NCBI GenBank assembly: GCA_964036045.1
Contig: OZ038379.1
Location: 108,392,025 to 108,456,024 of the forward strand
DNA length: 64,000 nt
Reading direction: 5' to 3'
Source: Eutreptiella sp. 'Long Island Sound 2002'
Lineage: Eukaryota > Euglenozoa > Euglenophyceae > Eutreptiales > Eutreptiaceae
This document shows positions 1 to 64,000 of the stretch, piece after piece (the first letter of the stretch is position 1; the number at the start of each line of letters is the position of its first letter). The position numbers and the translations under genes were made by a program. A model generated the notes under the pieces. That model worked only from the letters and a program-made list of their open reading frames with translations, searched no databases and had not been told where the DNA came from.

Positions 1-6
1 TTCACA

Positions 7-1376
7 ATGACGCTCCGCCACAACAAGACCATGCCCCATTTTGGGGATACGATCTCCTCGCCCCTCAGAAGGGCTCACGGTAGTTGCTCTGGCAGCCCGG
101 ACCCGTGCCACTGCCACAATTGGACCCAACCGCCACGTGCGCCCGTTTTGGAGCGTTTGCAACACATGATGCGGAAGGCGGCCCATCGCATGTCGATCAA
201 AGGGCCACGTACCAGCACTATCCCCTCCCTGCTCAGGCACCTGGCGATGCTGGCAATGAACCGGGCATGGGATCGGGGGCTATGGACCACGACCACTGAG
301 CACATCACGGCGGTCATGGCATTGCTGGCGGACCGTGACCCTCGCGAGGAAGACATCTCCCCGCCCTCGGACACCAGCCCCAAGCCCAAGCAGACGCCGG
401 GGGACCCGCTGCCACTGCATGTGGCACAGACGGCGGGCGCCATACCCTTTGAAGCGGACACGTGGCGCAAGCACAAGCCAGCCGGCATGGAAAGGGCGCT
501 GCACATAGCCCCTGACATGGGGGAGTCCGACGACGCGGCATTGGCGGCGCTAGCCAAGGCTATGCACCGGGACGGCCTCCTGATCCAGTGCACGGACCAG
601 CCCACAGCCAATATGCGCGCATTCCCGAAGCCGAAATCAGCGGAAACGGGGGCGCTCATTGCCGACCTACGCCTCCTCAACGCCCTGATGGGCAGCCCCC
701 CGCAGCCGTTCGAGCTGCCAAGCCTCACGCAGCTAGCAGCGTTACTGGAGATCCTGAGGGCCAGGGGAGTCAAGGCACACTTTACCAAGCTGGATGTGTC
801 GAACATGTACTGGTCTCTGCTACTGCCCGAAGAGCATGCGACCAGCTTCCGGTTCGAAGTCAAAGGTACCACCTACGCCATACCGGGCCTCCCTTTTGGC
901 TGGGCAGCCAGCCCCAACATGGCCATTGATGTACTGGCGGTGTACCTCACCCTCCACTTCCCAGGGGACACCATCCTCATCCAGTATGGCGATGACATAC
1001 TTCTCGTCTCCGCCGACCCACACCACCTGTACCTCGGAACGACTATGCTGGCTGAGGACCTGCATGAGGCGGGGTGGATTGTGAGCCCTAAATGGCAGGT
1101 CATACCTACCACCGATGTGTCCTGGATGGGCAAGGAGCTGCGCGGGGACGAGTACACCCTACTGCAATCGGCAGAGTATATGGCGACCACCATAGCCATG
1201 TGGATCCGACTTGCCACCAAGGGTTATCACCACCGTACGATGCGCAGGCTCTGTGGGAAACTGATCTGGGTGTCTCGTCCTCACAGAGGGGCCATGCCTT
1301 TCCTCAGCAGGGCGCTCGCGTGGCTGAATAGGGGCCCCCAGCAGGCCAAGTACACTCAACCGGCAGTCCTGCGCGG
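7..1376 (+). pseudogene. Reverse transcriptase part of a split RT/RNase H ORF (oldest layer)
   Basis: The frame is open from the window edge; the ATG at 7 is the first one seen and the true start may lie outside. About 200 poorly conserved residues precede an RT palm: a DLRLLN block near residue 215, motif A FTKLDVSNMYW near residue 260, and motif C YGDD with its aspartates at codons 991-996. The frame is cut at 1376 by gypsy element 1 and resumes at 11656 and 44709, where an RNase H domain with NPADCPSR follows. RT followed directly by this RNase H is typical of DIRS/Ngaro-type elements, but no tyrosine recombinase is visible, so the class (DIRS-like, Pao-like or other) is uncertain. That it is a retroelement RT is secure. 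Confidence 0.8.
1372..1376. repeat. Target-site duplication CGCGG, left of gypsy element 1
   Basis: CGCGG immediately precedes the 5' LTR and recurs exactly at 11651-11655 after the 3' LTR. Five bases is the usual Ty3/gypsy integrase footprint. Confidence 0.95.
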
Positions 1377-1857
1377 TGTAACGGCAGCAGTGACAGCACT
1401 CAGATTATACATCAATGTGATCAGAATTTCAATGATTCTCAGATGTACATTAGTGCAGTAAATTTTCCGCTTGTTTTCACGTTTTCCGTTCGCCGCCAGA
1501 TGTTGCCTGTGAGCGCGCGTCGAGTCGCATTTGTCTTTCGTGATTTCCCAATCGGATTTATTTAAATTATTTCGAATGATTTCACGTCCCGTCATTATGT
1601 GCGATGAATGCGCATTGAGATTCTACGTCTGCTCCATTTCTGTAGACCGGGTTTTCTGACTATTCATATTCCACCGTGGAGTTCAATGGACTTACAAGTG
1701 CTTCGCATATGTCGCCCCCAGAGGCTGGATATGGGTGTGAAGAGGGTCAGTTGGGTCTGGAGATATCAGGGGCAGTGTTGGGCGTTACGACCCCTGGGGC
1801 ATCAAGGCTACAGGCTTCGCATTTACAAGAAAGATCCGCCACTATGCAGCGGTTACA
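1377..1857 (+). repeat. 5' LTR of gypsy element 1
   Basis: The LTR begins TGTAAC and ends GTTACA, a 6-bp terminal inverted repeat. It matches 11170-11650 over its full length. It contains the putative gag start, which is GTG here at 1676 but ATG in the 3' copy at 11469. Confidence 0.95.
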
Positions 1858-4800
1858 TGGTGGCAGAGGAAAACATGACTCTGCTTCTGGAATCTCCACG
1901 GACACCCTTAGATCATCGGACTTTAGCGGGGCTATCACTCGTTCTGATTCACTGCGTGTTCCCCCTGAGGTTACATTCGTGGCATCTCCCCAGCGAACCG
2001 AAGATCACCCTTCTGAGTGTCCTTACTGTGGCCATAGACATTGGCCTGGAGTTCATACTTGTGCTGATTGTTGTGTGAACGCCCCACCCAACCTTAAACC
2101 CGGTCGAGAATCTCCCTCCTCGAGTGAATCTGGTTCCAGCTCTCACGCTTTGCCTGATCTTGAAGACAGCAGCAGCGAAGGAGAGCCCTCTGATACTGGA
2201 ATTAGTGGTGATTACTGGGAAAACCACATCCAGGAATTCTGGAATCAGGAGTTCCTGAACCGCCAGAATTGGCTACTGGCGGAGGCGAGCTATCGAGCCG
2301 CCTGAGGGACTGGTTCAGGGCGTCGTGCCAGTTCATCAGGGACAGCGGCCGGTTGCGATTCGACGCCACATTGCAGGAACAAGAGGACTGGGAAGAGCTG
2401 ATGGACCAGTTCGACCACCAGGCTGCCGTGATGGTGCAGATGGCCATCATCGCCGAGGAAAGACGCCAGAATGTGCGTCAGCACGCTCGTCCGTCGGGCG
2501 CCTGGGGTCCGAACGACGAAGAGGTCGACGAAATGAGGTGTGATTCGACACATTCTCATCTCTCCAGGGAGCAACTGTCCAAGCTTCCCAACTCCAAATC
2601 CAGTGTTGACAGCTGGGTTGATGAAGACAGAAGCAAAGGAAAAGGTACGAGATGCCCATCCTGTGGCGAGTGTGCCAAGGACTGCTCCTGTCGACGCCAG
2701 ATTTCGTCGCTGGAAGACAGGGTGAAGGAGCTGAAGAAGGCCGCCAAGGAGAAAAAGAGGGATGACGACAGCAAGTGGAAGGAGAGGGAGCAGAAGCTGG
2801 AGAAATTGACGAATCTGCAACAAAATCTGAGCACTACTGGGCTCACTGGACCAGCGCCTACAATGGCAAGCCACCCAGCACCTACCTCCTCAGCTGCACC
2901 TGCATCCACGCCTTACGGCGTTCCACATTCTCCAGCACCCCCAGCTTTTACTGGTTCACACCCAGCTTATACTGGAATTTCTGGTATCCCCCCTACTGGA
3001 TTTACAAGTCCTATTGGGTTCAATCTGGGTACTGAAGGAGGAGAATCTTCGTCGGAGTGGTCTTTACTGTCTGTTGGTACTGTTGCTGATATTGATGGAG
3101 AAGCAAGGACCACCGTGAAGGAGAGAGCAATGGCCTTGAAGAAGAAGAACAAAGAAAAGAAGGAAAATGAGGCCAAAACGAAGGAAAAGGAGAAGAAATT
3201 GAAGGAGATGAGGCTGCATCAAGCACAACCAACGCCGTTTGTACAGCCTACTGTGGACCAGGCGTTGCTGGCGGCCGCAATTGCACAAGCACAGGCAATG
3301 GGAGGCGCCGCCGTGAACCCAGTTTTCGTCAATCCGGTTGGCACATCCACATGTTTTAACCTGAACCACCTGCTGAATCCGTTGCACATGAGGCTAAGGG
3401 GTTCGGTAATGAAGCAGCCTAAGTTCTCAGGGCACCCAAATTACTGGGCGTCCTTCGAGAGGCAGTTCATGGTCTGGTTGCAGACGGAGAAGCTCGACAA
3501 GGAACTCTGGATTCTCGGGTTGATGGACTGTTTGACTGGCAAACTCAGGGAAAGTACATATAATCTTTACGTGGAAAGGCAGAATCAAGGAGATCCCCTG
3601 ACTTATGAAGAGTTGTATTGAAGTCTCAAGAAGAAAGGCTCTCGACTCACTGAAGATCATTACAGGAACCGTCTGGAGAACTTCAGGGCGATCAAGAAAT
3701 TGTTTCTGGGAGAAATTCAAATAGCAAGGCAAGATTGGGAGTTTTTGGTGCAAGAGGCGGAGAACTAGGGAGAAGGACTTTCTGAAGGCGAGATGAAGAA
3801 GATCCTCCTGAGCAAGCTCACGCCGGAGACCAAGCAGAAGATCAGGGACTCTCAGGCGGACCAAAAAGTCCTGGGCAGCTGGGTTGAAGTCCGAGGATTG
3901 CCGGAGACTATGGAAAAAATGGCAGTTCGTGAGTTGCTACACTCTATCAGTGCTACTGGATTGAAAGACATCACTATTCGTGAGGGCAGATGGAGAGTTG
4001 GTTTCCATGATTCTGAACAGTCGGAGTTTTTCTGTAGCATGGTGGATGGAAAAGTGAAGTATAAGGGAACAGTTTTGAAGGTGCGGCCGTGGATCTTCTC
4101 GTATGGAGTCGAGCAGATCTGGGACCAACTTGAAAAGTATGCAAACTTAGAACGCCAGAAGTCACAGGATGCACAAGGCTTCGGAGGCAAGGTCAGTGCT
4201 GTTGGTGAGAAGGGATGCTCTGTGTGCATTGCCCTTGGAAAGGAAGGTCGAGCGGCGACTCACACGACCGCAGATCACAGGTGGACGCCCTCAGATCTCA
4301 AGACAATTCAGTCCAAAATGGATGGAAAGGGAAATTCCCCCAAAAATCCCCAGCAGGATGGAGCACGAGATGCGGACCAGCATGGAAGGGGAAAGGGTAA
4401 AGGGCAGTCCAAAGGAAAGAACAGAGACTGGACACCAAAAGATTACTCGCAGCAAGGCGGATATCCAAGTGGCTCAAGATGGACCGATGCTGGTGAAAAA
4501 TCTGGTGGAAAATCTGGCGAAAAGGGTGGAAAGGGACAAGGAAAGTCCGGGAATCAAGATGATTCCAAGGTGAATGGCAACCCCCTGTATACGGAGACGC
4601 CAGCAAACAAGACCTTTGGCAACAACAAGGATACTGGGGGTCGAGGCAAGGGCAGATCCAACGAATCCAACCCCAATTCCAACACCTCCAACAACAAAGG
4701 CCAAGGCGGTAAGAGAGGTGGTGGTGGAAAGTCATTTGGTGGTCGTGGACGTGTAAAAGGAGTCAATGCCGTCGAAGCAGGAGAAGAACAGGTTGACAAA

Positions 4801-4914
4801 GTACAGTACAGGACGTACAGCCGAACGTCCAAGAAGAATGGCAATAGGGAAGCCAACTTGACCCAATGCCCAGCACTGGGGTTGAGTGGCAGGAGACAAA
4901 GCCCATCAGGGTAG
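1676..4914 (+). pseudogene. gag of gypsy element 1 (frameshift and two stops)
   Basis: The first segment (1676-2305) starts inside the LTR and runs through the primer site; it carries a CPYC...CADCC zinc-ribbon-like cluster near 2010-2080. A one-base shift near 2270-2305 leads to the main frame (2269 on). That frame has a CPSC/CSC cluster near 2660-2695, a strong coiled coil (about 2700-2830), Pro/Thr-rich spacer, a second charged helix (3110-3220), and a capsid-like core (about 3380-3900) with the F-S-G-x-P-x-Y-W entry block of Ty3 gag. Two in-frame stops, TGA at 3619 and TAG near 3766, cut the capsid. The last part (3793-4914) has a zinc-knuckle-like CxxC...H...H motif (4216-4275) and a long Gly/Lys-rich tail, as expected of nucleocapsid. 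The family assignment is by architecture and neighbours. Confidence 0.8.
1858..1875 (+). other. Primer-binding site of gypsy element 1
   Basis: TGGTGGCAGAGG starts directly at the LTR end. It matches 9 of 12 bases of the common initiator-Met primer site TGGTATCAGAGC and resembles the site of element 3 (TGGTAGCAGAGG), so both probably use a similar tRNA primer. Here the site lies inside the open gag frame. Confidence 0.7.
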
Positions 4915-5033
4915 TTGGGGCGGTGGATGGACGCTGCTGGGATCGGCTGGCGCGTTCCTCCGGCCTCCTGTACCCTGCCTGGGTCCTCAGCGCTGTCCGG
5001 CGGGGCAAGCAGCGCCAGTTTGTCTGCTGAATC

Positions 5034-5420
5034 CAGGTCAGAACAACGGATGGTAAGGTTAAACTTGCCAGATGTCTGATTGACAATGGTTCAGAGGTCA
5101 ATCTGGTGAGGAAAGGCTTTCTGCAGGAGGACGAGGCGAAGATGTCCTCGACACCTGTCCAGCTGGAGGGAGTCAGCGGACATCGCCTTGAAGGTGGCGG
5201 CAGAGAGGCAGAATTGGCGGTCAGATTGGTGAAACAATCTGTGTGGAGCGTGGAGGAGACGGTCACGGAGGAGTGATTCCTGGAAAATTCTTTGGAGCCA
5301 GCATAAAGTATGATTTATTCTTGGGTCAACCATGGCTTCACGCTCACCGTGTGTCGCCCATGGGACACAGGACATGCTTCCTCCAGGATCCGTCGACCAG
5401 CGACCCGTCTGACCTGTATT
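5034..5420 (+). pseudogene. Aspartic protease remnant of gypsy element 1
   Basis: The frame around 5052-5150 reads a hydrophobic strand then LIDNGSEVNLV (5076-5110), the place and context of the retroviral protease signature LIDTGA/S. The Thr after the catalytic Asp is replaced by Asn. A TGA just upstream (about 5028) and further breaks before 5280 interrupt it; the C-terminal lobe (GQPWLHAH) is read in the frame starting at 5243. Comparison with the intact VDTGAQVSLV of elements 2 and 3 supports the call. Confidence 0.7.
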
Positions 5421-5539
5421 ATCTGCACCCATATACCAAGAGTATCCACCAATTCCAGGAGCAAAATAAGCTGCATATTCAGCAAGATGGGCAAGAATGG
5501 ACAGGGAATCAAGAAGAATTCGACGAAGGAAAGGTGGAA

Positions 5540-5989
5540 TCATTGAAATGCAAGAATTGGAAGTCAGTTTGCTATCGTGTAGTCGACAAATGGCGGGATA
5601 TTCTGGTGGATTATTTCGAAAGGAACCACAATTTTCGTCCGCAAGTTGATGCTTTTGCAAACAAAAAGAATAAAAGATTTCCAAAGTTCTACGACGATGC
5701 CTGGAGTGAGGACTGGTCTGAACCTCTATGGATCAATCCGCCCTTCGACGTTTTTCCCCGTGTGGTGCAGAAGCTGAAGCAATCCGGCGCAAAGGCGATT
5801 TTAATTGTCCCCAATTGGCCGAAACAATCTTGGTTCAAGAACATTATGGACATTTCAATCGACATTGTCGAGCTACCTCACAAGGGAGTGAAGCTGTATT
5901 GCGAAGACAATGGCAAGCCTTTGCCACAGCGTTCGTGGAGCACGTTGGCGTGCTTAGTTGACGGAAATCCGGAAGAATATTGGCAATAA
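5540..5989 (+). pseudogene. Dam-type methyltransferase-like domain in gypsy element 1 pol
   Basis: Between protease and RT this frame reads VDAFANKKN (from 5645), then a spacer, WSEDW, and WINPPF with NPPF at codons 5735-5746, then AILIVPNWPKQSWF. This order (DAFA, W, NPPF, hydrophobic strand ending in PxW) is that of phage-type Dam N6-adenine methyltransferases and of the methyltransferase-like domain encoded by DIRS retrotransposons. It is not a standard domain of Ty3/gypsy pol. The frame ends in TAA at 5987, but the same frame continues to RT through one further TAA (6056), so it was probably part of one polyprotein. Enzymatic activity is not shown; the domain could be structural. Homologous blocks occur in elements 2 and 3. 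Confidence 0.65.
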
Positions 5990-6058
5990 GACAGTGAAAT
6001 GGGAACAGAAGAGGTCATCTCAAATTCCTCAAGAATCGACGAAATTGAGGTGGATTAA

Positions 6059-8434
6059 GACGATCGAGAGCGGAATCCCAACGTATCGTCGCGGAAGGAG
6101 GGAAGAACAATCGGTGTCCCTCAAGAGAACGCCTCCATCCATTCCAATTCGTCCCCATCAGACAAGAATCAAGCCAAAAAAGTCAAGATTTCAAGCAAGA
6201 ATGATGACAAATTTCCAAGATTTTCACCTGAATTGACAGGAATGCAGCTGAATTCGTCTGACCATCCCTTCAAGACATTCGTGGACCCCCTTCATTGGTG
6301 GGATCCCACGGAGGAGCAAGCTCGGGTGAGCTTCATCCGCCAACAATGCGACGAAGAAGTTTCGAATGAAGTGGCCAAGAATATGAGACCACGACCAACA
6401 ATTCGCAAATTGGTAGACATAATGTCGGTGATTAAATGTGGGAATCAGGTCGACGGAGACAAGATATCTGCAAGAAGGGACGCAGTGTTCGAAGATTATA
6501 AAGATGACGTGCTGAGTGGGAAGTTGTGGAAAAACCCCGGAATTCCATGTGAAAATGGGGAAGCCAAGATTGAGATAATCCAACGCTCAAAGGTGCACAA
6601 ACAACGTCCATTCTATCTACACGGCACCAAAGCAGATGCCCTGCGAAAGATTATTGAGCGCAATATCTATGAGTTCGGTTGGTTGGAGGGCTGCATGAGT
6701 TCTGAGTGGTGTTCAGCACCATTTACTGTGCCAAAACCCCCACCTGCTGATCAATCCAGCATAGATGCTTGGCGTCTAGTGGTGGATTACAGAGCCCTGA
6801 ATGCCGCCACGGTACCTGACGCGCATCCCCTTCCTTTAATCGAGAAGGAGATTGCCGCGAGACCCAAAGGTAAGCTCTTTACTGTGTTGGATTTGCGCCA
6901 TGGCTTTCACCAAATGCCACTTCGAAAGGAGGATAGGCATTTGACGGCAATGTGCACGCCCTGTGGCACTGTCCAGTGGACTGTACTGCCGATGGGTCGG
7001 AAGAATGCGCCGTCGATTTTCCAGAAGATGATGGAGACTATTTTATTTCAGAAGCACAAGTCTCTGGATTTACAAGAATTCTGCAGCATCTACATTGACG
7101 ACCTTCTGATTGCCACGCCGTTGGGAAAAAACTTTGATGAGTGCCTGAAGTTGCACGAAGAACAAGTCCGAAACGTTCTCGAAGTCCTTCGACAAGACAA
7201 GCTCGTGTCTGGACCCGGGAAGGGCAAAATGTTCCTCCAGAGTGTGGAATTTTGTGGCTCTGTCTTGGAAGATGGGACAAGAAGACCGGCCCCAGGGAAA
7301 ATGGCTGCCCTGCAGCTATGGGAAAGGCCTAAAACCATCGCGCAGCTTCGTGCCTTTTTAGGCTGCTGCAATTATTACCACGAGTTCCTTCCTCTCTACC
7401 CCAAGTTCTCTGGTCCATTGACAGAGTTACTCGAGGTTGGCAAAATAGAAGGAAAGAAGGGATCTCAAGTCAAGCTCAATTGCACGCCAGAATGTGAAGA
7501 GGCTTTTACTGGTCTGGAGGAAGCACTGGCAAATGTGGTTACATTCAACACTCCGTTGCTGGATGGAAGACCTTTTTATATTCGTACAGACGCCAGTCGT
7601 TACGCCATTGGTGCTACGATCGAACAAGTCGATGACGAAGGTCAGCATCATCGTCTGGCTTTCTGGTCTCGCAAGCGTACAACAAGACAGCGAAATTGGA
7701 GTGCAAGGGAACAAGAGGCCTACGCAATCCTTTGTGCCTTACGGCGTTATGAAGGCTGGATCTTGGGCCATCGCGTTGAGGTACTGACTGACCACAAGTC
7801 ACTGGGGAGCTGGAGGACAGAACATGTGGATACCCCTGGTGGACCAGCTGGGAGGAGAGGCCGTTGGCATGAAACTCTCAGCAGATTTGACCTCCATGTG
7901 ACTTACATTCCGGGTCGCTACAATACAGTGGCGGACGCCCTGAGTCGCTGGGCCTACCCAGCCTCAGAGGCTTACTCTGAAGTGAGTTTTCATGGGACAG
8001 CGACGGATAAAGCCGAAGTGATCGAGTTTGATAAGGAGGAACAAGCACTGATCAAGAAACATTGTCTCCAATGTTCGATTAAAAATCGGATGAAGGTGGA
8101 ATTAATCAGATGCAAGGAGATTACCAAGGCAGATCAGACTGCAGGAGTTAACTCTGACTCTGAGTCGGCGCTGCCACTCCTTAATGTGTTTCCAGTGACA
8201 AGATCCAAGGCGAAATCCACGCTCCCTCCACAACAAAAGGACAAGGAAACTTCCTTCCTCTATGTGGATTGGACGAAGATGTACAAGGAGGACAAGTTCT
8301 TTGGGTCTTTATACAACAAGTTGAAAGTCCACAAGCCTTACGACTCTGAAGAGACGTCTGATTTCAAAGTCCAAGGCGACAAGTTATTTTGGCAGAGACA
8401 GATTTGTGTTCCTGATTGTCTAATTGACCAATAG
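6059..8434 (+). pseudogene. RT and RNase H of gypsy element 1
   Basis: The frame is open from after the TAA at 6056 to TAG at 8432. The RT has WRLVVDYRALN (about 6769), FTVLDLRHGFHQMPL (about 6877), and the catalytic box YIDD at 7091-7102. FLGCCNYYHEFLP follows at the thumb/connection. RNase H shows TDASRYAIGA (about 7587), the glutamate in SAREQEAYAI, LTDHKSL, and the end motif NTVADALSRWAYPA (about 7921-7965). All catalytic acids are present; the defect lies in the flanking stops. The TAG separates it from an integrase in the same frame. Confidence 0.93.
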
Positions 8435-9523
8435 GTCAAACATTGGCATCGGAATGAGACAGCCCACACACATTCTCGTGTTCTGGAGCAGGAGCTACGA
8501 CACAGAGTGTACACACGGGACCTCAAGAGTGCCTGTGAACAAGTTGCCAAAGGATGCAAGCAATGTCAGGCGACCATCCCCAAGAATCAAAAGGCAGAAG
8601 GACTACTGAAGGGATTACCAATTCCTGAGAGGTTGTTCGACAAGGTGACGGCGGATGTCTTCAAGTTGGGACAAATCCAAGAGGAATGTTTCTACACGAG
8701 GAAGCCAACTGATGGGGTTTTGTTAATTCAAGACCGCCACAGTGTCTACATCCAGGTCCTCCCTTGCAACACGAAGCATCTCACCTCTGAAATGGCTGCC
8801 AAGTGGACCGCAAGTCAGTGGATGAGTAACTGGGATGTTCCCTGTGAAATTCTGACGGACAGTGGAAAAGAGTTCATTGGGACTTGGTGGGAGAACATGT
8901 GTGCTCTATTGGGAGTTCATCATCTTCGTGTCCGAGTCTACGACCATCGAGCTCTCCCTGCTGAACGCGCTGGAAGAATTCTTATCAACATTCTGAGAAA
9001 ATTCCTGGCGACTGAAAAAGACTACAATTGGTTGGAGACAATTTACTGTGTCTTGAGGAGATACCATCGTACCAAGAATTACACTGGATTAAGTCCGAAT
9101 GAGCTTGTTTTTGGTCGTGAAAAGATGGGTCCAGGACCAGTGATGTATCATCCAAGGCAGTGCTACGACGCCTCGCAATGGTTTGAGAGGATCAAAGATT
9201 TAGAGTCCAAGTGGATCCAAGCCAAAGTGGAGAGTCAAGCAGATTGGTTGAATTTCAAAAATAAGTCCAGAACCCAAGGAAAACCCTTCGAGAAAGGCCA
9301 GCAAGTTTGGCTTCGTAAGTCAGACGAGACCCTGAAGGACGACAACAAATTGTTACCTTTGTGGGATGGCCCATTCCAAGTCAAGAGTCAACTAAGTGAG
9401 ACTACATTCAACATTGAAATTGAGCCAGGCAGGCATCAAGAAGTACATCGAGACCGTTTGAAGGCCGAAGTACCCTGCCCCAAAGGGAGGTTCAAGCCTC
9501 CCTATTGGACTTCGAAAACCTGA
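8435..9523 (+). pseudogene. Integrase of gypsy element 1
   Basis: It is in the same frame as RT/RNase H after one TAG. An HHCC-type zinc region ends in CKQC (about 8557-8568). The catalytic core has Asp at 8654, Asp at 8858 (LTDSGKEF) and Glu at 8963, with 34 residues between the last two; 35 is the more usual count and is seen in elements 2 and 3. The block that is normally H-S-x-x-N-G-x-A-E reads AERAGR after diverged sequence. A C-terminal DGPF/VHRDRLK region follows. The frame ends at 9521 just as the chromodomain begins in another frame, so a one-base shift separates them. Confidence 0.9.
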
Positions 9524-9822
9524 GTGACAGGAAGATGGTCACCAGCAGTTTCGAGTTGAAGAAGATCCTTGATTACAAGAAAAATGCTCGAAACAAGTGG
9601 TACTTTCTGTGCAGATGGAAAGGATTCGGTCCAGAAGAAGACAAATGGGAGCCAGCTTCAAGTTTTATCCATGGGTATACAGACACGTTCATCAAGTTCC
9701 TGAAAGAACACCCTGAGATTGACCGTGAGCTCTCGCTGATCAAGGATTGTGTCACCAAGGAAGACTTACAAGCACAAGAAGAAGCTCTAATCGTGGCAGA
9801 ATCCATTCGAGACAAGATCTGA
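9505..9822 (+). pseudogene. Chromodomain at the C terminus of gypsy element 1 pol
   Basis: A 60-residue block (about 9541-9720) reads FELKKILDYK, then WYFLCRWKGFG, then KWEPASSF and a helix FIKFLKEHPEI. The aromatic cage order Y/F...W-K-G...W-E-P is that of chromodomains, which in chromoviruses steer integration toward marked chromatin. It lies one frame away from the integrase, so translation in this copy would be lost without a shift. The same domain closes the intact pol of element 3. Confidence 0.9.
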
Positions 9823-11159
9823 TCAGAATTGAGATCGCTGAAACTTTCGAAAAGGTTTACGGTCTACATATACCCTTGGCATTGGGACAAAATAGTCCTG
9901 GGGCATCGTCCATGTGGTTAGATGAGCAGATGATCGGACATTCTGGGATCACCCTGGTCATTCTCATCCATCATTCTCATCATGGTCATCATGTGAATCA
10001 TGTGCTTCATTGTAGATGATTTCAATCGGAAGATCCGAAAGGCCTTTGTCCTCAACCACGACGACACTCTCGTGTTTTGCTGTCGACTATGCCCCTCTAC
10101 TCGCCTTGGGAAGGACTCGTTTGAGTTCGTCCTCATTACAGAGATTCTGGCACATGACTGATCCTGATGCATTTCATGTGTTTGACGGATCTGATGAGAA
10201 TGTCATTTCAATCAGCTCTTACGTCGAGACTGTTGGTTTGTTTTTCAATCGACCGCTGTCAAAGGGCTTATATAGACCAAGTGACAACGATGGTCTTCTT
10301 ACTTGTGTCGACTCGCTGTTCATCTGTGGATTGTGTTGCAATCCCCCTCAGAATCAGCTCATTTTTGGCAAATTCCTGGTACCATGCACTGGATGCTTCT
10401 ACATGCTGGGACTATAATGAGTCAATTACCCCTTCTGATTCATACTGCATTAAACATGAATCTCTGGAGACGATACTGACAGTGTGGTGCACGCACTGGG
10501 TTTTCTTGGCTATCATTACTCTTGCATGACTGGATTTCCATCATGGGATTCATCATCATCATGAGGATTTGACCTGGATTGGCTATGAATGAGAACAGGA
10601 TTTCCGTTCAGCACAACACAAAGTACCTATCGACAATGAATTGGACCTATATTGGCTTGCTGCGAATTTCGCCGTCTTCAATTTGTGTGCGATTCACTGA
10701 TTTTGGTCTCAATTCAGTCACATTTTCTACCATAATCTGGCATCTGGTCTCATGACTGCAAATGACACCGACCAGTTCCACATATCTTGGACTCCATGAA
10801 GGGATACCCTATTTTTTCGACGCTCGACGACATGGCGACACTCGTTTTCTGTTTTCTGGCAGTGGGATGTCAGATCCCGATTTCATCATGGATCATGGAT
10901 CTTGATCATGCATGTACATTCTTCACTCAGACTTTCAATTTTTCTAATTTTCGAGCTTGAACGAAGCTATTTCTGTGTGCTCTAAGGTACCTATGCGTTT
11001 CATTCAAGTCGATGGCCATCGCGAAGCACAGATCTCAGCACAATTCAGCTCAATTCAGCTCATTTTCTCACTTTTTGCCTTAGATTAGTCGGTTTTTGGT
11101 CACTTCAGCCGTTTCTTTCACTTCACTTGACCCAGCCTGACATACTGGCGTATGTTTTC
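9823..11159 (+). other. Noncoding 3' region of gypsy element 1
   Basis: About 1.3 kb between the chromodomain and the polypurine tract. It is rich in short CATCAT-type and CAATTCAGCT repeats and has no convincing ORF. I see no further gene in it. Confidence 0.6.
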
Positions 11160-11169
11160 AGAGGGGGAG
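11160..11169 (+). other. Polypurine tract of gypsy element 1
   Basis: AGAGGGGGAG abuts the 3' LTR, the position and composition of a plus-strand primer. Confidence 0.8.
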
Positions 11170-11650
11170 TGTAACGGCAGCAGTGACAGCACTCAGATTA
11201 TACATCAATGTGATCAGAATTTCAATGATTCTCAGATGTACATTAGTGCAGTAAATTTTCCGCTTGTTTTCATGTTTTCCGTTCGCCGCCAGATGTCGCC
11301 TGTGAGCGCGCGTCGAGTCGCATTTGTCTTTCGTGATTTCCCAATCGGATTTATTTAAATTATTTCGAATGATTTCACGTCGTGTCATTATGTGCGATGA
11401 ATGCGCATTGAAATTCTATGTCTGCTCCATTTTTGTAGACCGGGTTTCCTGACTATTCATATTCCACCATGGAGTTCAATGGACTTACAAGTGCTTCGCA
11501 TATGTCGCTCCCAGAGGCTGGATATGGGTCTGAAGAGGGTCAGTTGGGTTCGGAGATATCAGGGGCAGTGTCGGGCCTTACGACCCCTGGAGCATCAAGG
11601 CTACAGGCTTCGCAGTTACAAGAAAGATCCGCCACTATGCAGCGGTTACA
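11170..11650 (+). repeat. 3' LTR of gypsy element 1
   Basis: 481 bp, TGTAAC...GTTACA, the partner of 1377-1857. It keeps an ATG at 11469 in a CCACCATGG context that begins the gag frame; the matching triplet is GTG in the 5' copy. Confidence 0.95.
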
Positions 11651-11655
11651 CGCGG
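11651..11655. repeat. Target-site duplication CGCGG, right of gypsy element 1
   Basis: Exact copy of 1372-1376. Confidence 0.95.
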
Positions 11656-11690
11656 ACTGATGGAGGCTATCGCAGTCAACCTGACGCCCT
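11656..11690 (+). pseudogene. 35-bp remnant of the RT/RNase H ORF between two insertions
   Basis: When element 1 and one CGCGG are removed, these bases continue the RT frame without a stop. They are followed by the 5' LTR of element 2, and the frame resumes at 44709. The last four bases, CCCT, are the target duplication of element 2. Confidence 0.85.
11687..11690. repeat. Target-site duplication CCCT, left of element 2
   Basis: It matches 44705-44708. Joining across it restores the RT/RNase H frame, which supports such a short duplication. Confidence 0.8.
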
Positions 11691-14664
11691 TGAAGCGGTA
11701 CCCAGAACCTATGGCCCATGGCCCGGAGGCCTCTGAGCCGTCACACCCGTGCGGAAGCCGTTGACACCGGCGGTCAGCGGGATATCCCTGTTCTCTAACC
11801 CGCGAAATCTGGAATCCGATTTCTAACCATTAAGCTGATGTCGAATTACCATAATTGTACTGTCTTGTTCAATTTGCGGTTAGAAATCGGTGAAATACCT
11901 GATTTCTACCGTGATTTCTAATTGTCGTGAAATCGCCGCAGTCGCGCCGCCTGTCGTCGCCTGTTCCGTGGACTTCATTAGATGATTCTGTAAAGCGATT
12001 TTTCTTGAAGTTAAGACCGAGACACTCTTCAAGTGATCCGCAATTTTTTCCTTGATAGAACGCATCGAGTCCCAGATTTTTTCCAGAAAATCTGGGCGGC
12101 CCAAGGCGCTTCGAACCCCCAAGTGAAATAACAAGGGTTACGAGCGTTCAAGCGCCCAAGGGCGAACTAACGTGCCTCATAGGCACTCTGTATGAGGTTT
12201 TGCCCCCCATAGTCATAGGATGAGGCCAAAGGATCCCAACTCCATAGGCCCAAAGGGTTATTTATTTTGAGTGTTCTCCAAGAAGTGCGCTTTTTCACGT
12301 ACTTGGCGTCCAAGCACGTGTAGAAGTATGTTGAGTTGGCATTTGCCCCACCCTTGCTTGCATCTACATCCGGGGCATATCACTTGTCTTCCCCGGATAG
12401 TGCATATATGATCCCCATATATATATTGGCAATATATTTTGCGTGCATGCTAAAATTCGGCTTTCCGAAAGGAGGTCGATTTTCGACCAAAGCAGTTGCA
12501 TGCGTGTTAAGGGACCAAGGTTACATTAGAATATAGGCATACTTTGATTCTAGGCCACTAGGTTGGGTGTAGAAGGCGTGGGTAGGGTTGTATGCCATAT
12601 TTGGTGTCATATCGCGTGCCCATTTGGCGGGTGCACCATTCTGAGACTAACCCGCCAATGGACCCCATATCGCACGAGGCCCTTCATTGTACTCCCGACC
12701 AACACTCGCAAGCCTAACCTTCGTGAAGGGAAGCTTGTGGAGCGCTCCCCAAGCGATACGTTTCGAGCAAGGTGTGTTTTTTGCAATATTCCATTTTTGC
12801 ATGTGCCCACTTGGGAGGCAGCGCGCGCGACCTTCCAAAGCGCCCCAAGTGGAGCACATATGTGGAATCGGAGGTCATTGGTGTCGAGTCATTGTGTTTA
12901 GAAGGATTGGTCGATTACTCAATCCAGCCCGAAGATATTATAATATATTTGTGTAGTTTTCAAGGCACTTTCCCGTGTTTATTCGCCAATTTTGCTGTTT
13001 TTTTGCCCGTCATGATGTCAAGTGGCGACCATGTATCTCCATGTTGCGCTCAAATGACATCATGACTCAAGTGTGTTATAGGGGTACATACGTCGGTGCC
13101 CAACATATCTTGGACCCAGCGAATAACTCCTCTTCGGCTTGGCATACCGTGGCCGCCATGTTGGCGATTTGGGACGATCCCAAATCATGGGCTCACTTGG
13201 CGACCCTGCCATTCCCAAAACCGGAGGGGTTGGGCGACGCCCAAAAGATACGTTGGACGCATATGACTTGATACCAATCCTATGGCCCACTCCGGTCCAA
13301 GTCGGGCATGTGCCTCATTTGCCCCAATCATGAGTGTGCGCATTTTCGGCCATTTTGAGCAATTTTCCACATTTTCTGCCCGCCGTGCACCATGTTCAGC
13401 CCCCTCGTGCACGCCAGACGCATGGACCAATGGACCATATATGACATGGGTGTTATGTATATTGGTCACCATGGTTCGCACACCACGTGGGCGAAGCGGA
13501 GCAACCTTCGTTGAGCTGCTAGCCCAAAGTGAGTGTGGACAATTTTGCCATTTTGGCATTTGTGGACCCAATTGGGATTGTCACCACGCCGAGTGGCATG
13601 GGGATCTTTGAGAGCCAAGGGCATGGCAGTCTCAGTTGCATTCCCGGTGGATGGCGTATGGAATAGCGAATCCGATCTCCAAGCCGGCGTGGAGATATAC
13701 TATTGGGAGCACCCCCGGATTTTGGCTCATTTTGAGCAGCCAAAATGACCCCCTTTTGAGACCCCAATTTCACCCCCCCAGTGTGGTCAATTGGCGGCCT
13801 CATATCTCTTTGCCCACACGGAGCCTGGACCCAATTTTAAGTTGTGCACTCAGATATAGGTCCGAGGTCCTGCCTCCTTTCCTGTGAGCCATTGGCCTTG
13901 CCCTGGTCGGGCGAGCCACGCGTGGGAATGACGCCAATCTTGGTGATTTTGGCATCATGACCCCACTTGACGAACCCGTGGTGCCCTGATGCCAAGACCT
14001 CAGAGGGAATCAGGTTAGGTGAGGGCTCCAGGGAGTTTGTACTCAAAGGGCATAGGGTCCGTTGCCTCGTCCCTACCTCTGGCGGGTCCTGACGAGGGGT
14101 CAATTTTGGAGATTTTTGAGCTAATATCAGTTTGGGCTGAAACAGCCCATTTTCAGCTACGAACTCCTAGGGGATAATGGCGGGGCCATATCTCTCGCTC
14201 AGAGGGGAGTTGGGACCTGCCGTCAAGGGAGCATAGGGAGCCACTGTAAGTTGGCCTTGGAGCTCCTTGATTACCAGGAACTCGCCTGCGGCTGCGCGGG
14301 ACACCTCCCCTATTGGCAGGGTTTCAGGGTCCGGACTGAGCAGGGCATGGGTTGTGTTTGAGCCCCCGCCCCGACCAGCCACTGAGAGGGTCGGACCTGG
14401 GATTGGGATATGAGTTGGGAGTGAGTGTCTATTATCCTGTAATACCCTTACCCCAGTCCAGTCTTAACCCCATGTGTACATATCCTGATGTGTTGCTGTA
14501 CATACGTTTGTTCCTTCGTTGCAGAGTGGCAAGGATCCTGAAACGCTTTGTCACATGACACGAGCGTATTGATGCCCCTGTGAGCGCAGTGCTTTGCCTG
14601 CCTGCTTGCTTGTGTGTGTCACCGCAGCGTCCCGTGGCCAGGCCCCCCCCACGGGAACGAGTCA
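11691..14664 (+). repeat. 5' LTR of gypsy element 2 (2,974 bp)
   Basis: Aligns along its whole length with 41733-44704. No gene is seen in it. The ORFs within are short and lack recognisable domains. Confidence 0.92.
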
Positions 14665-14995
14665 AAAGAGTTTCACCGCCGCGGGTTTACCCAGCCTGCG
14701 TGTGCCACTCGGGGCCTTCGAGGGGTACGAGCAGCACCCCAATCCCGAGGACTCCAGGACCATCACGGAGCCCGCGGCGCCACCCAGAGCCTCGCCCTGA
14801 GCGACCACGGAAGCGCCGCGACTGTGAAGGAGGTGGACTGACGAGGACTCCCTCATCAGCGAGTCCCATCGGCCGACCAGCAAGGCCGCACACCCAGCTT
14901 CACCAGCCGCGTCACCCACCTCCACAACCACACCGGAGCAACCGCTTCAACAACCACCACCAAGGACCTCAAGACCAAGTACGCCCCCCGCTGCC

Positions 14996-16230
14996 ATGGT
15001 AAACTGGCAAGAAGCGGGCAAGACGTGGCCGCGGCCCCACCCCCATGCGGTGCGCCTACTGCGTGGGTTGGTGTGGGACCAGCACTATCGCCACAGCCAT
15101 CCCCAGTGCGAAGGCGGCATGCCCGGGAGCTTCGAGCTCCGCGAGGACATGGGCCCCGACCGCCTGCAGGCAGTCAAAGACTGGCTGCGGGTGGAAGGGT
15201 TTGCCTTCCGCTTCCGCCAGAGGCGCTGGAGGGTCTGGACCCGGCCAGACAGGCCCGGCGAAGGGCTGCGCCCCGACGGGGTTGAGGAGGACAAGAACTC
15301 CAACGAGTACCCGTCGGGCGCCACGATCAATGTCTCCATGTGGGACGTGATCGAAAGGAAGTTCCCGGAGCCAGGGACCGAGCGCACGCTGCAGGGAAGC
15401 AGCAGCAGCGCGTCTCCTGGTAAGGACAAGCGGTCCGCCGGGGACAGGAGGCGGGAAAGGAAGTGGCGGGAGTACCAGGAGTCCCTGGCCGCCGAAGCCA
15501 CCCAAGGCGCCAGGGGCGGAACCCCAGCCCACAGCCCCATACGGGCCAGTGGCTGTCACCACCCCAGCCACACCACCCTTGGCGACTTCCTCCAAGTCGC
15601 CAAGCATGCCAAGGCCAAGCCCCGTCAGCTGCACCTGAGGAAGTCAGGCCCCAGCAGCGACGTGGAGTCGTCCGACCGCGGGAGGATGCCGGCTGACCAG
15701 GCCAGCTCCAGCAGCAGCGTCGCTCCCGACCAAAGGGACGTGGCGCGCGCCTGTGAGCGCGCCTGTGGGGTGCCCTGCAACCTTCGGGTTGCCCGGCAGC
15801 GGGCCACGCAGCAGAACGCTGCCATGGAGGGCGCCGTCGGCATCGCCCAGCAGGAGGCTGCGGAGTGGGAGCATGGCATGGCCATCCACGCCTCGACCGT
15901 GGCGGCCATTGCGGCCGGACTCACGGCCCGAGCCGCCCATGAGGCAGCAACTGCCCAGATCAAGGGTGAGGTGGCGGCAGCCGCCCGGGAAGCCCGCCTG
16001 ACCCAGGAGGCCATTGCCTGCAAGGGGGCCGAGGTGAAGGCGCTGGAAGAGGCGCTTGCCCAAGAGAGGGCAAAGAAGGAGGCGGAGGAAAGGGCCCACG
16101 CCGAAGCAACGGCCAAGGCCCAGGCGGACGCCGCCAGGAAGGACGCCATCGAGGCCGCGCGACGGAAGGTCGCTGAGGAGAGGGCCAAGACAGAGGCGGA
16201 GCTGGTGGCGCTTCTAAGCGGAGAAGGCTT
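14996..16230 (+). pseudogene. gag N-terminal part of gypsy element 2
   Basis: It starts at ATG 14996 in a CCATGG context, about 330 bp after the LTR. A charged globular-looking N-terminal region (residues 1-110) is followed by a Ser/Pro-rich linker, the Cys motif CERACGVPCNLR (from 15752), and a long Ala/Glu/Lys helix (about 15800-16220), probably a coiled coil for Gag multimerisation. The Cys motif recurs in element 3 gag. A one-base shift near 16230 moves the helix into the frame that continues at 16368. Confidence 0.65.
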
Positions 16231-17711
16231 GGCTGCAGCAGACCCGGGACGCCGAGGCGGCTCGTGCCCGGGAGGAGGCCGAAGGGCGAGCTGCCGCAGC
16301 CACGGCCGCCGCAATTACGGAGGAGGAGGCCAAGCTCCGCCGCGAGACTCCCCCGGGAGGATCCCGAGTGGAGACCCTTCGAAAGCTTTTCGAAGGGGAC
16401 GCCTCCTCCAAGATGGCACTGGATCCGGAGGAGGTGGACACGGGCAGCAGTGGGAGCAGTGGCCCCACTGCCTACCGACGGAGGAAGGGTAAGGGGAAGA
16501 CCCCCGAGAGGTCACGGAGGCCAGCGGGCGGACACCCCCACGACTCCAACCCCTTCTTCACCGCCAGCGACGGGGATGAACGAGGCCGCCGACATCGCCG
16601 AGGAGTGGCTGGCGGAGGAGGCGGAGACGTCCCCATGGAACCAGAAGGTGAGGGTGAGGATCTCCTTCCTCCCTACCGGAGCTCGGAGTCTTCCGCGAGC
16701 GGGACCGAGACGCCCAGGTGGGGCGACATGGACGAGGATGATGACATGGACTTCGACTACACGAAGACGCCCCCATCCTCGGACCCACCGAGGCGACCCG
16801 GCGGAAACCCGGCGGGACCCGCTGGCGGAGGACCATCAGGACCCCCTGGAGGACGGCCACCAAGTGGACCCCCTTGAGGCGGACCACCGGGCGGGAGAGG
16901 ACCCCCTGGACCGGGCGGACCCGGCGGAGGCCCTCCCGGAGAACCCCCTGGGGACCCCGACGACCCACCAGGGAACAGCGACCCAGATTCCACCTGGCGG
17001 TGGATTGTCCACCTCCGCAGGAGGGTCCAGTCCCTCGAGCGTGAGGTAGACACGGGCAAGGGCGAGATGACTCGCATCGCCAGGGTCGCCGCGGGCGCAC
17101 AGAGGGAGCTGGACATCGCCAAGATCGAGAAGGTCAAGAGCGCCAAGGTCGCCACTGCCACCCAGAGGGAGCTGGAAATCGCCAGGGGCGAGATCAGGTC
17201 GCTGAACAAGGTCATCAGCGGCCTGCAGCAGAGGTTGGACGTGCTGGAAGGCCGTGGGAGCGTCGGCAGCGACCACCCACCCCTGGAGTCTGGCTCGTCA
17301 AACGACGGCTGGGGACCTGGACCAGCTCCAGGCAGACCCCATGCCCCCGGCGGAGCCTCCAGGAGTCGCCCCAGCGGCAGTGCCCCCTCTCTCAGCGCCC
17401 CCTCTCACCACAGCGCGGGCCGCCGCAACGAGCGCGTGCTGCCCGGCAGTGGCAGTGAGGAGTGGCGTGACGAGTGGCTCGGTGCGGAGTACCACAACCG
17501 CCGTGCTCCACCGCGGACACCGGTACGCCCCCGACGCCCCGCACAAGCCCCGGAGCCAATCCCAATGGCTGGCGGACGTTATGGTGGACTCAGGGATGAG
17601 GTCCCCGGAGGAGACTTGGAGTGTGATGTTGGCAAAGGTGAGGACCTGGACCTGGACCTTGAGGAGTTCAGGATTTGCCCCCCCGCGTGGTGTACGACGG
17701 AAGGCCGCTGA
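16231..17711 (+). pseudogene. gag middle part of gypsy element 2
   Basis: It continues the helix (E/A/K-rich) in the next frame, then a Gly/Pro/Asp-rich low-complexity stretch to a TGA at 16875. The same frame reopens with a second predicted coiled coil (about 17067-17250) and a Pro/Arg/Ser-rich spacer. A further shift before about 17700 is needed to reach the capsid. Dense GC and simple composition make the exact frame path uncertain. Confidence 0.5.
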
Positions 17712-18475
17712 ACGCAGCCGCCGGTGCCGTGATGAGGAGGCATACATGGAAGGAGTACGGCGTGAACATCTAGGTTCAGCGTACATGGAGGAACCACGGC
17801 GTGGCCACGCGGATACCGGGGAGGAGATGGAAGTGGCAGCCGTGGGAGTCCGTGTGCGAGGCCGATGGGAACCTCGGTCGACCTCGCGGCCCGTGTTCAT
17901 GGTCTCTAAGGCCGCGGATGCCGCCGTGTGGGAAGACTTGAAGGACATCAAGCCCCCCATGTACGATGGCTACCCTCCCAGCCTCGACCGCTTCTTGGAG
18001 AAGCTGGACGATTGGGGGATGACCGTCACTGAAGACATGGATCCCGCAGATGCGGAGAGATATGTCTTCAAACGGTTCAGGTACCGCCTGCCGGTAGTGC
18101 TCCAAGAGCTATACTTCGTGGCGACCAAGGAGGGGAAAATCAAGACCCTCAAGGAAGCCAAGAAGTGGCTCAACGAGCAGGAGCGGGTGGACGCTCCGCA
18201 GGTGGCTGCCAAGCGGTGGAAGTCCATCAAGCTTCAGCATGATGGACGAGAGATCCGCCTTCGAGATTGGCGGGACTTCCGGGGGCAATACACCCTCTTC
18301 CACCGCAACGTGGAGGACTGGAACGAGGATGACGAGCAGGCTCGCCTGCTCTCCATGCTGCCGGAAGCATGGATCAAGACGGTCACCAAGAAGGAAGCCA
18401 AGAGGGCCAAGTCCAACCACACGGTCAAGATGATGCTCGCCAAGGAGTATCATTCGAACGTGGTGGCTTGGGCAA
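17700..18475 (+). pseudogene. gag capsid part of gypsy element 2, cut by element 3
   Basis: The frame reads IKPPMYDGYPPSLDRFLEKLDDW (from about 17948) and NEQERVDAP, RLRDWRDFRGQY, VEDWNE. These align block by block with IKIPYYDGNPSNLDDFILDW, EDEERVDAP, RVREWNRYLRKY and VEDWNE in element 3 gag. It is the helical capsid core of Ty3-type Gag. The frame is interrupted after 18475 by element 3 and resumes in frame at 31664. Confidence 0.85.
18472..18475. repeat. Target-site duplication GCAA, left of element 3
   Basis: Repeated at 31660-31663. Removing element 3 and one copy joins the gag of element 2 in frame. Confidence 0.88.
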
Positions 18476-20832
18476 TGAAGCCGGTTCGGACCCCCGTGGC
18501 CATCTTGGGGTCACTTGGGGTGTGTATCTATGTGCCGGCAAGCCGCCATTGGCTGATATCATACTCTCCCATCCACCTGACCCAACCTGATGTGATAGTG
18601 TGATAGGTTTGGCCATTCCGGCTATGAGCGGCCATATTCAGTACCGAGGCACCGCCAGCGGAGATTTATATATCGGAATATCAGGAATCAACAGGGTTTT
18701 TTTATCATAATGTTTCCGTAATTTTTCAGCCTTCTGTTCTGATGGTCAATGTATCGGCGACTGTCAGTAGGCTCGCGATTTTGCTGTAACCGAATGGTTA
18801 ACTGTTATTTACAGATATTTTGGCGGAAACCCCGATGAAGGGTCAGATTTCATCAGTAAAGGGTTCGTTGCTTCCGCAATTTTCATATTATACACTCGCA
18901 AAATTCATCCGATTTTTTCAGACTTTCAGAATCGGAATTTCGACTTCGACATCACGAACTTGATATGACGAATCTCGAGTGGTCCGACATTTTTCCCCGA
19001 TCACGAATCAGCCTTCCTTTTGTTATGCCCTTCATTTGTCTTGGAGATATAGTCGAAACAAAAGTGATTCGTGAGGCCACTTTGAAAGGTCATATCTCCG
19101 GCTCACCGCGAGTAGTCTCAATTTCGAGAATTGGGTTGGAACCGCATTGGTCTCAACTTATTTTGGGAAGCATCAAACGCCTTTGTTGTGTACACATGCC
19201 TGGTATAGCAAGGGATAATGGTCAAGAGGGTAGAAAGTGATATATAACTCTTGGACCGTGCGACCGAATATTTTAATGCGACTTTCGAGTGTACCGCATG
19301 AGTGTTGGGGTTGCATAGCAACTTTCCTTGGGTTCCTACGTATTTTTAACGTGAAGTTATGTCCATGGAGGGTCATGGCATATCATGGTGGGAGCCACCT
19401 TTGAGGGTATGTGTTATATGCATGGTATGTGCTTCGATATGCTCACGCCCATGTTATATATCTCCGTTTGTAGGAAGATATATGGAGTCATACGTGGTAA
19501 GGGCTTTGCCCATGTCCGGATGGTGAACTCCATAGCGCTAGACTAAGTCTACCGCTCATATAGTGCATGTTGGAGGGCTTACAGAGCGACCCACAAGCGC
19601 CAATATCAATTTTCCCATTTTCATGGTGCGTGTTGGGAGGAGGTTCGAAGGTGTCCTTATGCGGGGATCCAAGTGGGGGGATTGTTTGCAAATGGTCCCA
19701 AGCAATTGTGTTTTGAGTAATAGGTTGACACCATGGGTGAGCGAAGTTATATACTATTGTAATTATCTTGAATTTGGCATTATTTGCATGTTTTTGACCT
19801 CATTTTATGCTCATTTTTGTGTTTTATGTGCTCAACTGGTCGGCTAACAGTAAAGTGCCTAGAGATCTGTGAACTATGGTATGTTGCTTAAATGTTGGCA
19901 TATGCTTCGGTGTTGTACCTCACCATATGCCGGATCACATGGTCACTTTGGCTTGGCACACGAGGCCTCACAAAATTAGGTCTCAAACGCATGAGCTGAC
20001 TTGTGAAGCATGTCATGTACATAACCGGAGGGGTTTCAGAGCCAATGATGGAATATTCTTGGGCATGGACCTTTATTCTATATCACCCTTGTATACTACT
20101 TTCCGGTTTGACACATGCATGGAGCATTTGAATATTTGCCGTATGCATTTTTGAGTATATAATTGAATTTTGGGCATTATGGTGTGATTTGCCTGATTTT
20201 GCCATGTTGTGAGGTCATCTTCATGGGGCAGTTCTCCAAGCCCATTCGACTCCAAGTCCATCCAAGGTTATGTCAGGGTAGGGCATGGTCCTGAGTGCCA
20301 CTCTAGGCCATGACACGCCACCTCCCCTTTTAGGCTAGGATTTAGAAACTTGGGAGTGAAGGCATTTTTGGGGTTGGTGTAGTGACTTGTGACACATGGC
20401 ATTCAGCCATCTCATTTGACCTGGTTCAGGGCAATATGTTGGTGAGTCAAGGGAAGGTCTTGAGTCCAGGGAATGAGGGGTTTATGGCTGTGAATGTGTA
20501 TGTCTACCTCTCTCCCCAACTTTGCTTTATTTGTGTTCATATGCCAATTTCAGGGCTTTCCTCTTTGGTGCAATTCTTGTACATGCCCGCCACCGTGAGA
20601 CGACCGGTGTGCTGAACGGAAGCCCGCAGCGTGTATTGGATTGTGGATTGGGTTACCGCTGTATTTGTGGGATCTGGTTGCTGTTCAGGGTTGAAGGAGG
20701 ATTGTATTTTCTATTTTTTTGGATTTTGGACCCTGGAGTTTGAGAAATGCAAGCATTGATCCGGAGGAAATCAGCAAAGATTACAGGCGGAAGGGGCACA
20801 GCAGGGGCCGGTCCTGGTAGGGACCTTCTTTA
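18476..20832 (+). repeat. 5' LTR of gypsy element 3 (2,357 bp)
   Basis: Partner of 29296-31659. An ATG at 20747, 86 bp before the end, opens the gag frame; the corresponding ATG is also present in the 3' copy. Otherwise no gene is seen. Confidence 0.93.
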
Positions 20833-23800
20833 TGGTAGCAGAGGCTTACCTGCTGCCCCTACCTACCGCCGACCCGGGGACTTGGGCCCCTATGAGCCCT
20901 GCCCAAGTACGCCCCGGGTGCGTATTGTGGACTCGGTGGAGACCACGCCGGACATTGGAGCCATAGAAGAGTGGAGACGTTCAAGAGCATGGCGAACTCC
21001 GGAAGTTGAAGCCCGAAGAGAAGTACGACATTCGGGAAGAGGAGGACTTGACATGGAGGATCTGGTCTCCATGTGTGAGCGTCGCTGCCGAAAGGCATGC
21101 AACCTCCGCTCTGCCGCGGAGGACTCTGACGAGGCCTGCCATTCAGGCAGCAGTGGAGGACGGGCCCGGCGCTACCGGAAGCGCGGGTCACCCAAGCCCG
21201 CGGCAGGGGACGCCGGGGCTATGGATACGGACCCCAGCCCGGTCAGGCTGTGGGACTCCGAGCACTCCGAGGGCTATCGGACAGCTTATGAGCAACCCTC
21301 GGAGTCGGAAACACGGCAAACACGGCCCCAGAACCCAGCCTGGAGCATGATGCCGAGGCGTTGGAGAGGCCCGCCAGAGCCAGGACGGCGCCTGTGGCCC
21401 GGCACACGGAGCCAACGCGGGATAGCATGGGCGACACACCCATGGCGGAGGACTCCGAGGCGCCCGGAACCGCGGGATGCGCCGGATCAGGTGGAAAGCA
21501 TGCTGAGTGCCACTGCGAGCACGTGTCGTTCCTCATGGGCAAGTACCCAGAGATGGGGATGGACGCCATCGTGCATCGCCTAGACCGCCTGGACAACGCG
21601 AAGGACGGTCTAGAGGAGGACGTCGCGGGGATCCTGGATGACCAGTCGGCAGCGAAGAAAGACATGGAGGAGCTGCGAGCGGAACGGGACCGGTACCGGG
21701 AGAATCTGGAGCTGGCCCTGGAGAAGCAGCAGCGAGTGGTGGACAGCCTCCTCCACCTGGTGGAGGACATGTCGGGACGCCTGAAAAGGCTAGAGGAGCT
21801 ACAGCCCCTCGCCTCGGGTCCGGAGCTCCCGGCAAAGCGGGCAGCGGCAGAGCTGGTGGAGGGGGTTAAGACCCTCAGGAGCGCCATGGATAAACCCATG
21901 GGCGGCCCTGCAGAGGCACCATACGCGCCTCCGCGTGTTGACCCGGGTGCGCTGCCGTTTGTTCCCATGTTCAGCGAATCCACAATGCTCGGGGAACACA
22001 CGGCACCGGCCGGGTCCATGCGGGAAGGGCACGTAACCACGGACCCGAGGAGCCTGACGGTACAGATGTCCCACGCCGCCGAGGATCTACCGATCACTAC
22101 GACTGCCTATGCAGTTTATGCGGAAGAGGAGATCCATAGCCAGACCATGCAGGGGCGAACCATGGGAAGCGCCGACGGACATGGTCGAGGTCATCCAGGC
22201 GGAAACCTGTGGGCGAAGGACCCCAATACGGGGATATGGACGGCCGATGGAGCAAGTCCTACCCGCATTCCAGATCCCATGGGTTCAGGCCCAACTGGAC
22301 CGCACTCCATGGAGGACAGGGATGTACGGGGGGTGTACTCACACCCCCCCGGCCAGAGGTGGTATCCGTCTCGGTGGAGTAGTGGCTGGGGACGTCGGAG
22401 ACGCCATCAGGATTGACGACCTCAGGGGAATCAAAATCCCCTATTACGACGGGAACCCGTCCAACCTGGATGACTTCATCCTGGACTGGGAGGACTTCGC
22501 CGAGGAGGTCGTCGGCGAGATGCGGGGAGCGGCGCGGGACAAGTGGGTATGTCGGACATTCCCACACCGGCTGGCGCAGGAACTGAAGGAGGAGCTGCGG
22601 GATCAGATCCGGGAAGGACTGATCCGTACGGAGAAGGCCTGCCTCCAGTGGTTGGAGGATGAGGAGCGGGTGGACGCTCCGAACCAGAAGCTGGAGGACC
22701 TGTGGTCAATCCCACTGCCGCTGGACCGCGGTGAGTTGCGGGTCCGGGAGTGGAATCGGTATCTGCGGAAGTACCGAAGATCCCTCAAGCTGGTGGAGGA
22801 CTGGAACGAGGCCAGCGAGATCCGCCACCTGCTGAAGGACGTCCTCCCCGGCAACTGGAAGAGACGAGTGGAGGACGAGGAGAAGAAGCGCGCCAAGAAA
22901 CGGGTGGCGGTGAGGATCATGGCGGCGGAGGATACCCATGCGGGTATCATGGAGTTCTTCAGGAGGAACCTGGGCGAGCCCAACCGGATGTTGGGACTGA
23001 AGAACGCCGTGTACGTGGAGGTATTTGGAGACTCCATGGGGCAAAGGTTGCTGCGCCTCAACAACGTGGAGTAGAGGCGCGGGGAGCCGCTGAGGATGCA
23101 GGTCATCTTCGCCCGCATGAGCCTGGACAAGATCGTGAAGTACATCACGGTGGAGTTGAAGCTCAATGCGAAGAACGAGGCCCACGTGCAGGATCCACAT
23201 GGTCATGGACAACGAGGCCACCGAGAGGACCGCCATCATCGGGAGATCCAGGAGGACACGGCCAACTCTGCGGAGGATGGTAGTGGAAGTGGCCAAGACC
23301 ACTGGTCCCGGGAGGATCACGAGGAGGCCCATTTCTTCGCGTTTGTGGCGCACAACGTGGGGGACTATGGGCAGGATCGGTCCAGATGGAGCCGGGTGGG
23401 ACCCAAGAAGGGCAAAGAGCCAAGGAGGATCGGGAACCCACCGCTCTCGTTCCGGGAGTACAGGTCTCAGCACGACGGGTGCTGGGTCTGTTATGGCAAG
23501 GGAAACAACCATGCACACGACCACCGTCAGATCAAGGTGTATGAGGCGGACAAGAAGGCCTACTTCGCCGCCCACCCCGAGAAGAAGCCCAAGGAGCAGC
23601 GGATTTCTGATTGGAAGGCGAAGGGCGGAGACGGGGGAAAAGGCCAAGGCAAAGGCCAAGGAAAAGGCGGAGGAAGAGGCTATGGTGGTGGACCTGGCCA
23701 AGACCGACGAGTGAGGTCGATTGAGGAGGTTGCTGAGGACATATTGAGGACGTTGGAGGAACTCAAAGCCCAGCAACGTGGTGGACAAAGTCCTGGCAGA

Positions 23801-23836
23801 TCGCAGCCGGAAGGGGCTGCGGGAAGCCAAGTCTAG
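20747..23836 (+). pseudogene. gag of gypsy element 3 (two frame changes, one amber stop)
   Basis: It starts at ATG 20747 within the LTR. Frame one carries CERRCRKACNLR (from 21073). Another frame (about 21361-22416) holds a coiled coil, roughly 21650-21810. The first frame returns (22109 on) with the capsid core from about 22420 to 23000 and is stopped by TAG at 23072. Past the stop it continues with FARMSLDKI, NPPLSFREY and a zinc-knuckle-like CWVC...H-x-H-x-H motif (23480-23525), then a Gly/Lys-rich basic tail and stop at 23836. Matching blocks in element 2 (ISARMSCDEI, NPPLSFREF) show the amber codon lies inside gag rather than at its end. Gag overlaps pol by 89 nt. Confidence 0.8.
20833..20850 (+). 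other. Primer-binding site of gypsy element 3
   Basis: TGGTAGCAGAGG directly follows the LTR, one or two bases different from the classic initiator-Met site. Confidence 0.8.
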
Positions 23837-26800
23837 TGGATCCCCCACGGGAGTGGGACCTCGGAGGTCTCTCCTCCGAAAATCAGTGGGATCCCAGAGA
23901 AAGCGAAGGCACATCGGCCTGCCGAAGAAGGCTCCAGAAGAGCCAAAACCACTGAGCCTCGCCACTCCCAACCCCTGGAGCGCCCTGCCAAGGGAAGTAC
24001 ATGTGGGTACGGGACATGGCAAGAAGGAAGGAGCAACCACAGAGAGCCCCGTGGACGGGCAGGACCAACCCAAGATCTACACCATCCGTGACCATATCCT
24101 TGAAGTCCTGATGCACCCGGATGTGCTAGAGTCGCATGCCGTGAGAGTCGTCCATACACCTCATGGCGACGAGCGGCAGTTGCACTTGAAGGTGTGTGTA
24201 CGGTGCGGACGAGAGGAGAAGGTGGTGGATGTGTTGGTGGATACGGGTGCCCAGGTGAGCCTGGTCCGGAGAGGGTTGTTCAAGGAGGAATTCTTGCAGC
24301 CCGGCCGGAGACCGGTCCGCCTGAAGGTCGCCAACGGAGAGATTATGGGTGGTGGCACCCATGAGGCCACTATCAGTATGGAATTCTCGGAGCATGAGCG
24401 CTTGAACCGCCCTGATTTGGCGAAGAGAAGCACTCTATCCGGGAACTTCTATGTGGCCGACATTACTGATTGGGATATGATCATGGGGTATGACTTCATG
24501 GTGGCAAACGCCATTGGAGCCCTTCCCCATTGTGCAACGCTGGTCCGGGAGGATGATGAATGCCTTACATGGCTGTCCACGGACTATGCATGCGGATCAT
24601 CCCAATGGAATGCAGAGGAAGAGGATCGAATCGTCCAAGCGGTGCAAGCTGTGGGTGCCAAGTCCAGAGGAGACCGCGGAGTTCAGCTCACGGAGTATGG
24701 AATGGCGCCGCAGGTGTATGCCAGGATGATCCAGACGCTGGGGGCCGAAGCGCCCGAGACGGACGTCTTTGCTTCCCGGGATGCCCCACTTCTGAGGAAG
24801 TGTAGGCGGCACTGGCATCGAGGAGACTCAGCCTGGCACCGGCATTGGGGTTTGAAGGAGTGGGGACCCATGTATTGGCATGGATCCCTGGACAATACCA
24901 GACGTACGGTGGAGAAGATCATCGCGGATAGGGCGAAGGGGATCCTGGTCATAACCGGCATAGGATCCACCCCATGTCCGCTGGAGGGTCTCAAGTCGAC
25001 GCTGGACTCCATCACCCTGAACGAGATGTCATTCGGGCCAGAGGAGGAGTTGTTCATCGACGCCAAGGGTGTATCAATGCCCTCCCCGGGTCAAGCGTGG
25101 GGTACCAAGGCTTTCCTGTTGGATGGGGCGCAAGCCCGGCCGACGGGTGATGAGGCATTCATCCGTAGGGTGGAGGCGGTGCCCATGAAGGTCATGTTTG
25201 AGCCCAAGGAGGGGACGGATCAGCCTATTGATGGCATTGACGTCCTGTCCCACGCCGAGATCGACGACGTCGTCAACTACATGCGGATGGGGATGCACGA
25301 CCGTGTGGCAGCCAAGAAGAGGCGGGCCATGGTCACATCTCCGCATTGGTGGGATGACAAGATGTTGGTCACCGGCAAGTACGAGAAGGACGAGTTCGTG
25401 GCGAGGGTCATGGATCACATCGCGGACCAATACGATGGTCCGGTTGGGTCGGACCCACCGACATGGGATTTTCCAAGAATGGGTGCCGATAGCGACAGTC
25501 ACCAGCCCGATGCCGCAAATTTCCGAAGATTATCGGTGGGAAGAGCTCCCCACGACGATGAAGACGGCATATCGGACGAGGAGAAGTCGGAATCGGACCC
25601 AGAAGAGGCCTATACCGCAGTGCGGTCGGTTGTATCTATACCGAAGCAAGCGGCTGAAGAGGCCCAGGAGAACCCGAAGGTCGCCGAGCTGAAGGAGAGG
25701 CTGATCAATGCCTATCCGCGGCTATTCAGTGGCGTCGCCAACAAGAACCCTCCAGATCGTGGGAGGTTTGGCACAGCGAAGATCAAGCTGAAGCCGAACC
25801 CCAAGATCTATCGTCATCGGGAGTACCAACTTCAGGGCGATCGGGCCGAGGCCATGAAGAAGCTGTTGGCCGAGTTCATTGAGCGGGGATGGATCGAACC
25901 CTCCGACAGTGAGTGGGCCAGCCCAGCCTTCATCGTGCCCAAGAAGGAGAAGGGCGAGTGGAGATTGGTGGTTGATTACAGAGGTTTGAACGAGCAGACC
26001 GAGCACGACTCGTACTCGCTTCCCCTGATCGACTCCATCCTCCAAAAACAACAGAAAAAGCGGATCTTCACGGTGTTGGACCTGAAACAAGGTTATCACC
26101 AGATGCCGCTAGACCCGGACTCCAGGCCCTGTACAGCGATGTCGACGCCGCTGGGGCCCATGCAGTGGAAAGTGGTGCCTATGGGCGCCAAGAATGGCAA
26201 CGCCGCTTTCCAGCGCATGATGGAGGACCTACTCGGTCCTGTCCGGGACTGTGCCCATCCCTTCGTGGATGACATCATCATCGGGTCCGGCACGGAGAAC
26301 ATGACTGAGGACGAGCTCATCGACGCGCATGAGAAGGATCTGCGCCGAGTGCTCAGCGAGTTGGACAAGCACAACATGGTGTGCAAGCCCACCAAAGCCT
26401 CACTCTTCGTGAAGGAAGTGGAGTTCGCGGGTCACGTGGTTTGTCATGGGCAACGCCGTCCCATGCCTGGGAAGCTGGCGTCCCTGTACCACTGGGAGAA
26501 GCCCCAGACCATCAGCGAACTCCGGTCCTTCATGGGGTTCTGCAATTACTATTTGGGCTATGTCCGGATGTATGCAGAACTCTCGGGGCCGCTGCACAAG
26601 ATGCTGCAGGTGGGGAAGTTCGATGGCCGGAAGGGGAGCAAGAAGAAGCTTGCCTGGACCCCTGAGGCCGAAGATGCGTTCAGCCGCCTGAAGGAGCGAC
26701 TCCTGGGGCGTCTGGGACTATTCTTGGTGGACCCGGACAAGGGATTCGTGCTGCGGACGGACGCCTCGGACTATGCTGTAGGGGCAGTCCTCGAGCAGAT

Positions 26801-28901
26801 CCGGGACGACGGGTCACACGTACCCGTGGCGTTTTGGAGTCGGATCCTGGCCGAGGGCCAACGCCGCACCTGGACCGCGAGGGAGAAGGAGACGTACGCC
26901 ATTGTTTGTGCGCTCAGGAAGTGGTCTGGCCACATCAGATTGCAACCGGTGGTGGTTTGCACGGACCATCAGTCCTTGCAGAGCTGGCACAAGGAGCACG
27001 TCGACACCCCCACGGGACCGGCGGCAAGGAGGGCCCGATGGCATGAGACGTTCGCCAAGTTCGACCTCAGCGTCGTATACGTCCCGGGGAAGAACAACAC
27101 TGTGGCAGATTGCCTCAGTCGATTGGCCTACCCCGCGGGCAAGGCTTGGATGGACATATCCAGCCATGGGGACGCCGAGGAAACCAAGGAGGCCAAGCCC
27201 ATCATCGAGATGGAGAAGGCCATGGAGCAAGAGGGGGTCAAGTGCTTTGTGGTGATGGCAAACCGTACGGACCTGGCCAAGTTCCGGGGTGCCCGCGTCC
27301 AAGCTATTCGAGAGGAAACCCTCGAGCAATGGATGGTGGCCCCTGTAGAGCTAGTCAGGTCGGTGCTCACAGAGGACTGGTCGGATGACTATGCAGCATC
27401 CGACCACTGGAGCAAGTACTGGAATGCCGTGCGCGCCCCGTCGGACGACGAATGGCCCGAGGGCTTAACCGAGGATGGGGACAACTTGTTCCTCAAGAAC
27501 ATGCTGGTGCCCGAGAACCGAGTGGAGGAGCTCATTGACGATTGGCACAACGCCCAGCTCATGCACCCTGGCCGAGACAAGATGCAGCAGGACCTGGACT
27601 GGCGTTTCAAGTTCCCTCCGGGGTACTACGCCATCCTGGATAGGTACTGTAGCGACTGTGCCGTGTGTCGGGCCACGAAGAGCCCCAACCACTCCACAGC
27701 GGGCAATCCGGTGTATACGGCTATACCGGAGGCCCCTATGCGGTCCGTGGCCATGGATGTGTTCGCCATGCCCGAGGTCACCGTGGAAGGAGAGACCTAT
27801 GATTGTGTCATCCTGGCGGTGGACAGGCACAGCGGGTATATCGTGGCAGTCCCGGGCAAGAAGTCCAAGAAGAAGGACAAGAAGGACAAGCATACAGTGG
27901 GGCTGCAGGCCAAGACCGTCGCTAATGCCATGATCAAGCATTGGCTGACGATTTTCGATGTCCCAGCTGTCATCTGCAGCGATCGGGGCAGTCAATTCGT
28001 GGGGACGTGGTTCAAGACGATGTGCAAGCACATGGGGATTTGGCAAGCCAAGACCGTGGCATACCACAGCCGGTCGAATGGCCGGGCTGAGGTGGCCGGG
28101 CAGCAGATGTTCGAAACGTTCCGCCAGCTGCACATCGACGAACCGGGCCGGAATTGGTACAATTCCCTGTGGAGGGTACCTCAAGCGTATCTCGACCTTC
28201 CGGGGCCCACTGGACTGTCGCCCCATTGTATCCAGTTCCTACGGGATCGAGTGTCACGCACTCTCCCGTGGTTGAACCATGGCAAAGTGGCCTGGGATGC
28301 GAACGCCATGATGGCTGAGGCGGACGACACGGCGGCCAAGGTGTGCAAGGCACTTCAGGACGAGCATGACAAGAGGGCCAAGTACTTCAAGCAGGGAAAA
28401 GTCCAGAAGTATGCTCTCCAAGACACCGTGTGGGTAGAGCGGCACCACAAGGATGTCCTGTCCAGGCATCGGCAGGCGTCTTGGTATGTGCCGGGGGTAA
28501 TCGTGCGGAAGGTCGGGCAGGATGTGTATGCGGTTCGTGTGGGGGATAACAAGATCCTGGACCGCGACCATACCCAGCTTCGTCCCCGAGCACCAGACCC
28601 CAGCGGACGTCACGTCACCTTCGAGTTCACACCCGGCGATGTGGACTCGGACGACGAGGGTGAGGACGACGACTTCACCGCGGAGAAGATCCTGGCGGAC
28701 AAGCCGGACCCGGGGACGCCTGGGGGGAGGCTTTATAAAGTCCGATGGAAGGGATTCGCCGCCTCCAGAGATTCGTGGGAACCTCCGAGCAGTTTCGTGC
28801 CGAGGTATACCACGGTCTGGATGGACTATCTGAAGAAAAAGAATATTTCTTTGGATGTCAAGGACGTGTTGGTCCATTTGGTGGCTGCAGTAGCACCGTA
28901 A
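23748..28901 (+). CDS. pol: Pol polyprotein of gypsy element 3, uninterrupted
   Basis: The frame is open from 23748 to TAA 28901 and is entered from gag by a +1 shift within the 89-nt overlap; no clear own start codon is seen. Residues are counted from 23778. Protease VDTGAQVSLV has Asp at residue 155. A Dam-like block (DVFAS, about 330-420) follows. RT has WRLVVDYRGLN, FTVLDLKQGYHQMPL and FVDD at 829-832. RNase H runs from RTDASDYAVGA (about 993) to NTVADCLSRLAYPA. Integrase has H1257, a CxxC, and catalytic D1327, D1402, E1438 with the classic 35-residue spacing. A chromodomain (about 1633-1690) reads KVRWKGF...SWEPPSSF. Every catalytic residue inspected is present, so this may encode active enzymes. 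Confidence 0.95.
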   Translation, partial: GRWRNSKPSNVVDKVLADRSRKGLREAKSSGSPTGVGPRRSLLRKSVGSQRKRRHIGLPKKAPEEPKPLSLATPNPWSALPREVHVGTGHGKKEGATTESPVDGQDQPKIYTIRDHILEVLMHPDVLESHAVRVVHTPHGDERQLHLKVCVRCGREEKVVDVLVDTGAQVSLVRRGLFKEEFLQPGRRPVRLKVANGEIMGGGTHEATISMEFSEHERLNRPDLAKRSTLSGNFYVADITDWDMIMGYDFMVANAIGALPHCATLVREDDECLTWLSTDYACGSSQWNAEEEDRIVQAVQAVGAKSRGDRGVQLTEYGMAPQVYARMIQTLGAEAPETDVFASRDAPLLRKCRRHWHRGDSAWHRHWGLKEWGPMYWHGSLDNTRRTVEKIIADRAKGILVITGIGSTPCPLEGLKSTLDSITLNEMSFGPEEELFIDAKGVSMPSPGQAWGTKAFLLDGAQARPTGDEAFIRRVEAVPMKVMFEPKEGTDQPIDGIDVLSHAEIDDVVNYMRMGMHDRVAAKKRRAMVTSPHWWDDKMLVTGKYEKDEFVARVMDHIADQYDGPVGSDPPTWDFPRMGADSDSHQPDAANFRRLSVGRAPHDDEDGISDEEKSESDPEEAYTAVRSVVSIPKQAAEEAQENPKVAELKERLINAYPRLFSGVANKNPPDRGRFGTAKIKLKPNPKIYRHREYQLQGDRAEAMKKLLAEFIERGWIEPSDSEWASPAFIVPKKEKGEWRLVVDYRGLNEQTEHDSYSLPLIDSILQKQQKKRIFTVLDLKQGYHQMPLDPDSRPCTAMSTPLGPMQWKVVPMGAKNGNAAFQRMMEDLLGPVRDCAHPFVDDIIIGSGTENMTEDELIDAHEKDLRRVLSELDKHNMVCKPTKASLFVKEVEFAGHVVCHGQRRPMPGKLASLYHWEKPQTISELRSFMGFCNYYLGYVRMYAELSGPLHKMLQVGKFDGRKGSKKKLAWTPEAEDAFSRLKERLLGRLGLFLVDPDKGFVLRTDASDYAVGAVLEQIRDDGSHVPVAFWSRILAEGQRRTWTAREKETYAIVCALRKWSGHIRLQPVVVCTDHQSLQSWHKEHVDTPTGPAARRARWHETFAKFDLSVVYVPGKNNTVADCLSRLAYPAGKAWMDISSHGDAEETKEAKPIIEMEKAMEQEGVKCFVVMANRTDLAKFRGARVQAIREETLEQWMVAPVELVRSVLTEDWSDDYAASDHWSKYWNAVRAPSDDEWPEGLTEDGDNLFLKNMLVPENRVEELIDDWHNAQLMHPGRDKMQQDLDWRFKFPPGYYAILDRYCSDCAVCRATKSPNHSTAGNPVYTAIPEAPMRSVAMDVFAMPEVTVEGETYDCVILAVDRHSGYIVAVPGKKSKKKDKKDKHTVGLQAKTVANAMIKHWLTIFDVPAVICSDRGSQFVGTWFKTMCKHMGIWQAKTVAYHSRSNGRAEVAGQQMFETFRQLHIDEPGRNWYNSLWRVPQAYLDLPGPTGLSPHCIQFLRDRVSRTLPWLNHGKVAWDANAMMAEADDTAAKVCKALQDEHDKRAKYFKQGKVQKYALQDTVWVERHHKDVLSRHRQASWYVPGVIVRKVGQDVYAVRVGDNKILDRDHTQLRPRAPDPSGRHVTFEFTPGDVDSDDEGEDDDFTAEKILADKPDPGTPGGRLYKVRWKGFAASRDSWEPPSSFVPRYTTVWMDYLKKKNISLDVKDVLVHLVAAVAP

Positions 28902-29285
28902 TGGATCCCCGTTGGCATTTTGTTTGTTTCTGTGCTTGGGGAGACGAGTGAGGGCGTTCATCCGGGGATTTTTCGGCCTTGATTGGCCATATACCCCCTT
29001 CACTCGATCTCCACATATATATTTCATTTCGGTATACTTATTTAGGTCGACCGACGACTTTTCTCTATCTTTGATCCCCTTGGTCCATGTTGTAGATTAA
29101 GAGGAGACCGGATGTGGCGTAGGGCACCGATTATGAGTGTCCTCACCCCTCCTTTGGGGCGTGGGGGACGCCTACGACGTGTGTGGGGCCTCCATGTGTC
29201 CTTGGGACATGGGGGGGGGGGGTTGGAGCCCATTGGGGTCCTCCCGTCCTCCCTTCAATGACTTCCGAGCGGTAACAACGCTCTG
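28902..29285 (+). other. Noncoding 3' region of gypsy element 3
   Basis: About 390 bp between the pol stop and the polypurine tract, with a run of G near 29213. I see no gene. Confidence 0.6.
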
Positions 29286-29295
29286 AGAAGGGGGG
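29286..29295 (+). other. Polypurine tract of gypsy element 3
   Basis: AGAAGGGGGG directly before the 3' LTR. The same ten bases precede the 3' LTR of element 2. Confidence 0.85.
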
Positions 29296-31659
29296 TGAAG
29301 CCGGTTCGGACCCCTGTGGCCATCTTGGGGTCACTTGGGGTGTGTATCTATGTGCCGGCAAGCCGCCATTGGCCGATATCATACTCTCCCATCCACCTGA
29401 CCTAATCCGATGTGATAGTGTGATAGGTTTGGCCATTCCAGCTATGAGCGGCCATATTCAGTACCGAGGCACCGCCAGCGGAGATTTATATATCGGAATA
29501 TCAGGAATCAACAGGGTTTTTTTATCATAATGTTTCCGTAATTTTTCAGCCTTCTGTTCTAATGGTCAATGTATCGGCGACTGTCAGTTGGCTCGCGATT
29601 TTGCGGTAACCTAATGGTTAACTGTTATATACAGATATTTTGGCGGAAACCCCGATGAAGGGTCAGATTTCATCAGTAAAGGGTTCGTTGCTTCCGCAAT
29701 TTTCATATTATACACTCGCAAAATTAATCCGATTTTTTCAGACTTTCAGAATCGGATTTTCGACTTCGACATCGCCGCACTTGATATGACGAATCTCCAG
29801 TGGTCCGACATTTTTTCCGAACACGAATCAGCCTTCCTTTTGTTATGCCCTTCATTTGTCTTGGAGATATAGTCGAAACAAAAGTGATTCGTGAGGCCAC
29901 TTTGAAAGGTCATATCTCCGGCTCACCGCGAGTAGTCCCAATTTCGAGAATTGGGTTGGAACCGCATTGGTCTCAACTTAATTTAGGAAGCATCAAACGC
30001 CTTTGTTGTGTACACATGCCTGGTATAGCAAGGGGAATGGTCAAGAGGGTAGAAAGTGATATATAACTCTTGGACCGTGCGACCAAATATTTTAATGCGA
30101 CTTTCGAGTGTACCGCATGAGTGTTGGGGTTGCATAGCAACTTTCCTTGGGTTCCTACGTATTTTTAACGTGAAGTTATGTCCATGGAGGGTCATGGCAT
30201 ATCATGGTGGGAGCTACTTTTGAGGGTATGTGTTATATGCATGGTATGTGCTTCGATATGCTCACGCCCATGTTATATATCTCCGTTTGTAGGAAGATAT
30301 ATGGAGTCATACGTGGTAAGGGCTTCGCCCATGTCCCAATGGTGAACTCCATAGCGCTGAACTAAGTCTACCGCTCATATAGTGCATGTGGGAGGGCTTA
30401 CGGAGCGACCCACAAGTGCCAATATGAATTTTCCCATTTTCATGGTGCGTGTTGGGAGGAGGTTCGAAGGTGTCCTCATGCGTCCATATGGGGATCCAAG
30501 TGGGGGGATTGTTTGCAAATGGTCCGAAGCAATTGTGTTTTGAGTCATAGGTTGACACCATGGGTGAGCGAAGTTATATACTATTGTAATTATCTTGAAT
30601 TTAGCATTATTTGCATGTTTTTGACCTCATTTTATGCTCATTTTTGTGTTTTATGTGCTCGACTGGTCGGCTAACAGTAAAGTGCCTAGAGATCTGTGAA
30701 CTATGGTATGTTGCTTAAATGTTGGCATATGCTTCGGTGTTCTACCTCACCATATGCCGGATTACATGGTCACTTTGGCTTGGCACACGAGGCCTCACAA
30801 AATTAGGTCTCAAACGCATGAGCTGACTTGTGAAGCATGTCATGTACATAACCGGAGGGGTTTCAGAGCCAATGATGGGATATTCTTGGGCATGGACCTT
30901 TATTCTATATCACCCTTGTATACTACTTTCCGGTTTGACACATGCATGGAGCATTTGAATATTTGCCGTATGCATTTTTGAGTATATAATTGAATTTTGG
31001 GCATTATGGTGTGATTTGCCTGATTTTGCCATGTTGTGAGGTCATCTTCATGGGGCAGTTCTCCAAGCCCATTCAACCCCAAGTCCATCCAAGGTTATGT
31101 CAGGGTAGGGCATGGTCCTGAGTGCCACTCTAGGCCATGACACGCCACCTCCCCTATTGGGCTAAAATTTAGAAGCTTGGGACTAAACACATTTTTGGGG
31201 TTTGTGTAGTGACTTGTGACACATGGCATTCAGCCATCTCATTTGACCTGGTTCAGGGCAATATGTTGGTGAGTTAAGGGAAGGTCTTGAGTCCAGGGAA
31301 TGAGGGGTTTATGGCTGTGAATGTGTATGTTTACCTCTTTCCCCAACTTTGCTTTATTTGTGTTCATATGCCAATTTCAGGGCTTTCCTCTTTGGTGCAA
31401 TTCTTGTACATGCCCGCCACCGTGAGACGACCGGTGTGCTGAACGGAAGCCCGCAGCGTGTATTGGATTGTGGATTGGGTTACCGCTGTACTTGTGGGAT
31501 CTGGTTGCTGTTCAGGGTTGAAGCAGGATTGTATTTTCTATATTTTTGGATTTTGGACCCTGCAGTTTGAGAAATGCAACCATTGATCCGGAGCAAATCA
31601 GCAGGGATTACAGGCGGAAGGGGCACAGCAGGGGCCGGTCCTGGTAGGGACCTTCTTTA
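29296..31659 (+). repeat. 3' LTR of gypsy element 3 (2,364 bp)
   Basis: Partner of 18476-20832, ending CTTTA before the GCAA duplication. Confidence 0.93.
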
Positions 31660-31663
31660 GCAA
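31660..31663. repeat. Target-site duplication GCAA, right of element 3
   Basis: Copy of 18472-18475. Confidence 0.88.
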
Positions 31664-32565
31664 GAAGGAACGTGGCCCGGGATGTCAAACGGCACTCCCT
31701 GCGGAACGCTCTCCTCATCACCGTCACGGGCGATCGCGAGAATACCGCGATGGGGCGCCTTGATGAGTGTGACGTGAGCGGCCAGACCATCCGTCTGCAG
31801 GCCATCTCGGCGCGGATGAGCTGCGACGAAATCCTGGAGTGGGTTGGAGAGGAGGTGCTCAAGGAGTACCGGAACCTCCACCACACCCGCGGGTTGGGGC
31901 CCGGCGACCGCGACGTCAACTACGTTGGCGAGGGGCCTGGCGGGGAAGCTGCCATGGACCCAGCGGGAGCCGATGGCGGTGAGGCTCTCGACGACAATGA
32001 CGACGACGATGAGCCCGCCGAGATGGCCGTTTGTGCCTTCGTCCCCAACAACCTGAACGCGGGAAGCAACCGGGGAAGCTGGAAGCCCCTGCAGCCGGGT
32101 TGGAAGAAGAAGGAGAAGAAGGACCCCCGCCGCATTGGCAACCCTCCGCTGTCCTTTCGGGAGTTCATACGAGCTCACCCTCAGGGCTGTTTCGTGTGTT
32201 ATGGGAGGAAGCAAGGCTTCAACCATGACCACCGAACATGCCCCATCCACCAGGCCGACACGGAGGCCTGCAAGAAGGCGCACGGGTTGAAGAAGCGTGC
32301 ACCCGCGGGCATCCAGGAGACCAAGGTGGTGGTCGACAAGGACGAGCTCTCCAAGCTGATGTCGGTGGGGACCGAGTTAGCCAAGGAGATCCAGGAGATC
32401 AACAGGAACTGGGTCCCCAGGTCGGACAACAAGAACAGGGAGAACAACGAGAACGACAAGAACAAGGACAAGGACAAGAAGACTAGGAATAGGGGAAAGA
32501 AGAAGGGTGTCAACGAGGTTGATGCGGAGGAGAACACCCCTACTTCCACAACGGACGCCCCCTAG
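31664..32565 (+). pseudogene. gag C-terminal part of gypsy element 2 (nucleocapsid)
   Basis: It continues the capsid frame cut at 18475. The blocks LQAISARMSCDEI and DPRRIGNPPLSFREF match element 3 gag. The motif CFVCYGRKQGFNHDHRTC (32188-32241) is a CxxC...H-x-H zinc-binding candidate replacing the CCHC knuckle usual in retroelements. A basic Asn/Lys-rich tail (about 32400-32510) follows. It ends in TAG 32563; pol continues in the same frame. Confidence 0.85.
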
Positions 32566-33990
32566 CGGAGCCCCTGCAGCCAAGGGCCTCAGCTAGGGCG
32601 GTCGCAGGATGGTGTCGTGGGAAGCGCCACACCATCCCAGTCGGGAGACAAAAGGCACAAAGGGATTGCCGGGGGCGGAAGGCCCGGTCCGGCACCCAAC
32701 AGTCGCGGTGGCGGAGTGAGGGCAAGTGAAGGCACGAACCCTTGCACCCGTCCATCCTTCGCGACTAAGAATGTATTTGATGTGCTTCAAGATCTATCCG
32801 AGAGTATCGGAGGATCACCCGGACCGCAGCTGGATGCTGCAGATGGGCAGCCTGAGCCCATTGTCCACGACCTGCACCAGTCGCTTGTTGAGCTTCTGGA
32901 ACGGCCGGAGATCCTGAGCTTGCACGCCGTGCGCCCAGTGGGGCGTGAGCGGCAGTTGCACCTTAAGGTCCGTGCCTTATGCGGGGAAGTGGGGAAGGTC
33001 TTCGACGTGTTGGTCGACACGGGCGCTCAGGTCAGCTTGGTCAAGGCTGGCCTACTTCCGCCAGAGTGTTTGACCGACAGTCGGAAACCTGTCAGGCTGA
33101 AGGTGGCGAACGGCCAGTACATGGTGGGAGGCACGAAGGAAACGGCCATTGGGCTGCAGTTCGTGAACCACCGTGAGCTGAGCCGCCCGGACCTCGGCAA
33201 GGAAATCCTCCTGCAAGGTCGCTTCTACGAGGCCGAGATGGACTGGGACATGATCGTTGGGTACGACTTCATGATGGAGACGGACGCCGGCGTTCTCCCG
33301 GCCCAGGCCTCAATGACCCTGTACCAGGACCACCAGCTCTCGTGGCTTTCGTCACCTGAGCACCATGTGGAATGCCAATGGATCCACCCGGAACGCAATC
33401 AGCTTGAAGTGGCCGCGCTGGGCACTGAGCCGACTGGGCCAGCAAACCAGGAGTACGGCATAATGCCGGAAGTGGCGAGCCGAGTGGTTGCGGACCTGGG
33501 AGCTTCGGATCTGGCCCTGGATGCGTTCTCTTCAGGAACCTCCGCCCATCTTCGGGTTTGTCAGAAGTACTGGAGCGCCCAGGAATCCGCGTGGAAGAAG
33601 CACTGGGGTCCGCATCAGGGTTTGATGTGGATCCATTGCCCCCGATGGGACATTCCAAGGGCGATAGCAAAGATTCGCAAGGACCGCTCCAAGGCAGTGC
33701 TGGTTGTTCCTATGGGATGCACCGAGGAGGAAAGCACCCGACATTGGGTGGTCTCATTGACCAACATGACCTTAAACAAGGTCGTCCTACCGGCTGGAGA
33801 GAGTGTCTATCAGGGCGCTAAGGGACAGCCCATGCCACCCCAGAGATGGCCAACGGAATTCCACTCTGTGCATGGGGGCCTTGATCAGGCCGACGCCACG
33901 GACTTCTTGTGTGTCAACCGCATCATAGCAGAGCCCTGGCGGCAATGCTTTGCGGTTTCCCCTGTTGAGATCGGAGAATCAGAAGACCCC
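32566..33990 (+). pseudogene. Protease and Dam-like domain of gypsy element 2 pol
   Basis: It is in frame with gag after a single TAG. The protease motif VDTGAQVSLV has its Asp at 33016, with the second lobe MIVGYDFM near 33250. A block homologous to the element 3 insert follows (about 33450-33830): EVASRVVADLGA, LALDAFSS, W-rich spacer, and AVLVVPMG. The NPPF box seen in element 1 is replaced by IHCPRWD, so any methyltransferase activity is probably lost. A one-base shift near 33975 moves the sequence PLTEEELDLVQ into the next frame. Confidence 0.85.
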
Positions 33991-34545
33991 TCACAGAAGA
34001 GGAGTTGGATCTGGTTCAGGGGTATATGGATCAGCCCTTTCACGACTGGGGAAGCCAGCGTGAGGGCAAAGGCCAGGACAAAGCCTGGTGGGAAGTGGAC
34101 TCGATCGTGTCCGGTTCCTATGATGGGAATACCTTCGTGCAGAGGGTGCTGGACCACATGTCCAGCCAGGACGAGCCAATTGGCGGGAACCCACCCACCT
34201 ACGGCGATCTATTCCGAGGCAAGACCAGAGATGGCCCTTTGGGCCACCTGGGAAGACCACCTGAGCCGAAACCGAGTGGGGTCGCTACCCCTCAAGTAAG
34301 CTCCGTGGTCCAGGTGCCCGGAAAAGCCAAGGCAGAGTCCGATGATTGCCCCAAGATCCAGGCATTGAGGGCCAGGCTGAAGCAGAAGTATGGTGGTACC
34401 TTCTTCAGCGGAAAACCTGTGTTTCCCCCACCGTTGCGTGGACCGTATGGCGAGGCCAAGAAACGACTGAAGCAGGACCCCCGTGTGTATCGGCACCGGC
34501 AGTTTGCCCTAAGGGGCGAGAGGAAGGAAGCCATGGAGAAGATCC
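33991..34545 (+). pseudogene. Linker and RT N-terminus of gypsy element 2, cut by the TIR transposon
   Basis: Frame 34005 on reads YMDQPFHDW...WWEVDSIVSGSYDGNTFVQRVLDHM, matching YMRMGMHDR...HWWDDKMLVTGKYEKDEFVARVMDHI in element 3. It reaches the RT entry block (RVYRHRQFALRGERKEAMEKI) and is interrupted at 34545. It resumes in frame at 39054. Confidence 0.85.
34538..34545. repeat. Target-site duplication GAAGATCC, left of the 4.5-kb TIR transposon
   Basis: Eight bases repeated exactly at 39046-39053. Eight-bp duplications are typical of hAT and P superfamilies. Confidence 0.93.
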
Positions 34546-34559
34546 GGGTGGTGGGAGAT

Positions 34560-34812
34560 GGCCGCTCCTGACAGGAGCCGCCCCTGGCTCCTGCTCCTGA
34601 GGAGCACCGACCCTGGCTCCTGAGGAGCTCCGACCCTGGAGTGCTCCTCAGGAGCACCGACCCTGGCTCCTGAGGAGCACCGACCCTGAGGGGGCTCCTG
34701 AGGAGCACCGACCCTGGCTCCTCAGGAGCCAAAGCTCCTGAGGAGCACCGACCCTGCTCCTGAGGAGCAAGTTGGCTCCTGAGGAGCACCGACCCTGGCT
34801 CCTGAGGAGCCA
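34560..34812. repeat. Left subterminal palindrome array of the TIR transposon
   Basis: About ten tandem units of roughly 23-25 bp, each with the self-complementary GCTCCTGAGGAGC or a close variant plus ACCGACCCTGG. The array extends the terminal inverted repeat; the right end has the counterpart. A degenerate unit recurs near 35238-35275. Confidence 0.9.
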
Positions 34813-37574
34813 AAACAGAAAAAGGTTGTTTTTTCACTTTTAGCTGAGTACTTTGCATATTTTCTACAAAGGGTGCCCATTGTGGCTGCAAAGTTACCAA
34901 CAACTTGGATAAAAGTCGCATTTTTGGACTCTTACAGGCTTTCCTAATGTCTACATCATTGATCTGAAGAACACCACCTGTGCTCCTTGGGAACGATTTT
35001 GCTTCCGAACAAAAGCGGCCCTCAGGAACCAAAACAAAAAGACTTATTCCCAATTTTTGATTACTTATGTGTACTTTTTCGTACACGGTGCCCATCGTGC
35101 ATGCAAGATTGCCAACAAGGCTAATAAAAGTTGCATTTTTGTTAGCTTTGGAGGTTCAACTAGAGGTTTCCTCCAAAATTTTGTCAGTGAACGAAGTCGT
35201 TTGTTTGAATCACTAATCTTGGGAAGAACCACTATTGCTCCTGAAGAGCAATTTTGCTCCGGAGGAGCACCGTCCGTGTCTTTCGGGGAGCTAAAACAAA
35301 CCTAAGTGCTTTTCACTTCGTGCTTGTTGTTTCGCATCATTTCAACATCCGCTCCGCATCATTCTTGGAACATTACCAAAAACCCAAAAGTTGCATTGCG
35401 CTTTAGAAAGTGTACTAGACATTTGTTTCCTTTGCTTCAATGTTTGCTTTGTGACCAACGTCAATTAACAAAATACTTCGTCTCAAAAAGGTGAATTTGA
35501 AGCTCTTATAGCCATGCAACTTGGGTGTAATTTTGTTTTGCAAACAACATCATTGCCTCTACTTTGAAACCGCAATGAAAACTATGTTTTTGCTTTGATT
35601 GGGCATTTTTAGTCTTTAACCTCTTGTGCTATCTTTTTCAATCAACCTTTTTTCCTAATGCCTTAGCCAAAGAACCATGCAGCAAGCACTTAAACCTAAA
35701 TACATGTGTATAACAATTGACATTTTGTATTGGCACCAATCACATAGAAACCAACACCACCTTTTCTACCATCAATTCCATTTGTTGCGGGAGAAACCAC
35801 AAAATTGCACTTCATCTGCCTTACTTTAGAAGATTCGCATTCATTGAACTTTCGGACCCCACCAGAATACAATTGTTCCATACAGCATCATTGCCCGTTG
35901 TGTTGCATCAGACTTTGGATGAAAATGATGCATCAAGCAGTACGCAAAATGCACAAAAAATCCTATCCCGAAATTCACAAAGTAAATAATCAACCAAAAA
36001 TGAATACTAATTCGTAGTCCAATTGGCGCATCAATAACTCAAGTAACACATCAAATTGCAATGGAGCCTTACGGTCCAAAGATATGAAAATTGGTACCAT
36101 ACAGCATATGTATTGTACGGTATCGGCATGGTATCCATACCATACAGTGCTGCAATATCTTGTATGGTATGGCCCAACACTCTTGTATTCACTACTTTGT
36201 CCCGCCACAAAAAAAAATTGGCTTTTTCACTCCAAACAAATATATCGCACAATGCCTTGGCTGTCAGTGCATCCGCAGAGTGGTCCGATACATGGTTGTT
36301 GTCAATTCTTGGCAGCTGATGAACAATTGCTATCATTTTAATGAACTACTAATCGTGGGAAATTAATGACTGGACACTGGACAAAGGGCTGGCCATGGTG
36401 TCTTTTTTTTTATGCTCCATAGGAAAGGCACTATACCTTGCATCTTGGCAGTACCTATGTGGTACCCGTGACCAATGGTGTTCAGATGTGTAATGCAAAG
36501 GCATCAACCAATCAAAAATGACTGCAGTGGGTTCCCTGGGCGGCATTGGCGAGCACTTCACTGTGCCATGTCCTGATGCAAAAGAATGATGGTTGCACGA
36601 TTTGGCCAAATCAGCTTGCCATAATTGCGAAATTCTGCTGCCACCGTCACACTGCTTGCTAATTGCTCCATGTTTGCTGTTTTTAACAACCTTTAACCTA
36701 GCCTGGCAACTTGCCACAGAGGCCCAGCATGCCACGCATGCAATTGAACTCAAATTCTACCCTCCACCACCTGCTTCGCCAGTGCACTAATCACAAGTTT
36801 GGCTATTTACTGGTTCGATTTGAGGCTGGCCGACTAAGCTCAGGGCACAACACTCTCAGCAGCCCATGGTTGATTGCTAGTTCTCTCATAGGGCTTACGA
36901 GAACATTGCGAGTTACTCAGGATTCTTGCCCTCAGTGGTGGTACTAGCAGCGTGTCCACCTCCATATCGGGACCATTGCTTGCTAATTACGGTCCCACTG
37001 CAATTCTGTCTTCCACCACCGCCGCCGCCAGTGCTCTGATCTGTTGATTGCCTTAATCCCTTGACCCGGTCCAGTGAACTCAACGCACAACACTTGCAAA
37101 TGCCCGCAATTGATCGCTGGTTCCCGCATTTGGTTCAGTCTGCAAAATGAATCTGCCTTGTTGGTTTTCACCCTCGCCAATGGTTTTAACCTCTGAAAAT
37201 AATGAAATCAACAAGCACACGGCGGAAATCGCGCACGGTCAGAAACCATTCAGCACCTCAATGTCCACGTCCCACGAAGCAAATGCTTTCTCACCCCACT
37301 GGGGGACTCCTCACAAGTGCAAACGCATCAACCCCCCGGGGTCGGGCGTACTGATTCAATGCGCTCTCTGTCTTGGAATTGTGCGCATCCTGGATCTTCA
37401 AGAACAAATCTCCTACGAAGTGTGTTCAGGTGCGCGTCAACGGGCCCTGGTCACTATTCAACCTACCTTGCCCACCTTGCCCACAACCCGATGCATTGAA
37501 GGCCGCTTCAGGCGGTACCATTCAGGACAAAAGTATCACAGTATCACGTTCAGTTGCCACGGTTCGGCAGTCAC
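34813..37574. other. AT-rich interior of the TIR transposon, no gene recognised
   Basis: Short ORFs only. Between about 36600 and 37060 three degenerate copies of a segment with CCACCACC...CCAGTGC and CAATT repeat at irregular spacing. GTATGGTA-type palindromic motifs lie near 36097-36170. I see no transposase, BED finger or dimerisation domain. Confidence 0.5.
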
Positions 37575-38211
37575 CTTTGCAGACAGCATCGATCATCTTG
37601 TCACCGATCTTGCACTCGGAGCCGAACTTGGTTTTCACAAGGGTCATATTCTCCTTCGTTTGGGAATCGAATTGAGGATTAACTGCAGGAGTGGCGTGCA
37701 TTATGATGGAGTGTCCTCTGCAGCGCTTGGTGCAACGCTTTCCGTCAGCGAGCACTTTTGCCAGTGAGGGCACGTAGTGCAGATTTTTGCGGGAGCAATT
37801 GTGCAGTGTCCAGTAGAGACATACCAATCAGACAATTGCCGAAAACCCACAAATCATTTCTGATGATGTGGGGCTTTGTATCGATTTTCTGCAGCCAAAA
37901 GAAGAGGAGAGTTGGCAGCGCCTCACCGCTGTGTCGTCAAGCATCTTTGCATTTGTTGTGCACAGTGCACAACTTGTGCAGTGGATCTTGCACAACTTGA
38001 AGTCCACGCAACTACCCCCAGACTACGACAAGAACTCAATGATCGAAAACTACACAAAAAAGATCAAAACGCATCGAAGGGCGCACAGGTTTGCCCCCCC
38101 CCGCTGAAATACCTTCCTCTTCAATTCTTCACCGATCTTGTCAGTTATCTGGTCGAGGATGTACTGCACGTGCTTTCCGCCCTTGAACGTCCAAATGCTG
38201 TTGACGAAGCT
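37575..38211 (-). pseudogene. Captured DNA topoisomerase II fragment, three exons
   Basis: Read on the minus strand. Exon A (38211-38113) gives SFVNSIWTFKGGKHVQYI, then LDQITDKIGEELKRK. Exon B (37888-37825) gives KIDTKPHIIRNDLWVFGNCLI. Exon C (37682-37575) gives NPQFDSQTKENMTL, then KFGSECKIGDKMIDAVCK. These are the consecutive blocks FVNSIxTxKGGxHVxY, KxHxIKNxxWxFVNCLI and ENPxFDSQTKENMTL of eukaryotic type II topoisomerases, in the ATPase/transducer to TOPRIM stretch. Introns of 224 bp (37889-38112) and 142 bp (37683-37824) have GT...AG ends and phases 0 and 1 that keep the frame. About 90 of more than 1,200 residues are present. A TGA stands just upstream of exon A, and neither start nor catalytic Tyr region is found, so it cannot make topoisomerase. 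Confidence 0.92.
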
Positions 38212-38751
38212 TCAGTGCTGAAACTGTGACCATCGTTGTCTTCGATTTCAAGGGTAGAGTGACGGCTTGGGACCAGTTATTTACCCAGCAATCTGGTCAT
38301 CCTGTTGTCAACCATTGGTCACCAACGACTTACAACTAATCGTGGACAGGCGTAATTTGGAACACGGCGAAAGCTTCTAATGATGGATGAGTGAGTTGGA
38401 TGTACGAATGAACATTTGTGTATGGTTCAGCTTTGAATGGGGACGACAGTTCATTTTCTCCTGCTGCCTGAATCAGGGCGCTTCGCGACATACAAATCGC
38501 GATACCCTGTTTTGGTGTGTTCTGGTTCAACAGCCTTTTTTTTTCCTTTTCTAAGCTTGTGAGAGGTCGTTTCCAAAGTAGAAAATATCAGCGTAATCAA
38601 TTATGGCGCATACGCTGGGGAACACCAACAATTGAAATTTCATGACAACCATTCCACTTCTAAATGCATACATCATGGAAGACACCATACATAGACCATA
38701 GTTGACTGTCAAATTTCGATTTTTTTTCCCGAACCCCTTCTTCCTGCGGAG
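38212..38751. other. Interior of the TIR transposon upstream of the topoisomerase fragment
   Basis: Contains W-S-Q-F-Q-H then TGA immediately before exon A, which may be decayed topoisomerase coding sequence. Nothing else is recognised. Confidence 0.4.
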
Positions 38752-39030
38752 CAATGCCAACCTTTGACCCTAGCTCCTGAGGAGCCACGCCCCTAGCTCT
38801 GGAGGAGCAATGACCCTGGCTCCTTAGGAGCAAAATGCTTAACAAGACAACCGCCGCTCCTGAGAATCGCCGACCCTGGAGGTGGTACAGGGTCGGTGCT
38901 CCTGAGGAGCATTTATCAGGGTCGGTGCTCCTGAGGAGCAGCACCAGGGTCGGTGCTCCGGAGGAGCCAGGGTCGGTGCTCCTGAGGAGCTGGCTCCTCA
39001 GGAGCAGGGTCGGCGATTCTCAGGAGCGGC
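38752..39030. repeat. Right subterminal palindrome array of the TIR transposon
   Basis: Tandem and inverted units of GCTCCTGAGGAGC with the spacer CAGGGTCGGT, the complement of the left array. Unit order and number differ from the left end, so the long inverted repeat is imperfect. Confidence 0.9.
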
Positions 39031-39045
39031 CATCTCCCACCTACC

Positions 39046-39053
39046 GAAGATCC
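39046..39053. repeat. Target-site duplication GAAGATCC, right of the TIR transposon
   Basis: Exact copy of 34538-34545. Confidence 0.93.
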
Positions 39054-40123
39054 TCCGCGACTTCGTCGAGAGAGGCTGGCTTGAGCCGTGCCACTCCGAG
39101 TGGGCCTCTCCGTGCTTCGTCGTCCCCAAGAAGGTGGCCGGTGAGTGGCGGCTCGTGGTCGACTACCGCGGCCTAAACGCCCAAACGCAGCATGACAGCT
39201 ATACGCTGCCCCTCATCGAGGACATGCTGCAAAAACCACACTGGCGGAGGATCTTCACGGTGATTGACCTGAAACATGGTTATCATCAGATGCCTCTCGC
39301 CGAGGTGTCCCGTGCCTGCACAGCCATGAGCACCCCACTTGGACCTCTCCAGTGGAAGGTGATGCCCATGGGCGTTACCAACGGCAATGCGGCTTTTAAG
39401 CCGATGCTGGAGAACCTGCTTGAGCCGGTGCGTGACTGTGCAGACCCCTTCGTGGACGACGTGATCATCGCGTCCGGGGACCCCAGTATGAGCTACGAGG
39501 AGCTCCTGGAGGCACATGAGAGGGACGTCACCTGAGTGCTGCACCTTCTGGTTCGGCACAAACTCACGGGCAGCAGTGACAAGGCCACCATTGCGGTAAG
39601 CGAGGTGGTCTCCGCTGGCCACGTAGTTGGGAACGGGCAGCGGAAGCCCATACCTGGCAAGGTGGCTGCGATCAAGCACTGGGAAAAGCCCAAAACGGTC
39701 TCTGAGCTACGGGCGTACTTGGGGTTCTGCAACTACTACTCGGGGTATATCAAGATGTATGCCGAGTATGCGGCCCCCATGACGACCATGCTCAAGGGCA
39801 ACCGAGAGGAGACCAAGAAGGGGTCCAAGAAGGCTCTGGTCTGGAATGATGAGTCCAACCGTGCCTTTGAGGGGATGAAGCAGGCGCTGCTATCCGCAGT
39901 GGGTCTGCACCTCGTGGATCCTGACCGAGGGTTCGTCCTGTGCACCGACGCTTCCGACTACGCCGTTGGCGCTGTGTTGGAACAAGTGCTTGACGATGGG
40001 AGGCACGTGCCCGTGGCCTTCTGGAGCCGTGTCCTGGCGGAAGGCCAGAGCGGAGGTGGACGCACCGAGAAAAGGAGGCGTATGCCATCGTCATGGCTCT
40101 CAGGAAATGGGCTGGGTACATAG
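39054..40123 (+). pseudogene. RT and start of RNase H of gypsy element 2
   Basis: Resumes the RT with RDFVERGWLEP, then WRLVVDYRGLN, FTVIDLKHGYHQMPL, and FVDD at 39449-39460. A TGA at 39533 stands where element 3 has an Arg (HEKDLRRVL), so it is likely a mutated CGA. The same frame then continues through WEKPKTVSELRAYLGFCNYY and the RNase H start CTDASDYAVGAVLEQ. A one-base shift near 40057 ends it. Confidence 0.92.
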
Positions 40124-41355
40124 CCCTCCATCCCGTCACCGTCTGCACCGACCATCAGAGTCTGCAGTCGTGGCACAAAGAGCACGTGGACACCCCCTCT
40201 GGTCCCGCCTCCCGACGGGCAAGATGGCATGAGACCTTGGCCAAGTTCGACCTCACGGTTGTGTATGTTCCTGGCAAGGACAACACCGTGGCGGACTCTC
40301 TCAGTAGGTGGGCCTATCCCGCCAGCAAGGGCATGACAGATGTGTCTGCCCATGGCGATGAGGCTGAGACCGCTGAGGCCAAGAAAATCATTGAAATGGA
40401 GCGCCTGATGGAGGAGGAGGGTGTTAAATGCTTCGTCGTCATGGCTGCAGATGCCCACCTCGGAACGAGGATGGGCAGAGCGGTCAGAGTACTCGCCCAT
40501 GATGGAGCTGAGTCCGACAAGCACCTCTTCCCTGAATCTTGCCTCCAGGACGACTGGACCGACAACTACGCTAAGTCTGAGGCCTTTGAGGCCGAATATA
40601 GGGCTGTGACCGACCCTGATGACGGGCAGAAGTGGCCAAAGGGGGTGACTGAGGAAGATGGCAAGCTCTACCGGAATGGTAAGCTGCTGGTCCCAGAGTC
40701 CCGAGTGCTCGAGCTATGTGAAGCTTGGCACCACCACATGATGCACCCAGGGGTCAAGAAGCAAGCCCTGGACATGCAGCGCCGGTTCGAGATCGACCAG
40801 ATCGGTCTCTACACCGCCATCAAGAAGGTCAGGAAGGGTTGCTCGGTCTGTCAGGCCTGCAACCCCGATAACCGGAACGTCAAGGGGGAAGCCCAATGGA
40901 CTCCGGTGCCTGACCAGCCCATGGAGAGCGTGGCCATGGACGTCTTCTCCATGCCCGAAGTGCACATTGGCAAGGAGACCTTTGACTGTGTAGTCCTTTG
41001 TGTGGATCGCCACAGCGGCTACGTAGTAGCCGTTCCGGCACGCAAAGAGGGGTTGCTTGCCAAGGAAGTGGCAGTCATGATGATTCTTCATTGGCTGACC
41101 GTCTTTGACATCCCCCGCACCATTTGCAGTGACCCAGGGCCCCAGTTTACTGGTGGCTGGTTCAACGCCATGTGTTCCCTCATGGGAATACGTCATGCCA
41201 AGAGCGTCGCCTATCTCCGCCGGTCCAATGGCCGGGCTGAAGTGACTGGACAGCAGCTGTTCGAGAAGCTGCGCAAGATTCACATCACCAATCCACGTCG
41301 GACCCGTGGGGACTCTCCCCCAGACTGCGGCCTTGGGAACCCTGGGGTAGCCTGA
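40060..41355 (+). pseudogene. RNase H end and truncated integrase of gypsy element 2
   Basis: The frame begins at the conserved REKEAYAIV glutamate block, then VCTDHQSLQSW and NTVADSLSRWAYPA. Integrase has the HHCC finger ending CSVCQAC (about 40840) and catalytic Asp at 40939, Asp at 41131 and Glu at 41239 with 35 residues between the last two. Similarity to element 3 stops after FEKLRKIHIT (about 41290). The GPF/Y region and chromodomain are absent, so the 3' part of pol was deleted or replaced. Confidence 0.9.
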
Positions 41356-41721
41356 TGGATCTTTGTGGTCGCTTTCGACCTGTGGGACCACCTCAGTCAT
41401 CGTGTGACGCCTATGTTGGCCGGGTATGCCACTGCCACTGTGGTGGTGACCGTCGCAGCCGGCACCCGGTGCGCCTGGTATGGGTTAACGGGTCCTTTGG
41501 ATGCCGAACAATCGCCGCCAGGACCCGGGACTTGATGCTTGATACTATACTTGCAGTTACTAACAGCTACAGCACCGTACCTGTCTTACTGTGGGATTTG
41601 GGCAGCCTAACCTGCAAATCAGCCTGAAGTGAGGATGTGACACCCCCCCCCCTTCCGGGGATGGTCCTGGGTACCCGCTGCCTTGCTTGGGTGTTTTCGA
41701 GGCCCCCCCAGGGTTTGGTCT
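41356..41721 (+). other. 3' region of gypsy element 2
   Basis: About 370 bp without a recognisable domain, ending in C-rich and G-rich runs before the polypurine tract. The chromodomain expected here from element 3 is missing. Confidence 0.55.
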
Positions 41722-41732
41722 AAGAAGGGGGG
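41722..41732 (+). other. Polypurine tract of gypsy element 2
   Basis: AAGAAGGGGGG directly before the 3' LTR, nearly identical to that of element 3. Confidence 0.85.
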
Positions 41733-44704
41733 TGAAGCGGTACCCAGAACCTATGGCCCATGGCCCGGAGGCCTGTGAGCCGTCACACCCGTGCGGAAGC
41801 CGTTGACACCGGCGGTCAGCGGGATATCCCTGTTCTTTAACCCGCGAAATCGGGAATCCGATTTCTAACCATTAAGTCGATGTGGAATTACCATAATTTT
41901 ACTGTCCTGGTCGATTTGCGGTTAGAAATCGGTGAAATACCCGATTTCTACCGCGATCTCTAATTGTCGTGAAATCGCCGCAGTCGGGCCGCCTGTCGTC
42001 GCCTGTTCCGTGGACTTCATTAGACGATTCTGTAAAGCGATTTTTCTTGAAGTTAAGACCGAGACACTCTTCGAGTGATCCGCAATTTTTTCCTTGATAG
42101 AACGCATCGAGTCCCAGATTTTTCCCAGAAAATCTGGGCGGCCGAAGGCGCTTCGAACCCCCAAGTGAAATAACAAGGGTTACGAGCGTTCAAGCGCCCA
42201 AGGGCGAACTAACGTGCCTCATAGGCACTGTGTATGACGTTTTGCCCCCGATAGTCATAGCATGAGGCCAAAGGATCCCAACTCCATAGGCCCAAAGGGT
42301 TATTTATTTTGAGTGTTCTCCAAGAAGTGCGCTTTTTCACGTACTTGGCGTCCAAGCACGTGTAGAAGTATGTTGAGTTGGCATTTGCCCCACCCTTGCT
42401 TGCATCTACATCCGGGGCATATCACTTGTCTTCCCCGGATAGTGCATATATGATCCCCATATATATATTGGCAATATATTTTGCGCGCATGCTAAAATTC
42501 GGCTTTCCGAAAGGAGGTCAATTTTCGACCAAAGCACTTGCATGCGTGTTAAGGGACCAAGGTTACATTAGAATATAGGCATACTTTGATTCTAGGCAAC
42601 TAGGTTGGGTGTAGAAGGCGTGGGTAGGGTTGTATGCCATATTTGGTGTCACATCGCGTGCCCATTTGGCGGGTGCACCATTCTGAGACTAACCCGCCAA
42701 TGGACCCCATATCGCACGAGGCCCTTCATTGTACTCCCAACCAACACTCGCAAGCCTAACCTTCGTGAAGGGAAGCTTGTGGAGCGCTCCCGAAGCGATA
42801 CGTTGCGAGCAAGGTGTGTTTTTTGCAATATTCCATTTTTGCATGTGCCCACTTGGGAGGCAGCGCGCGCGACCTTCCAAAGCGCCCCAAATGGAGCACA
42901 TATGTGGAATCGCAGGTCATTGGTGTCGAGTCATTGTGTTTAGAAGGATTGGTCGATTAGTCAATCCAGGCCGAAGATATTATAATGTATTTGTGTAGTT
43001 TTCAAGGCACTTTTGCGTGTTTATTCGCCAATTTTGCTGTTTTTTGCCCGTCATGATGTCAAGTGGCGACCGTGTATCTCCACGTTGCGCTCAATTGACA
43101 TCATGACCCAAGTATGTTATGAGGTTACATACTTCGGTGCCCAACATATCTTGAACCCAGCGAATAACTCCTCTTGGGCTTGGCATACCGTGGCCGCCAT
43201 GTTGGCGATCTGAGACGATCCGAAATCATGGGCTCACTTGGCGACCCTGCCATTCCCAAAACCGGAGGAGTTGGGCGACGCCCAAAAGATATGTTGGACG
43301 CATATGACTTGATACCAATCCTATGGCACACTCCGGTCCAAGTCGGGCATGTGCCTCATTTGCCCCAACCATGAGTGTGCGCATTTTCGGCCATTTTGAG
43401 CAATTTTCCACATTTTCTGCCCGCCGTGCACCATGTTCAGCCCCCTCGTGCACGCCGGACGCATGGAACAATGGACCATATATGACATGGGTGTTATGTA
43501 TATTGGTCACCATGGTTCGCACACCACGTAGGCGAAGCGGAGCAACCTTCGTTGATGTGCTAGCCCAAAGTGAGTGTGGACAATTTTGCCATTTTGGCAG
43601 TTGTGGACCCTATTGGGATTGTCACCACGCCGAGTGGCATGGGGATCTTTGAGAGCCAAGGGCATGGCAGTCTCAGTTGCATTCCCGGTGGATCGCGTAT
43701 GGAAAAGCGGATCCGATCTCCAACCCGGCGTGGAGATATACTATTGGGAGCACCCCCGGATTTTTGCTCATTTTGAGCAGCCAAAATGACCCCCTTTTGG
43801 GACCCCAATTTCACCCCCCCGTGTGGTCAATTGGCGGCCCCATATCTCTCTGCCCAGAGGAAGACCGGACCTAATTTCAAGTTGTACATTCATATATGTA
43901 TCCTAGGTCCTGCCTCCTATCCTGTGAGCCATTGGCCTCGCCCTGGCCGGGCGAACCACGCGTGGGAATGACACCAATTTTGGTGATTTTGGCATCATGA
44001 CCCCACTTGACGAACCCGTGGTGCCCTGATGCCGGGACCTCAGAGGGAACCAGGTTGGGTGAGGGCTCCAGGGAGTTGGTACTCAATGGGCATTGGGTCA
44101 GTTGCCTCGTCCCTACCTCTGGCGGGTCCGGACCAGGGGTCGATTTTGGAGATTTTTGAGCTAATATCAGTTTTGGCTGAAACAGCCCATTTTCAACTAC
44201 CAACTCCTAGGGGATAATGGCGGGGCCATATCTCTCGCTCAGAGAGGAGTTGGGACCAGCCGTCAAGGGAGCATAGGGAGCCACTGTCCGTTGGTCTTGG
44301 AGCTCCTTGGTTCCCAGGAACTCGCCTGTGGCTGGGCGGGACACCTCCCCTATTTGCAGGGTTTCAGGGTCCGGACTGAGCAGGGCATGGGTTGTGTTTG
44401 AGCCCCCGCCCCCACCAGCCACTGAGAGGGTCGGACCTGGGATTGGGATATGAGTTGGGAGTGAGTGTCTATTGTCCTGTAATGCCCTTACCCCAGTCCA
44501 GTCTTAACCCCATGTGTACATATCCTGATGTGTTGCTGAACATACTTTTGTTCCTTCGTTGCAGAGTGGCAAGGATCCTGAAACGCTTTGTCACATGACA
44601 CGAGCGTATTGATGCCCCTGTGAGCGCAGTGCTTTGCCTGCCTGCTTGCTTGTGCGTGTCACCGCAGCGTCCCGTGGCCAGGCCCCCCCCACGGGAACGT
44701 GTCA
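41733..44704 (+). repeat. 3' LTR of gypsy element 2 (2,972 bp)
   Basis: Partner of 11691-14664, TGAAGCGG...GTCA. Confidence 0.92.
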
Positions 44705-44708
44705 CCCT
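44705..44708. repeat. Target-site duplication CCCT, right of element 2
   Basis: Copy of 11687-11690. Confidence 0.8.
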
Positions 44709-45220
44709 GGCAGGCGCTGCCCGCACTCACAGATCGCGCGGAATCTTGGTTCGTGGACGCCGCCTTTGACGACGGAGGGTGGACGGCGGCCTTGTGGACG
44801 GCCTGGCGAGGCATGCGCATATGGTCATTGCCACCATGGGTTAGAACATAGCAGGGGGCGGAGCTTGCAGCCATCGAGATGGCAGCCAAGACAGCGGCGT
44901 ACGAAGGAGTGACGAGCCTGCACCTGGTCGCCGACAACATGTCGGCCATATGGTCCACTATACGTAGTAAAGGCAGCATCGCCAGCCCCGATCGCGCCAG
45001 ACACCTCTGGCGCATTGCCCACACGCTGCGCTGGTCGCACCTCAGGATGCGCCTAAGCTGGATTGCATCCCGCTTCAACCCAGCGGATTGCCCATCCCGC
45101 AGGTCCAAATACCAGTCTTTCCTCCACATGGCGACTGACGCCGAGGCCACTTACTGCGCCCTCCAGAAGTGCCCGGGGCACCGCCCGCGGCACATGGGTT
45201 GGGCGATACACCGCGGTTGA
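44709..45220 (+). pseudogene. RNase H part of the split RT/RNase H ORF
   Basis: Continues the frame interrupted at 11690. It reads SWFVDAAFDDGG (first catalytic Asp), a TAG near 44845, then GAELAAIEMA (Glu), LVADNMSAIW (Asp) and SWIASRFNPADCPSR (Asp). This is the retroelement RNase H active-site series with the NPADxPSR ending seen in DIRS-type elements. The stop lies where a CAG codon would fit. The ORF ends in TGA at 45220 with no recombinase domain after it. Confidence 0.82.
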
Positions 45221-45325
45221 GCAAGAGACCTGTGGCGCGGGACAGCCCTCAGTGCGTCTCACTGCCTAGGCTATCGTACCGACTCCCTTCATGGAGGGCC
45301 GCCAGACACGTTACCACGGAGCAAC

Positions 45326-45705
45326 GCCAGGCCCAGTCTTGGCAGGCCTGCGCGCGCCTGCCCCGCTCAGCAACGGGCCCCGTCCTGCCTGACATTCATA
45401 CCATTACCCTGCTCAGCGTCGGCCCAGTCTTGTCAGGCCTGCACAACCCTGCCTGGCATCAGCACTAGGCCCAGTCTTGCCAGGCCTGCGTATATGACCT
45501 GCTCTGCGCCACGACCAGCTTTGACAGCCCTGCTGGCGATCGGCCGGCGCCTGGCGTGTTCAGCAACAGGACTTCTTGCCAGGCCTGCATGTGTCTGCCC
45601 TGGTCTGCACCAGGCGCCGTCCTGCCAGACTCGCATACCACCACCCTGATGGGTGCCGGGCCCAATCTTGCCAGGCCTGAGTATACCTGCCCGTGCCATG
45701 TCTTG
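45326..45705. repeat. 46-bp degenerate minisatellite
   Basis: About eight units with the core CCCAGTCTTGCCAGGCCTGC at roughly 45332, 45378, 45423, 45470, 45513, 45567, 45615 and 45661. It follows the end of the RT/RNase H ORF and precedes the LINE, and could be the 3' noncoding part of either. Confidence 0.85.
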
Positions 45706-45839
45706 TAGACGGGCACAGCTCAGAAAGCGTGCCTGACCGCGGGACCTCGGACCACAACGGCCTCGCACCGCTTCCGTCCTATAAATTTGCCTCCTCCTGC
45801 CCGGTTCTTCTTGTTTGCCCGGTTCTTCTTCACGAGAAT

Positions 45840-48800
45840 TTTCAAAACTCCGTTGCTGAGTGCTATAGCCGTTTTGTGGCCAGTTCAGACCACAAGGCGG
45901 TTATCGCTTCACTGTCCGCTAAGCCTACCAAACAGGGGAAGCGACTCAGAATTCCCACGGCTTTCCTCTCTTCGGAGGAAACCCTCCAACAACTACAGAC
46001 TGAATTGCAATCCATTGACACCGAAGGTTATTCCAAGTGGGCAGACGGTATGGAATGTATCAAAACAGCAGCTTTTTCTTATGAGAAGGCCAACAGAGCT
46101 ACAAGCATCACGGAATTACAATCTCTATTGATGGTTTCTTCCACACATCACCTTTCTGAGGAAGCCTGGCGCTACCTCAAGGATCACGGGTACACCCCCT
46201 CATCCGCGAAAGCGGCCTACCAAATTTTAGCAGCTCTGGCCGAACGGTCATACAGCGACCGTTCTGGGCAGCAGGCTCTAGATAAGCTTGAAACTACTCT
46301 ACACGACCCACACCATTTCCAACCATGGCGCCGCCGCCAAGAAATCTGGCGACTCACCAAGCAGCTACAGTTCAAACGAAAACTATACTCTTTGCGCAAT
46401 AGGTTTGGCCAGCTTCTGCCCGACCCTGAATCCATGGTCTCTGAAATTGTCACCTACTGGCAACAAACAATGAATTCCTCCGGAAAGTCCCAACCGGAGG
46501 TAGTGACTTACCTCGAAAAAATTTGTCATGGTAAAAACACAGCATTGATGGCAAAAATGCTGATACAACCGCTGTCACTGGACCTAGTGCACGCTGCGCT
46601 GGAGTCCTTGAACGGCACATCAGCGCCGGGAATCGATGGGGTCCAAGTATCCATCTACAAAACCTTTTCGGATTTCTTTTGCCCTATTATGCTCGACATT
46701 TACAGGGGCATTCTGTCCTCTAACACACTCAACAGTGATTGGTCACTGGCCCTCCTAAATCCCATTCCAAAGGGACTTGGGACTGCTTCGGTCCACAACT
46801 TGCGGCCCTTAGTTCTACAAAACACGTCACACAAATGGGTGGCAGCCATCCTGGCCCTGCAACTCAGAGATTACATTGACGCCCTCACCCCTATTCAACA
46901 ACGGGGTTTCATCAGGGGGCGATCAATTTTCACGAACCTCTGGCATACTTTTGGCTCTTGGAACTCCCCGGGGGACGCCCTGTTTTGCCCCATAGATTTC
47001 AAAAAGGCGTTTGACTCTGTTTCACACGAGTACACTCGCACGTTCCTGAACCTTATGCAACTACCAGACAGTCCAGTTTCCCTCTGCCTACTACTGTTTA
47101 CAGCACCGATCTGCGTGCTTGTTCGTGATCACATTTATGGTGACCACAAAATCTTTTCTTGCTCGGGGGTCCGATAAGGATGCCCCTTCTCACCATCTGT
47201 ATTTGCAATGCTCATTTCCCCCATTATCCATAAACTTATGGATTTGTCTGTCCACGTGCCAGTTCTGCTTTACGCAGATGATTTAATCATCATCATCGAC
47301 TGCGACCCTGCCACAGGAGTGCGGGTTTTCCTTTTCGTCTGGAGCAGGATTCAAGAATTCTCGGAAGTCACAGGCTTGTTCACAAACCTGGATAAGTTCA
47401 ACATTCTGCTCAAGGGGCAATGGGATTCCGTGCACAGGGTTCAACTCCTGAGCACAGGCCTCAAAATAGTCGAAAAATACAAGTATCTGGGTATTGTCCT
47501 TGGAGCTACAACAGCGGAAGAGGCCTATGGACCAGCATTAAGGAAAGCTATAGGACGTGCGGTTTCCAGGCAGGTGTGGTCCCTCCCGCTCGCTGATCGG
47601 GTGGAACTTCTCCAAAGCTGGATCCTCCCTCTGCTAGTCTACCCAGCCCGTGTTGTCTATCCCACCGACAACGTCATCGCAGCGGTTAAAACTATGTACC
47701 GGGCGCCCTTAAACTCAGCAATTGGGGCATAACGCTCCACATCCTGTCTCACAGCAAAGACCAGGGGGGATTGCAACTGGCCCCCCCTGACACCTTTTTG
47801 CTTTGGCGGTTTTCTACTATTTTTATCCGTCACAGCTACAAAGCTGAGGTCATTCCCAAATGTGTCACTGATTCCTATGAGCGTTTTGCCAATGAGTACA
47901 GCATAGTTACATCCCCGTCCATGCTCCACACTTTTCAAATGGGGAGCAATGTTGTTTGGCATAAAATGCCTTATCTCGCTTGGAGCGCTCGGGCATACTC
48001 ACTTGTCACCTCTAAAGCTACTTTCAACCGTCTCGAAGCACTATCGTACGACATCCCACTTTGGCATAAGAAACTGTTCTCCAAGTCTGCATCCCTCACG
48101 TACTTTTGCCCCCAGCTTATCCGGCAGGGGATCACTACGGTGGGAGATTTAATCACTGACAGCACACATATTTCGCAGATCGCGCCCACTTGGGCCCCCA
48201 TTTATCAACAGTGCGTATTTCATTATGACCCCTCGAATCCCAGCCAGGCACCCACGGCACCACCTCCCCGTCCTGTTCCGGGAGCGGATGTTTGGTCACA
48301 CTGGACCACGAAATCCATGGCCTTGTTTCTTTGCTCCTCTACCTCTCTTGCACCAAGGCAGCCGCCTGCGGTGTGGAAGGCCTTCAACTCTTTGAATGTT
48401 CTTGCACAACATAAAGACTTCATCAGACAATTGCTATGGCTCCGCCTTCCTGTGGGGGAGCGACAAAAGGAATGGAAGCCGGATGATGTGTGGTGCCCAA
48501 TTGACGGTGAGCTAGAAACAATTGACCACGCGCGCGCGGAGTGCTCCCTACTCAAAGCCGCCTTCAACACTATTGCAAAATGCCTTCCCACGGCCCGTGC
48601 TGAGGAATGTCCAACAGCCCTACTTTCTTCTTCCCTGCAGTTTTCTTTCCAGTGCCCGTCAGGCTTCCTGGCTTGGGCGACGGTATATGCCAACTGGCAA
48701 GTCCGACAAAAGAAAAAACATCAACGCCAATATGCTGCTACCTGGTCCCGCTTTGTTTCTATTTGGATAGCCACCTTGAAACTGTGGGCTACCTGTCCTT

Positions 48801-49705
48801 TGAATATTCCTATTTCCGATCACGACCTGCATCTTTTCATCAGAGCACTACAATCGCTACTCCATGATGGAGTGCTGCAACACCCCCACCTACGTGTCAC
48901 ACCCCCCACCCCCCCGCCCAGCAAAAAACAACAAAAAGAAACAGCGCGCCGACTGCGCAAACAACAACGGGGGGCGGAGCTGGAAGGAGTTTTCGACACC
49001 CTCACCGCGGACGGAAACACCCTAGTCTTCACAGTTGGGTCATCCGCCGAAACGGAAGGCGTGGGCCGGGTAGCAGGATATGGCATCTACGCGCATCCTG
49101 ACATCACCATTTCTGCATATGTCCCAGTTCACTTCCGACAAACAAACAACACGGCAGAACTCCTGGCCGTGATTCGAGCATTACAAATCTTTACTTTTGG
49201 TAAAATCGCAGTTTGCACGGATAGTGAGTACGTCTTCCTAGGAGCCACAGGCGCGGCACGCCGGTGGAAACTCAGGGGATGGACGGGAAGCAGTGGCCCG
49301 GTTTCTAATGTTCCCCTATGGGAACTTCTTCTTGACACCCTCAGCACACACACAGGCTCCATCAAGTTTATTAAAGTGCCGTCCCATGTGGACATCCTAG
49401 GGAACAACGAAGCGGACAGATTGGCAGACCATGGAAGGCTCTCCCACCCTAGGTGTCTGGTACTCAAGACTCCGTCACGTGATTTCACCGTGACCACTTA
49501 CACTCCCCCCATCAAGCGTCGGCGCAGGAACACTGATGCCGAGCTGGACTCGGTTGTGCAAGTTTTGAATTTTTCCCCCCACAAAGACGCGCCGGACAGT
49601 CAGGCTATGGACGCGTTCACGGATCTCTCCCGCAGGACTGACCCTGAACTACTCCAAGGCGATTGGTCCCCACCAGTGTCTGATTACAGTTCTCTTGAAT
49701 TTTGA
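45840..49705 (+). pseudogene. 5'-truncated LINE: endonuclease end, RT, RNase H
   Basis: The first recognisable motif is ASSDHKAV (about 45880), the final SDH block of an apurinic-type endonuclease, so most of that domain is missing, as in 5'-truncated LINEs. The RT has GIDGV, FRPL-like NLRPLVLQN, RGFIRGRSI, IDFKKAFDSV (about 47000) and YADD at 47271-47282. A TAA at 47175 replaces the Gln of the universal RQGCPLSP motif. A one-base shift near 47725 leads to the second frame, with a C-terminal WCP...HARAEC zinc-like motif (about 48500) and RNase H (about 49010-49440) with TAELLAVIRAL, VCTDSEYV and GNNEADRLAD. The first RNase H Asp is Val (TVGSS instead of TDGS). RNase H-bearing LINEs occur in several plant, algal and protist lineages. 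Confidence 0.92.
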
Positions 49706-49775
49706 TCCCACATGGCTTTGTTCCACACAGGGTCCACACCGTGTCACCGCCCCACGCCACCCATATGGCATGGGA

Positions 49776-49850
49776 GGCAGTGTGGCATAGTGGTTACCAT
49801 CGTCGACTGTTGTCGCAGAGATCGCCGGTTCGAACCCGGCCTGTAGCAGT
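49776..49850 (+). repeat. tRNA-like sequence (probable SINE head or tRNA pseudogene)
   Basis: Pol III A box TGGCATAGTGG at 49783-49793 and B box GGTTCGAACCC at 49827-49837, with a perfect T stem GCCGG/CCGGC. The anticodon stem does not pair and the acceptor stem is weak, so it is not a functional tRNA. It lies about 80 bp after the LINE stop and could be the head of a SINE. Confidence 0.6.
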
Positions 49851-50102
49851 GCTCCCCCCCACCGGCCTCGCCCGACCGGGGACTGGGGCCCCTCCCGCTT
49901 TTCCACCTATTTTTCGCTATGGCCATATCAATCTCCTCCTACCGGGCAGCATCAGAATTGTGCACATATGCTAAATAGGAAAAATCTGCCCAGCCACCTG
50001 CAGCAGCGCGCCCCGCCACCGCCCACGCCCGATGGGAGGCTGCCACCCCACCCGTTGCTTGCCTTTGCCCGAGCCGCCGCTCTGCTTGATCGGCGGCTCG
50101 GG

Positions 50103-50168
50103 CAGTGGGGTTCGAACCTGGGACCAGCGACGTTGGTGCAGGGTGCTTCCACTGAAGCACATGGCACC
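50103..50168 (-). repeat. tRNA-like sequence on the minus strand
   Basis: Read in reverse there is an A-box-like TGCTTCAGTGG (50159-50149) within a GTGCTT/AAGCAC D-arm hairpin, and a B box GGTTCGAACCC (about 50118-50108). The anticodon arm is not convincing. It lies about 250 bp from the plus-strand tRNA-like sequence and faces it. Confidence 0.5.
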
Positions 50169-50863
50169 ACACCCATACTATGACACAGCAAACAAGCAGC
50201 CGGCACGACACAAATGCACATTTGCTTCTTTCTTTGTATGTGCTTCCCTCCACAGTGAAACTAAACAGCCTCAAGTCAAAGGAAGGCCGAATGAGTGCCA
50301 TGCTTTGCACCAGAGACTTGGGAGCGTATGGTTTATATACCGCCCGTTTTCTTAGGGCGCCGCTTATATTGAAGGGTCCACTGACCCGGCACAATTGATT
50401 GCAGGTTCGCAGTGCCTACTGCTCAACGCCAGTACTACCCACAACTGTACATACCAACATGAGATGTACATGGATGGTGGAGCACCCCAACCAAGAAGGG
50501 GACAAGCTGTGTTCTCTCACGATTGTGAACATCTGGACTAATGGCTGAAAGTGTCTATGGCGGGGACATTCAGTCTATCAGTACCGACCATTGATCCCTT
50601 TGACAAACTAACCTGTCGCATGACGGTGGTGAAGGTTGCGCGCCTGTATCTATTTTTCGCCAACCGCTGGCAGGTTGGCCCACCTGTGGCTCATCTATTC
50701 CTTCCCTCTGCCGCACGTGTGGAATGCCGCTTCAGCACGCCGGAGCCCTGCATGCGGTGTAATATATTCCTACTCTGTGTCTTTAATCCAGATAGGTCCA
50801 GGTTCCCAATGGCGGCCATGCCGCCAGTTGTGTGTGGCCGGTGGTGACAGGGTGTGACAGGGC

Positions 50864-51179
50864 GGGGCCGCGCGCTCCCGCCCGTCAGATGGTTGTTCGA
50901 ATTAAATTGTGCCCGTGTCTTGAGGGCAGGGAGGATCCAGAGAATCAGCCAAATCAAGGTTTCCCCAGAAACCCAAGTTTGGCATCACTGCCTCTCTTGT
51001 CCATAGTGTGCAGTGTATTTTCCACCCACACACCCACCCCCCAACCCGCACCCTCTGAGACTGATCTACTTACAGTGCACTCGCACACCGGGGCCGCGGG
51101 CTCCCGCCCGTCAGATGGTTGTTCGAATCAAATTGTGCCCGTGTCCTGAGGGCACGGAGGATCCAGAGAATCAGCCAAA
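50864..51179. repeat. Pair of 90-bp direct repeats
   Basis: Copies at 50864-50953 and 51090-51179, starting GGGGCCGCG and ending CAGCCAAA, differ at only a few bases and are separated by 136 bp. No ORF spans them convincingly. The 50169-50863 stretch before them holds nothing that I recognise. Confidence 0.85.
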
Positions 51180-51410
51180 CTTAGGAAAAAAAAATTTGTT
51201 ACTAAGTAAGTGGGGTTTCTACTCAGTTGCGAAACTTAGTTTAAAAAACCTTTTTTTTTTGTACTAAGTAAAGAACTTAGTAGAAAAAATTTTTAGTAAG
51301 TAAAAAACTTAGTAGAAATTTTTTTGTTGTACTAAGTAAAAAACTTAGTAGAAATTTTTTTTGTTCTTATTAAGTAAAACACTTAGTAGAAAAAAACTTT
51401 ACCGAACTTT
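51178..51410. repeat. AT-rich ACTTAGTA array, left of the Mutator-like gene
   Basis: Repeated AAAAACTTAGTAGAAA and TACTAAGTAA words. The complementary orientation (CTACTAAGTTTTA) dominates at 54466-54578, so the two arrays form an irregular inverted pair around the transposase. Confidence 0.65.
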
Positions 51411-51416
51411 TACCGA

Positions 51417-51897
51417 AGCTCTGCAGCGGTGGGGATCCCCGCGATGGCAGGGGTGGCGTAACCACCTTGCCTAGTTGTGGGCCACTTCTGGTTTTGCCCC
51501 CCGCTGTGAAGCGGTGGGGATCCCCGAGACGGAAGGGGTGACGTAGCCACTTTGCCCAGTTGTGGGCCACTTCTGATTTCTCCCCCGCTCTGAAGCGGTG
51601 GGGATCCCCGAGGCGGCAGGGGTGGCGTAGCCACTTTGCCCACAAGTGGGCCACTTCTGATCATCCCCCCCCCCCCGCTCTACAGCGGTGGCGATCCCCG
51701 AGACGGCAGGGGTGACGTAGCCACTTTGCCCACTTGTGGGCCACTTCTGATTCCCCCCCCGCTCTGAAGCGGTGGGGATCCCCGAGACGGCAGGGGTGAC
51801 ATAGCCACTTTGCCCACAAGTGGGCCACTTGTGATCTTGCCCCCCGCTCTGAAGCGGTGGGGATCCCCGAGACGGCACGGGTGACATACGAGGGGCC
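51417..51897. repeat. Tandem repeat of about 85 bp, five copies plus a partial
   Basis: Units start near 51417, 51502, 51586, 51676, 51761 and 51845, each with GCGGTGGGGATCCCCGAGAC and GCCCACAAGTGGGCCACTTC, both containing short palindromes. It abuts the open frame of the transposase. Related words (GGGGATCCCC, GGCCCACTGTGGGCC) recur in the MITE near 58800. Confidence 0.92.
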
Positions 51898-51900
51898 TGG

Positions 51901-54191
51901 TTGCATGGAGGTGTTCAAGAAATCATTCAAACAGAGTATTTTCAACATCGAAAAACCCCCATGGAAATCGCTGATACACTGCAAACGAAGAAGAAAATGT
52001 GCACTGAGTACACCCGCAACCGCCTACAGGAGAAAATACGGTGGCATTTGCAAGGGGCTCGCCGAAAACACTATGGGGGGGGCGTGAATATGACAATAGG
52101 GGAGTTTACACAAACGCTAGACGCATGGCCAAGAAGTAGCGACTCTCCCGACGAGGTGATATTGTTGGATTATCGCCTCACCCCCTTCATGTCAGTTGTT
52201 TTTACCACAAACTGTATCTTGGAGACTGCACGGTTAATATATGCTGAGCAGCAGCAAATGGGGATTCCTCCCTGGTGCTGGCTTGATGGCACAGGTACGG
52301 TCATATGGCAACGCACACGTGTTTTGCTTCTTGGTGGCCTTACAGCCGACCACACCACTGCGGTATTTGTATTCAGCCTCGCCGAGAGAGAAAAAAAAGA
52401 GGCATTGCACTTCACCTTGCAAACCGCCAAGAACGCCATGGAAACCCGCTCTCCGGGGTTCAAATGGGATTTGGGCATGTTTATGAGCGACGGTGCAGAT
52501 GAAATGATCAACGCAGCCCGCGCCGTGTGGCTCACTATTCTATGGCTTTTGTGCTACTGGCATGCACAAAAGAACATGAGGGAGCATCTAAAAGAGAATG
52601 TTGCGGACAAGGACTTTCGGCCAGAGGTGCATGCAAACCTCCGAGACCTGCATCTCAGTAGGAGCACACTTGTTTGGCAGGTGGGTTGGGTTGCATTGGA
52701 GGACCACTATTCGGCAACGCCCCACTATTTGGACCATTCCGTCTGAAATTGTTGTCACAACACCCTGTACTGATAGCCATGCAACATCTCATACTGGGTG
52801 TCGCCCTGCAGAACAAATCCTTGCTAATGTGTGCAAGGCACTCAGTGATATCCATGGCTCGTTTCGCCCATCCTTGGCAGAGGTCGAGGCATTGCTTGGT
52901 GACGATTGGGGGCCGCCACTACATGCCACGGTTCCAGGTCCATTGGCTCAACAATATGAGTTCGAGGCACGCCATTTCAGGGACCTCACCTCCGAGAGCT
53001 ATGTCACAGACTGTGCTCAAATTGTGGTGTATTACTGGTGGGCAGCCCAGACCGCTCTCAGTGCAGATTGGGACACAATGGGTGTGGCATGGGCAGTCCG
53101 TGATTCGTTGTGGAATGCGTCCCGTGCCATTCCACAACGCCGACAGGCGTTGGTTGAAGCATGGGCATGTAGCACTTTGAAACGCGCGTCCATTGATATG
53201 TCTTTTGCACCACCGTTGATTGTGGCGCAGGTATATAATTCGGGCAATTCCCATCGGGTGCTCCGCTTGTTGTTGATTGCCCCAACCTGTGAATACCTTT
53301 GCCTTAAGTTTGACCCCGTACTTGACAAGCCACACATTGTTGGGGCAAACAAGGAGGAGTTGGTTGTTGTGGATAAGCTTGCGGAGCGAGAAGGCATCCA
53401 ACCACAATAGCGGAGGAAGTGGGCAACGTTTTTTGTATGCTTTCGGTTCCCTTGCATTTGCAATTGCACCCCTGTATTCCATCTTCATCAAGCAGGATGA
53501 TAGTGTCAGTTGCCATCCGGCATGTCTGTTGATGTTGCATTGCGCCTTGTCTAGACGTGTTGTCAAAGGCGAATTGCAAGTGCCACAGGATATATTGTGG
53601 TTATTGCGTGAGATGGCACAAGCTACTTTGTACTGCAGTGGTTCCAAGTTGGCCCCCACACCCAGGACCCAGGCAATGCATTGGGAGGTGTCTCGGTTGT
53701 ACCCCACGCCCAAATCTGCAGACCCCCCGGACACATGCTTTTTTTGCGATGGCACACCCGCCATAGCGTGCCAGGAATGTAAGGTTCTTCATTGTACCTT
53801 CCATACCACTGTCTTGTGTCCATCTGAGATTTGTGTAGGATTGCCCCAATTCTGGGCGGCCAACGTTGCTACTGCTGTTGTTGCTTTTGCTGCAGTTACT
53901 GCTGCCAATGCCACTCATGCCACTCCTGCCAATGCCAATGCCACTGATGACACCCGTCCCGGTGTGTGGATCTGTCGGATTCGGAAGTGGTATGCGTTGC
54001 CTCCTCAATACCCCCAAAATGCTGATGGTCAATTAGAAAATGACCAAGAATTTTGCAAAAAGGTGCATTTGGAAAAGAAAACAGATCTCTTTGAGAGATG
54101 CAAGCTGAATCCCACACCGAGAGGCAAGCCTCACTATAGAGATACTAAGGCCGACTTGATCTTCAAGCGTGTCTTTTGTAACTACTTGTAA
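51901..54191 (+). pseudogene. Mutator-like (MULE) transposase, frameshifted
   Basis: Three overlapping frames (51901-52746, about 52740-53410, about 53360-54191) together read like one protein. The first has CWLDGTGTV (about 52275), a hydrophobic GGLTADHTTAVFVFSLAE strand pair, FMSDGADEMINA (about 52480) and LLCYWHAQKNM (about 52548). These are the first Asp region, the second Asp and the C-x2-H block of MULE/transposase_mut DDE domains. The last frame carries a B-box-like CFFC...C-x2-C-x4-C-x2-H cluster (about 53740-53800). The gene has at least two shifts and no Met-rich start context, so it is probably dead. The MULE call rests on motif order only. Confidence 0.7.
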
Positions 54192-54204
54192 GTAGTTGGC
54201 CCCA

Positions 54205-54359
54205 CCTTCCCTCCCTCCTCTGTGCATGCATGCATACAATACTCAACCCTCTTTGGTGAAGTGGTTGTGTGATCCCTCCCTCCTCTGTGCATGCATGCAT
54301 ACGGTACTCAACCCTCCTTGGTGAAGCGGTTGTGTGATTCCTCTCTCCTCCGTGCATGA
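54205..54359. repeat. 64-bp tandem repeat, about 2.3 copies
   Basis: Units with CTCTGTGCATGCATGCATAC and CTCAACCCTC.TTGGTGAAG repeat with a 64-bp period directly after the transposase frame. Confidence 0.85.
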
Positions 54360-54465
54360 TGGTTTGGCCCGGGTGGGGCGCCACTAACACAAGAAGCCGG
54401 GAATCAACCTACCTACCATCAAAGTGTGCAGTTTTTTGTGCAATTTTTTTTCAACAAAATTTTGT

Positions 54466-54578
54466 CTTTTTACTTAGTAAAAAATTTTTTTAAATTTTTT
54501 TTGCTTAATTTTACCTCAAATCTACTAAGTTTTACCACATTTTACTAAGTTTTACCTCGTCATGTACTCAGTTTTACC
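54466..54578. repeat. AT-rich TACTAAGTTTTA array, right of the Mutator-like gene
   Basis: Counterpart, in inverted orientation, of 51178-51410. Probably a degraded terminal region. Confidence 0.6.
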
Positions 54579-54626
54579 AAATACCCACAATACAGTCTAT
54601 GTTGTTCCTATCGCAAACGTCCTTAA

Positions 54627-54697
54627 CATAGTTGAGCGGTAAAACACTTGACTAACAACTCGACGACCTGAGTTCGATTCCCGTGCCAGTCTTCGTA
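54627..54697 (+). repeat. 71-bp tRNA-like direct repeat, copy 1
   Basis: A box TAGTTGAGCGG and B box AGTTCGATTCCC with a CTAACAA anticodon-loop-like stretch (AAC, Val-like). The anticodon and T stems pair poorly, and no acceptor stem forms in this copy. Identical to 54956-55026. Confidence 0.6.
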
Positions 54698-54955
54698 CTG
54701 CAACTGTCGAATAGCCGCTTGTCCTCGCGGCGATTACAACGACAGCTTAATCCGAGGCACTTAAATCAAGAAGAGACAGGAGCGAGCAAAGCCGCGACGA
54801 CCAAGGGGGATGGTGCCCTACAATACACCACCGGACTGAGACAGAACAACGGACGACGAAGCGAGGAAGGGGATATCAACACACTGGGGGCAAGTGGCAG
54901 AGCCTAAGAGATTGGGTGGTGCCGCGCCAACAGCATGTGTTATTTATCCCTGGAG

Positions 54956-55026
54956 CATAGTTGAGCGGTAAAACACTTGACTAACAACTCGACGACCTGA
55001 GTTCGATTCCCGTGCCAGTCTTCGTA
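54956..55026 (+). repeat. 71-bp tRNA-like direct repeat, copy 2
   Basis: Identical to copy 1, 329 bp downstream. Here CTGGAGC just upstream can pair at six of seven positions with GTGCCAG near the 3' end, giving a plausible acceptor stem, so this copy may be the more complete one. Confidence 0.6.
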
Positions 55027-57856
55027 GTGTGTGCTACCATGCCGCCTACTACTGGCCAAACGTTAGGAAACTGGGAAGCTAATTAATTCTGGGGTAGGTC
55101 GTGCGCATAAAGTTAGTCCCACGCAAAAAACATTGATTACAAGAGAAATTAATTCTAGCCCGGCAATCAAAAGGTACAACGCAAAGTTCCAAATAGCTAC
55201 AAAAAATTGAATTAATCCTACGCATGAAGTCACGGGTATATCTCGTTGCAGGTACCACAATTTTTGGTCTCTTTTGTGTGTTTTTCTAGACTTGAGGAAG
55301 TATATGTGCATCACGGCCCCCATTTTGCCAATATGTGCTTCATTCACCCCTCAGCCCTTTTCAATCAGCTTATCGCTAGCATGCACATGTACCAACCTCA
55401 TCCTTTTTTGGGCTGTGAGATTTATCGTTGCTAGACCAAAACGGCCTCGCTGGTAGGGTGTGTTGGCCGAGGGTAGGGATGTGGTCCATGGAGTGGAGTG
55501 GATTGTTGTTAACCCCTAAGACCACTGCATACTTGCGTGAAAAATGGGTGTAGTACATTGGCAAATGACACGTCTACTAAAGTGCGCGGTGTGGGGCCCA
55601 GTGCGACTGAGGCACCCTCTTTGCCAACCAATTTGGGTTGTGTGGCCTCGTAGTCATGTGAGTTCTGCACCATGCCCCTCCCAAGCTTCCCGACACTCAG
55701 TCACCCCATCAAAGCCCCCCTTCTTCCCCCACACGGGCTCCATAATGAGGCGGGGTGACTAGCTGTGTCGTACATGTGGCCTACAAAATTATGATGCCTG
55801 GGTACGATGCCCACTCCGCCGCCGGTCAAAATATTAACTCCGACAGCTTTGCAGGATAGGGATAAAGTACAGCGGCAAAGAGAATCCACCATGCAGCTAC
55901 AAGACGGGAAGGCTCCATGAGAAGAAGCACACAATGAAACCAGGAGACTAGATTTGCCCCCATTGCGGAAATCATACTAATGCCCAGCGCACAAGGGGAA
56001 TGCCGTGCATGCAATGCGCACGCAGTGCAAAGCCTTATATGTCGGCAAATGCTTGAACCCTAGTTTTGGCCCCTTGGGGGAGCACCTGACGCGGCACGCG
56101 CGTGGCGTGTACGCGGTGCCAAGGGCCATACGAGGGGTAGTGAACCTGGCGCCGAATACAAAACTGTGTGAGGTACAACAAGATGCGAACTTGCGAAGGG
56201 TAGTCCCATTGCCCCTCCAAATATTGCGATAGCTGTTGTACCCACGGGATCTTAACCGTAATGCACCCCACGGAAACGAACGCTGGGTCCGACAATATTG
56301 TAGCCCAACGACAAGTTTCGTCCCACACCAACCGCTACCTTAGACTTGTTCCGGGGCTGAGCTTCGAGGGCACGATCTTCAAAGTGCAACAATCGAAATT
56401 TCTTACGCGCCTCGTCTTGCCCAATCTAGCGCGGATGTTCAATGGACAACAACAAACGACATTTCCTACTCAAGAGTATCACGGATCGGGCCCAAACCCA
56501 GACGAGGGGCCCCCGGGGTAGGAACTGTGGGTGCTTGGGTGGGCCAGAAGGCTGAATCTCCACCCCATGTGCCCCCTCATTTGTTGGTTGTTATCTTGTG
56601 GGCTTTGCGGATTTGTTGTGATAGCAGACAGGCGGCAAGCGATCTTGGGTGAGTTTCCTAGCAGGTGCACGCATTGCGCACGCAGTGCCCACACAGTGCA
56701 ACAACTTGGCCAAGGTGTCACACATGTGCGATGCGCAACTGGCAAGCGTGTCCCAAAACCTACTTAGCGCGAGCAGTCGGCACCCTCGCCGCTGCCGGAT
56801 GACTAGGGCCACTGCTATTATAGGTACGGGATTGGATGACGCCCCAGTTGTTCCGTTCCTCCGGGCATCCGATGCACTGGTGCACTTTCACTCTTCGCCC
56901 ACATTGGCGACCACACATATAAATGCCGCCCACTGCACTGCACACATGCACAAGTGTATAACGAAATGCCAGCTCACGTATCCTGAGCACTGCGAATGAC
57001 CGAATAGTTACCAAGTCCCAGCATTACATGCACATCACATCCACACTGTTCAATTGCCATTCCGGCGTGGCAGATCGACTACACTACTGTATGAAGGAAT
57101 GACACATGTTATGCCAACATGCCGCATGGACCTCTAATCCGCTCAGTTACTGAGTGTGCCTGTGCTGTACATAAATGGACGTTCAGCTTTCCGGGGTTCT
57201 CCCGAGTACACTCAATGACACCTTGAGCGCCAGGAACCGAAAAAAAAAAGAAGCTTTAGTTTAGCCATGGCAGGAGTGTGGTGCGGACAGGCAGGCAGCA
57301 AGTGCCTTGCCTCGGCTCGCATCGCATTGTCTTGGATCATAACTCAATGTTTTGCTTATCCCTTTAGGGTGCAACTCGCCTGCACTATATGGCGCACAAG
57401 TCTCGCGCAGCCATTTCAATCGTTGCATGCTGTCCTACTGGTAGAATTCAATCCCTTATCGGTGATTTGCATTTCCTTTATGTCTTTTGGTGGACCGGGT
57501 TGGACGGTTGGACAGAGCTACGGTCGGATAAGCTATGCTAAACAAGGACTCCGTATGTAGCAGTGGGGTATAGTGTGAATCGAGTGCGTGGGGAGGGGGG
57601 ACAACATCGTATCCGCAACACATCCAAGATTGGATGAGAGTAGTGCTGCTAGATGGCCAATTTTAGCACGCACACAAAATCCAACAAGAAATTCCTCCTT
57701 GGAGAGCATCCCTTGCTATTTACCTCACTATGTTAGCACCAACGAAAAGGGTTGGTTGCTTGGCACCGAGGCCTCAGCATGGCTCCGTGGGTTGGGGGTC
57801 AAAATTTGGTTGGCCCATAGCTGCCACTATGCATCAGTCTAGACGTAGGTCCTACA
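55027..57856. other. About 2.8 kb without an assignable gene
   Basis: Only short ORFs. A possible zinc-ribbon segment (CPHCGNHTNAQR...CMQC, about 55953-56020) follows an AG acceptor-like site on the plus strand but has no supporting neighbours. Nothing else is recognised. Confidence 0.4.
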
Positions 57857-58461
57857 GAACTTTGTCTTCCTTCCACGTGGGCCCCCTTACCAATGACGGG
57901 GGTCCCGGGTGCTATTCCTAGATTTCCAAGATTGGCGCACGGGGCCCCACTAGTGAGGACTTTGGGGTTTTGAGGCCGGCATGGGTTGGCCGAAAAATCA
58001 GACCTTTGACAATCCCCCGAGTCCCTAGGGCCAATGATATGTGATCATTTGGTGACAATAGGACTATGTAAGCCCATGTGGAGCCATGTAACCCCAATTG
58101 GGCCCTTCTAGTGATGGTTGTATTCTCCCTCGTTCTGGACCTACTCGTACCGTGGTGGGCAAAACTTGTCTTGACCCACGGCGTAGAGAAATTGTTTCTT
58201 CGATATGGACCCCCTAACCAATCACAGGGGTCCCGGGTGCTATCTTCAAGTCTCCAAGATCGGCCCCCCTTTAGGGTCCACCAGTAGGCACCTAGCTTTT
58301 TTTAGGCCAGCATCAGATTGCTGAAAATCGCGATTTCGGGGTGACCTCTAACAACCTTTGGGGGCCTTTAGGCTGTTGTTTGGTGATCATTTGGTGACAA
58401 TAGGACTATGGAATACCCATGTGGAGTCACGTAGCACCAACTAGGCCCTTCTAGTGGTGCT
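57857..58461. repeat. Degenerate direct duplication of about 270 bp
   Basis: Copy 1 (about 57857-58118) and copy 2 (about 58186-58461) share GGGGTCCCGGGTGCTAT, TTTGGTGACAATAGGACTAT and GCCCTTCTAGTG in the same order. Confidence 0.8.
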
Positions 58462-58527
58462 TCTTGGCCCCCAAAAGCGCCGTTTTGGGTCTATTTGCAC
58501 ATTCTGGGCAAACCGGCAATAGAACTT

Positions 58528-58646
58528 GGAGGGGGACTTCCCACAAGGTGGGGTCCCAATTTCCCCTGGGTCGCTTGCATATGAGGAATAGTGTTTGGCA
58601 CATCAACGTGGTGTCTTGTTGGTAGGCATGTGGGAAGTCCCCCTCC
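58528..58646. repeat. 17-bp perfect inverted repeat
   Basis: Arms 58528-58544 (GGAGGGGGACTTCCCAC) and 58630-58646 are exact complements around an 85-bp loop. It may mark a small foldback element; no duplication of flanks was seen. Confidence 0.8.
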
Positions 58647-58709
58647 ATCCGCGCCCCAAACACCACAAGGCACACTAGGACCCTGGAGAGTGGGAGATCC
58701 CAGTGAACT

Positions 58710-59112
58710 AGACAACACAGGGCGGTCCTTAAGGGACGAGTTTTTTTTTTGTTAAGGACCGCCCATAAGGACCGCCCCCAGAGGCCTTTTTGCACTGGCC
58801 CACTGTGGGCCATGTCTATCCCCCCTTTTTGGGGATCCCCCAAAAAGCAGGGGTTACGTAGCAATTCCACCACCTTTTGGGCGCCCGAGAAGGTTGGGGT
58901 GAGGCAGCCACGTCTGATTTTGTCCCTGAGCGTGGCGTTCGGGATCCAATCCACGCTTTGTTGTGTAGGGACTCTCAATCCACGCTTTGTTGCGTGGCCC
59001 CTCGAGTTGGGGTTAGGGACTCACAATCCACGCTTTGTTGCGTGGCTCTTTTGAAAAACCCATGTTCTGGAACAACTTTTTTTTTTCCGTTAAGGACCGC
59101 CCTGAGACAACA
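58710..59112. mobile_element. hAT-type MITE, 387 bp, with 8-bp target duplication
   Basis: The element spans 58718-59104 and begins CAGGGCGGTCCTTAA with the complement at its right end. AGACAACA flanks it on both sides (58710-58717, 59105-59112). CAGGG termini and 8-bp duplications define hAT-like MITEs. It has no ORF of note. The left terminus has a second inverted copy of the TIR word near 58750, forming a strong hairpin. Three AATCCACGCTTTGTTG words (about 58950, 58977 and 59026) lie inside, two of them with the CCACGC...GCGTGG hairpin. Confidence 0.92.
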
Positions 59113-60196
59113 TGGACAGGGGAACCCATGTCCCGTCATGAGCTCGATCTTGTATGGCTACCTTGGTTGCTCCACCAAAACTGTACTTAGTTTGGCATTG
59201 TCCCATTGGGGCTATTTGGTTTTTGCCAAAAAACAAAGAGCAGGACAAGCAAGTTTTAAACCACTTTTGGGCCATAGCAACCAGTCTCCACAACATTCCA
59301 GCTTGATTTCTAGTTTGATTACTTTACACCCAAAGATTTATACCCACACAAATGTTGAGGACAAATAGGAGCATGAGGGACTACAAAATCTTGGTTTTGA
59401 TTGCCTTGGCCTTCGCACCCTCCTCTTTGTTGCATTAGCAATTTTTTGTTGCGGTGGGAAGACATCATTTACAAATCTGATAAAAGATGAGGGACAAATT
59501 ATGTGCAGGGGTACATCAAAGGGATACGAAATTCATACACTCCAAGTTTGCAACGGACTTCAAAACATTAGCACAGATACAAATGTCCAGGCAGCACTGC
59601 ATTTAGGTCCAGGCAGCACTGCATGAGCTGAGAATGGCATGATTTGTTTTGTGAGGCAGTCGGGGTTGCTGAACACGGGGGAGGCTCTTGCTCTGCCGGT
59701 GTGGTGGTTACTTTCATCGCCTGGGGATCTGTAATGGAAAGCCAAGAGGGGGTCAACGGGGCACCCAGCCCATGGACTATGCTCCCTGTTACCATTTCGT
59801 TCCAAAAGGACTTTAAGGCCACAATCACCGTCAAAGGGCATAAACTGTAAATACGGACGGTCTCTGCATTACTACACCTACGTGTCCTGTAAAGCATGTG
59901 TGGTTATCTGTTGACCAGAGGCGGCGTCCTGTGAAGCATGTGTGGTTATCTGTTGACCAGAGGCGGCGGTGGCTGTTAGTGACGTATCTGATGGTGACAT
60001 GGCACTCTTTGTGTGCTTGCTGTTTTGTGGGGATGTTGTGCACACTCCCCGGGCTTCTGCGAGAACACAGGGTTTGCCCGCAGCTACTGTTTGGTGGGGG
60101 GTAGGTTTTAGGGAAAAGGCTGAGACGACGGCATGGCACTGAGGCTGTTGGGCACCACTTCTGTCACTCTCTACTGCCAGCCACCCCTTTTGTTCC
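59113..60196. repeat. Intergenic stretch with short tandem duplications
   Basis: A 22-bp period duplication of GTCCAGGCAGCACTGCAT (59585-59624) and a 42-bp tandem duplication (59884-59925, 59926-59967; core GTGTGGTTATCTGTTGACCA) are present. No gene is recognised. Confidence 0.8.
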
Positions 60197-60568
60197 TTGT
60201 TCTGTTCGCAACCAATGGAGAATCAACGGGCTGTCTGTGCCGATCTGTTCACCTGGCGCACTATCCTCGACCAGCCCGGCCACAACGCTAGGCGCAAGGC
60301 CAATTCGTCCTCCGAACACGTTACACCTGAGTCTGGGGACACACCTCCCGTGCTGCCTGGCCCAGGGAACCCTGTGGTACCTGCCCCGCCGCAACAGCCG
60401 GGACGCTACATTCATGCTTCAACGGGAATGTGCGACCACCGAATGTACTGGAGACATGTACGTGCCAAACGCAACCACTCATACTACGTTTGCGATTTAT
60501 GTGGTCAGCACTGGCGCCAGGAAAGACCCAAGATTGCTCAACGTGGAGCGAAGCCACCGGGCATGTGA
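60197..60568 (+). CDS. Unrecognised ORF with a Cys/His cluster
   Basis: 123 codons. The C-terminal third holds CDHRMYWRHV and YYVCDLCGQHW, a possible zinc-binding C-x-H...C-x2-C pair; the middle is Pro-rich. I do not recognise a family. It could be an exon or a transposon fragment, and the start shown is a non-ATG codon. Confidence 0.25.
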   Translation: MFCSQPMENQRAVCADLFTWRTILDQPGHNARRKANSSSEHVTPESGDTPPVLPGPGNPVVPAPPQQPGRYIHASTGMCDHRMYWRHVRAKRNHSYYVCDLCGQHWRQERPKIAQRGAKPPGM

Positions 60569-63500
60569 AAACATGGCATTGCTGTTTGCCAGTCTGAGAT
60601 GAACGATGCTCATGCATTTCATGAAGCTGCAGATCCTTCATTGACCTGCAGTCCATGCACCGGCAGGCAATTGTGGATTATGCAGGTTGGAGGACCACAG
60701 TTCAGCCCCGCTTCATCCCACTTTCTTGAGATTGATGCCGGGCACAAGTGCCCGAGCAGATGTGAGCCCTCGCGCAGCTTTCTTTCGTCATTCTTCTTTA
60801 CACAGTGTTGTGTGTGATTGTGGTGCCTATATTCGGATCAAGAAGTTGTAGTTGTGTGAGGCTCCCTCTCAACCGACAGGGCCTTGGCATTACAGGCGGG
60901 AGGGGCATTTCGAGGTCAGTCAACTTTGTGTGGGAAACTTCGCATTTCACAGTGGTTATGAATTTCCCCACGCGAAATCTAGGGGCTTCTGCGAAATTTC
61001 CCACACACTAGCCAGCCCTGTGTGATGGCATGGTTTGTGATTTTTGGGCACAACAGGGTGGCTTCTCAGAGTTCACACCAGCTGTCCATGGCTGTGGAGG
61101 ACTCCCCGCCATCACCCAGCACCAACATACAGTGACTCGCCCTCAAAGGCCTCCGGTAGTATTGATGGTGTGTACAAACATGTGCAACGCAATACATTCA
61201 CCACGACGTGACCTATGTTCGATATGTCGCCTCAAGGTACAAATGGTACTTTGATTTTGTGTTTGTGAGTGTGGGCTTTCTGGCATTGGAGGCTGTCTTG
61301 TGGGCTCTTTTACCCCCTAGAGCTCCGCATCGACGTACTTCAAGGGCAATGAAGAAGAGACGCAAGCAACACCCACGAACCCTTGTCAGCCCACATACCA
61401 CTCTCCCAGAAGCGTCAGTAGAGGCTGCTAGGAGGGCAGGGGCGTCGGAAATTTGCGGCCGCCCTCCTCCGTTGGTGGGTGGAGGCGCACGTGGCGTCCG
61501 TCCCAGAGACGATGAGGCACGTGGATTTGCGAGCCGTACCCAGTACCCCCTTGCTACCCTCAGGTTCCATGTCCACTTAACCATTTGCCCCCAATGGGTC
61601 TGGCTTCCTAGCGATCGACAGCGGGACCCCACGCCATCCCTGGGATGCAGAGTGGCCTCACTCTGGTGCCACAGTGCCAAGCCCATGCAAAGCGCTTCAT
61701 GTTCATGAATCAAGCGCACAGTTATTGCGGATGCCAAGCGTCGCTGTTTCACCGCTAATGGCCACTGGGGCCTTGCACAGGGTCCTTGGACTCTTCTTCA
61801 GGGACATGTACAAACATCTCCGTCTGTTGAAGTCAATGTCAATGCTCCAATGCTCATGTTATAATAGGGCCAAACGAAGTGTCAAAAACATTGAAGTGGA
61901 ATACACTACCCCGAGGGACCTCGGCTTTCTTGGCACCAAAATCACTTCGGTGCCAGTTCTAGGAGCCACGTATTTGTGCAGTCCTCCGTTGGGCTGCACA
62001 TGAGTCTCCCCGGCTACATCCCCTGCAGGGGCCCTAATGCCTGGGGATCTGGGCATAGCTTGGGCAATGGGAGCGGGCAGTGACAAAACGCAATCGCCTG
62101 GCCGCCAATTGCCGGCGGTTCGTGGGCAACTGCCAGGGTCGCGTTGGTGGTGATGATGTGTTTTTGGTTTGTTGCTGTTTTGCACAAGTCTGTTTGTTTT
62201 CGTTGGGCTTGGGGCTCGTGTGGGCGCATCAAGTTGATATTCCAATGTGATGGGGTCCCCCCCAGTTTGGGATGGATGATCTTCAACAGTAATGGGGGGA
62301 CTCCTTGAAGAGCACGCCATGTTTTACACAAGCACATGCCTCATACTGCTGGAGTACTGTGTTGTGGGGTAGTGGTGAGGAACCACATCAGTGGACCTGG
62401 CTGCAGCTTCCGAAGTTCTGTTCAGCACCTTTGGCCCGATATATAGTTCGTAGGCCGTCTTGCATGACTCAGCATTCATCCTACTGCGATCCCTTGATCC
62501 AACACGGCAGAATGTAAAGTGGCACTGCTGTTCTCACCAATGGGGAATGGCGAACAGGTCGTTGTTGCCCATTTGTGTATATTCAAAGTGCTCAGACTGC
62601 ACCTCACAAAACCAAAATCCCGACCTTTCATGGCTCTGCAGTTGGCCCAGGGCATGTGCAGCTCTTCATTGTTGTAAATAACTAAGGCCAGAAAAAGTGA
62701 CACACAGTGCCTGTCTCTCAGTGGAACTGAACACGCATCACAAACAATGCCCTGTCCAGTGATGAAGCATAGGCACCTGACGGTAGGTGTCTAATGCTGC
62801 AGGTGAATGGCTGCGGCACAGCAGAATGCACCCAGGGTATATATCTTGCCGCAAACCCTTGCAACAGGTTGCCCTTGGGACAATGCAACGCTTCGAGTTG
62901 GCGACGAATTGGTCAGCTCTATTGATTTCGGCCCCAAAGAAAAGGTCACTGGAGAAGGCAAGCCACTTGGCAGGGTCTGCTGCAAAGAAACGTTGGGCAT
63001 ATGGATTCTCCATTTTGTGGACAAGGAGTTGTGCACATTTTGTTCCTGCACTAAGCTCACCAGTTGTGTGTGCATGAGCAGCTAGAACCCCGCGACCTTT
63101 GCAGTAGGCAATGATATTGGGACCCGTTTCCCTTTGCCATCGTGTCATTGACCACCAAACTGGCAGTCACAAAGACTGTGGGCACACGGGGCTGTCTGCT
63201 GTGTGCAAACCGTGCCTGACATTGGAAGTTTGAGAGTGGGCACACCTGGTCCAGAGTGCAGCCATACCTCAACCCTTCCCTGTGTTCCCTTCTCTACATG
63301 TTCCCTCTTTTTGTATTGGTGAAGCACGGCATGTGCTGCTCTGGCCCTCTGTTATGAACAGAAGGCCCTCTGATCTTCTGTTCATTCTGTTTGTATGTGC
63401 CACAAAGAGACACCAGATGGGCAGTGCTTGGGGGTTAGGACGAAGAAGTGCCATGCTTTGCAGCTGTCCAACGATGGAAGTACCATCAAGTTTTTTCAAG

Positions 63501-64000
63501 AGCCTAGAAGTTCCAAGTAGAACCGACCATTGAGCCCCAACCTACCAGCGTAGGCGATGCAGGTATTGGAACTGATGAGCTGCCAGTATGCACTTATGAA
63601 GCATCGCAGACCCCACTCCAGCATCTTATACTTGCGTCCATGGCACATGCTTACCAAAAGAGGAGGACTGTATTGGAGAAGCACAGCATGTGGTCCCCTC
63701 GCCCTCGTTGCCTTCCTTTCTGTTCTGCAAAGAGGGAACAACAACCGGCCTAATCCACATCAGCCTATACCTCTGTTGGTTTGCTGGTGAAGGGAAAGAG
63801 GGTTGCACTGTATTTGTGCATTCTTTTGTCCCCCCAAAGCGAAACACGACACACCTTCTCTTGGTCGGGTAGCCTCTGGATGTGGTGATGATGTCAACAT
63901 CCATTGCAGAGCTGAGAAGATGGAGACCACACTTCATGTTTTCGAAGTGCATATGAAGTGCATACCTCACAAGAAGCTACTTGATGTCACGTTGTGTGGC
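60569..64000. other. Unassigned 3.4 kb to the window edge
   Basis: Contains an imperfect inverted repeat TGTGTGGGAAACTTCGCA / TGCGAAATTTCCCACACA (about 60927-61010), a 166-codon unassigned open frame at 61208-61708, and several exon-like open segments on the minus strand between 62820 and 63960. Some can be joined at GT/AG, but their frames are ambiguous. No family is recognised, so I do not call genes here. Confidence 0.35.

Follow-up and report, generated by a model that had tools for sequence, protein, structure and literature searches.

A Pack-type DNA transposon of Eutreptiella carrying an intron-bearing piece of a topoisomerase II gene

The element at positions 34546–39045 of the window, the 64,000-nucleotide stretch of Eutreptiella sp. 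DNA analysed here, is very probably a non-autonomous Pack-type DNA transposon carrying a genomic piece of a topoisomerase II gene, whose family spread with this piece and was then internally deleted. The donor gene, the retained introns, the empty site, a long form of the element and a series of deletion derivatives are all found in one genome, and capture, amplification and decay can therefore be placed in order. The family also links a transposon bearing host-gene sequence to a large internal minisatellite. The features of the window copy and its insertion site are as follows.

34546–39045, no strand assigned: non-autonomous element with terminal inverted repeats, 4,500 bp, derived from a 15.6-kb family member by internal deletion
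34538–34545, no strand assigned: left target-site duplication GAAGATCC, perfect, 8 bp
39046–39053, no strand assigned: right target-site duplication GAAGATCC, perfect, 8 bp
34546–34810, plus strand: left terminal inverted repeat, an array of GCTCCTGAGGAGC-type palindromes with ACCGACCCTG spacers
38773–39045, minus strand: right terminal inverted repeat, a palindrome array matching the left end
33969–34545, plus strand: left portion of the host site, a Ty3/gypsy pol frame broken by the element
39046–41355, plus strand: right portion of the host site, continuation of the same gypsy pol
37338–38229, minus strand: captured topoisomerase II segment (93.4% identity across 914 alignment columns in copy L009)
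38113–38209, minus strand: captured exon 1 (FVNSIWTFKGGKH...), 97 nt
37825–37888, minus strand: captured exon 2 (KIDTKPHIIRNDLWVFGNCLI), 64 nt
37575–37682, minus strand: captured exon 3 (VNPQFDSQTKENMTL...), 108 nt
37352–37412, minus strand: captured exon 4 (GDLFLKIQDAHNSKTESALN), 61 nt, missed in the initial annotation
37338–37339, no strand assigned: internal deletion junction, where the window copy lacks ∼11.1 kb relative to the 15,600-bp form, with a 1-bp overlap

The initial annotation, made from the sequence alone, described a 4,500-bp element with terminal inverted repeats and a perfect duplication, and these borders are confirmed by the presence of GAAGATCC on both sides and of palindrome arrays at both ends. 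The ends, GGGTGGTGGG and GGTAGGTGGG, are built from short palindrome-bearing units with periods of 23–50 bp and can be aligned as inverted repeats over ∼158 bp at 82%. The 64-kb window contains 17 palindromes of the GCTCCTGAGGAGC type, and every one falls within the element, 16 of them no more than ∼270 bp from its ends, and the 19-base terminal motif (three or fewer mismatches) occurs twice in the window against 0.01 expected occurrences. Deleting the element together with one duplication in silico restores the Ty3/gypsy pol frame, which can be aligned with a related gypsy element (23748–28901) through the insertion point over 354 bases, gap-free and at 68%. This related element holds a single long frame that stays open for 1,717 aa; it and the gypsy element that serves as the insertion site (31648–41355) were recognized by alignment or by eye, and another Ty3/gypsy-type element is placed by Pfam at 6059–9523. 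The duplication had also been called hAT-like. Its length of 8 bp bears this out, although the likeness derives from that length alone: hAT termini start with YAG, and the GG-starting ends found here (GGGT/GGTA) speak against hAT.

Within these ends, the window copy holds 892 bp of the 902 bp of topoisomerase II sequence matched in the longest copy, because its deletion cuts the inner end of the segment. Spliced exons 1–3 (89 aa) match topoisomerase 2-beta in the PDB (2e-26) and the Pfam family PF00204 (6.6e-15), so that the topoisomerase II identity first proposed for these exons holds, whereas the proposed number does not: there are four exons, and the three originally recognized are the first three. 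Splicing of the four minus-strand exons across three introns gives an open 109-aa frame, with GT/AG kept at every intron and the exon joins in frame and in order, as had been described. In-frame joins are also what favors a processed pseudogene, that is, a topoisomerase II cDNA inserted into an older transposon, but all three introns are present and aligned to those of the donor. This origin, whose probability is negligible, is rejected on the donor introns observed in the element; because these introns align, the captured material is genomic DNA and not cDNA.

A resident topoisomerase II gene, the existence of which the initial annotation had assumed, is present on contig C2; its exon/intron boundaries agree with those of the captured piece, and its introns are similar. 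Its positions 2,188,564–2,189,465 (minus strand, 902 bp) match the longest element copy at 93.4% over 914 columns with all three introns included (E 0.0), and exon lengths are identical in donor and element (97/64/108/61). Elsewhere in the two stretches of the C2 locus that were compared, 10.1 kb in total, matches to the element do not exceed 23 bp. Along the minus strand of C2 lie, in order, what are presumably ATPase-domain-like frames, the captured exons, a frame taken to be TOPRIM-like (CTLVLTEGDSAK) and later exons. A PF00521 profile search of the same genome returned 13 matches, nine of them in three intron-containing topoisomerase II loci (on C2, C17 and C1) and four elsewhere (one on C8, one on C1180 and two on C1973). 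The loci on C1 (8582378–8583881) and C17 (32184412–32185924) have nearly equal exon spacing and one PF00521 match each with a stop, and are either pseudogenes or paralogues. One of them, with C2 as its paralogue, might have been the direct donor, since three intron-containing loci exist and the comparison covered parts of C2; this is unlikely, though it deserves serious weight, given that C2 is already 93.4% identical and that its PF00521 matches, unlike those of the other two loci, are free of stops.

The topoisomerase II sequence in the element could alternatively be functional cargo encoding a working protein or domain, as the open 109-aa spliced frame and the GT/AG borders kept at three introns would allow. 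The fragment nevertheless covers just a small inner portion of the ATPase/transducer region, and its residues 44 and 49 have changed from H and V in the donor to D and G (topoisomerase 2-beta in the PDB alignment has H and I at these positions). Among 21 copies, with gaps counted, exons 1–3 (16 of 269 columns variable) are as variable as introns 1–2 (18 of 366), which makes functional cargo highly improbable; upstream, 74 of 836 columns vary, and the last 237 bases hold 52 variable columns, to which the deleted copies add gap columns. With exons 1–3 varying as much as introns 1–2, the family gives no indication of purifying selection among its copies. Compared with the donor, the exons differ at 13 of 330 sites and the noncoding parts at 24 of 550, with 24 additional gap columns in the noncoding parts and none in the exons, and the changed codons comprise 4 synonymous and 8 replacement changes (NG86 dN 0.031, dS 0.068). 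A dN below dS without exon gaps could hint at weak constraint, a faint hint, since it comes from no more than 12 changed codons and the host branch is itself under constraint. The most probable status of the fragment is that of a passenger, which would have no protein function.

The family was surveyed with an 851-bp query from the topoisomerase part against the 2.28-Gb genome. Of 210 candidates 40 were scored, with matches at 98–100% identity, and the genome therefore has at least 40 copies of this part. The sample of 21 copies used for comparison, consisting of 20 fetched from the best matches plus the window copy, is biased toward young copies; divergence within it averages 0.94% and reaches a maximum of 3.51%, and the window copy departs from the majority sequence at 3 positions in 1,708 bp. 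These divergences place the capture before the recent spread, because the element is ∼4% divergent from the donor against a mean of 0.94% among the 21 copies of this young-biased sample. Both ends were seen in 8 of the 21 copies, and all eight are flanked by perfect 8-bp duplications that are all different; for the other 13, the fetched stretches (15.8 kb for 10 and 5.9 kb for 3) did not show the far end. Because the eight insertions occupy different sites and have separate duplications, an assembly artefact is rejected.

The eight delimited copies measure 15,600, 10,110, 7,185, 7,059, 4,500 (the window copy), 3,934, 3,300 and 3,007 bp, and seven of them, the window copy included, lack internal parts of the longest, a share that overstates the deleted fraction of the family, since short copies are likelier to show both ends in the fetched stretches. 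The seven shorter forms contain eight junctions, all distinct, with overlaps of 0–5 bp and, at one junction, 5 extra bases. The original statement that this element had captured a gene piece is accordingly right for the family, which carries the piece, and needs amending for the window copy, which, as a deletion derivative of the 15.6-kb form, does not itself represent the capture. In two further copies, each within a 15.8-kb stretch (L025 and L028), similarity to the longest copy is confined to 2.5–2.7 kb at the topoisomerase-side end, and because of this not every copy fits a picture of one long form plus deletions; these two may contain a nested insertion, a truncation or a different inner part.

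The longest delimited copy, of 15,600 bp (L009/L029), contains a 61-bp minisatellite inside the transposon, present in both L009 and L029 as ∼102 units (∼6.2 kb) and bordered by a 723-bp direct repeat (99.7%) in an LTR-like layout. Translation of this copy in six frames, with stops as X, gave Pfam matches to topoisomerase II (6.4e-8) and CENP-S (3.5e-4), followed by weaker matches to zf-CCCH_6 (0.004 and 0.085), histone (0.16) and DUF5308 (0.19). Six-frame Pfam analysis of the non-repeat part of this one copy, except its last 0.4 kb, showed no transposase, in agreement with the earlier remark that none is visible, and a hidden transposase in the longest copy is rejected on this result. A full topoisomerase II gene inside the ends of the longest copy is likewise rejected, for that copy, from the Pfam results and the single long blastn block against C2.

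The CENP-S-like, histone-fold stretch lies on the plus strand (L029:6022–6102) in a region deleted from the window copy. Scored alone, it reaches 3.6e-6 and 27.7 bits against a Pfam cut-off of 28 bits, with histone next (8e-4), and against the PDB it places CENP-S chains at the top (0.011) and then many histones. Because it is preceded by a splice-acceptor-like TGCAG and followed by a donor-like AGGTCTCC (GGTCTC), the stretch is probably a second captured host exon, although a weaker case than the topoisomerase II part. A more far-reaching proposal is that the family is a giant Pack-type one, 15.6 kb long, in which pieces of two chromosome-maintenance genes, topoisomerase II and CENP-S, are stacked on the same strand about the 61-bp satellite. 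Chimeric or small RNAs from its transcripts could then act on the resident genes, and its copies could seed satellite arrays genome-wide; such a combination is improbable. The captured topoisomerase II piece might by itself be a selected antisense or small-RNA source that lowers topoisomerase II expression, as could be suggested by the many near-identical copies with homology to the resident gene. This is likewise improbable, as the piece is ∼4% diverged from the donor and mobility alone suffices to account for the copy number.

The history best consistent with these data is that of a mobile Pack-type element whose cargo is incidental to its spread. The 902-bp piece would have been acquired through template switching while an element that had broken or been excised was under repair, and a transposase from an unseen autonomous relative would cut in trans at the inverted repeats. 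Transposase supplied in this way would have multiplied the 15.6-kb form, and the shorter derivatives may have arisen by interrupted gap repair following excision.

By the definition used for plant Pack-TYPE elements (PMC8903248), the element is Pack-TYPE, a new example of a kind already known, and the Pack-type structure first read from the sequence is supported by a donor gene with introns, terminal inverted repeats, 8-bp duplications and no transposase found. With respect to what defines Pack-TYPE and Pack-TIR elements, host coding DNA lies between the inverted repeats and has an identifiable donor, inverted repeats and duplications accompany all eight delimited copies, and no transposase of its own is found in the one copy searched (L009/L029, non-repeat part except the last 0.4 kb). 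The plant elements are similarly non-autonomous, with inverted repeats, a superfamily-sized duplication and captured host coding DNA between the repeats; they were searched for between 300 and 15,000 bp, whereas the longest form here is 15.6 kb, has a 6.2-kb minisatellite and palindrome-array ends, and is not assigned to a superfamily. Multicopy Pack-TIRs of animals (PMC8277862) likewise carry host sequence, intronic sequence included, between inverted repeats and are amplified by transposition; one example described there has three derived copies, against at least 40 here, and the multicopy state fits this transposition-linked route. Among the titles listed by literature searches, none concerns Pack-type elements in a protist or alga, which does not prove that none exist.

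Shortening of a longer element by internal deletion also characterizes the Ds-del derivatives of maize Ac (PMC3260210), although here even the longer element is, so far as observed, non-autonomous. Tetris foldback elements, as described in PMC4079207, share repeats within the inverted repeats, apparent non-autonomy and modular rearranged forms; their inverted repeats contain 220-bp repeats, whereas here palindrome-bearing units occupy the ends and the 61-bp array is separate and internal. Duplications of 8 bp are ascribed to hAT and Zisupton elements in PMC12730594, and MULEs are credited in PMC6446971 with duplications of 8–11 bp and often long inverted repeats. The 8-bp duplication fits Zisupton (KDZ), and together with the alignable ends it also agrees with MULEs; Pfam finds neither transposase in the non-repeat part of the longest copy, except its last 0.4 kb. 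One MULE-transposase-like frame occurs elsewhere in the window (51853–52746, plus strand; PF10551, 2.5e-5, 25 of 27.6 bits), with more open frames to 54191, and the terminal motif of the element is absent from this region (51853–54191).

Other features of the window include two near-identical tRNA-like stretches, seen by eye at ∼54626–54697 and 54957–55028 and ending in GACCTGAGTTCGATTCCCGTGCC, which are perhaps SINE heads because ARAGORN calls no tRNA in the window. A LINE-like element lies at 45681–49705 on the plus strand, with a reverse transcriptase (PF00078, 7.1e-8) followed by an RNase H (PF00075, 7.8e-24).
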